From positions 26,183 through 90,182 of the forward strand of contig JAAZHX010000057.1 of assembly GCA_012510495.1 (NCBI GenBank): a DNA stretch of 64,000 nucleotides. Direction: 5' to 3'. Every line of letters starts with the position of its first letter. Within the stretch, counting starts at the first letter, position 1. Positions 1-64,000 of this stretch are shown piece after piece. This stretch comes from Smithella sp. (GTDB lineage: Bacteria; Desulfobacterota; Syntrophia; Syntrophales; Smithellaceae). The notes below the pieces were generated by a model that ran no database searches, was not told the DNA's origin, and saw only the letters and a program-made list of their open reading frames with translations. Position numbers and translations under genes: made by a program.

Positions 1-960
1 ATTCACGCCCACAATGACTGCGGTCTGGCCGTCGCCAACTCTCTCGCGGCGGTACGCGAAGGCGTGAGAATCGTTCAGGGTACGGTCAACGGTTACGGCG
101 AGCGGTGCGGAAACGCCGATCTCGTCTCCGTGATTGCCAATCTGCAGTTCAAAATGAAGATGCGCTGCCTGCCGGCGGCTTCGGTGAGGCAGTTGACAAA
201 CCTTTCCCTGTATGTCAGCGACGTGGCCAACATTCCTCCCCTGATGTCGAGGCCTTTCGTGGGGAAGAGCGCTTTTGCGCACAAGGGAGGCATCCATGTC
301 AGTGCCGTGACGAAAAATTCGGCGGCCTACGAGCACATGCCACCGGAGCTGGTCGGCAACAGCCGCCGCGTGCTGGTCTCCGACATGGCCGGCAAAAGCA
401 ACATTGCCTTCAAAGCCAGGGCTCTGGGAATCGATCTGGATAAAAAAAATGCGCTGGCCAAGGTTGTACGCGAGGTCAAGCTGATGGAGGACAAAGGCTA
501 TCAGTTTGACGCGGCCGACGGTTCGCTGTCGATTCTGATGAAAAAAGCAATCGGCCAGTTTGTGGAGCCCTTCATGCTGGAGTGTTTCAGCGTAGTCACA
601 TCGAGGACCCTGGACAACCCCTGCCTGTCTCAGGCGACGATCAAAATTTCCGTGGGCGGCGAAGAGGAGTTGACGGCCGCCGAGGGCAACGGTCCGGTGA
701 ACGCGCTCGACCACGCTCTGCGCAAGGCACTGACCAAATTCTATCCGCAAATCAAGGAAATGCACCTGGTGGACTTTAAAGTGCGCACGCTGGAAGGTTC
801 CGAGGGCACGGCCGCAGGCGTCCGCGTTTTGCTGGATTCGACGGATGGTTCAGAGCTGTGGAGCACCACGGGCGTTTCTGAAAACATCATCGAGGCGAGC
901 TGGCAGGCTTTGATTGACAGCATCGAGTACAAACTCAGCAAAGACAGGAAAAAGAGGTGA
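1..960 (+). CDS. cimA: (R)-citramalate synthase / 2-isopropylmalate synthase family, 5' truncated by window edge
   Basis: Frame 1 is open from base 1 (IHAHNDCGLAVANS...); HxHND motif, FAHKGGIHVSAV, and C-terminal LeuA-dimer-like regulatory domain. Confidence 0.88.
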   Translation: MHAHNDCGLAVANSLAAVREGVRIVQGTVNGYGERCGNADLVSVIANLQFKMKMRCLPAASVRQLTNLSLYVSDVANIPPLMSRPFVGKSAFAHKGGIHVSAVTKNSAAYEHMPPELVGNSRRVLVSDMAGKSNIAFKARALGIDLDKKNALAKVVREVKLMEDKGYQFDAADGSLSILMKKAIGQFVEPFMLECFSVVTSRTLDNPCLSQATIKISVGGEEELTAAEGNGPVNALDHALRKALTKFYPQIKEMHLVDFKVRTLEGSEGTAAGVRVLLDSTDGSELWSTTGVSENIIEASWQALIDSIEYKLSKDRKKR

Positions 961-1016
961 CGACCAGCTGATTTTCGGGCTTTTTACGGCCATTGCTAAA
1001 TCTTGTAATTGCTGAT

Positions 1017-1655
1017 ATGGAAGCCCAACGCGAAGCGAGGGCTAAAACGGTGTTATCCATCCACAGCCAGAATCCCCAGATGCGCCTCATCCGGAAGGCG
1101 GCCGATGTTTTGAGGGACGGCGGCGTCATCATCTACCCGACGGATACGGTTTACGGCCTGGGCTGCGGTTTATCGAACAAACGAGGCATTGAGAAAATAT
1201 ACGAAATTAAAAGAAGAAACAAAAAACGTCCGTTGAGTTTTGTCTGTTCCGATCTCAAGCATATCAGCCAGTACGCGCTGGTAACGGATTACGCTTACAA
1301 AACCATGAAGCGGTTTTTGCCCGGACCCTACACGTTTATTCTGGAAGCATCGCGTCTTGTCCCAAAAATCATTCTGCCTAAAAGACCGACGACCGGCATT
1401 CGCGTTCCGGCGAACGAGATTTGCCTTGCCCTGATCCGGGAGCTCGGACAGCCGATTATCAGCACCAGCGTTCAGACGCAGGATGGAGAAGACCTCGGCG
1501 ACCCGGCGATCATCAACGAACACTTCGGGCGCATTGTGGAGATGATTATTGACGGCGGGATCATTGTTCCCGAGCCGTCCAGCGTCATCAGTCTGGTGGA
1601 TGACACGATTGAAGTTCTGCGAACCGGAAAAGGCGACGTGAGCGCCTTTCTGTAA
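1017..1655 (+). CDS. L-threonylcarbamoyladenylate synthase family (Sua5/YciO/YrdC)
   Basis: GGVIIYPTDTVYGLGC, KRRNKKRPLSFVC, TGIRVPAN motifs; start uncertain (993, 1017 or 1080). Confidence 0.88.
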   Translation: MEAQREARAKTVLSIHSQNPQMRLIRKAADVLRDGGVIIYPTDTVYGLGCGLSNKRGIEKIYEIKRRNKKRPLSFVCSDLKHISQYALVTDYAYKTMKRFLPGPYTFILEASRLVPKIILPKRPTTGIRVPANEICLALIRELGQPIISTSVQTQDGEDLGDPAIINEHFGRIVEMIIDGGIIVPEPSSVISLVDDTIEVLRTGKGDVSAFL

Positions 1656-1747
1656 AATACAAGGCGGCATCGCGCCGCCCGCGCGCCGACGGGACGTCCG
1701 GTCCTTCCGGGATAGCGCGGATGGCGGATGCGGCCAAAAGGATCTCT

Positions 1748-3628
1748 ATGAAACATGTGATGCTCGTTAACGCCGTGCACAAGGAACAGATGCGCATGGC
1801 CACGGTTGACGAAAAAGGCAAGCTGATTGAATTCAACATTCAAATGGCTGTGCACGAGCCGATTACCGGAAATATTTATCAGGGCAAGGTGCTGAAAGTC
1901 GAACGCGGCCTGCAGGCGGCTTTTGTGGATTACGGCGGCGTCAAGGACGGCTTTCTTCCCCTCCGGGACGTCAGCCACGAATATCTGACCGAACCGGAAA
2001 ACGGCGCCTCCGGCGCAAGGCCGTCCCTCAAGTCCGGTCAGAAAATCATTGTGCAGGTTGTCCGGGAAGTCATCGGCAACAAGGGCGCCCTGCTGACTTC
2101 TTACATTTCGCTGCCCGGAAGATATTTGGTGCTGCTTCCCAACAAGCTCTGCGGCGGCATATCCCGGAAAATCGAAAGCGACGAAGACCGTCAGAAGATC
2201 AAGACACTGATGGATCAGATCGATGTTCCCGAGGGGATGGGCTTTATCGTCCGCACGGCCGGCATTAACCGGACCAAACAGGAAATCCAGCGGGACTACC
2301 AGTTCCTGATGCGCCTGTGGAAGGAAATCATCAAGAAGGCCGAAGACGCGACCGAGCCGTCCCTGCTGTATCAGGAAACGGATTTCGGCGTGCGGTCGCT
2401 GCGCGATTATCTGACGCTGGAAGTAGATGAAATCTGGGTGGATGAGGTGGAGACTTTCCGCAAGATGCGCGCGTATCTGAAGGCGGTCGCCCCCCGCCAT
2501 TTGCGGATTCTGAAACAATACAAAGACAAGGTTCCGATTTTTGAACGCCACCGGCTGGAGGAGCAGATCCGGGTCATTTATCAGGAGCGCGTTGAGCTCA
2601 AATCCGGCGGCTACATCATCATCAATCCCACGGAAGCCATGATCACCATCGACGTCAATTCCGGGCGCGGGTCGAACAAGAGAAACATAGAGGAAACAGC
2701 TTTCCGGACCAACGTGGAGGCGTGTGAAGAGATTGCGCGCCAGCTTCGTCTGCGCGACCTGGGCGGCTTGATCGTCATCGATTTCATCGATATGATCGAT
2801 AAAAAGCACATTGCCGAAGTCGAGAAGTCCTTCAAGAAGGCCCTGAGCATGGATCGCGCCAGAATTCAGCTTTCGCGCATTTCCAAGTTCGGCCTGATGG
2901 AGCTGTCCCGCCAGAAAAAGCAGTCCACGATTCAGGAGATCAGCTATACCACCTGTCCGTACTGCGCCGGCAGCGGCCTGCGCCCCTCTCTGGAGTATGC
3001 GTCTTTGGGGGCGTTTCGCAAAATCGAATCGGAGGCGGTCAAGGGCGCGTATTCGGAGCTGAAGGTCAGCCTGCCGCATGAAATCGCCCTGTATATCCTC
3101 AACAACAAACGCTCCGAACTTCTGAAGCTGGAGACGACGTTCGGCGTCTGTCTGATCATCGAAGGGAAACGGGATATGGCGTGGGATAATTTTGAAATTC
3201 ATCCTTCTGTCAAGGAACAGGCCCTGGAAGTCAGCGTCGTGCCGGGTGTGCCCCTGCTGAATCTGGCGGAAAAAACGGAACCGGACGCGGATGCGGGGGA
3301 AAAGGCGGACGAGGTCGCCGGCGAAGCCGAAGAGGCCCTCAGGAAGAAAGGACGCCGCCGACCCCGCCACAAAAAAAGAAAATTGGCGGAAGCGTCGAAA
3401 AGCGCCGTTGTAACGGACGACATTTTGCCGGATGAATCTCTGCCGGAATCTTTGACCGGCTCATCGGCGCCGCCGCTTCCCTCTTCGCAGCTTCCACGGT
3501 TCCCCGTCAAGCCGCTGAAAATTGTCAACGCGCTGCCGGACGAATTCTATCCAGTGGACCTGAACGGTGATCTTTTTGCGCCGGAAACAGATCCGGAAGA
3601 GACGGGTGAAAATAAGGAGGAAGATTAA
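1748..3628 (+). CDS. rng: Ribonuclease G/E family endoribonuclease
   Basis: S1-like N-terminus (GNIYQGKVLKVERGLQAAFVDYG), ITIDVNSGRG, GGLIVIDFIDM, Zn-link TTCPYCAGSG; start could be 1721. Confidence 0.9.
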   Translation: MKHVMLVNAVHKEQMRMATVDEKGKLIEFNIQMAVHEPITGNIYQGKVLKVERGLQAAFVDYGGVKDGFLPLRDVSHEYLTEPENGASGARPSLKSGQKIIVQVVREVIGNKGALLTSYISLPGRYLVLLPNKLCGGISRKIESDEDRQKIKTLMDQIDVPEGMGFIVRTAGINRTKQEIQRDYQFLMRLWKEIIKKAEDATEPSLLYQETDFGVRSLRDYLTLEVDEIWVDEVETFRKMRAYLKAVAPRHLRILKQYKDKVPIFERHRLEEQIRVIYQERVELKSGGYIIINPTEAMITIDVNSGRGSNKRNIEETAFRTNVEACEEIARQLRLRDLGGLIVIDFIDMIDKKHIAEVEKSFKKALSMDRARIQLSRISKFGLMELSRQKKQSTIQEISYTTCPYCAGSGLRPSLEYASLGAFRKIESEAVKGAYSELKVSLPHEIALYILNNKRSELLKLETTFGVCLIIEGKRDMAWDNFEIHPSVKEQALEVSVVPGVPLLNLAEKTEPDADAGEKADEVAGEAEEALRKKGRRRPRHKKRKLAEASKSAVVTDDILPDESLPESLTGSSAPPLPSSQLPRFPVKPLKIVNALPDEFYPVDLNGDLFAPETDPEETGENKEED

Positions 3629-3692
3629 ATGCCGGATCGCAAGCTTCTCAAAAACGGAGGGTTGCCCTCCCCAATTTCAGGGAGGTACGCTC

Positions 3693-4667
3693 ATGGCGGA
3701 TGAAATCCGAAAAGGACTTTATCGGATTTCCGTGCCGCTGCCGAACAGTCCGCTCAAAGACCTGAATTCTTACGTCATCAAAGGCAAAGACCGCAACCTG
3801 ATTGTCGATACGGGGTTCAACCGCACCGTCTGCTACGAGGCGATGCGGAAAGGCCTGGCTGAACTGGAGATCGATCTGCGTCAGACCGATTTCATGCTGA
3901 CTCACATGCACGCCGATCATACGGGTCTTGTGACGCGGCTGGCGACCGAAACCAGCGGGATTTTTTTCAGCAGAATCGACGCGCGGGTTTTCGAAGGGGA
4001 TCACGGCTGGCAATCCCTCATTGACTTTGCCGCCCTCAACGGCTTTCCCGACGGGGAGCTGCAAAAGGCGCTGGCCAGCCATCCGGGATTCAAATACAGT
4101 CCGCAGGAAATGCCGGTCTTTACGTTACTGGACGACGGCGACATGATCGAATGCGGCCGCTACCGGCTGCGCTGCATCGCCACGCCGGGCCACACGCAGG
4201 GGCACATCTGCCTGTATGAGGAGGATCAGAAAATTTTCTTTTCCGGCGACCACATTCTGTTCGACATCACGCCGCACATCGAGTCGTGGGCCTATGAAAC
4301 CAATTCGCTTGCGGACTATCTGGCCAGTCTGGACCGGGTGTCGGCCCTGCCGGTGGAGCTGGTCCTGCCCGGACACCGGAATTTCCAGGGCGACCTGAAA
4401 GACAGAATCCGTGAGCTGAAGGCCCACCATCGCGAGCGGGCGGATGAAGTTCTGGATGTGCTGGGAGACAAAACCCTGAACGCCTACGAGATTGCCGCGG
4501 GCATGACCTGGGACATCGACTGTGAGACCTGGGAGGACTTCCCCGTCGCTCAGAAGTGGTTTGCCACCGGGGAAGCCATCGCGCATCTGCGCTTCCTGGA
4601 GGGAGAGAGCCGGATTCGCCGCGATGCCGATCAGAAAATCGTCGTCTTTTCCGCCGTCCATCCCTGA
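3693..4667 (+). CDS. MBL-fold metallo-hydrolase
   Basis: THMHADHTG, GHTQGHICLY, FSGDHIL motifs; SD GGAGGT upstream of ATG 3693. Confidence 0.88.
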   Translation: MADEIRKGLYRISVPLPNSPLKDLNSYVIKGKDRNLIVDTGFNRTVCYEAMRKGLAELEIDLRQTDFMLTHMHADHTGLVTRLATETSGIFFSRIDARVFEGDHGWQSLIDFAALNGFPDGELQKALASHPGFKYSPQEMPVFTLLDDGDMIECGRYRLRCIATPGHTQGHICLYEEDQKIFFSGDHILFDITPHIESWAYETNSLADYLASLDRVSALPVELVLPGHRNFQGDLKDRIRELKAHHRERADEVLDVLGDKTLNAYEIAAGMTWDIDCETWEDFPVAQKWFATGEAIAHLRFLEGESRIRRDADQKIVVFSAVHP

Positions 4668-4712
4668 TGCGCCGCCGATCCCGGCGATTGCGCGCGGGGT
4701 CTTTTCAGACAA

Positions 4713-4760
4713 GGGCAGGGAACGGTCGCGCAGCCGGGCTGTTGAAACCGTTCCCTGCCC
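4713..4760. terminator. Inverted repeat between convergent genes (possible bidirectional terminator / hairpin repeat)
   Basis: Perfect 14-bp arms GGGCAGGGAACGGT (4713-4726) / ACCGTTCCCTGCCC (4747-4760) between two convergent stop codons. Confidence 0.6.
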
Positions 4761-4767
4761 GATGACC

Positions 4768-5226
4768 TCAGAAAAAAACCATGGCCAGCATTTCCGCGAC
4801 GCATGCCGGCTTGTTTTGCCCCTCCATTTCAATCGTGTGCGTTTGCTTCACCAGGAGGCGGTTGCCCGTCTTTTCTTCCAGCCCGGAAAGGACGATCCGA
4901 TCGCGGATTTTTGATCCGGAAGGGACCGGGTTGAGAAAACGCACCTTGTCGAGGCCGTAGTTGACGGACATCTTCGCGCCTTCGATTTTCACGGGTGCCT
5001 GGTAGCTGAAAAAAGGAATATGCGAAAGCGTCAGGAAGCCGTGCGCGATGGTCCGGCCAAACGGTCCGGCGGCGGCTTTTTCCGTGTCCACATGAATCCA
5101 CTGATGATCGCCGGTGCTGTCGGCAAACTGCTGGATCTGCTCCTGCGTCACCTGTTTCCAGTCGGAGACAAAAACTTCCTTCCCGAGGTGCGGTTTCAAT
5201 TCTTTCAGTGTCGATTCAATCGACAT
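4768..5226 (-). CDS. MaoC family (hotdog) dehydratase
   Basis: DSTGDHQWIHVD, FGRTIAHGFLTLS hydratase motif. Confidence 0.9.
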   Translation of the reverse strand: MSIESTLKELKPHLGKEVFVSDWKQVTQEQIQQFADSTGDHQWIHVDTEKAAAGPFGRTIAHGFLTLSHIPFFSYQAPVKIEGAKMSVNYGLDKVRFLNPVPSGSKIRDRIVLSGLEEKTGNRLLVKQTHTIEMEGQNKPACVAEMLAMVFF

Positions 5227-5283
5227 GCCCTTTCCCCTTTCCCGTTGATGGAATGGTTGATCTCGCTTTCGGGTTGTGCCCGG

Positions 5284-6321
5284 TTATTCCAGGGCCGCGT
5301 TGACTCTGGATTGCGCGTCCTTTGCCTCTTTCACGATTCGTTCAAAAAGCTCGGCGACGGTCGGCTGGTCGTGAATCAGACCCTGCACCTGACCTACCGG
5401 CAGAACGCCTGTTTTGGAATCGCCGTCTTCCGTGGCAACACGAATAGCCTTAAAGGCGTTAGCCAGGTAAGCCAGTTGTTTCGCGTTGGAGTAACCGGAA
5501 GCCAGTACGCCGAAAAACAATTTGATATAAGGCAGATTCATCTGCCTGGCGATGTCCTGAGAATTGAAGAAGGCTGCGGGCCAGTTTAAGCCTTTTTTTA
5601 TCGCTTTTTTGGCCGCGTCCGTTTTCATGACCCGGCAGAGAATGCCGTCAAAACGCTTGGAAAACAGCGTGTCATAGACGTCTTTTTCCTGTGTCATTCG
5701 TTTATAGTTTTCATGCAGGGGGCTTTCTTTGGTCGTCATCAGCCTGGTTCCCATGGCGACGCCTTCCGCTCCCAATGCGAGGGCGGCTGCAACACCCCGG
5801 CCGTCGGCGAAACCACCCGCGGCAATGACGGGAATGTTCAGGTTTTCCGTCAGGTGCGGGATCAGCACCAGCGAGGTAACGTCTTCTCCGTGTGCCGCCG
5901 CTTCCTGTCCGGTCGCAATGACCGCGTCCGTTCCGAAATCCTGCGCGCGTTTGGCGTGCTTCAGGTTAACAACGGTCGCGAAGACCTTGCCGCCGTATTT
6001 GTGCGCTTCCTTCACAATCCAGTCGCCTTTGCCCAGCGCGAAGTTGATGACGGGCACTTTTTCCTGCAGCAGAACTTGGGCGTTTTCCACCGCGCCCGGA
6101 AACATCAGCGACGCGTTGGCGCCGAATGGTTTATCCGTCAGTTCCCGGATTTCGCGGATGGCTTCCCGGGTCTGCCCGGCGTTCAGCGGACCGGTGGCCA
6201 GAATGCCCAGCCCCCCGGCGTTGGATACCGCGGCCACCATTTTCGGCGTGCTGATCCAGCTCATGCCGGACAGGACGATGGGATACTTGATGCCGACCAT
6301 TTCTGTTAATCTTGTTTTCAT
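5284..6321 (-). CDS. Nitronate monooxygenase / 2-nitropropane dioxygenase-like FMN enzyme
   Basis: YPIVLSGMSWIS, NAGGLGILATG, VIAAGGFADGRGVAAALALGAEGVAMGTR. Confidence 0.88.
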   Translation of the reverse strand: MKTRLTEMVGIKYPIVLSGMSWISTPKMVAAVSNAGGLGILATGPLNAGQTREAIREIRELTDKPFGANASLMFPGAVENAQVLLQEKVPVINFALGKGDWIVKEAHKYGGKVFATVVNLKHAKRAQDFGTDAVIATGQEAAAHGEDVTSLVLIPHLTENLNIPVIAAGGFADGRGVAAALALGAEGVAMGTRLMTTKESPLHENYKRMTQEKDVYDTLFSKRFDGILCRVMKTDAAKKAIKKGLNWPAAFFNSQDIARQMNLPYIKLFFGVLASGYSNAKQLAYLANAFKAIRVATEDGDSKTGVLPVGQVQGLIHDQPTVAELFERIVKEAKDAQSRVNAALE

Positions 6322-6453
6322 AGTTGCTCCTTCATAATGATGTATTATTTTTGGGATTTTCCGTTTCAGTTTTCACAAGGTTTCCCGGCGCGGGCCGGTT
6401 GTTCTCCGGCGTCGGACATCCTGATGATTTGAGCATCGTTCATGAAATCCTCC

Positions 6454-7182
6454 CTATTTTTTCCCGTGGCTCCCGGCTTTTCGTTTTTTTGCCGCCTTCA
6501 GACTGTTCTGGATGTTTTGCTCCACCTGCTTCTGGAAAAGGCGCCGGAGAATATAGTCCCGGTAGAAATTTCCGACCTGTGTCAGCTCGGCGGTGATGGC
6601 GATGTTTTCCCGTGTTGATTTTCCCGCAACCATTTTCCTGCGAAGTTTCATCTCTTTTTCCACGATTTGCCGCCCCAGCTGCACCCAGAAGGACAGCTCC
6701 TGAAACTTCATCCCGAGATCGGCCATTTTTCTGATCCCGTCCCTTCCCGCGCGGACATCGTCTTGGTCGTACAGAGGCTTGTCCCCTTCGGTCGTAAACG
6801 GGACCAGGATGCCCAAACGCCGGGCTTGTGTCAATTCTTTTTCCGTCAGTCCCGTTGCGGCAAGAAAGGCGGTCTGGGTCAGCAGTCCGTTTTCCGCCTG
6901 TTCGCCTGCCCGGAACACGGCGTTTTCGATCGTTTCGGCTTCGGTCAGGTTCAGGCCTTCATCCATCCGGCGCAGAATATTTTTGATGAGGTAAAGAGGG
7001 AAGTACCGCTTTTTCTTCAGCTCCTGAATTGCGCGCAGGCGGTCGACGCAGGCCTCGTCGTAGTAAGCCATTTTTTCATTCGCTTTTTCGGGTTTGGGCA
7101 AAAGCCCCTCTCCGACATAATAGCGGATGGTTGAAGGCCGCAGGCCGCTTCTTTTTGCGATTTCACCGATTTTCAGTTTCAT
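6454..7182 (-). CDS. MerR family transcriptional regulator
   Basis: N-terminal KIGEIAKRSGLRPSTIRYYVGEGLL wHTH. Confidence 0.9.
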   Translation of the reverse strand: MKLKIGEIAKRSGLRPSTIRYYVGEGLLPKPEKANEKMAYYDEACVDRLRAIQELKKKRYFPLYLIKNILRRMDEGLNLTEAETIENAVFRAGEQAENGLLTQTAFLAATGLTEKELTQARRLGILVPFTTEGDKPLYDQDDVRAGRDGIRKMADLGMKFQELSFWVQLGRQIVEKEMKLRRKMVAGKSTRENIAITAELTQVGNFYRDYILRRLFQKQVEQNIQNSLKAAKKRKAGSHGKK

Positions 7183-7194
7183 CCGTCAGACCAA

Positions 7195-7217
7195 ACATTA
7201 AAGTTGAGGTTTAATGT
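7195..7217. promoter_or_regulatory. Perfect inverted repeat ACATTAAA-N7-TTTAATGT, candidate MerR operator
   Basis: 8-bp perfect arms 7195-7202 / 7210-7217 just upstream of the MerR start at 7182. Confidence 0.6.
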
Positions 7218-7472
7218 CATAGCGATATTGAAGACGACTGTCAAGTAAATTGTGAAAAATGGCGCAAAGATATAAAGTCCCTTTCAAACAAAGAATTTCC
7301 CGCAAATATCGTCCGCGGCCCCCAAAACACCCTGCATCGGGGATTCGCGTTCGCCGGCGTGATGAAACCGCATGAGGAAATGGTAATGATTGACGATGGT
7401 TCTTGCTTTTGCTATCGTTATGCCGCGCCGGCGGCTTTTCTTCAGGGCGGATGCCGGACGCGGGAGGTGTGG

Positions 7473-8801
7473 ATGGAGGGCATGGACTTGTTCTTTTTTG
7501 TCATTTTGATTTTTTTGCTGGTCATCATTTTGCTGCATCTCTGGCAATTGCGGCGTTCCCGCGCCGATGGGACGCCGCTTGCCGCCGGACTGAACGCTTT
7601 GCAAGACGCGCAGGAACGAACCGACCGTTCGCTGCGCGATGAAATCGCCCGGTTACGAACGGAGACGCAGTCGCAATCGCAGCGGGAAAGGCAGGAGCTG
7701 ACGGCCACGCTGCAATCTTTCGGCGATTCTTTTCAGGTCCGCATGACCGAGATCGCCAGGATGCAGCATGAAGCGGTGGAAGGTGTCGCCGGGCGAATAT
7801 CCACACTGACCGCGAGTAATGAAAAGAAGCTGGAAGATATTCGTCTGGGCGTGGATGGGAAGCTCGGGCAAATCCAGCAGGATAACGCCCGCCAGCTCGA
7901 TCGCATGCGAGAAACGGTCGATGAGAAACTGCAGGGCGCGCTGGAAAAAAGGCTTGGAGAATCTTTCAAGCAGGTATCGGAAAGACTGGAGCAGGTTCAT
8001 CAGGGTCTGGGGGACATGCGCTCGCTTGCCGCGGGCGTGGGGGATTTGAAAAAAGTTCTGACCAATGTCAAGTCGCGCGGCACATGGGGGGAGGTGCAGC
8101 TGGGCGCGCTTCTGGCGGAAATCCTGTCTCCGGATCAGTACCTGCAGAATGTCAGGATCCGGGAAGAGGGCGCAGATTTTGTCGAGTTCGCGATCCGTCT
8201 TCCCGGTCAGGGCGATTCTCCGGACGATTCCGTGTTGATTCCGGTGGATGCGAAATTTCCAGTGGAAGACTACTCCCGGCTGATCGATGCGCAGGAGCGG
8301 GGCGATGCGGCCGCCGCAGAGGAGGCGATCCGGCAACTGGAGGCCGGTATCAGGAAAGCGGCCAGAGATATCTCGCAAAAATATCTGGCGCCGCCCAGAA
8401 CCACGGACTTCGGCATTATGTTTCTTCCGTCGGAAGGCCTGTATGCGGAAGTGATCCGGCGCACGGTCCTGGTTTCGTTTCTGCAGCGGGAATGCCGTAT
8501 TGTGATTGCCGGTCCTTCAACCTTTGCCGCGTTTCTCAACAGTCTGCAGATGGGTTTTCGGACGTTGGCGATCCAAAAGCGCTCCGGTGAGGTCTGGAAA
8601 GTTTTGGGCGAGGTGAAAGCGGCGTTCGGTCGCTTCGGCGAGTCGCTGGATATGGTGCGAAAAAGACTGGATCAGGCTGCCGGTTCCGTAGACGACGCGC
8701 AAAAAAAGACGCGGACGCTGACCGGAAAGTTGAAAGCGGTGGAAAGCCTGCCGGACACACATGCCCAAGTCACGGTTGCCGATACCGAGGCGGATGGATG
8801 A
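7473..8801 (+). CDS. rmuC: DNA recombination protein RmuC
   Basis: N-terminal TM, coiled coil, then SRGTWGEVQLGALLAEIL, IPVDAKFPVEDYSRL, DFGIMFLPSEGLYAEV motifs. Confidence 0.92.
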   Translation: MEGMDLFFFVILIFLLVIILLHLWQLRRSRADGTPLAAGLNALQDAQERTDRSLRDEIARLRTETQSQSQRERQELTATLQSFGDSFQVRMTEIARMQHEAVEGVAGRISTLTASNEKKLEDIRLGVDGKLGQIQQDNARQLDRMRETVDEKLQGALEKRLGESFKQVSERLEQVHQGLGDMRSLAAGVGDLKKVLTNVKSRGTWGEVQLGALLAEILSPDQYLQNVRIREEGADFVEFAIRLPGQGDSPDDSVLIPVDAKFPVEDYSRLIDAQERGDAAAAEEAIRQLEAGIRKAARDISQKYLAPPRTTDFGIMFLPSEGLYAEVIRRTVLVSFLQRECRIVIAGPSTFAAFLNSLQMGFRTLAIQKRSGEVWKVLGEVKAAFGRFGESLDMVRKRLDQAAGSVDDAQKKTRTLTGKLKAVESLPDTHAQVTVADTEADG

Positions 8802-8878
8802 AAGGGCTATCGCCGCGGCGATGGATCCCATGTTTTGTGCACTTATCAGGTATATCTTTCTTCCTGCTATACGTACCA

Positions 8879-8920
8879 AATGGATGGTGGATGGTAAAAG
8901 AGTAAATAGTAAAAAGCAAT
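8879..8920. repeat. Degenerate heptad repeat (reverse orientation), then hairpin at 8927-8973
   Basis: Reverse complement reads TTTACTA TTTACTC TTTTACC ATCCACC ATCCATT. Confidence 0.4.
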
Positions 8921-8971
8921 GATTCCAGAGAACGGTCTTGCCACCCGCAAGGGGGGCGGCGTGACCGTTCC

Positions 8972-10300
8972 CTATAAGCACAGCGCGCGAATGATGTCGC
9001 GGATTATCCGGATTCCAAACAGAAGATTCTCCGCGGAGATGCGCTCGTCGATGCCGTGCACGCGGCCGAGATCCGCGCGCTCCAGCAGGATGGGCGTAAA
9101 TCCATAGGCCGGATAGCCCCGCTCCCGCCAGTAGCGGCCGTCCGTCGCCCCCGCCATCAGAAGCGGAAACACGCCCGCCCCGGGGCAGTGCTTTTGCACG
9201 CTGGATTGCAACGCCCGGTAAAACGGGCTGTCCAAAGGTGCGATTCCGGAAGGAGGGGAGGTCTGGACCACCTCGATGGCGATCCGGTCATCCGCGATGC
9301 GGGAAACCAGCCAGCGATGAAATTCCTCCGCGCTGGTGGAAGGAAGCAGACGGCAATCCAGCTCGGCCGTGGCCTGCTCCGGAATGACATTGATCTGGTA
9401 GCCGCCCTGAATGACGTTGGGGCTTACGGTGTCGCGCAAAACGGCGTTGGTGAATTTGTCCGCGGCCAGCGCACGCCCGGCCAGCGTCAGGGCCGGTGGG
9501 AAAGACAGATGGCGCAGCAGCAGTGACACTGGAAACTTCTGCGTCGGCGCCAGCCCCCGAAACATCATGGCGGCCGCCCGGTCCACGCGCAGCGGTCGCG
9601 GATTTCCGACGATCCGGGAAAGGGCGGAAAGCAGCGTTACGTTGGCGCTGTTCTGGTGCGGCATGGATCCGTGTCCCGGGTCGCCCGTGGCAATGAGCCG
9701 AACGCGGTATATCTGCTTTTCGGCAACGGCGACCGCAAACATAGTGCCTTGTCCGATGACGTCTTTCAGGCCGCCGGTTCCTTCATCCCAGACCCATTCG
9801 GGATCAATTTGTTTCAGGTGATGTTCCACCAGCCAGCGCATGCCGTTGTCCCCGCCCGACTCTTCGTCCGGCACGGCCGTCCATACGATCGGCCGGCAAA
9901 ACGCCGCGCCTTCCTTTAAAAGCGATTCCAGCGCCAGCAGAAACATCACGCCGAGGCCCTTGGTGTCCAGCGTGCCGCGCCCCCAGACAAAGCCGTCTTG
10001 CACCGCTCCGGAAAAGGGCGGATGGCTCCAGCGGGAGGCGTCGGCCGCGACCACGTCGATATGGTGATTGAGCATCAGGGGCTTGAGGTTTTCCGACCCC
10101 GCGATACGCGCCACCACCAGGCCGCTCCCGGCGATTGGTTCATGAACCTGAATGTCGGAGGTGATGTGGCGGGCCGTCAGCTGATCGCGCAGCCACAGGG
10201 CGGCGGGCATTTCATTCCCCGGCGGGTTGGTTGTGTCAAACTGCACGTAGCGGCTCATCGTCTGAACCGCATCCTCCATTATTCTTTTCTCGTCCATCAT
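8972..10300 (-). CDS. M20 family metallopeptidase (ArgE/DapE/carboxypeptidase-like)
   Basis: LMLNHHIDVV, WGRGTLDTKGLG, VPDEESGGDNG; SD gggaggacgg precedes ATG 10300. Confidence 0.88.
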   Translation of the reverse strand: MMDEKRIMEDAVQTMSRYVQFDTTNPPGNEMPAALWLRDQLTARHITSDIQVHEPIAGSGLVVARIAGSENLKPLMLNHHIDVVAADASRWSHPPFSGAVQDGFVWGRGTLDTKGLGVMFLLALESLLKEGAAFCRPIVWTAVPDEESGGDNGMRWLVEHHLKQIDPEWVWDEGTGGLKDVIGQGTMFAVAVAEKQIYRVRLIATGDPGHGSMPHQNSANVTLLSALSRIVGNPRPLRVDRAAAMMFRGLAPTQKFPVSLLLRHLSFPPALTLAGRALAADKFTNAVLRDTVSPNVIQGGYQINVIPEQATAELDCRLLPSTSAEEFHRWLVSRIADDRIAIEVVQTSPPSGIAPLDSPFYRALQSSVQKHCPGAGVFPLLMAGATDGRYWRERGYPAYGFTPILLERADLGRVHGIDERISAENLLFGIRIIRDIIRALCL

Positions 10301-10326
10301 CCGTCCTCCCTGCCATTCATCATCCA

Positions 10327-11625
10327 CTACTCTTCCAGAATCGCCTCGTCTTTCACTTTTTGCCAGTCCTCAGGGTACGTGCGCGACGCGACCAGAAAGA
10401 GGATGCCCGCCAGAATTCCAAATCCGCCGCAGAGCATGACCGCCGCGCTCAAGCCTTCCGCGCCTCCGCCCAGACCGTCGGAAACCGCGCCGACGATGTA
10501 AGGCCCCCAGGCGCCTCCCAGCATGTACTGCGCGAAGATCGCCAGCCCCATCGACAGCCCCTTGTGAGCCACCGGGACGACGTCCTGCGAAATGGCGGCA
10601 ATCGCCGGCATGGCCATGGCGGCACAGATACCGTACACACAGGCCAGCGCGATGCCCACATAACTGAATCGTGTGAGCACCACCACAATGAGCAGTATAC
10701 CGCCAAGAATATAAGCCACAACCGGAATATACATCCGTCCCCGGGAATTTTTCTTCTGCCAGAAATCGGCGAGAAATCCTCCCAGCGGCGCGCCGAGAAT
10801 CGCCATCAGACCGATGCCGCCGGTGATGATGCCCGCCTTTGCCTCCGAAATATTCATCAGCCGCATCATCAGGCTGGGCAGCCAGACCAGAACCGAAGAG
10901 GTCATGAACACGGCGATGCCCAGTCCCAGGTAGTACCAGCGCATGGTCGGCAATTTCAGCACGTCGGCCAGCGCGACAAAAAAGCTTTTAAAGCCGCCCG
11001 CCGTATCGGGCTGTTCGGCGGTTTTGTAATCCTTCATGAAGAAGGCCAGAATGCCGAGAATCACGCCGGGAACGGCGAAGAACAGGAAAGGCGTCCGCCA
11101 GCCGTATTTCACGGAAAGAAGGCCGCCCAGGATCACGCCCGCCGCGGCGCCCAGCGGAATGGCAATATGGAAAATGCCCATTGCCCAGCCGCGCTTTTCC
11201 TTGGGATAGGATGCGCTGATCATGGCTGTGCCGCCGGGAACAAAGCCCGCTTCCCCGAGGCCGACAAAGAAGCGCGGAATGAGGACGGCGATGAAATTTC
11301 TGGCCATCCCAGTGGCAAAGGTAGCGATGCTCCAGAAAATGGCCATGAGAGCGATGGCCTTGCGCCGGCTCCAGCGGTCGATCAGGTAGGCGATGGGAAA
11401 GGAAAAAAACGCCATGCCGAAGATGAGCACGGTGGAGGCGAGCCCGCACTGGGCGTCGGTAAGCCCCAGATCGATTTTCATCGGCTGGAGAATGACCGAG
11501 AAGACCTGACGGTCCATGTAGTTGATGATGTACAGCAGGGTGCAGATGATGAGAACGTAGTGGGCGCGCCATCCGCCTGTCTTCAGTTCAGAGATCTGTT
11601 TTGAAACCGTTTCCTGATCACGCAT
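10327..11625 (-). CDS. MFS transporter
   Basis: Twelve-TM pattern, YMDRQVFSVILQPMKIDLGLTDAQCGL, LIDRWSRRKAIA loop. Confidence 0.9.
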   Translation of the reverse strand: MRDQETVSKQISELKTGGWRAHYVLIICTLLYIINYMDRQVFSVILQPMKIDLGLTDAQCGLASTVLIFGMAFFSFPIAYLIDRWSRRKAIALMAIFWSIATFATGMARNFIAVLIPRFFVGLGEAGFVPGGTAMISASYPKEKRGWAMGIFHIAIPLGAAAGVILGGLLSVKYGWRTPFLFFAVPGVILGILAFFMKDYKTAEQPDTAGGFKSFFVALADVLKLPTMRWYYLGLGIAVFMTSSVLVWLPSLMMRLMNISEAKAGIITGGIGLMAILGAPLGGFLADFWQKKNSRGRMYIPVVAYILGGILLIVVVLTRFSYVGIALACVYGICAAMAMPAIAAISQDVVPVAHKGLSMGLAIFAQYMLGGAWGPYIVGAVSDGLGGGAEGLSAAVMLCGGFGILAGILFLVASRTYPEDWQKVKDEAILEE

Positions 11626-11854
11626 TTTGTCCTCCCGATTTGGCGGTTTGTTTTTCCCTGGCCGGACAGGCCGCTCCGAAAGCAGCGGTGAGTCTGGGAA
11701 AATCCGGAACCAGAATCCCGGTCCTCAAGGCGTCTCCAATGGCCGCCGCCAGTCTCCGGCCCTCGCCGCCGAGAATGTTCGCGGGCTTTGCCCCTTCGGC
11801 AACGCGGGAGCCTCTTTGGTTATACAGCTCCTCGATGAGTTGGGTAACCGCCAT
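11618..11854 (-). CDS. Hypothetical small protein, overlaps start of MFS gene
   Basis: 78-aa ORF positioned just upstream of and overlapping the MFS start by 8 nt; no recognised family. Confidence 0.45.
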   Translation of the reverse strand: MAVTQLIEELYNQRGSRVAEGAKPANILGGEGRRLAAAIGDALRTGILVPDFPRLTAAFGAACPAREKQTAKSGGQNA

Positions 11855-11998
11855 GAGCGCCCCTTTGTTCTTTCCGGATGGGCCCGATTATTCAGTGAAT
11901 CGCGGATAAAAGCAAGTTGCTTTTTTGAAAATATTCAGGGTGAAAACAAACCCGCCGTCGATCTTGATTGCGCGCGGCGGTCGTGATAAGGCGCTTAC

Positions 11999-12817
11999 AT
12001 GCAAGAAACGATCATTCAGATTTATGAAGTGCAAAAGCCCGGGGACGCCGAAGCGTTGATTGAGCTTGGCGTGGATCATGTCGGCAGCGTGCTTGCCGAT
12101 CCGGCCGCATGGAAAAGCGCATCCGTCCGGAAAACCGTGCAGAAGGCCAAGCTCCTCGGCGCGAAAAGCGTTTTGATTCCGCTTCTGAAAGACCCGGCGG
12201 CCATCTTTGCGGTACTGGACCATTATGAGCCGGATTGCGTTCACCTGTGCGATGTGCTTTCGCCTTATCCCGGTGAAAAGCAGACACTGGTGCGCGACTT
12301 CGACGCGCTTTTGAGCCTGCACATCGACATCCGGGACCGGTTTCCGCACCTCGACATCATGCGGTCTCTGTCCGTGCCCCGGGCCGGATTGCCCGACGCC
12401 GCCGTCATCGAAAAAAACATCCTGGATTTTACCGCGCGTTTCGCGCCGGTGACGGATTTTTTTCTGATCGACACCCTGCTTTCGGGCGCCGACCAGCCGG
12501 TGGCGGGCTTTGTCGGGATTACGGGGGAAACCTGCGACTGGACGATCGCCAAAGCCGTTATCGGGCAAAGTCCCATTCCGGTGATTCTGGCGGGAGGGCT
12601 TGCCGCCGACAACGTCTATGACGCGGTGGTTGGCCTTCGGCCGGCGGGGGTGGACAGCTGCACAAGGACCAATGCGACCGACCGGAGCGGACGTCCCGTG
12701 CGCTTCAAAAAGGATCTGAAAAAAGTCCGGCGGTTCATCGAGGAAGTGCGCCGCGCCGACCGTTTTCTTGAAGGAGAGGCCTGTGACGCGAAACTCATCC
12801 ATCGCGAACGAATATAA
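11999..12817 (+). CDS. TrpF-like (phosphoribosylanthranilate isomerase superfamily) TIM barrel with atypical active site
   Basis: DHVGSVL, FLIDTLLSG, VGITGETCDWTIAK, PVILAGGLAADNVYDAVVGLRPAGVD resemble TrpF; KICGIT motif replaced by QIYEVQ. Confidence 0.75.
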   Translation: MQETIIQIYEVQKPGDAEALIELGVDHVGSVLADPAAWKSASVRKTVQKAKLLGAKSVLIPLLKDPAAIFAVLDHYEPDCVHLCDVLSPYPGEKQTLVRDFDALLSLHIDIRDRFPHLDIMRSLSVPRAGLPDAAVIEKNILDFTARFAPVTDFFLIDTLLSGADQPVAGFVGITGETCDWTIAKAVIGQSPIPVILAGGLAADNVYDAVVGLRPAGVDSCTRTNATDRSGRPVRFKKDLKKVRRFIEEVRRADRFLEGEACDAKLIHRERI

Positions 12818-13118
12818 AACGCTTTCGGTGATGATGGCCCTGTACTGCCGGAAGCGTCATCAGACCGGCGGCAAGGAATTGTGCCCGTCCTGCGCCGAGC
12901 TTCTGAGCTACGCAAAATCATGCTTGGACAAGTGTCCGTTCGCGGCGGACAAGCCCGTGTGTGCGGACTGTCCGGTGCACTGCTACAAACCCGTGCGGCG
13001 GCGGCAGATTCAGGAAGTGATGCGCTACGCCGGTCCGCGCATGCTGCGTTCCCATCCGCTTCTGGCGCTTCGCCATCTTCTGAAAAAATTCAAAAAGTCC
13101 ATAGCGCTAAAGCCATGA
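12783..13118 (+). CDS. YgbA-like Cys-rich protein (nitrous oxide-stimulated promoter family)
   Basis: YCRKRHQTGGKELCPSCAELLSYAKSCLDKCPF...CADCPVHCYKPVRRRQIQEVMRYAGPRML; overlaps 3' end of TrpF-like gene; start uncertain (GTG 12783 or ATG 12831). Confidence 0.75.
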   Translation: MTRNSSIANEYKTLSVMMALYCRKRHQTGGKELCPSCAELLSYAKSCLDKCPFAADKPVCADCPVHCYKPVRRRQIQEVMRYAGPRMLRSHPLLALRHLLKKFKKSIALKP

Positions 13119-13246
13119 AGATCGCCGTCATCGGCGCCGACCCCTGACGGGTTCGTTTCCGAAGCGCTTGCGACTTTGTGCTTGTTTGTGCTATGGGGCA
13201 CATCGCGTCAAAAGAAGCTTCAAAAAACCATCAGGGAGGTGTTTCG

Positions 13247-13543
13247 ATGATTACCGTTATTGCCAAGTTGCCGGTGAAAGAAGGGAAGATGGATGAAGCC
13301 ATGGCCGCCTTCTCGGTATTGATTGCCAAAGTGTCTGCCGAGGAAGAGGGAACGGTTCTTTATTCGCTCAACCGGGACAAAGCCAATCCCGATGTGCTGG
13401 TCGTGGTCGAACAGTACAAAGACAAAGCCGCCTTGGAGTTTCATTCCTCCACGCCCCACTTCAAGGAGTTTTTCGAGGCAGGCGCCGCTTTTATCGGGGG
13501 TCAGCCGGAAATGATGGTGATGAAGGAAATCCAGCGGGCGTAA
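13247..13543 (+). CDS. Antibiotic biosynthesis monooxygenase (ABM) domain protein
   Basis: MITVIAKLPVKEGKMDEAMAAF...EEGTVLYSLNRDKANPDVLVVVEQYKDKAALEFHSSTPHF; SD GGGAGGTG. Confidence 0.88.
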   Translation: MITVIAKLPVKEGKMDEAMAAFSVLIAKVSAEEEGTVLYSLNRDKANPDVLVVVEQYKDKAALEFHSSTPHFKEFFEAGAAFIGGQPEMMVMKEIQRA

Positions 13544-13613
13544 GCGCCTTTTTTTCGCGCCGGGATGAAGCTTGAAATTCACGGAAGGGTTTGTGCCCGG
13601 GTCTTTCAGGCTT

Positions 13614-14090
13614 TTACGCGATCCGGTCACCGGCGCGCGCCGCAAGAAGTTTTGACTGGAAGACCGCTGTGTCGGGTGAGCCCTCTTCGGGCGCCCAGGG
13701 CGCGAAGACCATCGAAGCGGCCGGATCATAAGGCCCTTTCTTGACTTCGAAGAAAACGGAGGCTTCAGCCAGGGGAATCCAGGTGTGGAAAGTGTCGGCC
13801 GGGATTTCCAGCGCGAACGTTTCTTCGGCCGGACCGATACAGACCCGTCCGGTAACACGGCCGTGAGCGTCAAACGTAAAGACTTCGAAACAGCCGCGGA
13901 GCACAATGGCGAATTCGCTTTTTCCCGAATGCAGGTGCGGGCGGAAATAGGATCCGCGCCCCGCTGCGACAAACAGCCGCTGGATGGGATCGGACAGGGA
14001 TTCGTGGATATTGTAGTTGGTCCGGAGCCGCGGGCTGCGCGCCGCCGCCTCAATCCATTCCTCCGCCATTTGGCGGGTGATTTGTTTCAT
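13614..14090 (-). CDS. WbuC-like cupin protein
   Basis: RSPRLRTNYNIHESLSDPIQRLFVAAGRGSYFRPHLHSGKSEFAIVLRG; start moved to MKQITRQM at 14090. Confidence 0.82.
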   Translation of the reverse strand: MKQITRQMAEEWIEAAARSPRLRTNYNIHESLSDPIQRLFVAAGRGSYFRPHLHSGKSEFAIVLRGCFEVFTFDAHGRVTGRVCIGPAEETFALEIPADTFHTWIPLAEASVFFEVKKGPYDPAASMVFAPWAPEEGSPDTAVFQSKLLAARAGDRIA

Positions 14091-14118
14091 GCTCCCCCCC
14101 GACGCCCCCTGAAGGGGC

Positions 14119-14910
14119 TTATTCCTGCGCGTCTCCGCCGGTTTGTGCCTCTCTGATTTTTTGTTCAAAAAGCGTTCGGGTCTGGTCGGCGGACGCGCCG
14201 ATGGAAGAATTTTTCAGTTCATCCTCCGTCAGAGACCCGATCAGCTCCATCGAAACCGTAAATTTCCCCCGTGTATCAAATGAGAATGAGCCGGGGCGAA
14301 ACAATCGGTCGGTGTTGCGAATCAGCGCCAGCTTTAAACCTGTATTGCAGTATCTGGCGATGCTGAACACGCCTTTGTTGAAAGGCGCAAGCCTGCCCTG
14401 GCGGCCGCGTGTGCCTTCAGGAAAGACAAACAGGTTGCCTCCCGCCGCCAGTTGGCGCTTAATGCTCTCCAGGTGGTTGATCATCGCCGGACCGTACATT
14501 TCGGTGGGGGAGGAGGGCACGTAACCCGCCTTGCGCAGAAACCAGCCGAAAATGGGGACGCTGAAAAAGGTATTTTTGACGATGGTGGTCTGCCGCGGAA
14601 AAAGGGATACCAGCAGAATGGGATCCAGGTAGGAAAGGTGGTTGCAGACGATAATGGAGGAGCGGAGACTCCGGACGTCTTCGGAAACAGCGAACCGGAC
14701 GCCGGGGGATACGAGGCCCACCAGGATGAAAAAAAATTTCAGATGGACGTGGAATAATTTCTGCAAAACAGCGTCGCCGGCTTTCAGCCTCAGATAGCTG
14801 GGAATGAACAAGACGAACATCAGCAGGAGATAGCCCAGCGTAAAATAGACCCAGAGCCCCAACGTAAGGCAGAAATTGACGGCGAGCCGGGAAAATCGGG
14901 TGAGGGACAT
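14119..14910 (-). CDS. Lysophospholipid/1-acyl-glycerol-3-phosphate acyltransferase family (PlsC-like)
   Basis: CNHLSYLDPILL (HX4D-like), FPEGTRGRQGRLAPFNKG. Confidence 0.88.
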   Translation of the reverse strand: MSLTRFSRLAVNFCLTLGLWVYFTLGYLLLMFVLFIPSYLRLKAGDAVLQKLFHVHLKFFFILVGLVSPGVRFAVSEDVRSLRSSIIVCNHLSYLDPILLVSLFPRQTTIVKNTFFSVPIFGWFLRKAGYVPSSPTEMYGPAMINHLESIKRQLAAGGNLFVFPEGTRGRQGRLAPFNKGVFSIARYCNTGLKLALIRNTDRLFRPGSFSFDTRGKFTVSMELIGSLTEDELKNSSIGASADQTRTLFEQKIREAQTGGDAQE

Positions 14911-14916
14911 CTTTCG

Positions 14917-16158
14917 TCAGGTCAACTTTCGGATCAGCAGGCTGGTGTTGACGCCGCCGAAGGCAAAATTCTGAATGGCAGCGGTTTTGACAGGAGTTTC
15001 CTCCAGTTTTTGGACATGGCGGATCATCGCGCAGCGGTCGTCAATTTCTTCCAGATGGAGCGTCGGGGCGATGAAGCCCTCCTGCATCATATACAGCGCC
15101 AAAACCGTTTCGACCGCGCCGCATGCCGCCATGGTGTGCCCCATGTAACTCTTGAGGGCCACCACGGCCGGGCCCTTGCCGAAGACCGCGCCCGTGGCCT
15201 GCGCCTCGATGATGTCGCCCATTTTAGTGGCCGTGGCATGCGCGCTGATCAGATCGACGTCGGACGGATTGATTTGGGCGTTTTCCAGGCCCAGTTGCAG
15301 GGTTTTGGTAATGCCGTCCAGATTGGGAAGGATCAGGTCTCCGCCGTTGGAGTTGCAGGCAAAGCCGATGACCTCCGCCAGAATCTCCGCGCCCCGCTTT
15401 CTGGCAAATTCATACTCCTCCAGCATGACGGCGCCCGCGCCCTCCGCGACCACCAGACCGTCGCGCGCCCGGTCAAAGGGGCGGGGCGTCTGTTCGGGCC
15501 GGTCGTTGAAGGCGGTGGAGCAGGCGAGCAGATTGTCGAAGACCGCGACGGTGGTGGTGTCGTACTCGTCCGCGCCGCCGCAGAGCATCGCGTCCTGCAG
15601 GCCGTATTTGACGGCTTCGTATCCGTAGCCGATGGACTGGCTGGACGTGGTACAGGCCGTTCCGGAGGAAATGATCCGGCCGGTGATGCCGAACATCTTG
15701 GAAATGTTGACGGCGGTTGTGTGCACCATGGATTTGAGATAGTCCACCGCGCCGATTCCCTGATAGCTTTCGCGGTTGCCGGCGTTGAAGAAAATCCTGT
15801 AAATTTCCCGCTGCACGGTGGGCGATCCGTGAATCGACCCGAAGGCAATGCCCAGCCGGCCGCCCGTTACAAAATTTCGCGGCAGGCAGGTCCGCCCCAG
15901 GATTTCTTTGGCGACCTGACACGCGTAGTAGGACACGGGCCCCATGGTTTTACGGTGCTGCCTGCTGAAATCGTATTCGATCGGATAGCCGACGGTTCCG
16001 TAAACGCGGGAATGAATAAAACGGCTGACGAAATGGTCATCGCGCAGGGTTGCCACTCCGGATTTCCCGTTCACCAGGCTTTCGACGATGGGCTTCTGGC
16101 CATGCCCGATGGGGGTGATGGCCGAAGCCGCCGTAATGACCACTCGACGCCCCGTCAT
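14917..16158 (-). CDS. Beta-ketoacyl-ACP synthase (KAS II-like; ApeO/ApeR-like)
   Basis: Active-site Cys in GTACTTSSQSIGYG, HATATKMGD, KSYMGHTMAACGAVE. Confidence 0.9.
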   Translation of the reverse strand: MTGRRVVITAASAITPIGHGQKPIVESLVNGKSGVATLRDDHFVSRFIHSRVYGTVGYPIEYDFSRQHRKTMGPVSYYACQVAKEILGRTCLPRNFVTGGRLGIAFGSIHGSPTVQREIYRIFFNAGNRESYQGIGAVDYLKSMVHTTAVNISKMFGITGRIISSGTACTTSSQSIGYGYEAVKYGLQDAMLCGGADEYDTTTVAVFDNLLACSTAFNDRPEQTPRPFDRARDGLVVAEGAGAVMLEEYEFARKRGAEILAEVIGFACNSNGGDLILPNLDGITKTLQLGLENAQINPSDVDLISAHATATKMGDIIEAQATGAVFGKGPAVVALKSYMGHTMAACGAVETVLALYMMQEGFIAPTLHLEEIDDRCAMIRHVQKLEETPVKTAAIQNFAFGGVNTSLLIRKLT

Positions 16159-16431
16159 TTAATTTTTCTCCGCTTTGGCCTGCCGGCCATCGGCCAGCAT
16201 TTGCACATAGTCGATAATCTGATTCAGCGTCCGGATGTCCATGGCTTTCTTTTTTTCCGCCTGCGTCAGCTCCGTTCCCAAGTACTTTTCAATTTCCATG
16301 AGCAGCTCGATGGCGTCGATGCTGTCAAAACCGTAGGCATCCCGCAAATTCACGTCCGGTTCGGGGTTTTCCACCTCGAATTCCCTCAAGAAGATGGTGC
16401 GGATTTCCTTTTCAATTTCCTGGCGTGTCAT
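16159..16431 (-). CDS. Acyl carrier protein
   Basis: DAYGFDSIDAIELLMEIE phosphopantetheine site; directly abuts the KS gene. Confidence 0.92.
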   Translation of the reverse strand: MTRQEIEKEIRTIFLREFEVENPEPDVNLRDAYGFDSIDAIELLMEIEKYLGTELTQAEKKKAMDIRTLNQIIDYVQMLADGRQAKAEKN

Positions 16432-16502
16432 GATCTGCAGATGTCTCCTTTAGCGGCAAAAGTGCCCGGAAAGCTAACATAAATCAGCGAAGTCGTCCAG
16501 CA

Positions 16503-17975
16503 TTAGAGTAACCGTTCGAGTTCCTTGTCGAAATGTTCATGCCCCGCCATCTTCCGCGCCACGGCGAAGGACCCCATGAGGCACCCCATCAGCCCCGGAG
16601 CCATGGCGTTTTGTCCGGCCAGATAAAGCCCGCCGACGGGAAGTCTGCCAAGCGATGCAATTTTCAGCAGTTGCCGGGAGGAGCGCAAGACGCCGTAACA
16701 GGAACCTTCCGGGCAGTTGACGTGGTCGCGCAGCGAAAGCGGCGTGAAGACATCCAGAAGGCGGAGGTTTTTCAGGGGGCCGAAGACGGCGGATGATTCG
16801 GCAACGAGCTTATCGGCCAGCACCTTTTTTTCCTGTTCGTAATCTTTTCCGCGCCGTCCCGTTACGGTGTTTTTCCACCGGCGCCAATCGCGGTAAGACG
16901 AGAAGGTGATGATGGACAGCAGATTCGTCGCCCGTCCGTCGCCCCGGAGCACCTGATAAAAAAAACCGCTTTCGATTTCTCCGCGGTCGTTGGCCCGAAG
17001 CCGGTAAAGATTGTAATCGACGGCGGGATGGGCCTCGGCGTCCACGCCGGCCTGAACGGCAAGGACACCTTCGGTTTCTTCCAGGCCGGCAATTCTCTCC
17101 CGCAGGGATGCCTTGAGCGCGTCCTGGTCCAGCAGGCCGAGCAGGACCTTGGGGTGAACGGCCGCCACCACCACGTCCGCCGGCAGAAAATCGCCCGCTT
17201 CCAGATCGACCCCGGTCACGCGTCCCTGCTGGGTTCGAACATGCCGGACGGCTGAGCCCGGCAGCAGCCGTCCACCCAGATCCTCAAACCGCGCGGCGAA
17301 GGCGTCCGCCAGACGCCGCCCGCTTTTCGGGCGCCACGATGAAAACAAATATCCAGACACGACCATCTGATGAAAAATGACCGGACAATCCTTCAGCGCG
17401 ACGCCGACCAGCTGGCAGGGCGCAGCAAGAACGGCCCGCAGTTTCGGGGACGCGCCCAGGCAGTCGAGCAGCTCTCCCATCGGACGGAAGGAATCCATGT
17501 TGACAAAGGGGTTGCCGCCGTCAAAGAAGAAAGGCGATGCCGTCATGACACCCGCGGTTGTGCGCAGTCCTTTCATCAGCGTGTTCAGCGCGGCACGGTC
17601 GGAGGGACAGGCTTCCCGGAGATTTTTTTCGTAAGCGTCCAGACCCTCGGGCAGATCAAAAACAAAATCATCAAAAATATAGCGGTCGGTGACGGTCCGG
17701 TTTTCCATGCGGGAAAAAAGGCTTTCCGGGTCAATCCCCAGCACGCGGAACATTTTGCCCAGCGGTTCGGAAGCTCCCAGCGCGCCGACATAATGCACGC
17801 CCACCGGACAGTCAATTCCCAGGCGTGAATACGAGCGCATCAGGCCGCCCGGCTCTCCGTTTTTTTCCACGATCGTCACGCGATAGCCCAAAAGCGCAAG
17901 CAGGATGCCTGTGGAAAGGCCGCCGGCGCCCGAGCCAATGACAACGGTATTTTTCCCTTCCGCAGGTTTTTGCAT
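16503..17975 (-). CDS. FAD-dependent oxidoreductase, phytoene desaturase/retinol saturase-like
   Basis: VVIGSGAGGLSTGILLALLGYRVTIVEKNGEPGG dinucleotide fold; LPVGGLYLAGQNAMAPGLMGCLMGSF C-terminal motif. Confidence 0.87.
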   Translation of the reverse strand: MQKPAEGKNTVVIGSGAGGLSTGILLALLGYRVTIVEKNGEPGGLMRSYSRLGIDCPVGVHYVGALGASEPLGKMFRVLGIDPESLFSRMENRTVTDRYIFDDFVFDLPEGLDAYEKNLREACPSDRAALNTLMKGLRTTAGVMTASPFFFDGGNPFVNMDSFRPMGELLDCLGASPKLRAVLAAPCQLVGVALKDCPVIFHQMVVSGYLFSSWRPKSGRRLADAFAARFEDLGGRLLPGSAVRHVRTQQGRVTGVDLEAGDFLPADVVVAAVHPKVLLGLLDQDALKASLRERIAGLEETEGVLAVQAGVDAEAHPAVDYNLYRLRANDRGEIESGFFYQVLRGDGRATNLLSIITFSSYRDWRRWKNTVTGRRGKDYEQEKKVLADKLVAESSAVFGPLKNLRLLDVFTPLSLRDHVNCPEGSCYGVLRSSRQLLKIASLGRLPVGGLYLAGQNAMAPGLMGCLMGSFAVARKMAGHEHFDKELERLL

Positions 17976-17993
17976 ATAGACTTTTCCTGAAAA

Positions 17994-18647
17994 TTATTTC
18001 CCCGAACGCACTTCGTCCGGAACGGTTTCCGATTCGATGAGCGTCATGGACAGAGAGTAACCGATCCTTTCCGACGCCTGAAGCTCGATGGCGGCGTAGG
18101 GATTGGCGCCTGCCGCAAGCGCCACGCTGCGCCGGAGCCTGCCGCCTTCGGTATAGCGTTGGATGTGGACGCCCCCGTCACGGTCCTTTCCGACATCCAG
18201 CCAGCCTCCATCCCGCAAGCGGCGCCGGCAGACAGTCCCGCCCGTATCCCCAACGCCCGCCCGGTCGATCTCTTCCTGCGGCTTCAAAAAAATCAGTTCG
18301 ATATCGTCCATCATGCCGCGGACCACCTCTGCCGCATCAAACGGCGGGAGCGCCCGGCTGATGTTCGTGCCGGAGGGGGTTCGCGAGGCTTCAAAAAAGA
18401 CCATGCCCTCCGGGCTCATCAAAGCGCAGGAAAGCGTCCTCGATGCCGGGTTCGCCACCGTCACGCCGATCATCACGGCCCTGGTTTCGCCGGCCACGGC
18501 CGCTTCAATCGTATGGATGAAGCGGGTTTTTTGGGCGACGAAGGGAGAAGGGCAGGCACTCCCGGCAGCGGCGGACGGCCGGATTTCCGGCAGAGACGAA
18601 CAGGACGCCAGCAGCAGGGAGAGAATCAGAAGCAAGCGGACGTTCAT
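17994..18647 (-). CDS. DUF3261-like lipoprotein (ApeN-like)
   Basis: Lipobox LLLASCSS; located next to lolA as in aryl polyene clusters; overlaps lolA by 4 nt. Confidence 0.68.
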   Translation of the reverse strand: MNVRLLLILSLLLASCSSLPEIRPSAAAGSACPSPFVAQKTRFIHTIEAAVAGETRAVMIGVTVANPASRTLSCALMSPEGMVFFEASRTPSGTNISRALPPFDAAEVVRGMMDDIELIFLKPQEEIDRAGVGDTGGTVCRRRLRDGGWLDVGKDRDGGVHIQRYTEGGRLRRSVALAAGANPYAAIELQASERIGYSLSMTLIESETVPDEVRSGK

Positions 18648-19267
18648 GGAATGTCCTGAAAGGTGCCGGGGGGCAGGGCCGGATTGACAGCCGTGTGCAG
18701 AAAGTCAATCCTGGTTTCGGCCGCGGCGCCCTCCACGATCCGCACGGTTTTCACGACGGCGTCTTTCCGGGATACGGTGATTTCTATTTTTTCAATCACG
18801 CCGGCCGTGTTTTTTCCCGTCGGTGTGAGGACAATCACCGTTTCCGGCCCTTCCCGCACGGAGGCGGCAAAGGACGGGTTGGCGGAAAATTTTCCTTTCA
18901 TCCACCACGCCACTTCGTCGAGCACGAGTTTCATCGCCTGGGCGCCGCCGGTCTTGTCCTCGATCATTTTGCCGCCGGAGGCGATGTAGCGTTTCGAGAT
19001 TCCGCCGTCCGAGATCACAATGCTCCGGATCGGCTTGACGTATTCCCAGCGGATGGAATCCGGAGCGGCATAAAAGAATTTCCCCGTCGAGACCAAAGGT
19101 TTGGACAGGATCTTCATGGATTTCTTCTGCACGAAATCGGCGGAAAGAGACGAAATGCGCGCCGCGTCCCTGCGCAGCCGGTCGAAGTCATCGACCCCGG
19201 CGGCGGGAAGCGCCACCAGAAGCACAAGCAGCAAAACGGATAGGAGGCTGGCGGCCTTCACGCGCAT
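18644..19267 (-). CDS. Outer-membrane lipoprotein carrier LolA-like protein
   Basis: Signal peptide, LSADFVQKKSMKILSKPLVSTGKFFYAAPDSIRWEYVKPIRSIVISDG; start at MRVKAASLL 19267. Confidence 0.87.
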   Translation of the reverse strand: MRVKAASLLSVLLLVLLVALPAAGVDDFDRLRRDAARISSLSADFVQKKSMKILSKPLVSTGKFFYAAPDSIRWEYVKPIRSIVISDGGISKRYIASGGKMIEDKTGGAQAMKLVLDEVAWWMKGKFSANPSFAASVREGPETVIVLTPTGKNTAGVIEKIEITVSRKDAVVKTVRIVEGAAAETRIDFLHTAVNPALPPGTFQDIP

Positions 19268-19269
19268 GA

Positions 19270-20004
19270 TCAGAACATTCCTCCGTTGACAGAAATAACC
19301 TGCCCGGTGATGTAGGAAGCGTCTTCGGAGCACAAAAAGCGGATCACGCGGGCGACCTCTTCCGGTTTTCCTACCCGAGCCATCGGAATGACGCTTTTGA
19401 TGATATTTTCGTCCATCGGCATGCTGCTGAGCATATCGGTGGCGATGGGGCCCGGTGCGACCGCGTTCACGCGGATGCCGAAGCGGGCGACTTCTTTGGC
19501 GAGTGAACTGGTTGCGGCGTTGAGGCCGGCTTTCGCCGCGGCATAATTGGCCTGCCCGCGATTGGGGACCATGGAGGAAATGGAAGAAACGGACACGATG
19601 CAGCCGCGCTTTTTACGGACCATTTCACGAAGGACGGGTTTCGTGACGAAGTAAAATCCGTTGAGCGTTGTATTGATCACGCGAAGCCACTCGTCTTCTC
19701 CCATCATCATGAAAAGACCGTCCGCGGTGACGCCGGCATTGTTGACGAGCACGTCAATCCGTTTGTGCTCCTGCACAATCGCGGTTAGGGCTTCTTTGAC
19801 CCCAACGGCGTCGGCCACGTCGAATTTTCTTGTCTCACCGAAGCCGCCCGCGGCCTGCACCTGCGCCAGCGTTTCGGCCGCAGCGGCTTCGCTGGCGTTA
19901 TAGTTGATGATCACAAAATAACCGGTTCGGGCCAGTTCCACAGCCGTGGCGCGTCCGATGCCCCGGCTGGCACCCGTCACCAGCGCGATTTTTCTTTCTT
20001 CCAT
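19270..20004 (-). CDS. fabG: 3-oxoacyl-ACP reductase (FabG-like SDR)
   Basis: TGASRGIGRATA, NNAGVTADGLFMMM, S-YxxxK (ANYAAAKAG), VNAVAPGPIATDM. Confidence 0.93.
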   Translation of the reverse strand: MEERKIALVTGASRGIGRATAVELARTGYFVIINYNASEAAAAETLAQVQAAGGFGETRKFDVADAVGVKEALTAIVQEHKRIDVLVNNAGVTADGLFMMMGEDEWLRVINTTLNGFYFVTKPVLREMVRKKRGCIVSVSSISSMVPNRGQANYAAAKAGLNAATSSLAKEVARFGIRVNAVAPGPIATDMLSSMPMDENIIKSVIPMARVGKPEEVARVIRFLCSEDASYITGQVISVNGGMF

Positions 20005-20031
20005 GATGGTATTTTTCTCCTTTGGCGAATT

Positions 20032-20454
20032 TTACCCCTCATCCTTGTTGAGGCGAATGGCCTGGATGACGGCCGTGAGCAGCGTTTCGTTTCCCGAGGT
20101 TACCGTGCCGTTGATGACGGCGTAATCGTCAAAGGAATACTGGCTCGTGATCGAAACCGTGATGCAGGTTTGCAAGTCAAGAACGTCCCGGTGAAATTCC
20201 GCAGACTTGATGCCCACCATCCATCCTTTGATGGCGTCCTGACCTTTCTTCTTCCGCTTGTAGCCTTCCACCAGAGCGGCGGTCTGGGCGACGGCTTCGA
20301 TCAGAACGATGGAATGGACGGTCCGTCCGTCGAAAAGAGGCCAGCGCTCGTTGACCACGGCGGTGGCAGTGCCGGAGCTATCCTGCAATTCTATGGCCTG
20401 TGCGATGATTTTTATAGGTTCACGATGCGGAATCACGGATTCGATGTCGATCAT
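20032..20454 (-). CDS. Hotdog 3-hydroxyacyl-ACP dehydratase-like (ApeP/FabZ-like)
   Basis: IPHREPIKIIAQAIEL, VHSIVLIEAVAQTAAL hotdog helix. Confidence 0.8.
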   Translation of the reverse strand: MIDIESVIPHREPIKIIAQAIELQDSSGTATAVVNERWPLFDGRTVHSIVLIEAVAQTAALVEGYKRKKKGQDAIKGWMVGIKSAEFHRDVLDLQTCITVSITSQYSFDDYAVINGTVTSGNETLLTAVIQAIRLNKDEG

Positions 20455-20625
20455 CGGCGCTCTCCTTCATTCGGGTACAAATTAAGGAGAAAACCATCCG
20501 AAAGTCAATCAAAAACATTGCGCGCCCGCGCCCTCGTTTCGTGCGCAACGCTCATTGCCTTACGGCCGGGTTCCGCCGCCGACAGGCGTCGGGCGATCAA
20601 AGGCAAAACCGAAAGAGGAACACTC

Positions 20626-20690
20626 ATCCCTTTCCATTCATCAATTTTTTCTATCCACCAGTCACCATCCACTATCCACCATTGTCACCC
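20626..20690. repeat. Degenerate heptad repeat TCCACCA-GTCACCA-TCCACTA-TCCACCA
   Basis: Direct 7-nt periodicity visible at 20654-20681. Confidence 0.5.
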
Positions 20691-20839
20691 CCCCCCGCGG
20701 AAAAGCCTTGACTTCAACGACGAGAGTTCATTATACTTTGCTCCGATTCATGGTTCAGGCATTTGCAGCGGCGTCACGTCATCACTTCAGCCACACGAAC
20801 AGCCTTTTGTTTTTCTGATCAGGAGAAAGGGAGGAAAAA

Positions 20840-22339
20840 ATGGCGCGTTTCCGTGAGTACGACAAATACGATGGTCTGGGGCTGGCCGAACTGGTCAGAA
20901 AAAAGGAAGTGACCCCGCTGGAGCTTTGCGAAGAAGCCATCGGGCGCATCGACAAACTCAATCCGCAGCTCAACGCGGTCATCTGCCGGATGGATGACGC
21001 GGCCCGCGCCGCGGCCATGAGTCCGATTCCGGAAGGCCCTTTTTCCGGCGTGCCGTTTTTGTGCAAAGATTTGGTTTCCGCCATCGCGGGAGCGCCCATG
21101 ACCAAAGGCAGCAAATCCTGCCGTAATTACGTGCCTTCGTTCGACAGCGAAATGGCCAGGCGCTTCAAGGCGGCGGGGCTGATCGTTCTGGGAAAAACCA
21201 ACACACCGGAATTCGGCCTCATGGGAGTTACCGAACCCGAACTGCACGGTCCGACGCGCAACCCCTGGAATCCGGATGTCACGCCCGGCGGCTCCAGCGG
21301 CGGTTCGGGCGCGGCGGTAGCCGCGGGCTTCACCCCGCTGGCATCGGGCGGCGACGGAGGCGGATCGATCCGCATCCCCTCTTCCTGCTGCGGCCTCTTC
21401 GGACTCAAGCCCACCCGCGGCCGCAATCCGCAGGGACCCGAATCAGGCGAAGTCTGGCAGGGCGCGGAAGTGGAGGGTGTGCTGACCCGATCCGTGCGCG
21501 ATGCGGCCGCTGTTCTGGATGCCACAAACGGCGCGGATCCCGGCGCCCCCTATATCCTGCCCCGGCCGGAAAGGCCGTATCTGGAAGACACGCGGCAGAA
21601 TCCGCCCCGGTTAAAAATCGGGTTCACGGTGGAATCGCCGCTGAAAGCCGACGTTCATCCCGAATGCGTTGAGGCCGTGAGAAATGCGGCCAAACTTCTG
21701 GAGAGCCTTGGTCATGCGGTGGAAGAAGCCAGACCGGACATTGACGGAGAGACGGTGGGTAAAAGCTACATCATGCTGTATTTCGGTGAGGTCGCGGCGG
21801 ACATCCGGGAGCTCACAAGCGTCGTCGGCAGGCCGCTCACCCATGCCGACACGGAGGAAGCCACCTGGGCCCTGAACCTGCTGGGAAATACTTTTTCCGC
21901 GGGCGACTTTGTCCTGGCCAAACGGCAATGGAACACCTTTGCCCGGCAGATGGCCAAATTTCATGAAACCTACGATCTGTACCTGACGCCCACGATTGCC
22001 TCGCTGCCTCCGCGCATCGGCGAATTGCGGCAGAAGCCGGTCGAACTGGCCTTCCTGAAAATCATCAACAGCCTGAACCTGGGAGGCCTGCTCAGAGCGA
22101 CGGGCATCGCCGATATGCTGGCGACCAAAGGCCTGTCCAAAATGCCTTTCACGCAACTGGCCAACCTCACGGGCCAACCGGCCATGTCCGTGCCCCTTCA
22201 CTGGAGCAGGGAAGGACTGCCCTGCGGCGTGCAGTTCATCGGGCGCTTTGGTGAAGAGTCGCTCCTGTTTCAACTGGCAGGCCAGCTTGAACGGGCGCAG
22301 CCCTGGTTTGACCGCCGGCCGCCCCTGATTCGGGACTGA
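20840..22339 (+). CDS. Amidase signature family protein
   Basis: [48 protein letters not shown]. Confidence 0.93.
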
Positions 22340-22527
22340 CGGGAGAGCTTGAAAAAACGCCTCCCCTCCCTGCAGATATGAAAATCGTTTTGCAACAGGG
22401 CAGGCGCTTCGGATGAACGGAATCTGCGTCTGATCCGTTTCGCAAAGGCGATCATTCAGTATTATTCAATGTTTGTCGTTTCCAGACCTGCCTGAAAAAA
22501 GATTTGCGCCAATTTTCAATGATTTTA

Positions 22528-22555
22528 TTGACATTTTCTATAAATCACGTATATT
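22528..22555 (+). promoter_or_regulatory. Sigma70-like promoter TTGACA-N16-TATATT
   Basis: TTGACA 22528-22533, TATATT 22550-22555, upstream of acyl-CoA ligase gene. Confidence 0.6.
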
Positions 22556-22571
22556 CGCCCCAGTTTACGTT

Positions 22572-22590
22572 AAGTGATCCTGTGTCACTT
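22572..22590. promoter_or_regulatory. Operator-like inverted repeat AAGTGA-N7-TCACTT
   Basis: 6-bp perfect arms 17 nt downstream of the -10 box. Confidence 0.45.
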
Positions 22591-22676
22591 TTTTACGAAA
22601 TGAGTCGTCGGGCAGACACCGGACAGCATCCGGCGGCAAGCCTGATGCCGAAAAATATTATCAAGTGAGGTGGTTT

Positions 22677-24320
22677 ATGTCAGGTTTTGTGAACAAAACG
22701 ATGGGGAACGTGATTGAGGAAACGGCCGGCCGGTTTCCCGATCATCCGGCGTTGATAGCTCCGCAGTTTCAGGTCCGGCTCAGCTACCGCGAACTTTATG
22801 AACAATGCCGCAAAACCGCCCGGGGCCTGATGGCGATGGGCGTCAGGCGCGGCGATCACGTTTCCGTCTGGACGACCAATGTGCCGGAATGGATATATCT
22901 GCAATTCGCTCTGGGCATGGTGGGCGGCATTCTGGTGACCATCAACACCAATTACCGGTCTCACGAGCTGGAATACATCCTCAGGCAATCCGATTCAACA
23001 ACCCTCTTTTTGATTGACCGCTATCGGGATACCAGTTTTTACGAAACGGTCCGGCATATCATTCCGGAGCTGGACGCCTGTGAACCCGGAAAGCTGGCTT
23101 CCTCCAAACTGCCGATGTTGAAAAACATTGTGCATATCGGAAACCGGGAAAGCGCGCCGGGCATGTTCAAATTTTCCGATCTGATCACCATGGGCGGGAG
23201 CGTTTCAGAGCAGGAACTGGACAACCGGATGAAAACGCTCACCGATGACGATGTCATCAATATGCAGTATACGTCGGGAACGACGGGGTTTCCGAAAGGC
23301 GTGATGCTTTCGCATCACAACATCGTCAACAACGCCCGCATGGTCGGCGACGTCATGGGGATGACCGAAAAGGACAGCCTGCTGATTCAGGTGCCCGTTT
23401 TTCATTGCTTCGGGTGCGTCATGAGTACGCTCAACAGCGTTTACCACGCCTCCGCCATGGTGATGCTGGAGTCTTTCGACCCGCAGCTGTCCCTGGAGGC
23501 GATTCACAAAGAAAAGTGCACGGCGGTCAACGGTGTGCCGACGATGTTCATCGCCATGTTCCATCATTCCGATTTTGACCGCTATGACATGACGTCCCTG
23601 CGGACCGGCATTATGGCCGGCGCGCCCTGCCCGGTCGAGGCCATGAATCAGGTGCGCACGAAAATGCACTGTCCCGAAGTCGTCATCGCGTTCGGCCAGA
23701 CGGAATCCGCGCCGGTCATGACCATGACCCGCCGCGATGATCCGGTGGAATTGCGCGTGGCCACGGTCGGCCGTCTGCTGCCGGACATCGAGGGGAAAAT
23801 CATCGATCCCGAGACAGGCGAAGATTTGCCCGCGGACACCCAGGGTGAAATCGTCACGCGCAGCGCCTGCGTGATGAAGGGCTACTACAAAATGCCGGAA
23901 GCCACGGAAGCCGCCATTGATGCCGAAGGCTGGCTGCACACGGGGGACCTGGGCAAGATCGACCCGAACGGCTATTTTAAAGTCACCGGCCGGATCAAGG
24001 ACATGATCATCCGGGGCGGTGAAAATATTTATCCCCGGGAGCTGGAAGAATTCATCTTTACGCATCCCAAGGTGCAAGACGTCCAGGTCGTCGGCATTCC
24101 GGATCCGAAATACGGCGAGCAGGTTCTCGCGGCCATCCATCTGAAAAACGGCAACCGGGCCACGGCGGAGGAGTTCATCGAATTCTGCAAGGGGAAAATC
24201 GCACGCCATAAGATCCCCAAATACTGGGAGTTTGTGGAGGAATACCCGATGACGGCCAGCGGCAAAATTCAGAAATTCAAGATCAGGGAAATGTTTGAGA
24301 AGAAGTATAAAGAAGGCTAA
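22677..24320 (+). CDS. Acyl-CoA synthetase (AMP-binding)
   Basis: MQYTSGTTGFPKGVMLSH, AFGQTESAP, GWLHTGDLG, PMTASGKIQKF. Confidence 0.93.
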   Translation: MSGFVNKTMGNVIEETAGRFPDHPALIAPQFQVRLSYRELYEQCRKTARGLMAMGVRRGDHVSVWTTNVPEWIYLQFALGMVGGILVTINTNYRSHELEYILRQSDSTTLFLIDRYRDTSFYETVRHIIPELDACEPGKLASSKLPMLKNIVHIGNRESAPGMFKFSDLITMGGSVSEQELDNRMKTLTDDDVINMQYTSGTTGFPKGVMLSHHNIVNNARMVGDVMGMTEKDSLLIQVPVFHCFGCVMSTLNSVYHASAMVMLESFDPQLSLEAIHKEKCTAVNGVPTMFIAMFHHSDFDRYDMTSLRTGIMAGAPCPVEAMNQVRTKMHCPEVVIAFGQTESAPVMTMTRRDDPVELRVATVGRLLPDIEGKIIDPETGEDLPADTQGEIVTRSACVMKGYYKMPEATEAAIDAEGWLHTGDLGKIDPNGYFKVTGRIKDMIIRGGENIYPRELEEFIFTHPKVQDVQVVGIPDPKYGEQVLAAIHLKNGNRATAEEFIEFCKGKIARHKIPKYWEFVEEYPMTASGKIQKFKIREMFEKKYKEG

Positions 24321-24351
24321 AAACCTATATTTGCCAGGAGAGGACCTCAAA

Positions 24352-25905
24352 ATGAGCAATATCTGCTATCGGGATACACTGGGGGACATGGCCCGCAGGG
24401 CGGCCACCAAATACGGAGACAAGATCGCCATCATTTTCCGGGATCTGAAAATTTCATTTTATGATCTGGAGCGCCAGGCCCGGCGCTTTGCCAATCTCAT
24501 GACCGGTTACGGCGTCAAAAAGGGCGACCGGGTGGCGATCTACGCGTACAACTCGCATTACTATCCCATCAGCATGATGGGTCTGGCCAAGATCGGCGCC
24601 ATCCAGGTTCCCATCAACTACATGCTCAACGCCGACGAGATCGCTTACGTCGTCAATCACTCCGGCTCTAAAATCTTTATCGTGGAAGACATTCTGTATC
24701 CGATCATCGCCAAGGACCAGGCGAAATTCACGACGGTCGAAAAATGGGGCTTCCTCCCGCTGGGGGATTCGCTCGTGCCGGAAGGCTTCTTCAATCTGGT
24801 GACGGAAATGGAGACCATGACCTACGACGAACCCCAGGTGGAGGTCAGCGCCGAAGACATTGTGCAGATACCCTACACCAGCGGCACGGAATCCAAACCC
24901 AAGGGCGCGATGCTGTCGCACCGGGCGCTGATGTCGCAGTACCACAGCTGCATTTTCGACGGCCAGTATGAAACCGACGACGTGAGCCTGCACGCGCTGC
25001 CCCTGTTTCACTGCGCCCAGCTCCACTGTTTCCTCATGCCGTATCTGTATGTCGGCGCCACCAACGTGATCATGCACAAGGCCGATCCCCTGGAGATGAT
25101 CAAACTCATTGAAAAATATCAGATCACGCACATGTTCGCGCCACCCACGGTGTGGATCGGAATCCTCAACCATCCGGAGTTCAAAAACTATTACCACAGC
25201 AGTCTGAAAAAGGCGGCCTACGGCGCCAGCATCATGCCGGTGGAAATCATCAAGCAGCTGGCGGTGACCTTCCGCGGCCTCAAACTGTGGAACTACTACG
25301 GCCAGACGGAGATGGGGCCGGTGGCCACGATTCTGAAGCCCGAAGACCAGCTCCTGAAGCCGGGCTCGGCGGGCAAGCCGGTGCTGAACGTGGAAACGCG
25401 GCTGATGGACGATGACGGAAAATTCGTTCCCCTGGGAGAAGTCGGGGAAATCGTCCATCGTTCCGGCCACGTCATGACGGGCTACCTCAACGATCCGGAA
25501 AAGACCGCCGAAGCCTTCGAGTTCGGCTGGTTCCACAGCGGCGATCTGGGCCGTTTCGACGCCGACGGCTATCTCTATGTGGTGGACCGCAAGAAGGACA
25601 TGATCAAAACCGGCGGCGAGAACGTGGCGTCCCGCGAGGTCGAAGAGGTGCTTTATCAGTATCCGGGCGTTGAGGAAGCGGCGGTCATCGGGCTTGCCGA
25701 TCCCAAATGGATAGAAATTGTGGCGGCGGTGGTCGTTCCGAAAAAAAGCGCTGGGCCCGGCGAAAAGGAAATCATCGCCCACTGCCGGGAGAGGCTGGCC
25801 GGATTCAAATGTCCCAAAAAGGTGATCTTTGTGGAGCGTCTGCCCAAGAATCCATCGGGGAAAATTTTAAAGCGTGAGTTGAAAGAAAAATTTGCCGCGT
25901 CGTAA
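24352..25905 (+). CDS. Acyl-CoA synthetase (AMP-binding)
   Basis: IPYTSGTESKPKGAMLSH, YYGQTEMGP, GWFHSGDLGRFDADGYLYVVDRKKDMIKTGGENV, PKNPSGKILKRELK. Confidence 0.93.
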   Translation: MSNICYRDTLGDMARRAATKYGDKIAIIFRDLKISFYDLERQARRFANLMTGYGVKKGDRVAIYAYNSHYYPISMMGLAKIGAIQVPINYMLNADEIAYVVNHSGSKIFIVEDILYPIIAKDQAKFTTVEKWGFLPLGDSLVPEGFFNLVTEMETMTYDEPQVEVSAEDIVQIPYTSGTESKPKGAMLSHRALMSQYHSCIFDGQYETDDVSLHALPLFHCAQLHCFLMPYLYVGATNVIMHKADPLEMIKLIEKYQITHMFAPPTVWIGILNHPEFKNYYHSSLKKAAYGASIMPVEIIKQLAVTFRGLKLWNYYGQTEMGPVATILKPEDQLLKPGSAGKPVLNVETRLMDDDGKFVPLGEVGEIVHRSGHVMTGYLNDPEKTAEAFEFGWFHSGDLGRFDADGYLYVVDRKKDMIKTGGENVASREVEEVLYQYPGVEEAAVIGLADPKWIEIVAAVVVPKKSAGPGEKEIIAHCRERLAGFKCPKKVIFVERLPKNPSGKILKRELKEKFAAS

Positions 25906-25969
25906 ATCCGCGGGAGCGCCGACGCGCGGCGCGCGTGTCCGTAACTTTGAAAAACATCGGGAGCCGATC

Positions 25970-26356
25970 ATGAGCGAAGATTTTCTGTCCATCGGAGAGC
26001 TCTCCAGGCAACTGGAGATGAGTCAGCGGACCATCCGCTATTACGAGGAGATCGGTCTGCTCAATTCCATCAAGCGCGTCGAAGGCGGACGCCGGATTTA
26101 CACCGAAAAGGACCTCCGGCGACTGAAGCTGATCAAAAGACTGAAGATCATGGGCATGACGCTTTCCGAAATGCAGGAACTCGAATCCATGTGGAGTTAT
26201 GAGAAATCCAACGAAAAAGTGCTGACGCGGCTCATGGAACTGCTGGGCAATCACCTGAAAAGGCTGGACGATCGGATCGCCGACCTGGACATCCTGCGCC
26301 ATGAAATTCTGGAATACCGGGAACGGATCGGCGCGAAAATCAGCAAATCCTCCTGA
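25970..26356 (+). CDS. MerR family transcriptional regulator
   Basis: FLSIGELSRQLEMSQRTIRYYEEIGLL; start at MSEDFLS 25970. Confidence 0.9.
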   Translation: MSEDFLSIGELSRQLEMSQRTIRYYEEIGLLNSIKRVEGGRRIYTEKDLRRLKLIKRLKIMGMTLSEMQELESMWSYEKSNEKVLTRLMELLGNHLKRLDDRIADLDILRHEILEYRERIGAKISKSS

Positions 26357-26363
26357 AACGGTT

Positions 26364-26975
26364 CTAGAGGCCCGTCGCGGTTTTTAAATGACGGACGTCA
26401 TTGATGGCGTCGATGTGCGCTTCTCCGTTATGGATGCGGATATGCGTCCGGGAGGCATTGTCCACGCAGGTGCTGCGGAATTCGGACAGGCGGATGTTTC
26501 TCAGACGGCACAGGATGGTTGCAATCGTGAAGTTGTGAGAGACGACCAGGGCGTTTTGTCCGGCGGCCATAAGCTTTTCGATGGGCGGCCAGGCGCGCTT
26601 CTGCAGTTCAGCCAGCGATTCTCCCTGCGGCATTGACACCGATTCCGGATCGGCGATCCACCGTCCGAGGAATTCTTTTTCACAGGCCAGCAGCTCTTTA
26701 TAGGTCAGGCCTTCAAAATCCCCCTGATCCATTTCCATCAGGCCGGGATGAATCTCGATCTTTTTCCCGTGAAAGCCGTTGATGATTTCAGCGGTCTGCA
26801 AAGCCCTCTTCAGCGGGCTGGAATGGATGCTGTCAATCGAATAGTCTTTGAGCGACAAGGCCAGCTTCCGGGCCTGGTCGATGCCGGTTTCGTTCAGTTC
26901 GGTATCCGTGATGCCCTGAACGCGCCTCTCTTTGTTCCAGAATGTTTCGCCGTGGCGAATCAGTGTCAGTTCCAT
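26364..26975 (-). CDS. Histidine phosphatase family protein (phosphoglycerate mutase-like)
   Basis: LTLIRHGETFWNKERRVQG, SSPLKRALQTAE, ALVVSHNFTIATILC. Confidence 0.92.
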   Translation of the reverse strand: MELTLIRHGETFWNKERRVQGITDTELNETGIDQARKLALSLKDYSIDSIHSSPLKRALQTAEIINGFHGKKIEIHPGLMEMDQGDFEGLTYKELLACEKEFLGRWIADPESVSMPQGESLAELQKRAWPPIEKLMAAGQNALVVSHNFTIATILCRLRNIRLSEFRSTCVDNASRTHIRIHNGEAHIDAINDVRHLKTATGL

Positions 26976-27406
26976 ATCCCTTCAGAGCCTGAATGTTCGT
27001 GGATGTTGTTGTCGCAGCCCAGTTGCACGGCCTTGGCCGCGTGCCTGGCAATGGCGATGGTTCCGACGACTTTACCGCCGTAAGCATGCACATCATTTAC
27101 AAACCATGGCTTCCCCAGTGAGTAGTTGATCACAGGAACTTTTTCTTCGATGGCGACGGCTATATTTTCCTTTGCCCCCGGCCCCACGAGAATCTGATTG
27201 ACACCGAAGGGTTTATCCGTAAGATCCCGGATCTGTTTGATATTTTCGCGCGTTTCCTTTGGATTACAGCGCGCGATGGCCAGAAGCCCCAACCCTCCGG
27301 CATTACAGACGGTCGAAACCAGTTTGGGTTCCGTAATCCAGTTCATCCCGGCCAGCATGATGGGATGGTCAATTCCGAACGTCTCCGTCATTCTCGTTTT
27401 GAACAT
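26966..27406 (-). pseudogene. C-terminally truncated nitronate monooxygenase paralog
   Basis: Aligns to first ~135 aa of the 345-aa enzyme at 5284-6321 then ends in unrelated GCDNNIHEHSGSEGIWN; 3' end overlaps the phosphatase start. Confidence 0.78.
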
Positions 27407-27929
27407 AAAATTTTCCTCCGGCGCCGGTTTTCACATTTTTGTTTTTTGTGTCGGGAATCATAAGAGAAGCAGGAGGAGTTGTCAAAACAAATTTCCGCCG
27501 GGTGAAGCTTCGGAATATGCATTTGACTCTTGAGCTGGTCCAATTTAATTTTAAAAACAAAAAACAAGCGCGGGCCAAATGCGGGGTTGAGGGGAATTCT
27601 GAACAAAGTCACCTGCGATTCGTTTCCCATGACTGCGACGGGTGAAAAAACGTCGGACGCCGCGCGCCCCTCCCTTCATAACCGCAGTGAAAGGAGCAAC
27701 CGGAAAGAGTTTTTCCGGAGGCGAGATTCGGGCTTGCGCTCCGGCGCTATCTGTGGAAAAAGGGGGACTGCCAGCGGCGGTCGGTCTGGAACAGCCGGCC
27801 GCGCCGTTAAATTTTGTGACGGGCAAAAAGCGGCGGCGAACCGGCGGCATACGGTTTTATCCGGCGTATTTTTTGGCGGGACAACTGCCTGCCCGGTGTC
27901 CAGCCGCTGTGAAAAATAAAGGGGAATAT

Positions 27930-29159
27930 ATGAAGTTTCTGCTGATTTATCCGAAATGGGAAAAGCTGGACCGTCAGACGTCGTTCATCCTCCCGCCGCA
28001 CGGGCCGGCGGTGATGGCGGCGACTCTGCCTCCCGATGTCGATGTGGCGTTTATCGACGAAAATATCGAGCCGGTGGATCTCGGCGCCGATGCCGATTTC
28101 GTGGGCGTCTCCATGATGCTTACCGCCCAGGTGAAGCGCGGCTGGGAGATCGCGGACGCGTTTCGCGAGCGCGGGATTCCCGTCCTTTGCGGCGGTATCG
28201 CCGTGATGCTGCACGCCGAAGAATGCGAAAAGCACGCCGACGCGGTGTTTTTGGGCGAGGCCGAAGGCCGGATGGAGCAGGTTTTCGCCGATTTCAAAGC
28301 GGGTAAGCTGCGGAAAGTTTACAACTACATGCAGAACTTTCCGCCGATTGAAAGCGTGGGAACGGCCCGGCGCGGCATTCTCAAGCGCGAGATGTACAAC
28401 TATCGCGGCGTCCAGATGGTCGATCTGGTGCACGCCTCCCGCGGCTGCCGCTTCAACTGCTATCCCTGTGCCGTGCGCTTTCTGGGCGGCAGGAGCTTCC
28501 GTCCCCGGCCCTTCGAGAGGGTGGTCGAGGAAATGGCCTCCATCGACAACAACCGCCTGTTTATCGTGGACAATTCGCTGGCGCAGAACCGCGACTGGGA
28601 AATCGGTCTGTTTCGGGAAATGATTCCGCTCAAAAAGAAGTGGTGCTGCCATCCGATTGAAGAAGACGATGAGGTTCTGGATCTCGCGGCGCAGGCCGGA
28701 GCGTGGTTTGTCTATCAGACGATTTTCGACTCGTCCAACTATATCCGCGACCGGGTCAGGCGCTACCACGACCACGGCATTGCCGTGGAAGGCAGCATCC
28801 TCCTGGGGCTGGACTATCACACGGAAGACTATATCAAACGGTGGATGGACTTCCTTCTGGAAATCGAGCTGGACATGGCGGAGTTCACGATTCTCACGCC
28901 TTTTGTCCACACGCGCACGTTCGACGATCTGCACGGCGAAGGACGGATTCTCTCCTATGACTGGAATGACTACACCTGCGGCAAGGTCGTTTTTCAGCCC
29001 AAAATGATGACGCCGGAAAAGCTCCAGGAAATGTACTACTACTGCTGGGACCGCTTCTATGAGGAAGAGCCGGCCAATTACAAAATGTTCAAGTTGCTCA
29101 AGCAGGTCATGGAAAAGGAAAAAGCGGACGGCACGTACAAGCCGCGGGTTCGTGTTTGA
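27930..29159 (+). CDS. B12-binding-domain radical SAM protein
   Basis: Rossmann-like N-terminus (FVGVSMMLTAQVKRGWEIADAF), CxxxCxxC as CRFNCYPC; start at MKFLLIYPKWEK 27930. Confidence 0.88.
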   Translation: MKFLLIYPKWEKLDRQTSFILPPHGPAVMAATLPPDVDVAFIDENIEPVDLGADADFVGVSMMLTAQVKRGWEIADAFRERGIPVLCGGIAVMLHAEECEKHADAVFLGEAEGRMEQVFADFKAGKLRKVYNYMQNFPPIESVGTARRGILKREMYNYRGVQMVDLVHASRGCRFNCYPCAVRFLGGRSFRPRPFERVVEEMASIDNNRLFIVDNSLAQNRDWEIGLFREMIPLKKKWCCHPIEEDDEVLDLAAQAGAWFVYQTIFDSSNYIRDRVRRYHDHGIAVEGSILLGLDYHTEDYIKRWMDFLLEIELDMAEFTILTPFVHTRTFDDLHGEGRILSYDWNDYTCGKVVFQPKMMTPEKLQEMYYYCWDRFYEEEPANYKMFKLLKQVMEKEKADGTYKPRVRV

Positions 29160-29310
29160 ACAGGATGTCCCGGCGGGAGGAGATGGAAAAAATCGGCGAA
29201 AAAGACACCCTCGTCATTGACATCGGCCTGCCCGTCAGGATCGGCCGTTCGCGTGCGGTTCTGAAGCGGCCGGCGGCCATCCGTTATACGGATTTTTTTC
29301 GGAGGAAAAC

Positions 29311-29727
29311 ATGAGCACAGACAGGAAAAGCTTTGAGGCCGGAATCCGTGTGCCGTTTTTTGACCTGGACCCCATGCAGATCGTGTGGCACGGCAATTAC
29401 CTCAACTACTTTGAGATCGCCCGCGCGGGGTTTTTCGAACATTACGGCGTCGATCTCTATTCGTATTACGAACGGGAAAAAATCATTTTCCCGATCATCC
29501 GGACGGCGACGAAGCACATTTTTCCGCTCAAACACCGCGATGAGATTATTGTCAAGGCGACGCTGGCGGACGCCAACATCAAGCTGGTGATGGATTTTGA
29601 AATCCGCAGGGCTTCCGACGGAAGCGTCTGCGCGCGAGGACGTACGGAACAGGTGGCAGTGAAGGCGCCGGAGATGGAAACGCTGTTCAGCATTCCGCAG
29701 GACATCCGGAATTTATTGGGATTTTAA
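29311..29727 (+). CDS. Acyl-CoA thioesterase, 4HBT/YbgC family
   Basis: VPFFDLDPMQIVWHGNYLNYFEIARAGFFEHYGVD. Confidence 0.88.
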   Translation: MSTDRKSFEAGIRVPFFDLDPMQIVWHGNYLNYFEIARAGFFEHYGVDLYSYYEREKIIFPIIRTATKHIFPLKHRDEIIVKATLADANIKLVMDFEIRRASDGSVCARGRTEQVAVKAPEMETLFSIPQDIRNLLGF

Positions 29728-31443
29728 ATGGAAAATCGGTTCAAGCAATCTTTTGTGGCGGGTGTGGAGCGGGTGGCGGCCTGGGCCGACCTCCTCGATG
29801 ACATCAACGTTTATCCCGTGGCGGACGGCGATACCGGGCGGAATCTTTCCGTCAGTCTTTCACCGCTTCGCCAGGCCAACGGCGAAAAAGACAAAATCGT
29901 TCGTCAACTGCTTCTGGCGGCGCGCGGCAATTCCGGCAATATTGCATCGCAGTTTTTCTCGGTCTTTTACGCCGCCGATTCCCCGGTGCGCCTGAAGGAA
30001 ACGGTGCGGACGGCGAACGAAAAAGCCTGGAAGGCCGTCAGCGACCCGCGGCCGGGAACCATGCTGTCCGTTTTTGATGCACTGGAGAAGACTCTTGCGG
30101 AGCAGAAGTCCTTTCCGGACAAAGAAAGCGCGGACCGGATTTTGTCGGACCTGGAAAATGCCGTTCGCGAAACGAGGGAAACGCTGCCCAAATTGAAGCA
30201 GGCCGGCGTCGTGGACGCGGGCGCCCTGGGTATGTACATTTTTTTTGAAGGCTTTTTCCGAACGCTGGCCGGACTGGACAACGCGTATTGTCCGGTAACG
30301 GAAATCTTTCCGGGCTTGCTTTCCATTTCGCCCGCGTTTCACGAAACTCTTGAATCGGGTTATTGCGTGGACTTCGTGGTGAAGGCCGATGCGCCGTCGG
30401 AAGATCTGGCGCAAATTGCCGCCGGACAGGAAAGCGCCGTCATTCTGCGCGACGGCGATCTGTATAAAATTCACCTGCACACGGATGACCGGGAAAAGAT
30501 CCGCTCACAGGCGGGCGCTCTGGGCTCGGTGATGATCTGGGAAGACGACAATCTCGCAGCGCAGATCCGCGACTTCATGAATGCCCCGGCGGATGCTGCC
30601 GTGCACATCATGACGGACGCCGCCGGTTCGCTTACCCGCGACGACGCAAAGAAGCGCGGCTTCACCCTTTTAAACAGCTATCTCAACGTGGGCGACAAAT
30701 CGCTGCCCGAGACGCATTTTTCCCCCGCTGAACTGTACAGGGCCATGAGCGCGGGCGTAAAGGTTTCCACGTCTCAGGCCTCTGTGTTCGAAAGGCATCA
30801 GTGTTACGCGAGCGCGCTCGCCCGGTTCGAAAAAGTTCTCTACCTGTGCGTCGGTTCCGTTTTTACCGGCAATTACAGCGCGGCGCTGGAGTGGAAAAAG
30901 GAGCACGACCCGGAAAACCGCATGACGGTGATCGATACGGGCGCGGCCTCCGGCAGGCTGGGTGTGATGGTGCTCGCGGTGCAAAGCTTTCTTGCGCGGA
31001 CAAAAGACATGGATGCCGCAATCGCTTTTGCCCGCAAAGCGGTGGAACGCTGCGAAGAGTATGTGTTTCTCGAAAAGCTCCAGTACCTGGCCGCGGGCGG
31101 CAGGCTTTCCAAGACCAGCGCCTTTTTCGGCGATATGCTGAAAATGAAGCCAGTGATTTCCCCGCAGCCGGAAGGCGCCAAAAAGATGGGCGTTGTCCGC
31201 AGCCGTGCCGATCAGATTCAAATGGCGCTCGACAAACTGGCCGCGGTTCTTGCTCCGGATGCTTTGGCGCTCATCATGCTGGAGTATTCGGACAATATCG
31301 GGCAGGTTTCGGAATTCCGAAAACAGGTTCAAAGGCTGTATCCGGGAGCGGAGATACTTCTCCAGCCCCTGTCGCTCACGTCCGGCGCGCACATGGGGCC
31401 GGGGACGTGGGGCGTCGCGTTTTTGAGAATAGAAGAAAAATGA
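29728..31443 (+). CDS. DAK2 (DhaL/FakA-like)-DegV (FakB-like) fusion protein
   Basis: N-term NVYPVADGDTGRNLSVSL...AARGNSGNIASQFF; C-term VHIMTDAAGSLTRDDAKKRGFTLLNSYL...KVSTSQAS...LCVGSVFTGNYSAA; starts 1 nt after thioesterase stop. Confidence 0.87.
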   Translation: MENRFKQSFVAGVERVAAWADLLDDINVYPVADGDTGRNLSVSLSPLRQANGEKDKIVRQLLLAARGNSGNIASQFFSVFYAADSPVRLKETVRTANEKAWKAVSDPRPGTMLSVFDALEKTLAEQKSFPDKESADRILSDLENAVRETRETLPKLKQAGVVDAGALGMYIFFEGFFRTLAGLDNAYCPVTEIFPGLLSISPAFHETLESGYCVDFVVKADAPSEDLAQIAAGQESAVILRDGDLYKIHLHTDDREKIRSQAGALGSVMIWEDDNLAAQIRDFMNAPADAAVHIMTDAAGSLTRDDAKKRGFTLLNSYLNVGDKSLPETHFSPAELYRAMSAGVKVSTSQASVFERHQCYASALARFEKVLYLCVGSVFTGNYSAALEWKKEHDPENRMTVIDTGAASGRLGVMVLAVQSFLARTKDMDAAIAFARKAVERCEEYVFLEKLQYLAAGGRLSKTSAFFGDMLKMKPVISPQPEGAKKMGVVRSRADQIQMALDKLAAVLAPDALALIMLEYSDNIGQVSEFRKQVQRLYPGAEILLQPLSLTSGAHMGPGTWGVAFLRIEEK

Positions 31444-31592
31444 GTGGATAGTGGCTGGGAAAAACAGGCGATGAGCTATAGGCAGTGGCGTTAAGAAAAG
31501 CTCGTAACTCATGGCAGAACTTGTCATGGTGACCGTTCGACAGACTTTCGGTGACATTGTCGTCGAAACAGGACGAAGGATAGTGGAAAGTG

Positions 31593-32366
31593 ATGAGTCA
31601 TAAAAAACGGGCAGTGAACGAACAGAAGGATGCGAAAAACAGGCGGCGGGCGGGAAGGAGTCTCGGCCGGTTTGCCTTTGTCATTCCCGCTTACAATCAC
31701 GGCGCGACGGTTGCGCAGGTGGCCGGCAGAGCCAGGGACATGGGGTTCCCCGTTTTTGTGGTGGATGACGGATCCACCGACGACACGTCCCGGCGGCTGA
31801 CGGAAGTTCAGGGCATCGAAGTGCTTCGCCATGAAAAAAACGAAGGAAAGGGGGAGGCGATCCTGACCGGTTTCATGGCTGCGTCGCACAAGGCCGATTA
31901 CGCGATCACGATCGACGCGGACGGGCAGCATGACCCCGAAGACGCGATCCATCTGATAGATGCCATTCCTCTCAAAAAAAGACCGATTGTGGTGGGGGCG
32001 CGCAAAGGGATGGATGCGGTGCAGGGAGCTCACATTCCCTGGACCAGCCGTTTCGGTCGGAAGTTTTCCAATTTCTGGGTCCGGATGTCCGGGGGGCCGA
32101 AAATTTCGGACACCCAGAGCGGCATGCGGATTTATCCGCTTCCGGAATCACTGAGCCTTTCCGTGCTGGCGAGGCGGTTTCAGTTTGAGGTGGAAATTCT
32201 GGTGCAGGCCAAAAGAATCGGCATTCCGATCATCGAAGCGCCGATCCGGGTCGTTTACCAGCCGGACGGGTCGCGCATTTCTCATTTTCGTCCTTTCGTT
32301 GATTTTTTGCGTAATGCCAAAACCTTTACCCGTCTGATGTTTGTCCGTGTTTTCGGACGTCATTGA
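31593..32366 (+). CDS. Glycosyltransferase family 2
   Basis: FAFVIPAYNHGATVAQVA, VDDGSTDDT, ITIDADGQHDPEDA, SGMRIYP. Confidence 0.9.
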   Translation: MSHKKRAVNEQKDAKNRRRAGRSLGRFAFVIPAYNHGATVAQVAGRARDMGFPVFVVDDGSTDDTSRRLTEVQGIEVLRHEKNEGKGEAILTGFMAASHKADYAITIDADGQHDPEDAIHLIDAIPLKKRPIVVGARKGMDAVQGAHIPWTSRFGRKFSNFWVRMSGGPKISDTQSGMRIYPLPESLSLSVLARRFQFEVEILVQAKRIGIPIIEAPIRVVYQPDGSRISHFRPFVDFLRNAKTFTRLMFVRVFGRH

Positions 32367-32476
32367 CCGCAAAGCGCACTGTCACGCGCCCGGTTTTCCC
32401 TTGCCAGCCTTCGGGAAATGTGGTTTAAAAACTGCCATGAAAGCAGCACAATAATTCCGACAACCTGAAGGTTTTC

Positions 32477-35400
32477 ATGCCTCCTCGCCGATACCCCATA
32501 AGATGGTCGATTGTGTTGGTCACCGCCGTGATCGTGGGGATTTTGTTTTACTGGGAAACCAGCCATCTAAAAATTGAAACCGACATTCTCGAATCCATGC
32601 CGCACCATGAGCCGGCGCTGGCTTCCGCCCGGCGGGTCATCGCTCATCTGCCTGTTTCCGACCGGATTTTTATCGATCTGGCACAGTCCTCCGCCGACCG
32701 GGGCAAACTGGCGGAGGCGGCCCGGCTCGTTGAAGATCGGTTAAGCCGAAGCGGTTTGTTTGAACGCATCGGCATTGCCGGAGAGGCGGAGATTTTTCCG
32801 GAATGGATGGCGCACGTCCGGGAGCATCTGCCGTCGCTGCTCTCCGCGGAAGACCTCGAGCGGAAGATCGCGCCGCTGATCGCGCCGGAAAAAATCCGGG
32901 AGACGATGGCGGAAAACCGGCGCAGCCTTGAGGAACTTCAGGGCATCGGCCGCGCGGAGATGATCGCCCGAGACCCGCTGGGTTTTTCCGCGGTGATCCT
33001 GGAGAGAATGTCCGCGCTGCTGCCGGTTGCCGCCGCCCAATTTTATTCCGGACAACTTCTTTCTTCCGACGGACGCCACGCGCTGATCATTGCGCGCCTG
33101 GCCGGCTCCGGGACAGACACGGCCCGGGCCGCGCAAATCGCCGGACTGCTGGAGGACTGCACACGGATGCTGCAGGCGCACGGGGATCCGGGCGACCGCT
33201 ACACGCTGACGCCGGTGGGGACGTACCGGGCGGCGTTGGACAACGAAACCGTCGCCAAACGAGACACGCGGCTGGCGATCCTCCTGACCATACTGGGCAT
33301 ATCACTGCTGCTCGTTGCGGCCTTTCCCCGCCCGCTGATCGGCTTGCTGGCGCTCCTGCCTTCCAGCGTCGGGGCCATTGCCGCTCTGTTTGTCTGCTCT
33401 TTCTGTTTTGAATCCATGTCCATGCTGGCGGTAGGGTTTGGCGGCGCGATTCTGGCCTTTACGGTTGACCTGGGGATCACGTACCTTTTGTTTCTGGACC
33501 AGCCGCGGGCCACGTCCGGGCGCGAGGTGGCGCGGGAAGTGTGGTCGGCTGAATTCACGGCCGCCCTGACCACGATCGGCGCCTTTTTGCTGCTGCTGGT
33601 GAGTGATTTTCAAATCCTGGCCCAAATCGGCGTGTTTGCTGCGCTGGGCATTTCCTTTGCGTTTCTCTTTGTTCACCTCGTGTTTCCCGCCATCTTTCCT
33701 GCCCTGCCGCCGGCCCGGCGCGAAGCCAACCGCCGGCTGGCGCTGGCCGTCCGGAAACTGGCCGCGCCGTCTTCATGGAAACTCGTTGCCGCGCTGGTCT
33801 TCGGCCTGACGATGCTGTTTTTTGCCAAGCCTGTCTTCGACGTGGACCTGCAGGCCATGAATTCCGTCAGTCCCGAAACGCTTGCCGCCGAAAAAAAATT
33901 GCAGGAGGTCTGGGGAAATTTCAGCGGCAGGAGTTATATCCTTCTGGAAGCGCCGGATTTGGAACAGTTGCAAAAGAAAAACGACGATCTGACGGAACGG
34001 CTTGCCGAAGACGTGCAAAGCGGCAAACTGGCCGCACCATTTCTGCCGACCGTTTTGTTTCCTTCGCCGGAATCGGCCGCCCGGCATTTTACCGCCTGGC
34101 AGTCCTTCTGGACGCCTGAGCGCGCCGCCGCGCTGCGGACGAACCTGAACGAGGCGGCCAGGGCAAACGGTTTCGCGCCGGACGCGTTCGATTCTTTCTG
34201 GCCGGTCTTTCAAACGGAGAAGCCGGCCGTCCTGACGATTCCGCCGACGCACCTGGAAATGCTGGGTGTTTCCCGGACGTCCGGAGGCTATGCACAACTC
34301 AGCCTGGTGACGGCCGGAAAAAATTACAACGCGGAGGAATTCTTTTCGCGGCTGGCCCGGGGCGGGCAGGCCGACCTTTTCGACGCGGACTTGTTCAACC
34401 GACGCATAGGGGAATTTCTCAAAAATATTTTTGTCGAAATCGCCCTGATCATCAGCCTCGGTCTGATCGCGGTGATTTTCCTGTTTTATCTGGATTGGCG
34501 CCTTTCGACGGCCGTTCTGGCGCCCGTGGCTTTCGCCCTCATTGCCACGCTGGGGACGCTCAAGCTCATCGGCCGTCCTCTGGACATTCCCGGCATTATG
34601 CTGTGGGTCGTCATTCTGGGCATGGGGGTGGATTACGCCATTTACTACACCTGTATGTATCAGCGTCATCCGGATGAAGCCTCTCCCGCGATGAACACCG
34701 TCAAGCTCTCCATTTTTCTGTCGGCCGCGACCACATTCATCGGCTTCAGCGTTCTGACGCTGGCGAAGCACCCGCTCCTGCGCAGCATCGGTCTGGTTTC
34801 TCTGCTGGGCATCGGGTATTCTCTGCTGGGCGTGTATTTCATTTTGCCGACTCTGATGCGAAAAATATTTTCGCCGTTTGACTTTCCCGCAGGCGCGGTT
34901 CAACCGGCGTCCCGGGAGCATGTTCGCCGCGTCCTTTTGCGTTACCGGCTGCTTCCCGGTTATCCGAGGGTTTTTGCCCGGTTCAAGATGAAATTGGACC
35001 CGATGTTTTCCGAACTGGACCGATATGTGCAAAATCCCCGCCGCATTCTCGATATCGGCTGCGGCTACGGTGTTCCCGCGACATGGCTGCTGGAGATACA
35101 TCCGGAAGCGAAGGTTTACGGTCTGGAGCCCGATGAAGAGAGGGTGCTCATTGCCCGCCGTGTGATCGGCGCGCGAGGCGGGGTGCAGGTCGGGCGGGCT
35201 CCGGATCTGCCGGACACCGAAGGTCCGGTGGACCACGTTCTGATGCTGGACATGCTGCATCTGATTGACAATCGGGAATTGCAGCTTGTTTTTCAGCGTA
35301 TTTACGATAGGCTCGGGCATGATGGGGCGCTGGTGATCCGGGCGACGGTTCCCTCGGTCGGAAAAGTTCCCTGGAAGAGATGGATCGAGGCGGCCCGTTT

Positions 35401-35545
35401 GAAGTGGATGGGAATGCCGGAGCGCTTCCGCGGGGAAAGAGAAATCACCGGATTCATGGAGGCGGCGGGACTTGCCGTTAAGGTGCACGCCTCGCCGATT
35501 CCCGGTGTGGAAGAAAAGTGGTTTGTAGGGAAAAAAGGCTATTAG
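32477..35545 (+). CDS. MMPL/RND-family exporter with C-terminal SAM-dependent methyltransferase domain
   Basis: Two TM bundles with VGFGGAILAFTVDLGITYLLF and VILGMGVDYAIYYTCMY; C-term RILDIGCGYGVPATWLLEIHPEAKVYGLEPDEERVLIAR (motif I) all in one ORF. Confidence 0.9.
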   Translation: MPPRRYPIRWSIVLVTAVIVGILFYWETSHLKIETDILESMPHHEPALASARRVIAHLPVSDRIFIDLAQSSADRGKLAEAARLVEDRLSRSGLFERIGIAGEAEIFPEWMAHVREHLPSLLSAEDLERKIAPLIAPEKIRETMAENRRSLEELQGIGRAEMIARDPLGFSAVILERMSALLPVAAAQFYSGQLLSSDGRHALIIARLAGSGTDTARAAQIAGLLEDCTRMLQAHGDPGDRYTLTPVGTYRAALDNETVAKRDTRLAILLTILGISLLLVAAFPRPLIGLLALLPSSVGAIAALFVCSFCFESMSMLAVGFGGAILAFTVDLGITYLLFLDQPRATSGREVAREVWSAEFTAALTTIGAFLLLLVSDFQILAQIGVFAALGISFAFLFVHLVFPAIFPALPPARREANRRLALAVRKLAAPSSWKLVAALVFGLTMLFFAKPVFDVDLQAMNSVSPETLAAEKKLQEVWGNFSGRSYILLEAPDLEQLQKKNDDLTERLAEDVQSGKLAAPFLPTVLFPSPESAARHFTAWQSFWTPERAAALRTNLNEAARANGFAPDAFDSFWPVFQTEKPAVLTIPPTHLEMLGVSRTSGGYAQLSLVTAGKNYNAEEFFSRLARGGQADLFDADLFNRRIGEFLKNIFVEIALIISLGLIAVIFLFYLDWRLSTAVLAPVAFALIATLGTLKLIGRPLDIPGIMLWVVILGMGVDYAIYYTCMYQRHPDEASPAMNTVKLSIFLSAATTFIGFSVLTLAKHPLLRSIGLVSLLGIGYSLLGVYFILPTLMRKIFSPFDFPAGAVQPASREHVRRVLLRYRLLPGYPRVFARFKMKLDPMFSELDRYVQNPRRILDIGCGYGVPATWLLEIHPEAKVYGLEPDEERVLIARRVIGARGGVQVGRAPDLPDTEGPVDHVLMLDMLHLIDNRELQLVFQRIYDRLGHDGALVIRATVPSVGKVPWKRWIEAARLKWMGMPERFRGEREITGFMEAAGLAVKVHASPIPGVEEKWFVGKKGY

Positions 35546-35588
35546 ATTGTGTCAGGCAGGAGTGGAAAGAGGTCTGTTATGTCGCCTT

Positions 35589-35623
35589 TGACCATCCACG
35601 ATCAACCAGTCACCATCAACTAT
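35589..35623. repeat. Degenerate heptad repeat, same family as 20.65 kb
   Basis: TTGACCA TCCACGA TCAACCA GTCACCA TCAACTA. Confidence 0.5.
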
Positions 35624-35639
35624 TTCAGGAGGTGCAACA

Positions 35640-37355
35640 ATGTACGAGCAGAAACCCTGGCTGAAGTTTTACGGCAGTGTTCCGCATTCCATCGATTATC
35701 CCCGCGTCACCATGTATGAAGCGCTTTTGCAGACGGCGCGTGAAAAACCCGATGCCGTCGCCTATGATTTCATGGGCTACACATCGACTTACAACAGGTT
35801 CATTTCCGAAATCAATCAGTGCGCCGACGCGCTGGCTGCCCAGGGGCTGAAGCAGGGTGAGCGTATTACCATTTCCATGCCCACCTCCCCGCAGGGCATC
35901 ATCGCTTTTTATGCCGCCAACAAACTGGGCGCGGTGGCCAGCATGATCCATCCTCTTTCCACGGCCAAGGAAATTGAATTTTATCTCAACGTCGCCAAAA
36001 GCCGTTTTGCGCTTACGCTGGACGCCTTTTATGCCAAGTTCAAGGAAGTGCAGGGCACGACGCCGCTTCAGACGCTGATTCTGGCGCGCATTCCGGATTA
36101 TCTGAGCTTTTTCAAACGGGTCGGCTTCAACCTGACCAAAGGCCGGCAGATTCCAAAAGTTCCCGCGGATCCCATGGTGAAATGGTGGGCGGATCTGATG
36201 AAAGGCAGCCACCCCAGCGCCCAGCCGGCCGAAATGGATACGGATGACATGGCCGTGATCCTCTACAGCGGCGGAACAACCGGCGTCCCCAAGGGCATCA
36301 TGCTGTCCAATATGAATTTCATTTCTGAGGGGAAAATGGTGTCGGAATGGGGGAAGATGGACGACGCCACCTCCGTGCTGGCCATTTTGCCGATCTTTCA
36401 CGGCTTCGGTCTGGGGGTCTGCATCAACGCCTGCTTCATGGGCGGCGGCAAAAGCATTCTGGTACCGATCTTTACGCCGGAGACGGTCGCCGATCTGATT
36501 CGTTCGCGAAAGCCGTCATTTGTCATCGGCGTGCCGACTCTCTTTGACGCGCTTTCGCGCAATCCCAAAATGCATAAAGCGGATTTGAGCTGCCTGCGGG
36601 CGACGTTCTCCGGCGCGGACATGCTGCCCCGTCCGATCAAGGAGCGCTTTGAAGAAATGGTCAAGAAGCAGGGCGGTAACGTTCAGCTTCTGGAAGGCTA
36701 CGGACTTACCGAGGCCGTCACCGCCATCATGGCCACGCCCCTCGGCAACTACCGCGAAGGCAGCATTGGCGTGCCTTTTCCGGACATGCTGGCCAAGGTC
36801 GTGAAGCTCGACACGGTCGAGGAGGCACCGCTGGGCGAAGAAGGCGAGATCTGCGTGGCCGGTCCCGCCGTGATGATGGGCTATCTCGACCAGCCCGAAG
36901 AAACCGCCGCCGCGCTTCGGAAACACGCGGACGGACGTATCTGGCTGCACACGGGAGACATCGGCACGATGGACGCGGACGGGTTTTTCTATTTCAAGCT
37001 TCGCCAGAAACGAATGATCAAATCCTCAGGCATGAACGTCTATCCCGCGCAGGTGGAAGAGCTGCTCTACAAGCACGAAAAGGTGCGCGACGCCTGCGTC
37101 ATCGGCGTGCCCGACGAAGCCCAGGTGCAGGCGGTGAAGGCGTTTATTGTGTTGAAAAATCCCGCTGACGCCGGCCCGGAAATGGAAAAGGAACTCATCA
37201 ACTACAGCCGCGAGCATTTGATTAAATGGAGCTGTCCGCGCTCCATCGAATTCCGCGACGATCTGCCCAAAACCCTGGTCGGTAAAATCGCCTTCAACAC
37301 GCTGGAGAAAGAGGAAATCGAGAAGCTGAAAAAAGAAGGAAAATTCGCGGGGTAG
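35640..37355 (+). CDS. AMP-binding acyl-CoA/acyl-ACP ligase
   Basis: ILYSGGTTGVPKGIMLSN, EGYGLTEAV, WLHTGDIGTMDADGFFYF, PKTLVGKIAFNTL. Confidence 0.92.
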   Translation: MYEQKPWLKFYGSVPHSIDYPRVTMYEALLQTAREKPDAVAYDFMGYTSTYNRFISEINQCADALAAQGLKQGERITISMPTSPQGIIAFYAANKLGAVASMIHPLSTAKEIEFYLNVAKSRFALTLDAFYAKFKEVQGTTPLQTLILARIPDYLSFFKRVGFNLTKGRQIPKVPADPMVKWWADLMKGSHPSAQPAEMDTDDMAVILYSGGTTGVPKGIMLSNMNFISEGKMVSEWGKMDDATSVLAILPIFHGFGLGVCINACFMGGGKSILVPIFTPETVADLIRSRKPSFVIGVPTLFDALSRNPKMHKADLSCLRATFSGADMLPRPIKERFEEMVKKQGGNVQLLEGYGLTEAVTAIMATPLGNYREGSIGVPFPDMLAKVVKLDTVEEAPLGEEGEICVAGPAVMMGYLDQPEETAAALRKHADGRIWLHTGDIGTMDADGFFYFKLRQKRMIKSSGMNVYPAQVEELLYKHEKVRDACVIGVPDEAQVQAVKAFIVLKNPADAGPEMEKELINYSREHLIKWSCPRSIEFRDDLPKTLVGKIAFNTLEKEEIEKLKKEGKFAG

Positions 37356-37390
37356 AGGCAATCAACGTTTGATGGCATGTTGTTTATCGC

Positions 37391-37414
37391 AGGGGCGAAA
37401 AATGTTTCGCCCCT
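37391..37414. repeat. Palindromic repeat AGGGGCGAAA-AATG-TTTCGCCCCT
   Basis: 10-bp perfect arms; sits between ligase stop and acyltransferase start. Confidence 0.65.
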
Positions 37415-37416
37415 AC

Positions 37417-38310
37417 ATGAGTAATCTGGTGAAGAAATTTTTTTATAAAATCGCGATTTTTCTGTCGCACCGGTTGGGCCTGTGGTTTTTCCGGGTGTTT
37501 TCCTGGTGCATCGCGACGGGGTATTTCTTTTTGTTTCCGGGCCGCGTCCGCGAAAGCCACCGCTTTTACCGGGCCCTTTTACCGGAACGAAGCTTCGGGC
37601 ATCACCTGTACTGCGTCTGGAAGCAGTTTCACAACTTCACGGGCGTCTATGTCCACCGTTTCATTCCCTGGGCGGTCGAACAGGCCATCTTCACCCGTGA
37701 GGGCTGGCAGCATTTGGATGAGGCCGTGGCTTCCAAAACCGGCGCGGTTGTGGTGATGTCGCACATCGGCAACTGGGAGCTTGCGGCCCAGCGGCTCAAT
37801 CAAAAGGGGCTGCCGGTTATGCTGTATCTGGGCGCCAAATTCAAGGAGCAGGTGGAAAAATATCAGAAGGAAAAGCTGGCCGAAACCGGCATCCGGATCG
37901 TGACGACGGACGAGAAGGAAAAATCGCCCTTCGCTTTGCTGGAAGGCATCGGCTTCCTGCGGCAGGGTGGCATCGTTTCCATGGCGGGTGACCGCATCTG
38001 GGGAGAACAAACCTGGGTGGAAGTCGATTTTCTGGGACACAGGGTCCGTCTGCCGGACACGCCTCATTTGTTCGCGCTGATAAGCGGTGCGCCGCTGATA
38101 ACGTTCTTTGTTTATGAAAAATCGCCGGGTCATTACCATGTGCAGGTTTCGCAAGGCCGGAAGGTGGCAGCGGGCACCCGCGCCGAGCGGAAGAAAGCGG
38201 TGCAGGAATCCGCTCAGGCCTATGCGGACGATCTGGCGCGCTTTGCCGCGGCGCATCCCTTCGAGTGGCACCATTTCGAGCCGTTTCTCGGTGAAAAAAT
38301 TGTCCGGTGA
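37417..38310 (+). CDS. Lysophospholipid acyltransferase, LpxL/HtrB-like
   Basis: VVVMSHIGNWELAAQRL (HX4D/E type), GGIVSMAGDRIWGEQ, VDFLGHRVRLPDTPHLFA; start placed after the palindromic repeat. Confidence 0.87.
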   Translation: MSNLVKKFFYKIAIFLSHRLGLWFFRVFSWCIATGYFFLFPGRVRESHRFYRALLPERSFGHHLYCVWKQFHNFTGVYVHRFIPWAVEQAIFTREGWQHLDEAVASKTGAVVVMSHIGNWELAAQRLNQKGLPVMLYLGAKFKEQVEKYQKEKLAETGIRIVTTDEKEKSPFALLEGIGFLRQGGIVSMAGDRIWGEQTWVEVDFLGHRVRLPDTPHLFALISGAPLITFFVYEKSPGHYHVQVSQGRKVAAGTRAERKKAVQESAQAYADDLARFAAAHPFEWHHFEPFLGEKIVR

Positions 38311-38397
38311 AAGATGGGCGCGGCCGGGCAGAATTTGCTTTGCGCCGGGGTCAAATTAGGATAAAAAGATATTGAAATCTTTAACGGAGCTTTGGAA

Positions 38398-38796
38398 ATG
38401 AACGTTCGGGAAGTGCCGCAGGACATCACCTATTACGAGGGGAAAAAGCGCGCCTGCTATGCGCTCAATGACGAGGGGAAATATGTCATTGTGCCCAGTT
38501 CCGGCTGGGAGGTGGAAGCGGTGGTCAACGGACTCGCGGTTGAGGAAATGGCGATAGCGCTGGAAGAAACCAGACAGGCGGTGCTGACCGGCGTGAAAAG
38601 CCCGCTTTGCTATCACATGGAGCGCCGCCAGATGACGCCGGAGATTCTGGGAAAAACCGCGCGGATCGCGGTTTTTCGGGTGAAAAGGCATTTCCGGCCT
38701 GACGTGTTTGCCGGGCTGGGGCCGTCGGTCCTGGACCGCTACGCCAAGGCGCTGGCCGTTTCCCGCGAAGAGCTCAAAACCGTTCCGCAAACCTGA
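38398..38796 (+). CDS. Hypothetical protein (biosynthetic cluster associated)
   Basis: 133-aa ORF, co-oriented with short spacing; C-terminus GLGPSVLDRYAKALAVSREEL; no family recognised. Confidence 0.7.
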   Translation: MNVREVPQDITYYEGKKRACYALNDEGKYVIVPSSGWEVEAVVNGLAVEEMAIALEETRQAVLTGVKSPLCYHMERRQMTPEILGKTARIAVFRVKRHFRPDVFAGLGPSVLDRYAKALAVSREELKTVPQT

Positions 38797-38815
38797 TTCT
38801 GGAGGGGCCGATTAC

Positions 38816-39850
38816 ATGATTACGGAAGTTACCGCAGCCGGGAAACCCTTTGTCCATGTTCATTCAGCGCACTGCGAAAGCGGCGTCACCGCGTCGCTGT
38901 TCCGCGACAGGGGCGTGGAAATTTCCGAGCCGATGATTTTCGGCATCGGCAGCGGCATCTTTTTCGGCCATCTGCCGTTTATGAAAATGAGCGGCGTGAC
39001 GATCAGCACGTTTCGCTCCCAGCCGGGCGCCGTCTTCCGCAAATCCGCCAAACGTCTGGGCGGTAAATTCAAAACCGCGCGATTCCGGAATCCCAAAAAG
39101 GGCATGGATGAGCTCCGGCGCGTTCTCGGGACCGGCCAGATCGTCGGGCTGACCACCAATATTTACTGGCTTTCCTACTTTCCCAACCGGTTCCGCTTTC
39201 AGTTCAACGGCCATAACATTGTGGCTCTGCATGAGCTTGAAAACGGTTTCCGCGTGAGCGATCCGATGCTGGAGCAGCCGGTGGATTGTTTGGCGGAAGA
39301 CCTGGAAAGGGCGCGGTTTGCGCGCGGTCCGCTGGAGCCGCGCGGGTTCATGTACTATCCCCAGTCCGTCAACCCCGGTCCCGACCTGCGCGCGGCATGC
39401 CTTGCAGGCATGAAAGATACCTGCAACATGATGCTGAAAATTCCCGTGCCCATTTTCGGCATCCGGGGGATGCGCAGCCTGGCCAAAAAAATTGTCCGCA
39501 GCCCCGAGAAGCTGGGCTTTATGGGGGCCTGCCGCGAGCTGTCCGGCGTCGTCCGGATGCAGGAAGAGGTGGGCACGGGCGGTGCCGGTTTCCGCTATAT
39601 GTATGCGGCGTTTCTTCAGGAAGCCGCCGAACTGTTTGCCTCGGACGCGCTTACCCGCCTGTCTTGCGAAATGACGGCCATCGGCGACATCTGGCGGGAA
39701 TTTGCCGTTGTTTCCGCGCGCATCATCAAGCAGCGCGGACAGGCCGAAGAGACCTTTGAAAAGGCGGGGGGACTGATGCTGGTCTGCGCCGGGCGCGAAG
39801 AACAGCTTTTTAAGGATCTGGCTCAGGTGGTGAAAAAGCTCAAGGCATGA
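38816..39850 (+). CDS. BtrH N-terminal domain-containing protein
   Basis: HCESGVTASLFRDRGVEISEPMIFGIGSGIFFGH resembles BtrH_N; SD GGAGGGG upstream of ATG 38816. Confidence 0.78.
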   Translation: MITEVTAAGKPFVHVHSAHCESGVTASLFRDRGVEISEPMIFGIGSGIFFGHLPFMKMSGVTISTFRSQPGAVFRKSAKRLGGKFKTARFRNPKKGMDELRRVLGTGQIVGLTTNIYWLSYFPNRFRFQFNGHNIVALHELENGFRVSDPMLEQPVDCLAEDLERARFARGPLEPRGFMYYPQSVNPGPDLRAACLAGMKDTCNMMLKIPVPIFGIRGMRSLAKKIVRSPEKLGFMGACRELSGVVRMQEEVGTGGAGFRYMYAAFLQEAAELFASDALTRLSCEMTAIGDIWREFAVVSARIIKQRGQAEETFEKAGGLMLVCAGREEQLFKDLAQVVKKLKA

Positions 39851-40566
39851 ACGCACTCGATATTTCTTCCGTGACTTTCCGCTACGACGGAGCGTCCGTT
39901 CCCGCGCTTCGGGATTTTTCTCTGGCGGTTGCGAATGGACAGATGCACGCGCTTCTGGGGCCCAACGGCGCGGGGAAGTCAACGCTGATGCGGATTGTTA
40001 CCGGTCAGCTCCGGGGCCATTCCGGAGAGGTGTCTGTTTACGGCCTCCGCATGCCGGACCCGAAAGCGCTTTCGTTCATCGGGTGCGCGCCGCAGCCGAT
40101 CTCGCTTTACCCCTCTCTGACCGCATGGGAGAATTTGCGCTTTTTTGGTGTGATGGCCGGGCTGTCGAAGGGCCAAATCGCACAGCGCTCACAATGGGCG
40201 CTCGAAAAAACGGGTCTCGCGGAATATTCTGAGACGGCGGTGGCGACTTTTTCCGGCGGCATGCAGAGACGCCTCAATCTGGCGGTGGCGCTCCTGCATT
40301 CTCCGAAGCTTCTGCTGCTCGATGAACCATCGGCGGGCGTCGATCCGCAGAGCCGGAATCATATGTACGATTTGCTGGCGGAGTTAAGCGTGGGGGGCGT
40401 CACGATGTTGCTTTGCACGCACATCATGGAAGAGGCCCAGCGCCTGTGCTCCGGCCTGACGCTTCTGGATCGCGGCGAGCGGATTTATAATGGCCGGATG
40501 TCCGATATTGATAACCTGGAGAAGTTTTTCCTGGAGAAGACAGGCAGGGGGCTGCGTGATTTTTAA
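39847..40566 (+). CDS. ABC transporter ATP-binding protein
   Basis: LLGPNGAGKSTLMRIV, FSGGMQRRLNLAVALLHSPKLLLLDEPSAGVDPQSR. Confidence 0.94.
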   Translation: MNALDISSVTFRYDGASVPALRDFSLAVANGQMHALLGPNGAGKSTLMRIVTGQLRGHSGEVSVYGLRMPDPKALSFIGCAPQPISLYPSLTAWENLRFFGVMAGLSKGQIAQRSQWALEKTGLAEYSETAVATFSGGMQRRLNLAVALLHSPKLLLLDEPSAGVDPQSRNHMYDLLAELSVGGVTMLLCTHIMEEAQRLCSGLTLLDRGERIYNGRMSDIDNLEKFFLEKTGRGLRDF

Positions 40567-41677
40567 ACAGCTGATAGAACTGATTCGCAAGGAAATGCTG
40601 GTCCTGATTCGTGACCGGCAGACCATCCTGCTTCTTTTTTTGATGCCGGTGGCCCTGATTTTCTTCATGTCGCTGGCGCTGGAAGGCGTGTGGGAGGATA
40701 AACTGACCGGACGGAAGATTCCAATGGTGGTGGATAACCAGAGCCGATCTCCCCAGGCCGGACTCCTCGCGGGAAAAATCAAGGCCCATCCGCTGATCGT
40801 GCCGATGGAAAAACCGGCCGGCGCCGACAACGACAGACTCTTTGTGGACGGCACAGCGCAGGCCGTCGTGATGATCCCCCCGGGTTTCGAAGAGGGAGAC
40901 CGGCCGGTGGAAATTTTCTTTGATCCCGTGATGGACGCGAGCTACCGGATCGCCGCCCGCTCGCTCGTCACATCCATTGTCGTGGAAGTGGTCATGGGCG
41001 TCGACAATCTGGAGGCGATGGCGGCCGGTCTGGTCGTCGAGCGAACCGGTCCCAACCGGGAGCTGCCGACCCCCTTGCAGCAGACGGTTCCGGCCTATGC
41101 CATCTTCGCGATGTTCTTTATCGCTGTCCCCATGTCGGTCGGTTTTTTGAGGGAGAAGAAAGACGGGACGCTCCAGCGTCTCTTCACGTATCCGGTGTCC
41201 GCTAATCTGGTGACGCTGGGCAAAATCACTCCCTACTTCCTGATCAACGTTGTTCAGTTTGTTTTGATGATGCTGGTGGGAGTTTTTGTCATGTCCCATT
41301 TCATTACCCCGGCGTTTTTCGCAGGGCAGCGCCCCTGGCACATGCTGCCGGTGACGCTGGTGGCGGCGGCCGCTACGACGGGGTTCGGTGTACTGGTGGC
41401 GGCGACGGCCAAAACGCCCGAGCAGTCTTCCACGCTGGCTGCGATGGTGGCGATTTTGATGGGCGTCTTCGGCGGCATCATGGTGCCGCACGCGGTGATG
41501 CCGCCGGTGATGAAAAAGCTGGCCATGATTTCGCCGATGTTCTGGGCGCATCAGGCCTATCTGGATATTTTTCTGCGGGATGCCGCGTTTGGGACCATCG
41601 CGCCCAAATTAATCATATTGACACTGTTTGCGGGAATTTGCTTTTATATTGCGGGGAGGAAGGTTCGATGGATTTAG
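40556..41677 (+). CDS. ABC-2 type transporter permease
   Basis: Six-TM ABC-2 topology, FREEKKDGTLQRLFTYPVS-like segment (FLREKKDGTLQRLFTYPVS); GTG start overlaps ATPase gene. Confidence 0.88.
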   Translation: MIFKQLIELIRKEMLVLIRDRQTILLLFLMPVALIFFMSLALEGVWEDKLTGRKIPMVVDNQSRSPQAGLLAGKIKAHPLIVPMEKPAGADNDRLFVDGTAQAVVMIPPGFEEGDRPVEIFFDPVMDASYRIAARSLVTSIVVEVVMGVDNLEAMAAGLVVERTGPNRELPTPLQQTVPAYAIFAMFFIAVPMSVGFLREKKDGTLQRLFTYPVSANLVTLGKITPYFLINVVQFVLMMLVGVFVMSHFITPAFFAGQRPWHMLPVTLVAAAATTGFGVLVAATAKTPEQSSTLAAMVAILMGVFGGIMVPHAVMPPVMKKLAMISPMFWAHQAYLDIFLRDAAFGTIAPKLIILTLFAGICFYIAGRKVRWI

Positions 41678-41979
41678 AACAGGCGTACAGGGATCTGAAC
41701 GTGACGTCGCGGGAGGATCTCCTTTTCAAGATCAAGGAACTGGTTATCCGGGCCTGCGAAATCCGGGATGTCCGGGCCGAGGATGTGCCCACCGACGTGC
41801 CGTTTATCGGCGGACCCGGGCCGCTCAAGCTCGACTCACTCGACGCGATGGAAATCGCGATGGAACTGCGCTATACGTTCGGCGTCGAGTTGAAAAACGC
41901 GAGCACGGCCGCGAAGGCGATGCAGAGCTTCGATACGCTGGCTGATTTTGTGATTGCCGCGCCGAAGGTGAAAAAGTGA
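41668..41979 (+). CDS. Acyl carrier protein (divergent)
   Basis: GPLKLDSLDAMEIAMELRYTFGVEL; overlaps both neighbours. Confidence 0.87.
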   Translation: MDLEQAYRDLNVTSREDLLFKIKELVIRACEIRDVRAEDVPTDVPFIGGPGPLKLDSLDAMEIAMELRYTFGVELKNASTAAKAMQSFDTLADFVIAAPKVKK

Positions 41980-43145
41980 AACAGGGGAACATTCATATTC
42001 GCGGGTGGGGCGCCGTCACCACCCTGGGGTGGGGCGCGTCGGAAGGCGCCCGCCGCCTGATCGCGGGCGATATACGCCCGGCGGGCGTTTGTCGGTCGTC
42101 CCATCTGGTCAACCGGGAGTTCAAGGCGTTTGAAGTCCTCTATGACGGCAATCCCCTGGAAAAATCACTCAAGATGATGGACGCATCGATTACCGAAGCC
42201 TTTGAGCGCGGAGGCCTTTCCGCGTCCGAAATTGTTGAATCCGCCCTGATTGTCGGAACCACCGGCGGCATCGTCATCCGCAACGAGTACGAATTTACCG
42301 AATCCGTCCGCCTCAACCCCGGCAAAGAATCGCCCCCGATTGTCTGCCGCAACCGGGGGCCGGGCGAGGCGGCTGACGTGATCGTTCAGAAATATGGCAT
42401 TCGCGGCATGACGATGACCTTCAGCATGGCCTGCGTGTCGAGTTCGCACGCGCTGGTTGTAGCGGCGGATCTGCTTGCGCAAAAAAGAATCAAACGTGCG
42501 ATCGTGGTTGGCTTCGAGCCGCTTCTGAATCTGACCTTGCAGGGTTTTGCCGGCCTGTTGCTTTATGATCCGGACAGGTGCCGCCCCTTCTGCAACCGGC
42601 GCATGGGCATGCAAATCGGCGAGGCGGCATCCTGCGTGATTCTGGAAGAAGGCGCAGACGACGGGGCGGGAAAAAGCCGGTTCTGGTATGTCGGCGGCCA
42701 TCTGTATAACGACAACAGCAGCCTGACCTCCGCGGGCACGGACGGCGAGGTGATTAAGGGCGTTGTTACCAGGGCGCTTTTGAAAGCCGACACGGACCCC
42801 GGGGAAATTGTCGCAGTCAAGGCCCACGGCACCGGCACGAGAGACAATGACCTTTCCGAGGGCCGAGGGCTGGCGAGGGTTTTTGGGGAGCGTCTGCCGC
42901 CGGTGATTTCGCTCAAAAGCGCTATCGGCCACACGCTGGGCGCGGCCGGGACGGTGGAGACGGCTCTGTGGCTTTCCTGTCTGGAGGAAGGAGTCATTCC
43001 GAAAAGCTTCGGCTTTGCCGAGACGGACCCCGAAATCGGTTTTGCGCCGTCACAGGAAAACCTTCCGGCGGCCGACGGGGCGTATTTGTTTACCTTCTTC
43101 GGCTTCGGCGGAACCTGCACGGGGTATGTCATTGTTAAAAAGTAG
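41976..43145 (+). CDS. Beta-ketoacyl synthase with intact catalytic triad
   Basis: FSMACVSSSHAL (Cys), KAHGTGTRDND (His), LKSAIGHTLGAAGTVETAL (Lys/His). Confidence 0.92.
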   Translation: MKQGNIHIRGWGAVTTLGWGASEGARRLIAGDIRPAGVCRSSHLVNREFKAFEVLYDGNPLEKSLKMMDASITEAFERGGLSASEIVESALIVGTTGGIVIRNEYEFTESVRLNPGKESPPIVCRNRGPGEAADVIVQKYGIRGMTMTFSMACVSSSHALVVAADLLAQKRIKRAIVVGFEPLLNLTLQGFAGLLLYDPDRCRPFCNRRMGMQIGEAASCVILEEGADDGAGKSRFWYVGGHLYNDNSSLTSAGTDGEVIKGVVTRALLKADTDPGEIVAVKAHGTGTRDNDLSEGRGLARVFGERLPPVISLKSAIGHTLGAAGTVETALWLSCLEEGVIPKSFGFAETDPEIGFAPSQENLPAADGAYLFTFFGFGGTCTGYVIVKK

Positions 43146-43194
43146 GAAGAGGAATGACAGATAGGAGACTTGTGAAAGAGTTTCATTAAACCAT

Positions 43195-43269
43195 GTCATT
43201 CCCGCGCAGGCGGCACCTGCGGAGGGTGTTTTATTTCTGAGATGTCATTCCCGCGAAGGCGGGAATCCA
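43195..43269. repeat. GTCATTCCCGCGAAGGCGGGAATCCA palindromic repeat, one partial and one full copy
   Basis: Full copy 43244-43269, partial GTCATTCCCGCG at 43195-43206. Confidence 0.75.
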
Positions 43270-43289
43270 CAACAATCATTGATTGAGAA

Positions 43290-43577
43290 ATGAAACAGTA
43301 TTATGTCTATATTTTGGCAAGTAAAAAGGATGGGACTTTGTATATAGGAGTAACCGGCGATTTGGTTAAACGCGTTTACGAACATAAACAAAATGAGGTA
43401 GAAGGATTCACTAAAAAATATAATGTCCACAATCTCGTGTATTATGAAATATATCAGGATGTAAACGAAGCAATTTTAAGAGAAAAGCAAATGAAAAAGT
43501 GGAACAGGCAATGGAAGATCAATCTTATTGAAAAAAATAATCCGGGATGGAACGATTTATATAAAAAGATAGTTTAA
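43290..43577 (+). CDS. GIY-YIG nuclease family protein
   Basis: MKQYYVYILASKKDGTLYIGVTGDLVKRVYEHKQNEVEGFTKKYNVHNLVYYE. Confidence 0.93.
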   Translation: MKQYYVYILASKKDGTLYIGVTGDLVKRVYEHKQNEVEGFTKKYNVHNLVYYEIYQDVNEAILREKQMKKWNRQWKINLIEKNNPGWNDLYKKIV

Positions 43578-43582
43578 AAAAC

Positions 43583-43608
43583 TGGATTCCCGCCTTCGCG
43601 GGAATGAC
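43583..43608. repeat. Inverted copy of the 43244-43269 repeat
   Basis: TGGATTCCCGCCTTCGCGGGAATGAC is the exact reverse complement of 43244-43269. Confidence 0.85.
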
Positions 43609-43634
43609 AGATGGGTGGAAATGACGATTTTTAT

Positions 43635-43731
43635 GGATTTTTAATATCACACCACAGTTTGTATGCGAAGAATGACAGATTTGGCGGATTTTCAATATCA
43701 CGCTGCAGTCCGTATGCGGAGATGACATCTA
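43635..43731. repeat. Two-copy degenerate tandem repeat, ~51-bp period
   Basis: GGATTTTTAATATCACACCACAGTTTGTATGCG.. and GGATTTTCAATATCACGCTGCAGTCCGTATGCG.. Confidence 0.65.
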
Positions 43732-43738
43732 AAAGAAT

Positions 43739-44737
43739 ATGACTACAAAATTAAAAAATTCTTCACTGCCTGTCCTGGCGGCCGGATATCTGGGACCCGC
43801 ACTGATACCCAACGCGGACGGCAGCTGGGAAGAGCAGAGACTGCCCGCCGATCCCGACGATCTGGTGCGGAAAATGATGGGCCAGCCGATGCGGCGCGCG
43901 GGACGGTTCATCAAGCTCGTCTGCTGCGGCGCGCTCGCCTGCATGTCCCGCGTTTCCGAAGAAGCGCTCTTGGGCCGGAAAATCGGTATTTTCCTGGCCA
44001 CCGGTCTGGGCAACATCGACGAGATCCTGCCGTTCATCACGCAGGTCTTCAAGTATGACGGCGGATTTCCCAGCCCCAACCAGTTCGCCAATTCCGTCAG
44101 CAACTCCGCCGCGTTCTTCCTGGCGAAGTTTTGCGGCATCAGAGGCGTTGTCCTCACCATCTCGCAGGAGGAGCTGTCTTTTGAATCCGCCCTGTGGCTG
44201 GCGCAGAGCTACCTGGAGTCCGGCGAGATCGACCTGGCGCTAGTCGGAGGCTGCGACGTGTTCACGCCGTCCGTGGCAGACTACCGGGAGCGGCTGAATC
44301 TGGCGCCTGGCCGGTACCGGAGCGCTCCGATGGGCGAAGCCAGCGGCTGGCTTTTACTGGGCGGCGACGGAGAAGGAAAAATCGGAGACATTTTGTCTGT
44401 TGAAATTTCGAGCGGATCAACGGACGCGGAAAGCCCGTCTTCAGACGATTTCCTGGGGCAATGTGAAAAATTGGCCGCCGAAAAAGAGGGGTTTCCCAAA
44501 GACGATAAAATCAGTAAAGTGTTCCTGCCCGGTTTTAACCTGGCGAATATCGACGAAGCCTCGTGGAGAAACAGCGGCTGGGACGTGGATGATTATCTGA
44601 TCCAGTGCGGCATTTCCTCCACTGCTTCCGCCTGCGGGCTGGCGCGGGCGCTGCTTTCCCGTCAAGACGCTTTTCTCGTTCACGGCAATTTCTTTTCGTC
44701 CGGAAGGCAGGCCCTGATCGCGGCGTCAACAGAATAG
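43739..44737 (+). CDS. Beta-ketoacyl synthase-like protein lacking catalytic residues (chain-length-factor-like)
   Basis: KS fold landmarks (FLATGLGNIDEI, FPSPNQFANSVSNSAAFFLAKFCGIRG, LALVGGCDVFTP) but ISQEELSFESAL and QCGISSTASACG replace Cys and Lys/His motifs. Confidence 0.82.
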   Translation: MTTKLKNSSLPVLAAGYLGPALIPNADGSWEEQRLPADPDDLVRKMMGQPMRRAGRFIKLVCCGALACMSRVSEEALLGRKIGIFLATGLGNIDEILPFITQVFKYDGGFPSPNQFANSVSNSAAFFLAKFCGIRGVVLTISQEELSFESALWLAQSYLESGEIDLALVGGCDVFTPSVADYRERLNLAPGRYRSAPMGEASGWLLLGGDGEGKIGDILSVEISSGSTDAESPSSDDFLGQCEKLAAEKEGFPKDDKISKVFLPGFNLANIDEASWRNSGWDVDDYLIQCGISSTASACGLARALLSRQDAFLVHGNFFSSGRQALIAASTE

Positions 44738-44747
44738 CAAATAAATC

Positions 44748-46193
44748 ATGGCGTTACGACAACAAAAAAAACGCATTGCCCTTGTTCATCCCCGAGGGTC
44801 CAACTGGTTTCCCGGCAGGCGCGACATCACCGACATCGCCAACCGGATGGTGCCGCAGGGGATGCTCTCCATCGCGGCTTGGCTGACGCGCGACGGGTAT
44901 GAGGTTTTCGTCTATGACTGTCTCGGTCCCGGCGCGCCGGTGGGTATCGACCGGCAGGCCCGGGATATTCTCGCCTTCGATCCGCAGATTGTCGGATTTT
45001 CCGCCACCACGTCATCCTTTCCCGATGCGGCCGGGATCGCGCAAAAGATCAAAACCGCCCGGCCGGATGCCGTCACTGTTTGCGGCGGTGTCCATGCTTC
45101 CGCGCTGAGAGAAAAACTCCTGGCAGCCTTTCCTCCCGTTGATTATCTGGCGGCGGGAGAGGGAGAGCAAACAATGGGCGAACTGGCGGCAGGCGTCGAT
45201 CCGGCAGCGATCGCGGGCCTGATCCGCCGGGAAAAAGGCGTTGCCGTCGCCAACGAGCCGAGAAGGCATATCGCCAACCTCGATGACCTGCCGTTTCCGG
45301 CCTACGAAAAACTGCGCGGATTTCCCAAAGACTACCATCTGCCGCTTTTCAGCTACAAACAAACTCCCGGCGCGACGATGATCACCTCGCGAGGCTGCAT
45401 ATATCAATGTTCCTACTGCGACCGCTCCGTTTTCCAGAAGGGTTTCCGCTACAACTCGGCAGCCTACATCTACGAGCACATGAAATATCTGCGGGATCAA
45501 TTCGGCGCGCGCCACGTCAACATTTACGACGATCTTTTTACCGCCAACCGCAGGCGCATCGTGGAGTTGTGCGAAAAACTCGCGCGCTTTCCGCTGGGCA
45601 TGAACTTCAACTGCGCCGTGCGCGTGGGCTACACGGACGATGATCTGCTCAGGATGCTCAAGGCGGCGGGCTGCCTGATGGTCTCGCTGGGAATCGAATC
45701 GGCCGATCCGGACATGCTTACGCGCCACAAATCCGGCGTGTCGCTCGATGACGTGCGCGACACCGTGCGGCGCATTCAGGCGGCGAAACTTCGCGCTAAA
45801 GGCCTGTTCATGATGGGATTGCCGGGAGAGACCGAAGCGTCGATCCGGCGGACCTCTGATTTCATTATATCGCTGGGGTTCGACGACATGAATATGGCCA
45901 AGTTTACGCCATTTCCCGGCGCGCCGCTGTGGTCAACGATTCGCGAGGAGGGGACTTTCCAGGAAGACTGGCGGCTGATGAACTGCCTGAATTTTGTTTT
46001 TGTCCCCAGAGGGATCGCGTCGAAGGAAAGGCTCGACCGGCTTTACAACGAGCATGTCAAACGATTTTATTCCGATCCGGCCTGGCGCAAGCGGTTCCGG
46101 GGCCGCATCTGGGAGCACCGCAACAGCCTGCTGTATCTGCTGAGGCATCTTCCCTCCTTCTGGTCCGCCAAAAACCAGTTCGAACCGGAGTAG
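44748..46193 (+). CDS. B12-binding-domain radical SAM protein (BchE/hopanoid-type family)
   Basis: VGFSATTSSFPDAAGIAQ, YLAAGEGEQTMGEL, TSRGCIYQCSYCDRSVFQKGFRYNS (CxxxCxxC). Confidence 0.92.
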   Translation: MALRQQKKRIALVHPRGSNWFPGRRDITDIANRMVPQGMLSIAAWLTRDGYEVFVYDCLGPGAPVGIDRQARDILAFDPQIVGFSATTSSFPDAAGIAQKIKTARPDAVTVCGGVHASALREKLLAAFPPVDYLAAGEGEQTMGELAAGVDPAAIAGLIRREKGVAVANEPRRHIANLDDLPFPAYEKLRGFPKDYHLPLFSYKQTPGATMITSRGCIYQCSYCDRSVFQKGFRYNSAAYIYEHMKYLRDQFGARHVNIYDDLFTANRRRIVELCEKLARFPLGMNFNCAVRVGYTDDDLLRMLKAAGCLMVSLGIESADPDMLTRHKSGVSLDDVRDTVRRIQAAKLRAKGLFMMGLPGETEASIRRTSDFIISLGFDDMNMAKFTPFPGAPLWSTIREEGTFQEDWRLMNCLNFVFVPRGIASKERLDRLYNEHVKRFYSDPAWRKRFRGRIWEHRNSLLYLLRHLPSFWSAKNQFEPE

Positions 46194-46333
46194 AGTCTCT
46201 CCCCAACCCTCTCCAGAGAGGGACAGCAGCACCTGAACCAACGCCAGCGGGGGCAACAACAAAACAAGGGGGTTGCAACCACTTGTTCTCAATCGTTTGT
46301 TCTGGTTTTTTGGCCCCATCGAAAGAAGACTGC

Positions 46334-46480
46334 ATGGCAATAAAAAATAAGGTTCATCCGACCAACCATCATGCCCGTTTCGGGCACAACGAAAAATGGA
46401 AATATCCGGCCACTTGCGGACATTTTTATGTAAAACCGGACAAATCATTTGCTCCTTACATTGTGGCAGAACATTCTTGA
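46334..46480 (+). CDS. Hypothetical 48-aa protein
   Basis: MAIKNKVHPTNHHARFGHNEKWKYPATCGHFYVKPDKSFAPYIVAEHS; small, weak support. Confidence 0.3.
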   Translation: MAIKNKVHPTNHHARFGHNEKWKYPATCGHFYVKPDKSFAPYIVAEHS

Positions 46481-46505
46481 CACACAAGGGAATACTTCCT
46501 ATACT
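46477..46505 (+). promoter_or_regulatory. Sigma70-like promoter TTGACA-N17-TATACT
   Basis: Upstream of the outer-membrane barrel gene, which has SD AAGGAGG before ATG 46560. Confidence 0.75.
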
Positions 46506-46559
46506 GCCGACAACAAAAAACAAGTTCTTATCAATTCAATTTAAACAAAGGAGGTATTT

Positions 46560-47192
46560 ATGAAAAAGATTTTTTCAATTGTTGTCGGTTTGGTCGTGTT
46601 GTTGATGCTTCCTGTGGTTTCCTTCAGTGCGGCTCCAGGACCGTATGTAAGCGGTCAGTTTGGAGTGGCCTTTTTGACAAATAGCGATATATCAGTTCCG
46701 CCAGTAACAATGACGATAGGGTCTGACCCAGGTTTTGCGACTGGTTTTGCCGGTGGATACAACTTTGGAATGTTCAGAATGGAAGGAGAAATCGGATACC
46801 AAGTAAATGACATCGATAAGACCAGCCTATGTGTAGGCGGGATATGTGTATCTGGGCTTTCTTCATCAGGCGATGTGAGGGCTCTGTCCTTCCTGGTGAA
46901 TGGCTATTTCGATTTTGTCAACGAAACTGCGTTTACGCCATATATCACCGCCGGAATCGGCGCGGCGAGACTTGAGGTCAATGATTTTGCAATCTTGGGA
47001 ATCCGGATTGGAGATTCGCATGATACGGTATTTGCGTATCAGGTTGGCGCAGGCATTGCCTATACCGTCAATAAAAATTTTACCATTGATTTAAAATACC
47101 GGTACTTTGCTACGGCAGATCCCAAGTTCGATGATATCGAAGCTGAATTTGCAAGTCACAATGTCTACCTCGGATTGAGGGTCAATTTCTAG
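46560..47192 (+). CDS. Outer membrane beta-barrel protein
   Basis: Signal peptide, alternating beta strands, terminal aromatic LGLRVNF. Confidence 0.85.
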   Translation: MKKIFSIVVGLVVLLMLPVVSFSAAPGPYVSGQFGVAFLTNSDISVPPVTMTIGSDPGFATGFAGGYNFGMFRMEGEIGYQVNDIDKTSLCVGGICVSGLSSSGDVRALSFLVNGYFDFVNETAFTPYITAGIGAARLEVNDFAILGIRIGDSHDTVFAYQVGAGIAYTVNKNFTIDLKYRYFATADPKFDDIEAEFASHNVYLGLRVNF

Positions 47193-47347
47193 GTAACCGT
47201 CTTGCCACCCATATTGCCCGTGGTAGCCAGCTGCTGTATGGTAAGGTAGCCGGGGAAAATATCGGCATTGTTTTTGAAAATTTAAAAAGGATAAGGTACG
47301 TTCTATTGTCTGCCGGAATATTTTTCAGTAGTGATCGTAATCTCCGA

Positions 47348-47500
47348 CTACCGATTCGGCGGCTTCCACTGATCGTGCAGCAGTTCTTTTAGTTTGGGTG
47401 CCGGATGAGACATAATCCGGCGGAGCATGTCGTTTAAGTATTCCCAGGGATTGGTGTCGCAGTTTTTGCACGACTGAATCAGACTCAGATACAATGCCGC
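47348..47500 (-). pseudogene. IS66-family transposase C-terminal remnant
   Basis: Minus-strand translation ...[50 protein letters not shown] matches IS66 C-terminal pattern. Confidence 0.72.
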
Positions 47501-47503
47501 CTC

Positions 47504-47990
47504 TTGTTTCTGGCCATCGCCATTTTAGAAGATTCCGGCTACATGGCGCGGGCGGCCTTCATCATGGACCGGGTGATGCACAAGATCGGGCTGCATGGAA
47601 AAAGCTTCATCCCCATGCTGATCGGATTCGGCTGCTCCGTTCCCGCGATCATGGCTACCCGGACGCTGGAAAACCGTCGTGACAGGCTCGTAACGATGTT
47701 CGTGACACCGCTCATGAGCTGCGGTGCCCGGCTGCCGATCTACGCATTGATTATCCCTGAGTTTTTCCCTCGGGTTTGGCACGCCCCCATGCTGTGGCTC
47801 ATCTATGTCGTCGGCATCGCCCTCACCTTTTTAAGCGCGAAACTCCTTCGCAACACGATCCTCAAGGGCGAATCCGTGCCTTTCGTGATGGAGCTTCCGC
47901 CGTACAGACCGCCCACCCTCAAAAGTGTGCTGATCCATATGTGGGAACGGGACTGGCTCTATCTGAAAAAGGCCGTATCCGTCAAACCAT
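47504..47990 (+). pseudogene. feoB: FeoB (ferrous iron transporter B) internal fragment
   Basis: [83 protein letters not shown]...; no G domain and no C-terminal TM region. Confidence 0.87.
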
Positions 47991-48117
47991 TTTTTCGCGA
48001 TTCAACACCCCGGTTTGGATCCCGAAGAAAGTTCCATCAACACTTACAGCGAGAACAAACAAAACGGATGAAAGGGAAAATAATCAATGAAGCGAATTCA
48101 AAAAGGTTTTTTTTAAG

Positions 48118-48906
48118 ATGATGAACAATAGATTTTCCTGCCTCGTTGTGACGGTGGCCTTAACTGTGATGCTCGGAGCTGTTCCAGCCTTTGGAGGTCA
48201 TCCCTTGATAACCGACGATACTGGAACCCAGGGAAAGGGCAAGACCCAGATTGAATTAACCGGCCAGTATGAGCGTGACGAAGAACAAGGTGTTAAGTCC
48301 GAGAACTGGGAGGCCAAGGCGGCCCTGTCCTTTGGACTATTCGATTCGCTGGATTTGGTCCTGGAAGTTCCCTATAATTGGGCAAGCACCGACGATGGCG
48401 CAGAAACGACTCGTGATGACGGCCTGGCGGATGTATCTATTGCCTTGAAGTGGCGCCTCTTTGAATACGAAGGATTTTCCTTAGCTCTCAAACCAGCGGC
48501 AACGCTTCCCAGCGGGGACGAGGACAAGGGCCTCAGCACCGGGCGGCCGTCATACGGTATCACTGCCATTGCCACGTATGCAAAAGACCCTTGGGCCTTC
48601 CACCTCAACTTGGGCATCAATCACAAAGACTACAAGTTTCAGGCCGACGAGGACGCCAAAAGGAGGGATATCTGGAGTGCATCCTTCGCAGCGGAATTCC
48701 AAGTCGCCAAAGATTGGAAACTGGTGGCCAATGTAGGGATGGAGCGCAATGCGGATATCGAGTCCAATACGCATCCGGCTTTCGTTTTGGGCGGGGTTAT
48801 CTATTCTCTGACGGAAGACATTGATATCGGCGCCGGCGTCAAGTGGGGAATAAATGGTCCAGAGGCAGAGATCTCGTTCCTTGCTGGCCTTGCTTTCCGG
48901 TTTTGA
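48118..48906 (+). CDS. Outer-membrane transporter-like protein (meta-pathway OM family-like)
   Basis: Signal peptide, [25 protein letters not shown], amphipathic strands, terminal LAGLAFRF. Confidence 0.75.
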
Positions 48907-49082
48907 TAAGATAAATGTCCAACTCCACTCTTGTCCAAATCAGGTGATAAAATAAAAGCGCATGTTGAGTCCTGATTTGCTATATTGGCCTTGCGACTGT
49001 CACCCTTTACAATAACCTGAATGAAAATCTTGTGTATTTATCAGAATATTTTGTATAGAAGCCGAGGATTAGCGAGATAATC

Positions 49083-49863
49083 TATACGCAGCGACATAAA
49101 TAATCAGGCATGACCATTTTTTTGTATTATCCTTGAAGAAAAATCAAGGAGGCAGATCATGCGTAAACTCAAGATTCAAGATGCTGAGCTTATGAAAATT
49201 GCCTTTCAACAAGAAATTGTTCGATTCGAAGAAGCAAAATATGACCATCGCCTTCATGGCGCACTGCTGGTCTGTGCGGGCAGATTCTGTTACGAAGTAG
49301 CGGAACTTTTTGGCCACAGTCCACGAACGATTGAATATTGGATCGAACGCTTTGAGCAAAGTGGTTTTTCCGGCTTGGTGGATCAAGAGCGTAAGGGGCG
49401 GCCGGCTGCGCTTGACGAGCGGATGTGTCGCAAGATCAATGAAGACCTTCGTAAAATTCCCCGCGATTTTGGTTATGAGCAGAATCTTTGGGATGGGAAG
49501 CTTCTATTCCACCATTTGGGAAACAGGTATAAAGTGCAATCGGGTGTTCGGCAGTGCCAGAGGCTGTTTCATTCGTTCGGTTTTCGTCGGCGTAAGTCGC
49601 GCCCGGTAATTGCTCAAGCCGACCCGGGGGGCCCAAAAGGCATATAAAAAACTGCGCCGAACAGCACGAAGAAAGGATATTGACCTGTGGTGCGAAGACG
49701 AATGCCATTTTCAGTAACATGGTTCACGCCGTGCCATGTGGATTCCACTCGAGAATTTCGATCCCATAATTGGCGGCTGCTGTTCAAACACAATTTACGA
49801 AATGGATTCATCTCAATTCCCAGTTGCGCCGCTTATGCGCAATTAATTAAGACGCTGTGTGTA
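49083..49863 (+). mobile_element. Decayed IS630-family element with imperfect TIRs and internal deletion
   Basis: ACGCAGCGACATAAATAAT (49086-49104) vs reverse complement of 49842-49860 ACACAGCGTCTTAATTAAT, 15/19 identical. Confidence 0.62.
49159..49780 (+). pseudogene. IS630-family transposase pseudogene
   Basis: HTH N-terminus GHSPRTIEYWIERFEQSGFSGLVDQERKGRP; then frameshift and premature stop in DECHFQ*HGSRRAMWIP. Confidence 0.8.
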
Positions 49864-49869
49864 AATTAC

Positions 49870-49989
49870 TTATTTGTCCGATAGGATTTTCCCTTTTTCG
49901 CGGTTGAATTCTTTTTGAGTAATGGCACCATTATCGAGAAGTTTTTTAATCGTGTTGCTTACTGATCTGAGAAGCAATATGGGGCAATT
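49870..49989 (-). pseudogene. SHOCT-domain C-terminal remnant
   Basis: Minus-strand LLLRSVSNTIKKLLDNGAITQKEFNREKGKILSDK*. Confidence 0.5.
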
Positions 49990-49997
49990 TTAATGAA

Positions 49998-50118
49998 CTC
50001 GTAAAAAGTAACCCAACCCGTCACCCCGGCGAAGGCCGGGGTCCATAACTCATGGTAATTACTGGATACCGGCTTTCGCTGGTAAGACGAAAAGAGTGCG
50101 AAATTGACTTTTTACGAG
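49998..50118. mobile_element. MITE-like 121-bp element with 12-bp perfect TIRs
   Basis: CTCGTAAAAAGT (49998-50009) / ACTTTTTACGAG (50107-50118); internal CCCCGGCGAAGGCCGGGG. Confidence 0.65.
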
Positions 50119-50357
50119 GACGTCAAATTTGGGCTTAAAAAATCCGATTTCGGAACAAAAGTTCAGCATCCGGACATACGAAGGCATCAGCGGCAAGACG
50201 GTCAAACCGCCTGCCGTTAAAGATGTATACGGATTTCAGGCCTGATGAAGATCAAACACGCTGATCATGGCGGCGCTCCTTATCAACTTCCCATCCACTT
50301 GCGGGACGCGTGCCCTCAGGCTAGGGGATTGAGGGGAGGAGATACAATGTTTACCGT

Positions 50358-51515
50358 CTATGCCCGGTTGGGCGCAAATCCCATGACGGCGTTGGCGACG
50401 ATCATCGTGTGCATGTTGGACGTGCCTTCCAGTGTCTCGAACTGTTTGGAGTCCCTGAGGAACCGGCCGCACGGATATTCGTCCGAATAGCCGAAAGAGC
50501 CGTAAAGCTTCATGCACTCGTTGGCGTCGTGGACGACTACTTTCGCGCCGTAGAGCTTGGACATCGACGTTTCCATGACGTTGGGAAGCCCTCTGTCCTT
50601 GAGCCAGGCCGAGCGGTAAACCAGATAGGCCAGCGTGTCATGGCCGACTTTCATGTCCGCCACCTGCTGCTGAATGAGCTGGTAGCGGCCGATTTGCCTG
50701 CCGAACTGGCAGCGTTCGGTGGCGTATTTGGCAGAGGCGTCGAGAATTGCGCCGGAAAGTCCCAATGCGCCCGCGGAGCAGCCCAGACGGGTGGAGTTGA
50801 GCTGTGTCATGCAAATCTGGAAGCCTTTGTTCAGTTTTCCCAGCAAAAGATTTTTGGGAACCTTCACGTCTTCAAAGGTGATTTCCGCCGTATCGGAGGC
50901 CCACAGGCCGACCTTGTCGTGAATCGGTTTGCGCGTAATGCCGGGCAGGGAGTAGTCCATGATGAAGCAGGAGACGCCGTTGGCACCCGCGTCTTTGTCC
51001 GTTTTGACGTAGAGCAGGCCGTGATTGGTCACCGTGCCGTTGGTGATCCACATTTTATTGCCGTTCACCAGATAGTGGTCGCCCTTGTCCTCGGCGCGGC
51101 ATTTCATGGAGGCGACGTCCGAGCCGATGTCCGGTTCCGTCATGGCGAAGCTGCCGACATATTCGCCGGAGACGAATTTGGGAATGTAATGTTCTTTTTG
51201 CTCTTCCGTTCCGAATTTCTGGATGGTGAGCGCCGGACCCCAGCACTGCATGTTGAAGGCCATGCGCCAGGCGACATGCACCCTGGCTACCTGCTCGATG
51301 GCGAGCGCGCCTTCCAGAAAACCCATGCCGTTCCCGCCGTATTTTTCGTCGATGCAGAAGCCGAAAAATCCCAGCTCCGCCATCTTGTCGAAGATTTCTT
51401 TGCGCCAGAAATGATTTTTTTCGTCTTCATCGACATGCGGCGCGATTTCTTTTTCGGCGAAGTTTCGTGCCGTATCCTGAATCATCTTCTGCTCTTCCGT
51501 CGATGCAAAATCCAT
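50358..51515 (-). CDS. Acyl-CoA dehydrogenase
   Basis: MDFASTEEQKMIQDTARNFAEKEIAP, FAMTEPDIGSDVASMKC, YGSFGYSDEYPCGRFLRDSK; start at MDFAS 51515. Confidence 0.93.
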   Translation of the reverse strand: MDFASTEEQKMIQDTARNFAEKEIAPHVDEDEKNHFWRKEIFDKMAELGFFGFCIDEKYGGNGMGFLEGALAIEQVARVHVAWRMAFNMQCWGPALTIQKFGTEEQKEHYIPKFVSGEYVGSFAMTEPDIGSDVASMKCRAEDKGDHYLVNGNKMWITNGTVTNHGLLYVKTDKDAGANGVSCFIMDYSLPGITRKPIHDKVGLWASDTAEITFEDVKVPKNLLLGKLNKGFQICMTQLNSTRLGCSAGALGLSGAILDASAKYATERCQFGRQIGRYQLIQQQVADMKVGHDTLAYLVYRSAWLKDRGLPNVMETSMSKLYGAKVVVHDANECMKLYGSFGYSDEYPCGRFLRDSKQFETLEGTSNMHTMIVANAVMGFAPNRA

Positions 51516-51544
51516 ATTTTTTTCTCCCGGTTCATTGATTGAGC

Positions 51545-51588
51545 TGGATTCCCGCCTGCGCAACCTAAAAGTCACAAGCGGGAATGAC
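51545..51588. repeat. Diverged copy of the GTCATTCCCGC palindromic repeat
   Basis: TGGATTCCCGCCTGCG ... AGCGGGAATGAC. Confidence 0.65.
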
Positions 51589-51591
51589 AAG

Positions 51592-51619
51592 GCAGGAAAC
51601 AGTCGCGACTGTTTCCTGC
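51592..51619. repeat. 28-bp perfect palindrome GCAGGAAACAGTCGCGACTGTTTCCTGC
   Basis: Self-reverse-complementary over its full length, directly downstream of thiolase stop. Confidence 0.8.
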
Positions 51620-51627
51620 GGATGGTT

Positions 51628-52896
51628 CTACTTTCGTTCGATCACCATACAAATTCCCTGGCCGCCGCCGCCGCAGATCGTTTCCAGGGCGAAGCGGGCG
51701 TTGCTCCGCTGCATTTCATAAAGCAGCGTGGTGAGACGCATCGTGCCGGTCGCCCCGATGGGATGCCCCAGCGAGATTCCCGAACCGTTGATGTTGACCT
51801 TCGCGTCCATCTGCTCGTCGGAAAGTCCCGCCAGACGGGAGTCCGCCAGGCACTGGACGGCAAAAGCCTCCTGCACTTCGATCAGGTCCATGTCGTTGAT
51901 GGTCTTGCCGATTTTCCCCAGCGCCTTGCTGATCGCCGCCGGGACGGCCGGGTAGGTAAGGGTCGGGTCGGTGGCTGCAACCGCGCAGGAGCGGTAGGTG
52001 GCGATCGGTTTAATTCCCAGTTCTCTGGCTTTCTTTTCGGAAGCAAGGATGACCACGGCCGCGCCGTCGTTTTCCGAGGAGGAGTTGCCCGCCGTGCAAA
52101 CGCCGTCTTTGTAAACGGCTTTGAGTTTGGAAAGTTTCTCCAGCGTGGTTTCGCGGCGGGGGCCTTCATCGGTTTTGAGGTAAACCGTTTCACCGGTCTT
52201 CTTGTCCTTGCCCGTGGCGATGGGAACGATCTCGTCTGCAAACTTGCCCGCGTCCTGGGCCGCAATGGCGCGCTGATGGGATCTGAGCGCCCAGCGGTCC
52301 GCTTCCTCGCGGGTGATGCCTTCTTTTCTGGCCGCGGCTTCCGCCCAGGTCATCATGGAGCTGAGTTCGCCGTAGCGCCAGATGGGCTGGCTCATGACGC
52401 GGCCGCGCTGGATGCGGTCGTAAAAGGGAAGGCCCCACATGGCGAGCGCCCCGTGGCCGCGCGGCATGAAGCCGTATTTCTCGTGATTCCTGCCGCCCAG
52501 GCCCCATTTGATGTCTCCGGGGATGTAAAGCTCCGACTGACTCATCGATTCCATGCCGCCTGCGATGATGATGTCGGCGTTGCCGGTTTGAATCTGCAAC
52601 GCCCCGTAATAAACGCTTTCCAGGCCGGAGCAGCAGCGCCGGTCGATCATGCCGCCGGGGATGGTGTCCGGCCAGTCGGCGTCCAGGACGGCCATGCGAG
52701 CGCCGTTGGCGCACTCGCCGTTCTGGTAAGCGGACGCCATGATGACATCGTCCACCTGAACCGGTTCAATGCCCGCTTTTTTGACGGCCGCCTGCAGGAC
52801 AACGCTGGCCAGACGGTAAACCGGAACCTCCCGCAGCGCTCCGCCGTACGCGCCGATGGGCGTCCGCGCGCAACTGATCAACACGACGTTTTCCAT
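51628..52896 (-). CDS. Thiolase family protein (acetyl-CoA acyltransferase)
   Basis: RRCCSGLESVYYGALQI, NINGSGISLGHPIGATGTM, CGGGGQGICMVIE. Confidence 0.94.
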   Translation of the reverse strand: MENVVLISCARTPIGAYGGALREVPVYRLASVVLQAAVKKAGIEPVQVDDVIMASAYQNGECANGARMAVLDADWPDTIPGGMIDRRCCSGLESVYYGALQIQTGNADIIIAGGMESMSQSELYIPGDIKWGLGGRNHEKYGFMPRGHGALAMWGLPFYDRIQRGRVMSQPIWRYGELSSMMTWAEAAARKEGITREEADRWALRSHQRAIAAQDAGKFADEIVPIATGKDKKTGETVYLKTDEGPRRETTLEKLSKLKAVYKDGVCTAGNSSSENDGAAVVILASEKKARELGIKPIATYRSCAVAATDPTLTYPAVPAAISKALGKIGKTINDMDLIEVQEAFAVQCLADSRLAGLSDEQMDAKVNINGSGISLGHPIGATGTMRLTTLLYEMQRSNARFALETICGGGGQGICMVIERK

Positions 52897-53025
52897 AAAT
52901 CAAGCCCCTTTAAATTTTTTTAACGATGCTTGCTTTCAGGCCGCAAAGCGGCGCTTGTTAAAGGATTGCCGACAGTGTGTACCGACACGACGGCATCGCC
53001 ACATGGGGCACTCGAGTGAGGATTC

Positions 53026-54696
53026 TCAGCGCCCCACCTCGTTGTTTTTATTTTTTGCCGCCAGATACGAATGATAAACGGGGTCATACATCTTGGATAT
53101 GATGAACCCGGGCAAATCACTCGGCTCCGCCATGGCGGTCAGTTTCCCGGTGTAGGCAATTTTTGCCACGGCGATCGCGATGTGAAGGGATACCTCGCGG
53201 ATGCGTGACAAGGACGGGAAAATCCGGCCCTGGTCGAAATCTTCCTTCATGACTTTTTCTTCCACGCACCTTGCGGCGGCCGCAAACATTTCATCCGTAA
53301 CTCTTTTGGATTCCGAGGCTGTCACGCCCAACCCCACACCGGGAAAGACATATACATTATTTGCCTGCCCCGGCAAGAATGTTCTGCCGTTGAGAGTAAC
53401 CGGAGGAAAGGGACTGCCGCTGGCAAAGACGGCCCGGCCGTCCGTGAAGCGGTAGGCGTCTTGTGCAGTGCATTCCGATTGTGAGGTCGGGTTGGAAAGA
53501 GCGAAAATAATCGGACGTTCATTCAGGCGAGCCATGGCCTGCAGTATTTCGGGGGAAAATGTTTTGGGCTGTCCCGATGCGCCGATAAGGATGGTGGGCT
53601 CAATGGCGTTGATCACGGCAAGGAGATCCCGGTGCCGGGAAAAGTCGTGGGCGAAGGGGCGCTTGTGCTGCGCCAGATCCGTCCTTGCGGCCACCACCAG
53701 ACCTTTGGAATCCACAAACCAGCAACGGCCGCGAGCCTCTTTTTCCGGAAGACCCTGTTCGGTCATTGCGCGGACCGCCAGATGGCCGATGCCCAGGGCC
53801 GCCTCTCCCGCGCCCAGAAACACCAGTCGCTGATCTGTAATTTTACCGCTGATCTTACGCAGCGCAGAATAGATACCGGCCAGCGCAATGCTGGCTGTGC
53901 CCTGAATGTCGTCGTTGAACATGCAGTATTGATCACGGTATTGGGCCAGCAGGCGGAAGGCATTTTGATTTCCGAAGTCTTCATGTTGAATCATGACATT
54001 CGGGAAGACTTCATTTGCCGCCTTCATGAACTCGTCAATGATTTCATCATAGGCGTCGCCCCGCATGCGCGCCTCGGGCAGGCCGATATATTGCGGATCG
54101 CTCCACAGACCTTTATTGTCGGTTCCGACATCGATCATGACCGGAAGGCAGCTGGTGGGTTCGATTCCCGCGCAGGCCGTATATAAAGAGAGCTTGCCCA
54201 CGGGAATGCCCATGCCGTTTGCACCCAGATCGCCCAGGCCCAAAATGCGCTCACCGTCGGTAACCACGATGATGCGCACATGGCGGTGCGGCCAGTTTCT
54301 CAAAATTTGTCCGATGTAGCCGCGGTCTTTTTTGGTGATAAACAGGCCTCGGGGGCGGCGGAAAATTCTGCTGTATTCCTGACAGGCAAGCCCCACGGTG
54401 GGCGTGTAAACAATCGGGCTGAGCTCTTCGAGGTTGTCCATGAGGGCCTTATAAAACAACTGCTCGTTACGGTCTTGCAGGCCGATCAGATAAAGATATT
54501 TTTCCAGGTCGTTGGGCTTGCGACGGAAATTGTTCAAAATATGCTGAACCTGCTGCTGCTGCGACGAGACGCGCGGCGGCAGCAAACCTTGCAGCCCCAG
54601 TGCTTTTCGTTCCGCTTCGGTAAAAGCAGTCCCTTTATTCAGATCCGGGTCCTGAAGCAGATTGATGCCCCGGGGGTATTTTGTCTTTATCGTCAT
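53026..54696 (-). CDS. NAD-dependent malic enzyme
   Basis: YTPTVGLACQEYSRIFRRPRGLFI, VVTDGERILGLGDLGANGMGIPVGKLSLYTACAGI, NDDIQGTASIALAG. Confidence 0.94.
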   Translation of the reverse strand: MTIKTKYPRGINLLQDPDLNKGTAFTEAERKALGLQGLLPPRVSSQQQQVQHILNNFRRKPNDLEKYLYLIGLQDRNEQLFYKALMDNLEELSPIVYTPTVGLACQEYSRIFRRPRGLFITKKDRGYIGQILRNWPHRHVRIIVVTDGERILGLGDLGANGMGIPVGKLSLYTACAGIEPTSCLPVMIDVGTDNKGLWSDPQYIGLPEARMRGDAYDEIIDEFMKAANEVFPNVMIQHEDFGNQNAFRLLAQYRDQYCMFNDDIQGTASIALAGIYSALRKISGKITDQRLVFLGAGEAALGIGHLAVRAMTEQGLPEKEARGRCWFVDSKGLVVAARTDLAQHKRPFAHDFSRHRDLLAVINAIEPTILIGASGQPKTFSPEILQAMARLNERPIIFALSNPTSQSECTAQDAYRFTDGRAVFASGSPFPPVTLNGRTFLPGQANNVYVFPGVGLGVTASESKRVTDEMFAAAARCVEEKVMKEDFDQGRIFPSLSRIREVSLHIAIAVAKIAYTGKLTAMAEPSDLPGFIISKMYDPVYHSYLAAKNKNNEVGR

Positions 54697-54714
54697 AGCC
54701 TTACTTTTCTTGTG

Positions 54715-56127
54715 TCAGGACGCGGATTGTGTCGCCCCGTCATGGTATTTCCCCTGCAGATATTTCTCCATCGTCTGTGGAAACAGGATCCAGCCCAGCA
54801 AATCTTCATCGGTGCGCGCCAGATGGCCGATCGTTTTCCTCGCCTCTTCCATTTCCGGCGGCAGCAGGTCTGCGGGTCTCACGGTGATCGGTTCTTGCCC
54901 GCGCTTGTAGTTTTTCAGGATTTTTGCGGTCAGTTCTTTGTCAATTGGCACGGCGGTCTTACCGTACAGGCCCAGCACGAGGTCCTTGAGCTGATTGGAA
55001 ATCCGGACATAGCGGCCGAAGAGAACATTGAGCACCGCCTGCGACCCGATGATTTGCGATGACGGGGTGACCAGAGGCGGGTAGCCCATCTCTTTTCTGA
55101 TCTGGACGATTTCTTTGTGAATCTCTCCCATCCGATGCAGCGCCTTCATTTCCTTAAGCTGGCTGACAAGATTCGAGATCATCCCGCCGGGAATCTGATG
55201 CGCGAGCACGCCGCCGTCGATGATGGAAAGCTTTTGGTTGGCCAGCAGATGTCCGTATTTGGGCGCGATCTGCTCCAGGTGCTTGCTGATTTCCAACAGC
55301 CGATACAAATCGATGCCGGCGTCCCTTTCTGAACCCTGAAGCGCCGCCACAATCGGCTCGATGGCGGGCATGGAGGTTCGAAGCGCGTATGGAGCAAGGC
55401 AGGTGTCGATGATGTCCACGCCGGCTTCGATGGCTTTCAAATAGGTCATGCTGCCCATGCCGCTGGTGTAGTGCGTGTGCAGATGCAGTGGAACCGAGAC
55501 GGCCTTTTTCAACGCGGAGAACAGATCGAAAGCGTCATAGGGTGAAAGCAGGCCGGCCATGTCCTTGATGCAGATCGTGTCCGCGCCCATTTGCTCGAGC
55601 TCTTTGGCCTTTTGCACGTAGAAATCGAGCGTGTAAATTTCCCCGCCCAGTCGGCTTTCCGTCAGTGAATAGCAGACCGTTCCTTCCACGTGTTTGCCGT
55701 TGGCCTTGATTCTTTCCACGCAGGTTTCAATATTGCGGAAATCGTTGAGCGCGTCAAAACAGCGGAAAATATCGATGCCGATTTCGCAGGACTTGTCGAC
55801 AAACGCCCGGACGACGTCATCCGCGTAGTGCCGGTAGCCGACCAGATTCTGTCCGCGCAAAAGCATGGTGAAGGGAGTTTTCTTTACGTATTTTTTAAGA
55901 ATTCTGGGCCTCGACCAGGGGTCTTCGCCCAGGAATCGGTGCATTGTGTCGAATGTTGCGCCTCCCCAGACCTCCATGGCCCAGAAGCCGCAACCGTCCA
56001 TTTCTTCCGCAATCGGGATCATGTCCTCTGTTTTCATACGGGTTGCGTAAATGGACTGGTGGCCGTCGCGCAATGTATTGTCCTGGATTTTTATGGGACG
56101 GGTCGAAATTCCTTCTGTATCTTTCAT
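54715..56127 (-). CDS. Carboxyltransferase subunit (PycB/OadA/transcarboxylase 5S-like), no biotinyl domain
   Basis: QDNTLRDGHQS, MEVWGGATFD, LLRGQNLVGYRHYADDVV, LHLHTHYTSGMGS; ends without a biotin-attachment MKM motif. Confidence 0.9.
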   Translation of the reverse strand: MKDTEGISTRPIKIQDNTLRDGHQSIYATRMKTEDMIPIAEEMDGCGFWAMEVWGGATFDTMHRFLGEDPWSRPRILKKYVKKTPFTMLLRGQNLVGYRHYADDVVRAFVDKSCEIGIDIFRCFDALNDFRNIETCVERIKANGKHVEGTVCYSLTESRLGGEIYTLDFYVQKAKELEQMGADTICIKDMAGLLSPYDAFDLFSALKKAVSVPLHLHTHYTSGMGSMTYLKAIEAGVDIIDTCLAPYALRTSMPAIEPIVAALQGSERDAGIDLYRLLEISKHLEQIAPKYGHLLANQKLSIIDGGVLAHQIPGGMISNLVSQLKEMKALHRMGEIHKEIVQIRKEMGYPPLVTPSSQIIGSQAVLNVLFGRYVRISNQLKDLVLGLYGKTAVPIDKELTAKILKNYKRGQEPITVRPADLLPPEMEEARKTIGHLARTDEDLLGWILFPQTMEKYLQGKYHDGATQSAS

Positions 56128-56444
56128 GCGGTACTCCTTCCTTTGTGTAAATTTGCCGCATTCTATTGAGTCAGCAAAGAATATGCCAGCAGTTTTTTTA
56201 CTTCTTTCCCTGGAGGGCGGTATGGAGAACCGGGCGCGTTTTGGAGTTCTCAATAGATATTATGCTATTACGGTGCAAATGTGATATGCAACAGTTCGGT
56301 TTGACGGCGGCAAGACTTGTCTGTCATGTATACGACTCGTTTCCAAAGCATATATTTTGAAAGCGATGCCCAAAACGCCGGCGGGTAAAATTCTGAAAAA
56401 AGAACCCGGCAAAATGTGATAAGTATTTTTGAAAGGAGTTGGAC

Positions 56445-58577
56445 GTGACAGCACACAAAAGCATGAATCAATGGAAGGAGGCCGCTCTCCGGGAGATGAA
56501 GGGAAGGCCCCTGGAATCTTTGAACTGGGCGACGCCGGAAGGCATTGCCGTCAAACCGATCTACACGGCGGAAGATATGGCGGGGCTGGATACCGTCAAC
56601 ACCCTGTCGGGCCTGGCCCCGTATCTGCGGGGGCCTTCGGCCACCATGTACGCCAACCAGCCCTGGACCATCCGTCAGTACGCCGGCTTTGCCACCGCGA
56701 AAGAGTCCAATGACTTTTACCGGAAAAATCTGGCCGCCGGACAGACGGGTCTGTCCGTGGCCTTCGATCTGGCCACGCACCGGGGCTACGACTCCGATCA
56801 TCCGCGGGTGGCGGGAGACGTGGGGAAGGCGGGGGTCGCCATCGACTCCGTCGAGGATATGAAAATTCTCTTCGACCAGATTCCGCTCGACAAGGTGTCC
56901 GTTTCCATGACGATGAACGGTGCCGTCCTGCCGATTCTGGCGGGATATATCGTGGCCGCCGAAGAGCAGGGCGTGGAACAAAAGCAGCTTGCGGGCACCA
57001 TCCAGAACGATATTCTCAAGGAATTTCTGACGCGCAACACTTATATTTATCCGCCCCGGCCCTCCATGCGGATCGTTTCCGACATCATTGCCTACTGTTC
57101 GAAAAACATGCCGCGCTACAACACCGTTTCGATCAGCGGCTATCACATCATGGAGGCGGGCGCGGATTCGGTCCTGCAGACGGCTTTCACGCTGGCCGAC
57201 GGCAGGGAATACATCCGCGCCGCCATCGACGGCGGCCTGAAGATTGATGACTTCGCTCCGCGGCTTTCGTTTTTCTTCGGCGTGGGCATGAACTTTTTCA
57301 TGGAAATCGCCATGCTGCGGGCGGCCCGGTATCTGTGGCATCAGATTGTCGGAGAGTTTCATCCGGCCAATCCGCGATCGCAGGTTCTGCGCACGCACGT
57401 GCAGACGTCCGGCTGGAGCCTGACCCAGCAGGACCCCTACAACAACATCATCCGGACCACGCTGGAGGCGCTGGCTGCGGTGCTGGGCGGAACCCAGTCG
57501 CTGCACACCAACTCGTTCGACGAGGCGGTGAGCCTCCCCACGCCTTTGTCTTCGCGTATCGCCCGCAACACGCAGATCGTCATTCAGGAGGAATCGCAGA
57601 TCTGCCGCGTGGTCGATCCGTTGGGCGGCTCCTACTACGTGGAGGCGCTGACGGCGTCCATCATCCGGGAAGCGAAAAAAATCATGGACGAAATCGAGGC
57701 TCTGGGCGGCATGGCCCGCGCCATTGAAACCGGCATGCCCAAGATGCGCATTGAAGAGTCGGCCGCACGGCGGCAGGCCCGCATTGACCGGGGCAGAGAC
57801 ATCATCGTCGGCGTGAACAAGCACCGGATCGGGGAAGAGATTCCCGTCGAGGTGCTGGACATTCCCGCGAGCGTGCGCGACGGGCAGATGGCCAGAATCC
57901 GGGAGATTCGGGCCAAACGCGACAACGCCGCCGTGGTCAGGGTGCTGGAAAAAATAACGCAGACCGCCGAAAAGGGCGGGAATCTACTGGAAACCGCAAT
58001 TGAAGCGGTTCGGCTGCGGGCCACGGTGGGAGAGGTGTCCGACGCTGTGGAGAAAGTGTTCGGCCGGTATGTCGCCGAGACAAGGGTCATTTCCGGCGCC
58101 TACTCATCGGAATATGGAGACAGTGACGTGATCGAATCTTTGAGAAAAAGAACGGAAAATTTTCTGGTGAAGACCGGACGCCGCCCCCGTCAGCTCGTGA
58201 CCAAAATGGGGCAGGACGGCCATGACCGGGGGATCAAGGTGGTGGCCACGGCCTACGCGGATATCGGTTTCGACGTGGACATCGGTCCGATGTTTCAGAC
58301 GCCGGAAGAAGCGGCCAAAATGGCCATTGAAAACGACGTGCATGTGGTGGGCGTTTCGAGCCTCGCGGCGGGCCATAAGACGCTGGTTCCGGAGCTCATC
58401 GAACAGTTGAAGAAGATAGGCGGGGAGGATATCATCGTCGTGGTCGGCGGCGTCATTCCGCCCGCGGATTACGAATTTCTTTATTCCAAAGGCGTTCGGG
58501 GCATCTTCGGTCCCGGCACCGCGCTGACCGATTCCGCGGACAAAGTGCTGGGATTGCTGGAAGAAAAATACGGATAA
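56445..58577 (+). CDS. Methylmalonyl-CoA mutase, single chain with B12-binding domain
   Basis: [44 protein letters not shown], and C-terminal [28 protein letters not shown] (DxHxxG). Confidence 0.94.
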
Positions 58578-58771
58578 CAACCGACTCACCACCAACGCCT
58601 CCTCCGGGCATGTGAGCGCGCTGTCCTTCATCCGCATTTTTCGTCCGACCACGTGCGCCTTCATGTCCAGGAGCATCCGGCGAATGCGTGCAAAGTCGAA
58701 TCCGTCGCTTTGCCCCTGCCCCGGCACCCCGCATGACAAAAGGCAGATCAAATGACTTCAACGGGTTGGCC

Positions 58772-60856
58772 TTACCTGGCGTAAAATCCTTTTCCTTCTT
58801 TGGCCAGCTTTTCCAGCAACGGCGCGGGCGTCCAGTATTCGGCGCCGACCAGATCTCTGTACCGGAGGATTGCGTCATAGATTTTTTTCAAACCCACCGT
58901 GTCGGCATAGAACATCGGGCCGCCCAGATACACCGGGAAGCCGTAGCCATAGAGCCAGACCGCGTCGATGTCGAGGGATCTTGCGGCAATGCCTTCCTCC
59001 AAAATTTTAGCCCCTTCGTTGATCATCGAATAAATCGCCCGCTCGATAATTTCCTGATCCGAAATGGCTCTCCGGGCAATGCCCGCTTCCTTCGAGTGAC
59101 TGATAATAAGCTCTTCAATCATCGGATCGGGCGTCGCATTACGCTTCTCGTCGTACTTGTAGAATCCGGCGCCGGTCTTCTGTCCGTAGCGCCCCATTTC
59201 ACAGATCTTGTCCAGAATGTTGTTCTTCTGCTCGCGCGGAGTGAGGGTGTCGAACTTGGCCTTGCGGTTTCTCCAGCCCACATCGAGTCCCGCCATGTCG
59301 CCCATTGCGTAAGGGCCCATCGGGAAGCCGAAGCCGTAGATGACCCGGTCAATCTGCCAGGGGAGCGCTCCTTCCTCCAGCATGAAGCCGCATTCGCGGG
59401 TGCGTTTGGCCAGCATGCGGTTGCCGACAAAGCCGTCGCAGACGCCGACCAGGACCGGCGCCTTGCCGATCTTTTTGCCGACCTTCATGGCCGTGGCGTA
59501 AACTTCGGGGGATGTTTTTGCCCCCCGGACATTTTCTAAAAGCCGCATCACATTGGCCGGGCTGAAGAAATGCATGCCCATGACATCCTGCGGGCGGCCG
59601 GTGGCGGCGGCGATTTCGTCAATATTCAGATAAGAGGTGTTGGAGGCGAGAACCGCGCCCGGTTTACAGATGGAATCCAGTTTGCCGAAAACTTCTTTTT
59701 TGACGGTCATGTCTTCAAAGACGGCTTCGATAACAAGGTCGGCATCCTTCAGATCCTCATAGGCCAGCGTCGGCCGGATCAGGGACATCCGCTTGTCCAT
59801 GGCTTCCTGCGCAAGCCTCCCTTTGGCCACCGTATTGGCATAGTTCTTTTTGATGATCGCCAGCCCCTTGTCTAAAAATTCCTGCTTCATATCCAAAAGG
59901 GTTACCGGGATGCCGGCATTGGCAAAACACATGGCGATGCCGCCGCCCATCGTGCCCGCGCCCAGCACGCCCACGGACCTGATGTCCCGGGTGGGGAGAT
60001 CATCGGGCAGTCCGGGGATGCGGACGACTTCGCGCTCGGCAAAGAACACATGGCGCTGGGCTTTGGACTGATCCGAATCGTGGAGTTCGATGAAAATTTC
60101 CCGTTCCTTTTTCATGCCTTCCGGGAAAGGAAGTTCGGTGGCGATTTTTACGGCTTCGATGCATTTCAGGGGCGCCAGAAAACCGCGGAACCTGCGGGCG
60201 TTGGCTTTGGCGAAATCTTCAAAAAGCGTCGGCGACTCGACGGCGGCTTTCAACTGACTCGCTCTGCGAAGGGGGAGCTTCCGGTCAACGACTGTATTGG
60301 CGTATTCCAGGGCCGCCGCTTTCAGATCGCCTTCGACAATTTCGTCCAGGATGCCCATGTCTTTGGCTTTAGCCGCCGCCACCGGTGCTCCCGAAGTGAT
60401 CATTTCCAGCGCCGCGCGGGTACCCGCCAAACGGGGCAGCCGCTGTGTGCCGCCTGCTCCCGGCAAAAGTCCCAGTTTCACTTCGGGAAGCCCGACTTTC
60501 GCCGTGGGCAGAGCGATGCGGAAATGACAGGAAAGAGCGATTTCGAGGCCTCCGCCCAGTGCCGTGCCGTGAATGGCCGCGATCACGGGTCTTGGAGAAT
60601 CTTCAATCAACTGGCACACGTCCGGCAGATGCGGCGCCATCGGCGGGCGGCCGAATTCCCGGATGTCCGCTCCCGCGATGAAGGTTCGCCCCTCGCAGAG
60701 GATCACCAGCGCGGCAATGTCCCTGTCGGCGTTGCCTTTTTCGGTGCCCGCCCTGATACCGGCGCGGACCGCCCGCGACAGGGCGTTCACCGGCGGGTTG
60801 TTGATTGTGATGAGGCCAATCCTGCCTTCTTTGGAAAATCCGACGACTTCTGCCAT
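58772..60856 (-). CDS. 3-hydroxyacyl-CoA dehydrogenase / enoyl-CoA hydratase fusion (FadJ-like)
   Basis: N-term crotonase (IAAIHGTALGGGLEIALSCHFRIA), C-term GVLGAGTMGGGIAMCFANAGIPVTLLD and MGMHFFSPANVMRLLE. Confidence 0.94.
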   Translation of the reverse strand: MAEVVGFSKEGRIGLITINNPPVNALSRAVRAGIRAGTEKGNADRDIAALVILCEGRTFIAGADIREFGRPPMAPHLPDVCQLIEDSPRPVIAAIHGTALGGGLEIALSCHFRIALPTAKVGLPEVKLGLLPGAGGTQRLPRLAGTRAALEMITSGAPVAAAKAKDMGILDEIVEGDLKAAALEYANTVVDRKLPLRRASQLKAAVESPTLFEDFAKANARRFRGFLAPLKCIEAVKIATELPFPEGMKKEREIFIELHDSDQSKAQRHVFFAEREVVRIPGLPDDLPTRDIRSVGVLGAGTMGGGIAMCFANAGIPVTLLDMKQEFLDKGLAIIKKNYANTVAKGRLAQEAMDKRMSLIRPTLAYEDLKDADLVIEAVFEDMTVKKEVFGKLDSICKPGAVLASNTSYLNIDEIAAATGRPQDVMGMHFFSPANVMRLLENVRGAKTSPEVYATAMKVGKKIGKAPVLVGVCDGFVGNRMLAKRTRECGFMLEEGALPWQIDRVIYGFGFPMGPYAMGDMAGLDVGWRNRKAKFDTLTPREQKNNILDKICEMGRYGQKTGAGFYKYDEKRNATPDPMIEELIISHSKEAGIARRAISDQEIIERAIYSMINEGAKILEEGIAARSLDIDAVWLYGYGFPVYLGGPMFYADTVGLKKIYDAILRYRDLVGAEYWTPAPLLEKLAKEGKGFYAR

Positions 60857-60991
60857 AAGCCATCTCCTTTTGTTGCAAATGGTTTTCGATTGAATACAGC
60901 AAATACCATACCAGTGAAAAAAACAATAGGGTGCGGGCGTTGACCAGCGCCGGGGAAAAACTGGGCACGTTTAATCTCTCAGGGTTGAATT

Positions 60992-61488
60992 CCCCGCCGC
61001 TTGCGGCGTAAAATAGATGGGTGAGCGAATATATACATAAGAGCCATAACGTTACGGTGCTGATCTACCATTTGGTATTTCCGGCGAAATACAGGCGTGC
61101 AATATTTGACAAGGGAGTGGACAATTTCTTGAAAGAGGTCTGCTTAGATATCGAAAAGCGATATCAGATGAAGTTTCTTGAGATCGGGACCGATAGAGAT
61201 CATGTTCATTTTCTTGTGCAAACTGTACCGACATACAGCGTAACGAAGGTTGTGACAACCATCAAGAGTATTACCGCCCGGGAGATATTGAGTAGGTCTC
61301 CTGAGGTTAGAAAGCAGCTTTGGGGTGGGGAATTTTGGACTGATGGGTACTATGCTGGCACAGTAGGGAAGCATGGGAATGAAAATACGGTAACGAACTA
61401 TGTCAAACGTCAGGGAACTGATTACCAAATATTACATGAGGATCGACAGCTGACGCTTTTCTAATACCCCGCTGCTTGCGGCGGGGTA
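60992..61488 (+). mobile_element. IS200/IS605-type element with terminal hairpins, TnpA only
   Basis: Left hairpin CGCCGC-TT-GCGGCG (60995-61008); right hairpin TACCCCGCTGC-TT-GCGGCGGGGTA (61465-61488, one mismatch). Confidence 0.8.
61021..61464 (+). CDS. tnpA: IS200/IS605 family transposase TnpA
   Basis: HUH motif as DHVHFLVQ and Tyr region FWTDGYYAGTVGKHGNENTVTNYVKRQ. Confidence 0.92.
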   Translation: MSEYIHKSHNVTVLIYHLVFPAKYRRAIFDKGVDNFLKEVCLDIEKRYQMKFLEIGTDRDHVHFLVQTVPTYSVTKVVTTIKSITAREILSRSPEVRKQLWGGEFWTDGYYAGTVGKHGNENTVTNYVKRQGTDYQILHEDRQLTLF

Positions 61489-61591
61489 GTTTATTCGCGG
61501 TCCACAAAGACGCGGTTGATGCGCTCCAGTCCGTGTCGCTGACGACGGTCGTGTGTCAAGAGGTAAAAAGAGCTGGTAGATAATTCGTGAA

Positions 61592-62608
61592 TCATGCCTT
61601 TCGCGAGAAATCGTTTTTGATAAATGCGAGCAGTTCTCTGGCAAAATCGCTCCAGAGAATCATCCGGTCGAAATCCGGCGGACAGTCCAGTTTCTGCAGG
61701 AGCAGTCCGTCACTGTCAAACCAGCGCGGCAGTAAAGCGCCGAAGAAATAGCCCCGCTTCCGCAAAATACTGACGATTTGGCCGACCCACGGTTGCTTCA
61801 AGTTAAGGAAAGCCTGGAAAACAACGGCATTTTTCGCGCGCGCCGAATTTTCCAGATCAGTCAGACGGGCGGAAAAATCACTTCCGGCGCTCTCAAATGT
61901 CATACGGACAACACCCGCGGATTCAAAAATCTGCATCTCCGCTTCGGTTAATGAGGTTGCCGGAACAGTTTCTGCGGACAGGCAAAGTTCCCGCTGATCA
62001 TTCAGTCTTGCGTAGATTTTCCGCATAATGTCTTCATACCCGGGAGGCAGAAAAATCCGGTGCGGCTTTGGAATACACGAGCGAAAAAAGCACAGGGTCG
62101 CCACCCGCCCTTCTGCGCTTTTTTCTTTTGTATAAGCTTCCGCAGGCATCAGGGCCGCTTCAATTCCGGTTTCAACGTAACCAAAGGCATTGCAGGCTTT
62201 TTGCAAATGAGTGTGATTGCACACCGGTTCGCCAAAAATTTCCTCAATGTGCGGCCGGGCGGGAAGAAATTGATTATGGAGAAATTCATTCAGTACCTGA
62301 TTGACGCCCATGTTTCTGTATTTCTTCAAAACAAGGCCGGCGCCCCATTCATAAAGTATGGGCAGGTTTTCATGGCGAAACAGATGGGTTACGCCGATGA
62401 TTTTGCCCGCGGGCGTTCGGGCCACAATGGAATAGACGCTTCCTTCCGTATTGGCGGCAATAATAGCTTCCGGATCATAAAAAAGACGGACCGGATAGGA
62501 ATCTCCGTAAACAGCGCGGAATAATCCGACGATTTCCTCCGCATCCTCCGGGCGGAAATCTCCCACAGAAAAGGTATCTGTTGTGTTTTTCTCAATATTC
62601 TTCTGCAT
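61592..62608 (-). CDS. GNAT-like acetyltransferase-domain protein (paralog 1)
   Basis: FRPEDAEEIVGLFRAVYGDSYPVRLFYDPE; GKIIGVTHLFRHE; KKYRNMGVNQVLNEF; C-term RWFDSDGLLLQKL. Confidence 0.72.
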   Translation of the reverse strand: MQKNIEKNTTDTFSVGDFRPEDAEEIVGLFRAVYGDSYPVRLFYDPEAIIAANTEGSVYSIVARTPAGKIIGVTHLFRHENLPILYEWGAGLVLKKYRNMGVNQVLNEFLHNQFLPARPHIEEIFGEPVCNHTHLQKACNAFGYVETGIEAALMPAEAYTKEKSAEGRVATLCFFRSCIPKPHRIFLPPGYEDIMRKIYARLNDQRELCLSAETVPATSLTEAEMQIFESAGVVRMTFESAGSDFSARLTDLENSARAKNAVVFQAFLNLKQPWVGQIVSILRKRGYFFGALLPRWFDSDGLLLQKLDCPPDFDRMILWSDFARELLAFIKNDFSRKA

Positions 62609-62632
62609 TGCCTTATCCTTTCAATGGAAGGT

Positions 62633-63667
62633 TTATATCAATGCCAGCGCCTCTGCCCGGTTGCGGTCTTCAATGATGAATTGCAGCATTTCTTTGGCAA
62701 AATCGGAATAAAGCCGGATTTCGTCGTAATTGGCGGGATTGACCAGTTTTTGCATCAGAAGCCCGTCGGCGTCAAACCAGCGCGGCGCCACCGCAGCGAA
62801 GAAAAATCCCAGGCGGTTCAAAATTTCGGTTAAAGCGCCGCTCCCAGGCTGATTTAGCGGCAAAAAAACCTGCAGCACAACCGCGCCGGCATCCAGATAT
62901 TTCTTGACTAGGCCGGCCATCGTTTCGCCTGCGTCTGCTCCCGCCTCGTGGACAAAGACCCTTAAAACTCCCGCGTCGGCTATAAAGGCGTCAAAGTAGC
63001 TGGTTTTGACTTTTTGCGGCAGAACTCCGGCGGCCGTTTTCAACTGGCGGTCCCGTTTTGCATGAACATATATTTTTTTCAGGATATCCGCGTAGGGAGC
63101 AGGCAAGAAAACAGTGTGCGGCTTTTCTTTGACGCAAGCGCAGGCCACAACCGCGCTGACGCGCCCGGAGGCCGATTTTTCTGCCTCATAGGATTCGCCA
63201 GGCATCAATTCCAGCTCAATGCCTGTTTCTTTTGTTCCTATGCTGATCGCTGTTTTCTGCATAAAAACATGATTCGTAACCGATTCGCCCCAGATTTCTT
63301 CCACTCCCACCGCCGGCAAAAGAATTTGCATAATATAGCTGTAGATAGCATTGTTAAAGCCCTTGCTGCGGGCTTCTGCTCTAACCATGCCCTGGCCGCC
63401 CTCATACAAACCGGTGTATGCCCCCTGCAGACGATACAGGCCACTATGTCCCAGAATATTTCCCGCCGCATCCGCCACAATAACCCGATACATCATCTCC
63501 GCTTCCTGCTGTTTGATAATATAATCAGCATCATACATTTCCTTGATTGGATAATGCTCGCCATAAATTGCCCGATAAAGCGCCACCACGCCCGGCGCGT
63601 CCGCATCCCGCATTAAACGCACCTGGTATTCTCCCAATTCTTGTGCCGGAACATTAATTTTCATCAT
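62633..63667 (-). CDS. GNAT-like acetyltransferase-domain protein (paralog 2)
   Basis: LMRDADAPGVVALYRAIYGEHYPIKEMYDAD; C-term RWFDADGLLMQKL; colinear with paralog 1. Confidence 0.72.
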   Translation of the reverse strand: MMKINVPAQELGEYQVRLMRDADAPGVVALYRAIYGEHYPIKEMYDADYIIKQQEAEMMYRVIVADAAGNILGHSGLYRLQGAYTGLYEGGQGMVRAEARSKGFNNAIYSYIMQILLPAVGVEEIWGESVTNHVFMQKTAISIGTKETGIELELMPGESYEAEKSASGRVSAVVACACVKEKPHTVFLPAPYADILKKIYVHAKRDRQLKTAAGVLPQKVKTSYFDAFIADAGVLRVFVHEAGADAGETMAGLVKKYLDAGAVVLQVFLPLNQPGSGALTEILNRLGFFFAAVAPRWFDADGLLMQKLVNPANYDEIRLYSDFAKEMLQFIIEDRNRAEALALI

Positions 63668-64000
63668 TTTCCTCTCTTCTTTGGCAAATCTTTATCAAAG
63701 CCAGGCAAAACAAAACAAATCCCGCCGCCGCGTAAAACAAAATGTTAAAACCGGCGCCGCCCGCGATAAGAGCACCGCCCAGATAGGGAGTGAGAAAATA
63801 ACCCGCGTCCATGGCAAACAGCGTCATATTCGTGTTGAGGCCGCGCAGCCCGGGCGCTGAGGCGGAAAAAATCAAAGCGTTGAAAACGGGTAAAGAAACA
63901 CCGATGCACGCGCCATAAACGGCAGCCATCGCGTAAAAGGCAAGAGGCGTCGCCGCATGAGGCAGGATGGCCAGGCTGATGACAAGCGCCGCCAGAACCG
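63654..64000 (-). CDS. MFS transporter C-terminal part, truncated by window edge
   Basis: Frame open to window end; hydrophobic helices, GACIGVSLPVFNALIFSASAPGLRGLNTNMTLFAMDAGYFLTPYLGG. Confidence 0.8.
   Translation of the reverse strand, partial: VLAALVISLAILPHAATPLAFYAMAAVYGACIGVSLPVFNALIFSASAPGLRGLNTNMTLFAMDAGYFLTPYLGGALIAGGAGFNILFYAAAGFVLFCLALIKICQRREENDEN

Follow-up and report, generated by a model that had tools for sequence, protein, structure and literature searches.

The window (the whole analysed stretch of 64,000 nucleotides, from a Smithella sp. contig) encodes, in one ORF on the + strand (32477–35545), a protein of 1022 aa in which an MMPL/RND exporter is joined to a C-terminal class I SAM-dependent methyltransferase (MT). 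We propose that this protein is probably the exporter of an aryl polyene (APE)/flexirubin-type outer-membrane lipid with a tailoring MT permanently attached to it, and that the MT would act on the polyene lipid from the cytosolic side; the probability of this reading is put at about 0.55. The single polypeptide is conserved among relatives, keeps the motifs of its domains intact, is under selection in both halves and lies among APE-type genes.

The frame opens with ATG and has no internal stop, and the gene is present as a single copy in its own genome. Pfam matches were obtained for MMPL in two stretches (E 3e-13; 49.7 bits against a gathering cut-off of 20.5) and for Methyltransf_25 at residues 857–950 (E 4e-12, above the gathering cut-off), while Methyltransf_25/23/11/12 together cover residues about 847–1001. 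The exporter part presents the features of an MMPL/RND (HAE-3-like) protein: 12 TM segments, a large loop following each of TM1 and TM7 in the hydropathy profile, an Asp in TM4 (D331) and an Asp-Tyr pair in TM10 (D719-Y720), these residues being at least 95% conserved in 30 aligned full-length proteins. In the MT part, alignments revealed an N-terminal motif Y-x-R-x-F-x3-K-x3-DP-x-F, followed by SAM motif I (D859-x-G861-x-G863-x-G865) and an acidic residue at 884, after strand 2; together with the Pfam matches, motif I and the acidic residue identify a class I SAM methyltransferase. Residues D859, G861, G863, G865, D925 and H928 are conserved in at least 95% of the same 30 proteins.

The usual RND topology has both termini in the cytosol. 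Given the 12 TM segments, the large loops after TM1 and TM7 and this standard topology, the C-terminal MT should lie on the cytosolic face of the membrane, behind TM12, as the initial annotation had supposed. AlphaFold models, which were poor because only six sequences were used, reached a pLDDT of 57.8 for the MT domain and 36.6 for the whole protein; at this low confidence they neither support nor refute the topology, and a contact between the domains is not demonstrable from them.

The uninterrupted ORF described in the initial annotation, running from an MMPL exporter into a C-terminal class I methyltransferase, is confirmed by the frame, the Pfam matches and the fused homologues. An artefact (a missed stop, a frameshift or a chimeric contig) would find some ground in the draft genome, which is fragmented into 332 contigs and has 6.56% contamination. 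However, no stop or frameshift separates the domains, and the same junction is kept in dozens of independent genomes, many of them with full-length, stop-free fused homologues, which refutes this explanation and leaves it a negligible chance. Full-length fused homologues were found at 81, 75, 66, 60, 45 and down to about 37–38% identity (overall about 30 proteins, at roughly 37–85%), and the named matches belong to metagenome-assembled genomes of Deltaproteobacteria/Syntrophaceae. In six-frame searches, the full fusion was present in 19 of 297 sampled genomes of the same phylum, the window included and one of them with a single TGA, and a match was found in 20 of the 23 other members of the family of the window, the three genomes without a match being 67–83% complete. 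The two-part version is stable and, within one section of a single phylum, common. The distance from the end of TM12 to motif I of the MT varies only from 66 to 72 residues in the 30 aligned full-length proteins. Comparisons with close relatives gave dN/dS values of 0.14–0.25 for the MMPL half and 0.10–0.18 for the MT half, both with an excess of changes at third codon positions, and purifying selection acts on the two halves alike. An ORF of 571 aa on the opposite strand (33773–35488) is taken as spurious, because selection follows the + frame. The homologue of genome G039 (L050:6886-10020) carries one in-frame TGA inside its exporter part.

Table 1. Features of the fused gene and of the surrounding cluster in the window (residues are those of the fusion protein)
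Feature	Position	Strand	Basis
MMPL/RND exporter–class I SAM methyltransferase fusion, 1022 aa	32477..35545	+	Open frame; Pfam MMPL and Methyltransf_25; about 30 full-length fused homologues
Exporter part, residues 1–797, 12 TM	32477..34867	+	Hydropathy; 30-homologue alignment; PDB relative HpnN by sequence
TM segments 1–6	residues, about: 8–26, 266–284, 288–306, 316–340, 363–381, 384–402
TM segments 7–12	residues, about: 436–454, 651–669, 680–698, 704–722, 742–762, 771–789
Linker, residues 798–825 (28 aa)	34868..34951	+	Near-constant length in 30 homologues
Methyltransferase part, residues 826–1022	34952..35542	+	Pfam; alignments
Second half of cluster	14119..20454	-	Profile matches; ketosynthase and acyltransferase collinear with upstream genes of L038
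Acyltransferase	14119..14910	-
Ketosynthase	14917..16158	-
CrtD-like oxidoreductase	16503..17975	-
LolA	18644..19333	-	NCBIfam LolA2, 109.4, below cut-off 125
FlxB-like ketoreductase	19270..20004	-	NCBIfam, 292.7, below cut-off 340
FabZ-like dehydratase	20032..20454	-
B12-binding/radical SAM protein	27642..29159	+	Profile matches; synteny
Aromatic amino acid lyase remnant	29183..29314	+	Both ends align to the intact L045 gene
Acyl thioesterase (4HBT_2)	29311..29727	+	Pfam; synteny
DAK2-DegV (FakA-like + FakB-like) fusion protein	29728..31443	+	Pfam PF02734, PF02645; synteny
Family 2 glycosyltransferase	31590..32366	+	Pfam PF00535; adjacent in most homologous loci
Long-chain acyl-CoA/ACP ligase	35640..37355	+	Pfam AMP-binding
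LpxL-like lysophospholipid acyltransferase, separate gene	37369..38310	+	Pfam PF03279; close downstream in most homologous loci
DarG-family protein	38392..38796	+	NCBIfam NF053536, 127.8 bits, cut-off 70
DarH, BtrH-related acyltransferase	38708..39850	+	NCBIfam NF053550, 394 bits, cut-off 300
ABC exporter (ATPase 39847–40566, permease 40490–41677)	39847..41677	+	Pfam
Acyl carrier protein	41638..41979	+	NCBIfam PRK09184, 3e-9, below cut-off; synteny; 78–85% identity in close relatives
Beta-ketoacyl-ACP synthase	41976..43145	+	Pfam PF00109/PF02801
Divergent ketosynthase-like protein	43739..44737	+	Pfam PF00109, 2e-5; conserved in relatives
Second B12-binding/radical SAM protein	44748..46193	+	Pfam; synteny

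The APE-type setting claimed in the initial annotation is borne out by the neighbouring genes, whose profile matches mark a flexirubin/APE-type cluster, partly rearranged (Table 1). The gene set of this type is present (ketosynthase (KS), ACP, ketoreductase (KR), dehydratase, acyl ligase, acyltransferase, LolA and MMPL), with the dehydratase and ACP scores below the curated cut-offs, and the gene order on the + strand is kept in close relatives. The DarG-family protein does not reach the narrower flexirubin DarG equivalog (109.3 against 170), and the DarA/DarB resorcinol-forming pair was not seen among the scanned ORFs. A ladderane-type cluster, prompted by a weak TIGR04072 match, was rejected, as the neighbours fit the APE/flexirubin type better; the ladderane paper PMC2649909 gave no match to the MMPL-MT architecture.

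Some neighbouring genes present particular features. The DAK2-DegV protein (571 aa) is kept in such clusters across several families of the phylum at 48–87% identity, and its domains suggest an acyl-phosphate step in the assembly of the polyene lipid. The DarG-DarH pair, single in the window, is duplicated in tandem at two related loci (L038:16198-19142 and L067:10762-13706). A small GIY-YIG nuclease ORF (43290–43577) lies between two ketosynthase genes and has no counterpart seen in the syntenic relatives. The region of 46–50 kb has a lower GC content, and includes a truncated C-terminal part of FeoB (47504–48121) and a transposase-type helix-turn-helix ORF (49159–49647).

The rearrangement is evident from the comparison with locus L038, in which two ketosynthase genes join the halves of the cluster. 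The window lacks both genes, and its halves are in opposite orientation; the ketosynthase/acyltransferase end, which is collinear with the start of L038, is about 11 kb away. When one of the missing ketosynthases was compared with the own genome, the best matches were short or had 34% identity; two relatives gave matches of 70–74%. Between the radical SAM and thioesterase genes, about 1.4 kb of an aromatic amino acid lyase gene, intact in L045, L046 and L038, has been deleted, leaving a remnant of 132 bp in which the two ends are joined in frame as a short ORF. No aromatic amino acid lyase was found in the own draft genome by a search that was positive in three of four relatives. This deletion may be genuine or may stem from misassembly. 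As the lyase and the two joining ketosynthases are lost, the cluster of the window may make something other than a standard aryl polyene.

In its type, the fused MT differs from the methyltransferase of the known E. coli system, in which the RND transporter and the methyltransferase are two proteins, ApeM and ApeB (PMC8253772). The APE cluster of E. coli CFT073 encodes one MMPL protein and one methyltransferase, as the cluster of the window does, and ApeM, a protein of one domain, is related to the exporter part. However, ApeB is a Methyltransf_2 protein with a dimerisation domain, both of which are absent from the fusion; BLAST showed no significant match between ApeB and the fused MT (E 0.95), and the HMM of the fused-MT family misses ApeB, so that an ApeB-type O-methyltransferase identity was discarded. 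Matches were found instead in the C-terminal MT of two Bacteroidota proteins. One, WP_264793640.1 of Aureispira anguillae, is named by NCBI “trifunctional MMPL family transporter/lysophospholipid acyltransferase/class I SAM-dependent methyltransferase”; the other, WP_338399298.1 of Persicobacter, has the same architecture but is annotated only as an acyltransferase. BLAST in a small database gave 1e-44 to 1e-48 for the MMPL part and 1e-10 to 1e-11 for the MT part, and the family HMM of the fused MT detected the two proteins at 4e-22 and 5e-21. Like the fusion, the trifunctional proteins unite an N-terminal MMPL exporter and a C-terminal MT of the same family in one polypeptide and adjoin APE/flexirubin-type genes. 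Unlike it, they carry an acyltransferase domain of about 270 aa between the MMPL and MT parts, where the window protein has a linker of 28 aa and the acyltransferase is a separate gene, and their identity to the window protein is only about 23–28%. By these profile and BLAST matches, the fused MT is assigned to a non-ApeB methyltransferase family that Bacteroidota also fuse to an MMPL exporter with an acyltransferase between them. Persicobacter encodes an ApeB-like enzyme in addition to the fused MT, and therefore the two need not share one job there.

The family HMM also recovered stand-alone MT genes in Caballeronia. These lie less than 1 kb downstream of the MMPL gene, after separate MMPL and deacetylase genes in APE/xanthomonadin-type clusters, but the three genes are unfused; by gene content alone this arrangement resembles the exporter, deacetylase and methyltransferase genes arcP, arcN and arcM of Azoarcus sp. 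BH72 (PMC3949708). A helix motif that contains a lysine and precedes SAM motif I is common to the window, Bacteroidota and Caballeronia enzymes. The family thus occurs in three arrangements: as a free MT (Caballeronia and genome G047), as MMPL-MT (the window and its relatives), and as MMPL-LPLAT-MT, LPLAT being the lysophospholipid acyltransferase (Bacteroidota and G191). Genome G191 belongs to the phylum of the window, and its trifunctional gene (L090:7715-10399, - strand) adjoins APE-type KS, KR, C45-peptidase-like and oxidoreductase genes. The exporter tree grouped the two-part proteins in one clade (support 100/100). This clade includes the MMPL protein of G047, which has no MT domain and is placed beside the fused protein of G009; the free MT of G047 is located in another part of the contig. 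Because this MMPL protein sits within the fused clade, the simplest reading is that its MT domain was lost later. A separate lineage is formed by the free MTs of G047 and G009, which adjoin a GT2 gene. The AU test did not separate a single from a repeated origin of the two-part and three-part fusions (p 0.10).

The architecture is therefore not new in kind, as the three-part version had already been named by NCBI, and the window protein is its two-part variant. The claim of the initial annotation that the exporter and the methyltransferase are normally separate holds for Caballeronia and for ApeM/ApeB of E. coli, but for some phyla only, given the trifunctional proteins named by NCBI and the near-universal two-part fusion in the family of the window. 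No paper describing an MMPL-MT or MMPL-LPLAT-MT fusion was found in the open-access papers searched, which is weak evidence.

For the proposed function, the 12-TM part would use the passage of protons via D331 and D719/Y720 to extract a lipid-linked polyene from the inner membrane and move it towards a periplasmic LolA-like carrier. For the E. coli RND protein ApeM, a role in moving the APE lipid through the inner membrane has been proposed (PMC8253772), and in phylum members that are only distantly related the fusion is surrounded by APE-type genes. Using SAM, the MT would methylate the same lipid (at the aryl head, the polyene acid or the sugar/lipid anchor) before or during loading. Methylation of the aryl head is possible, as the cluster of the window has no ApeB-like gene; the lipid or sugar anchor is also a possible site, because genes for a glycosyltransferase and an acyltransferase, and in many relatives one for a deacetylase, lie near the fusion. 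The MT and the exporter are tied to one pathway by the occurrence of the same MT family as a free gene near the Caballeronia MMPL and as a fused domain in Bacteroidota and G191. The coupling of methylation to export suggested in the initial annotation remains an inference, and a covalent linkage is not strictly required, since G047 combines an MT-less MMPL protein with a free MT. In a stricter version, methylation would be the loading step of export, the MT accepting as substrate only lipid that its own exporter holds, and passing the product straight into the RND path; we regard this version as doubtful.

The main competing explanation is that the fusion only secures co-expression and membrane tethering, the MT methylating an intermediate, such as the ACP-bound or free polyene acid, with no coupling to export. 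Gene fusions within one pathway often do no more than fix stoichiometry, the MT is a free gene in the Caballeronia clusters and in G047, and other combinations of the MMPL, LPLAT and MT of this pathway also occur in fused form. However, the linker has kept a nearly fixed length through deep divergence, which fits a positional role without proving one, and we consider simple tethering possible, though unlikely. It is very improbable that the MT part is mainly structural or sensing, gating the exporter by binding SAM without methyl transfer. Regulatory SAM-binding domains exist in other proteins and the SAM-binding motif I is strictly conserved here, but D925 and H928 are conserved too, with no sign of lost catalysis, and free-standing members of the MT family occur in the same type of cluster.

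The exporter might also move another lipid, hopanoid-like or a phospholipid, which the MT would modify, the APE-like neighbours being incidental. The nearest solved relatives of the exporter part by sequence are indeed the HpnN hopanoid transporters (PDB 5khn, 5khs and 6wu0), whose MMPL/HAE-type RND architecture is recognisable by sequence, and the neighbouring B12-radical SAM proteins weakly resemble hopanoid and ladderane enzymes. HpnN has no MT, however, and membership of its family was rejected, the scores of the window protein being far below the cut-offs (75.6 against 751.85 for the equivalog TIGR03480 and 27.3 against 1100 for NF052374). Moreover, in distant genomes the fusion is surrounded by APE-type genes for KS, ACP, KR, LolA or a deacetylase, and another lipid seems improbable as the substrate.

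The export of a polyene lipid by a protein with its own tailoring MT thus remains our preferred reading. If methylation were the loading step, only the finished polyene lipid would leave the inner membrane, and the exporter would contain its own enzyme for quality control. The fusion offers a compact protein for testing the order of methylation and export. Two different methyltransferase families, the ApeB type and the fused-MT type, serve such clusters, and the second occurs, according to the phylum, as a free protein, joined to the exporter, or joined to both the exporter and an acyltransferase, which ties three steps together at the inner membrane.
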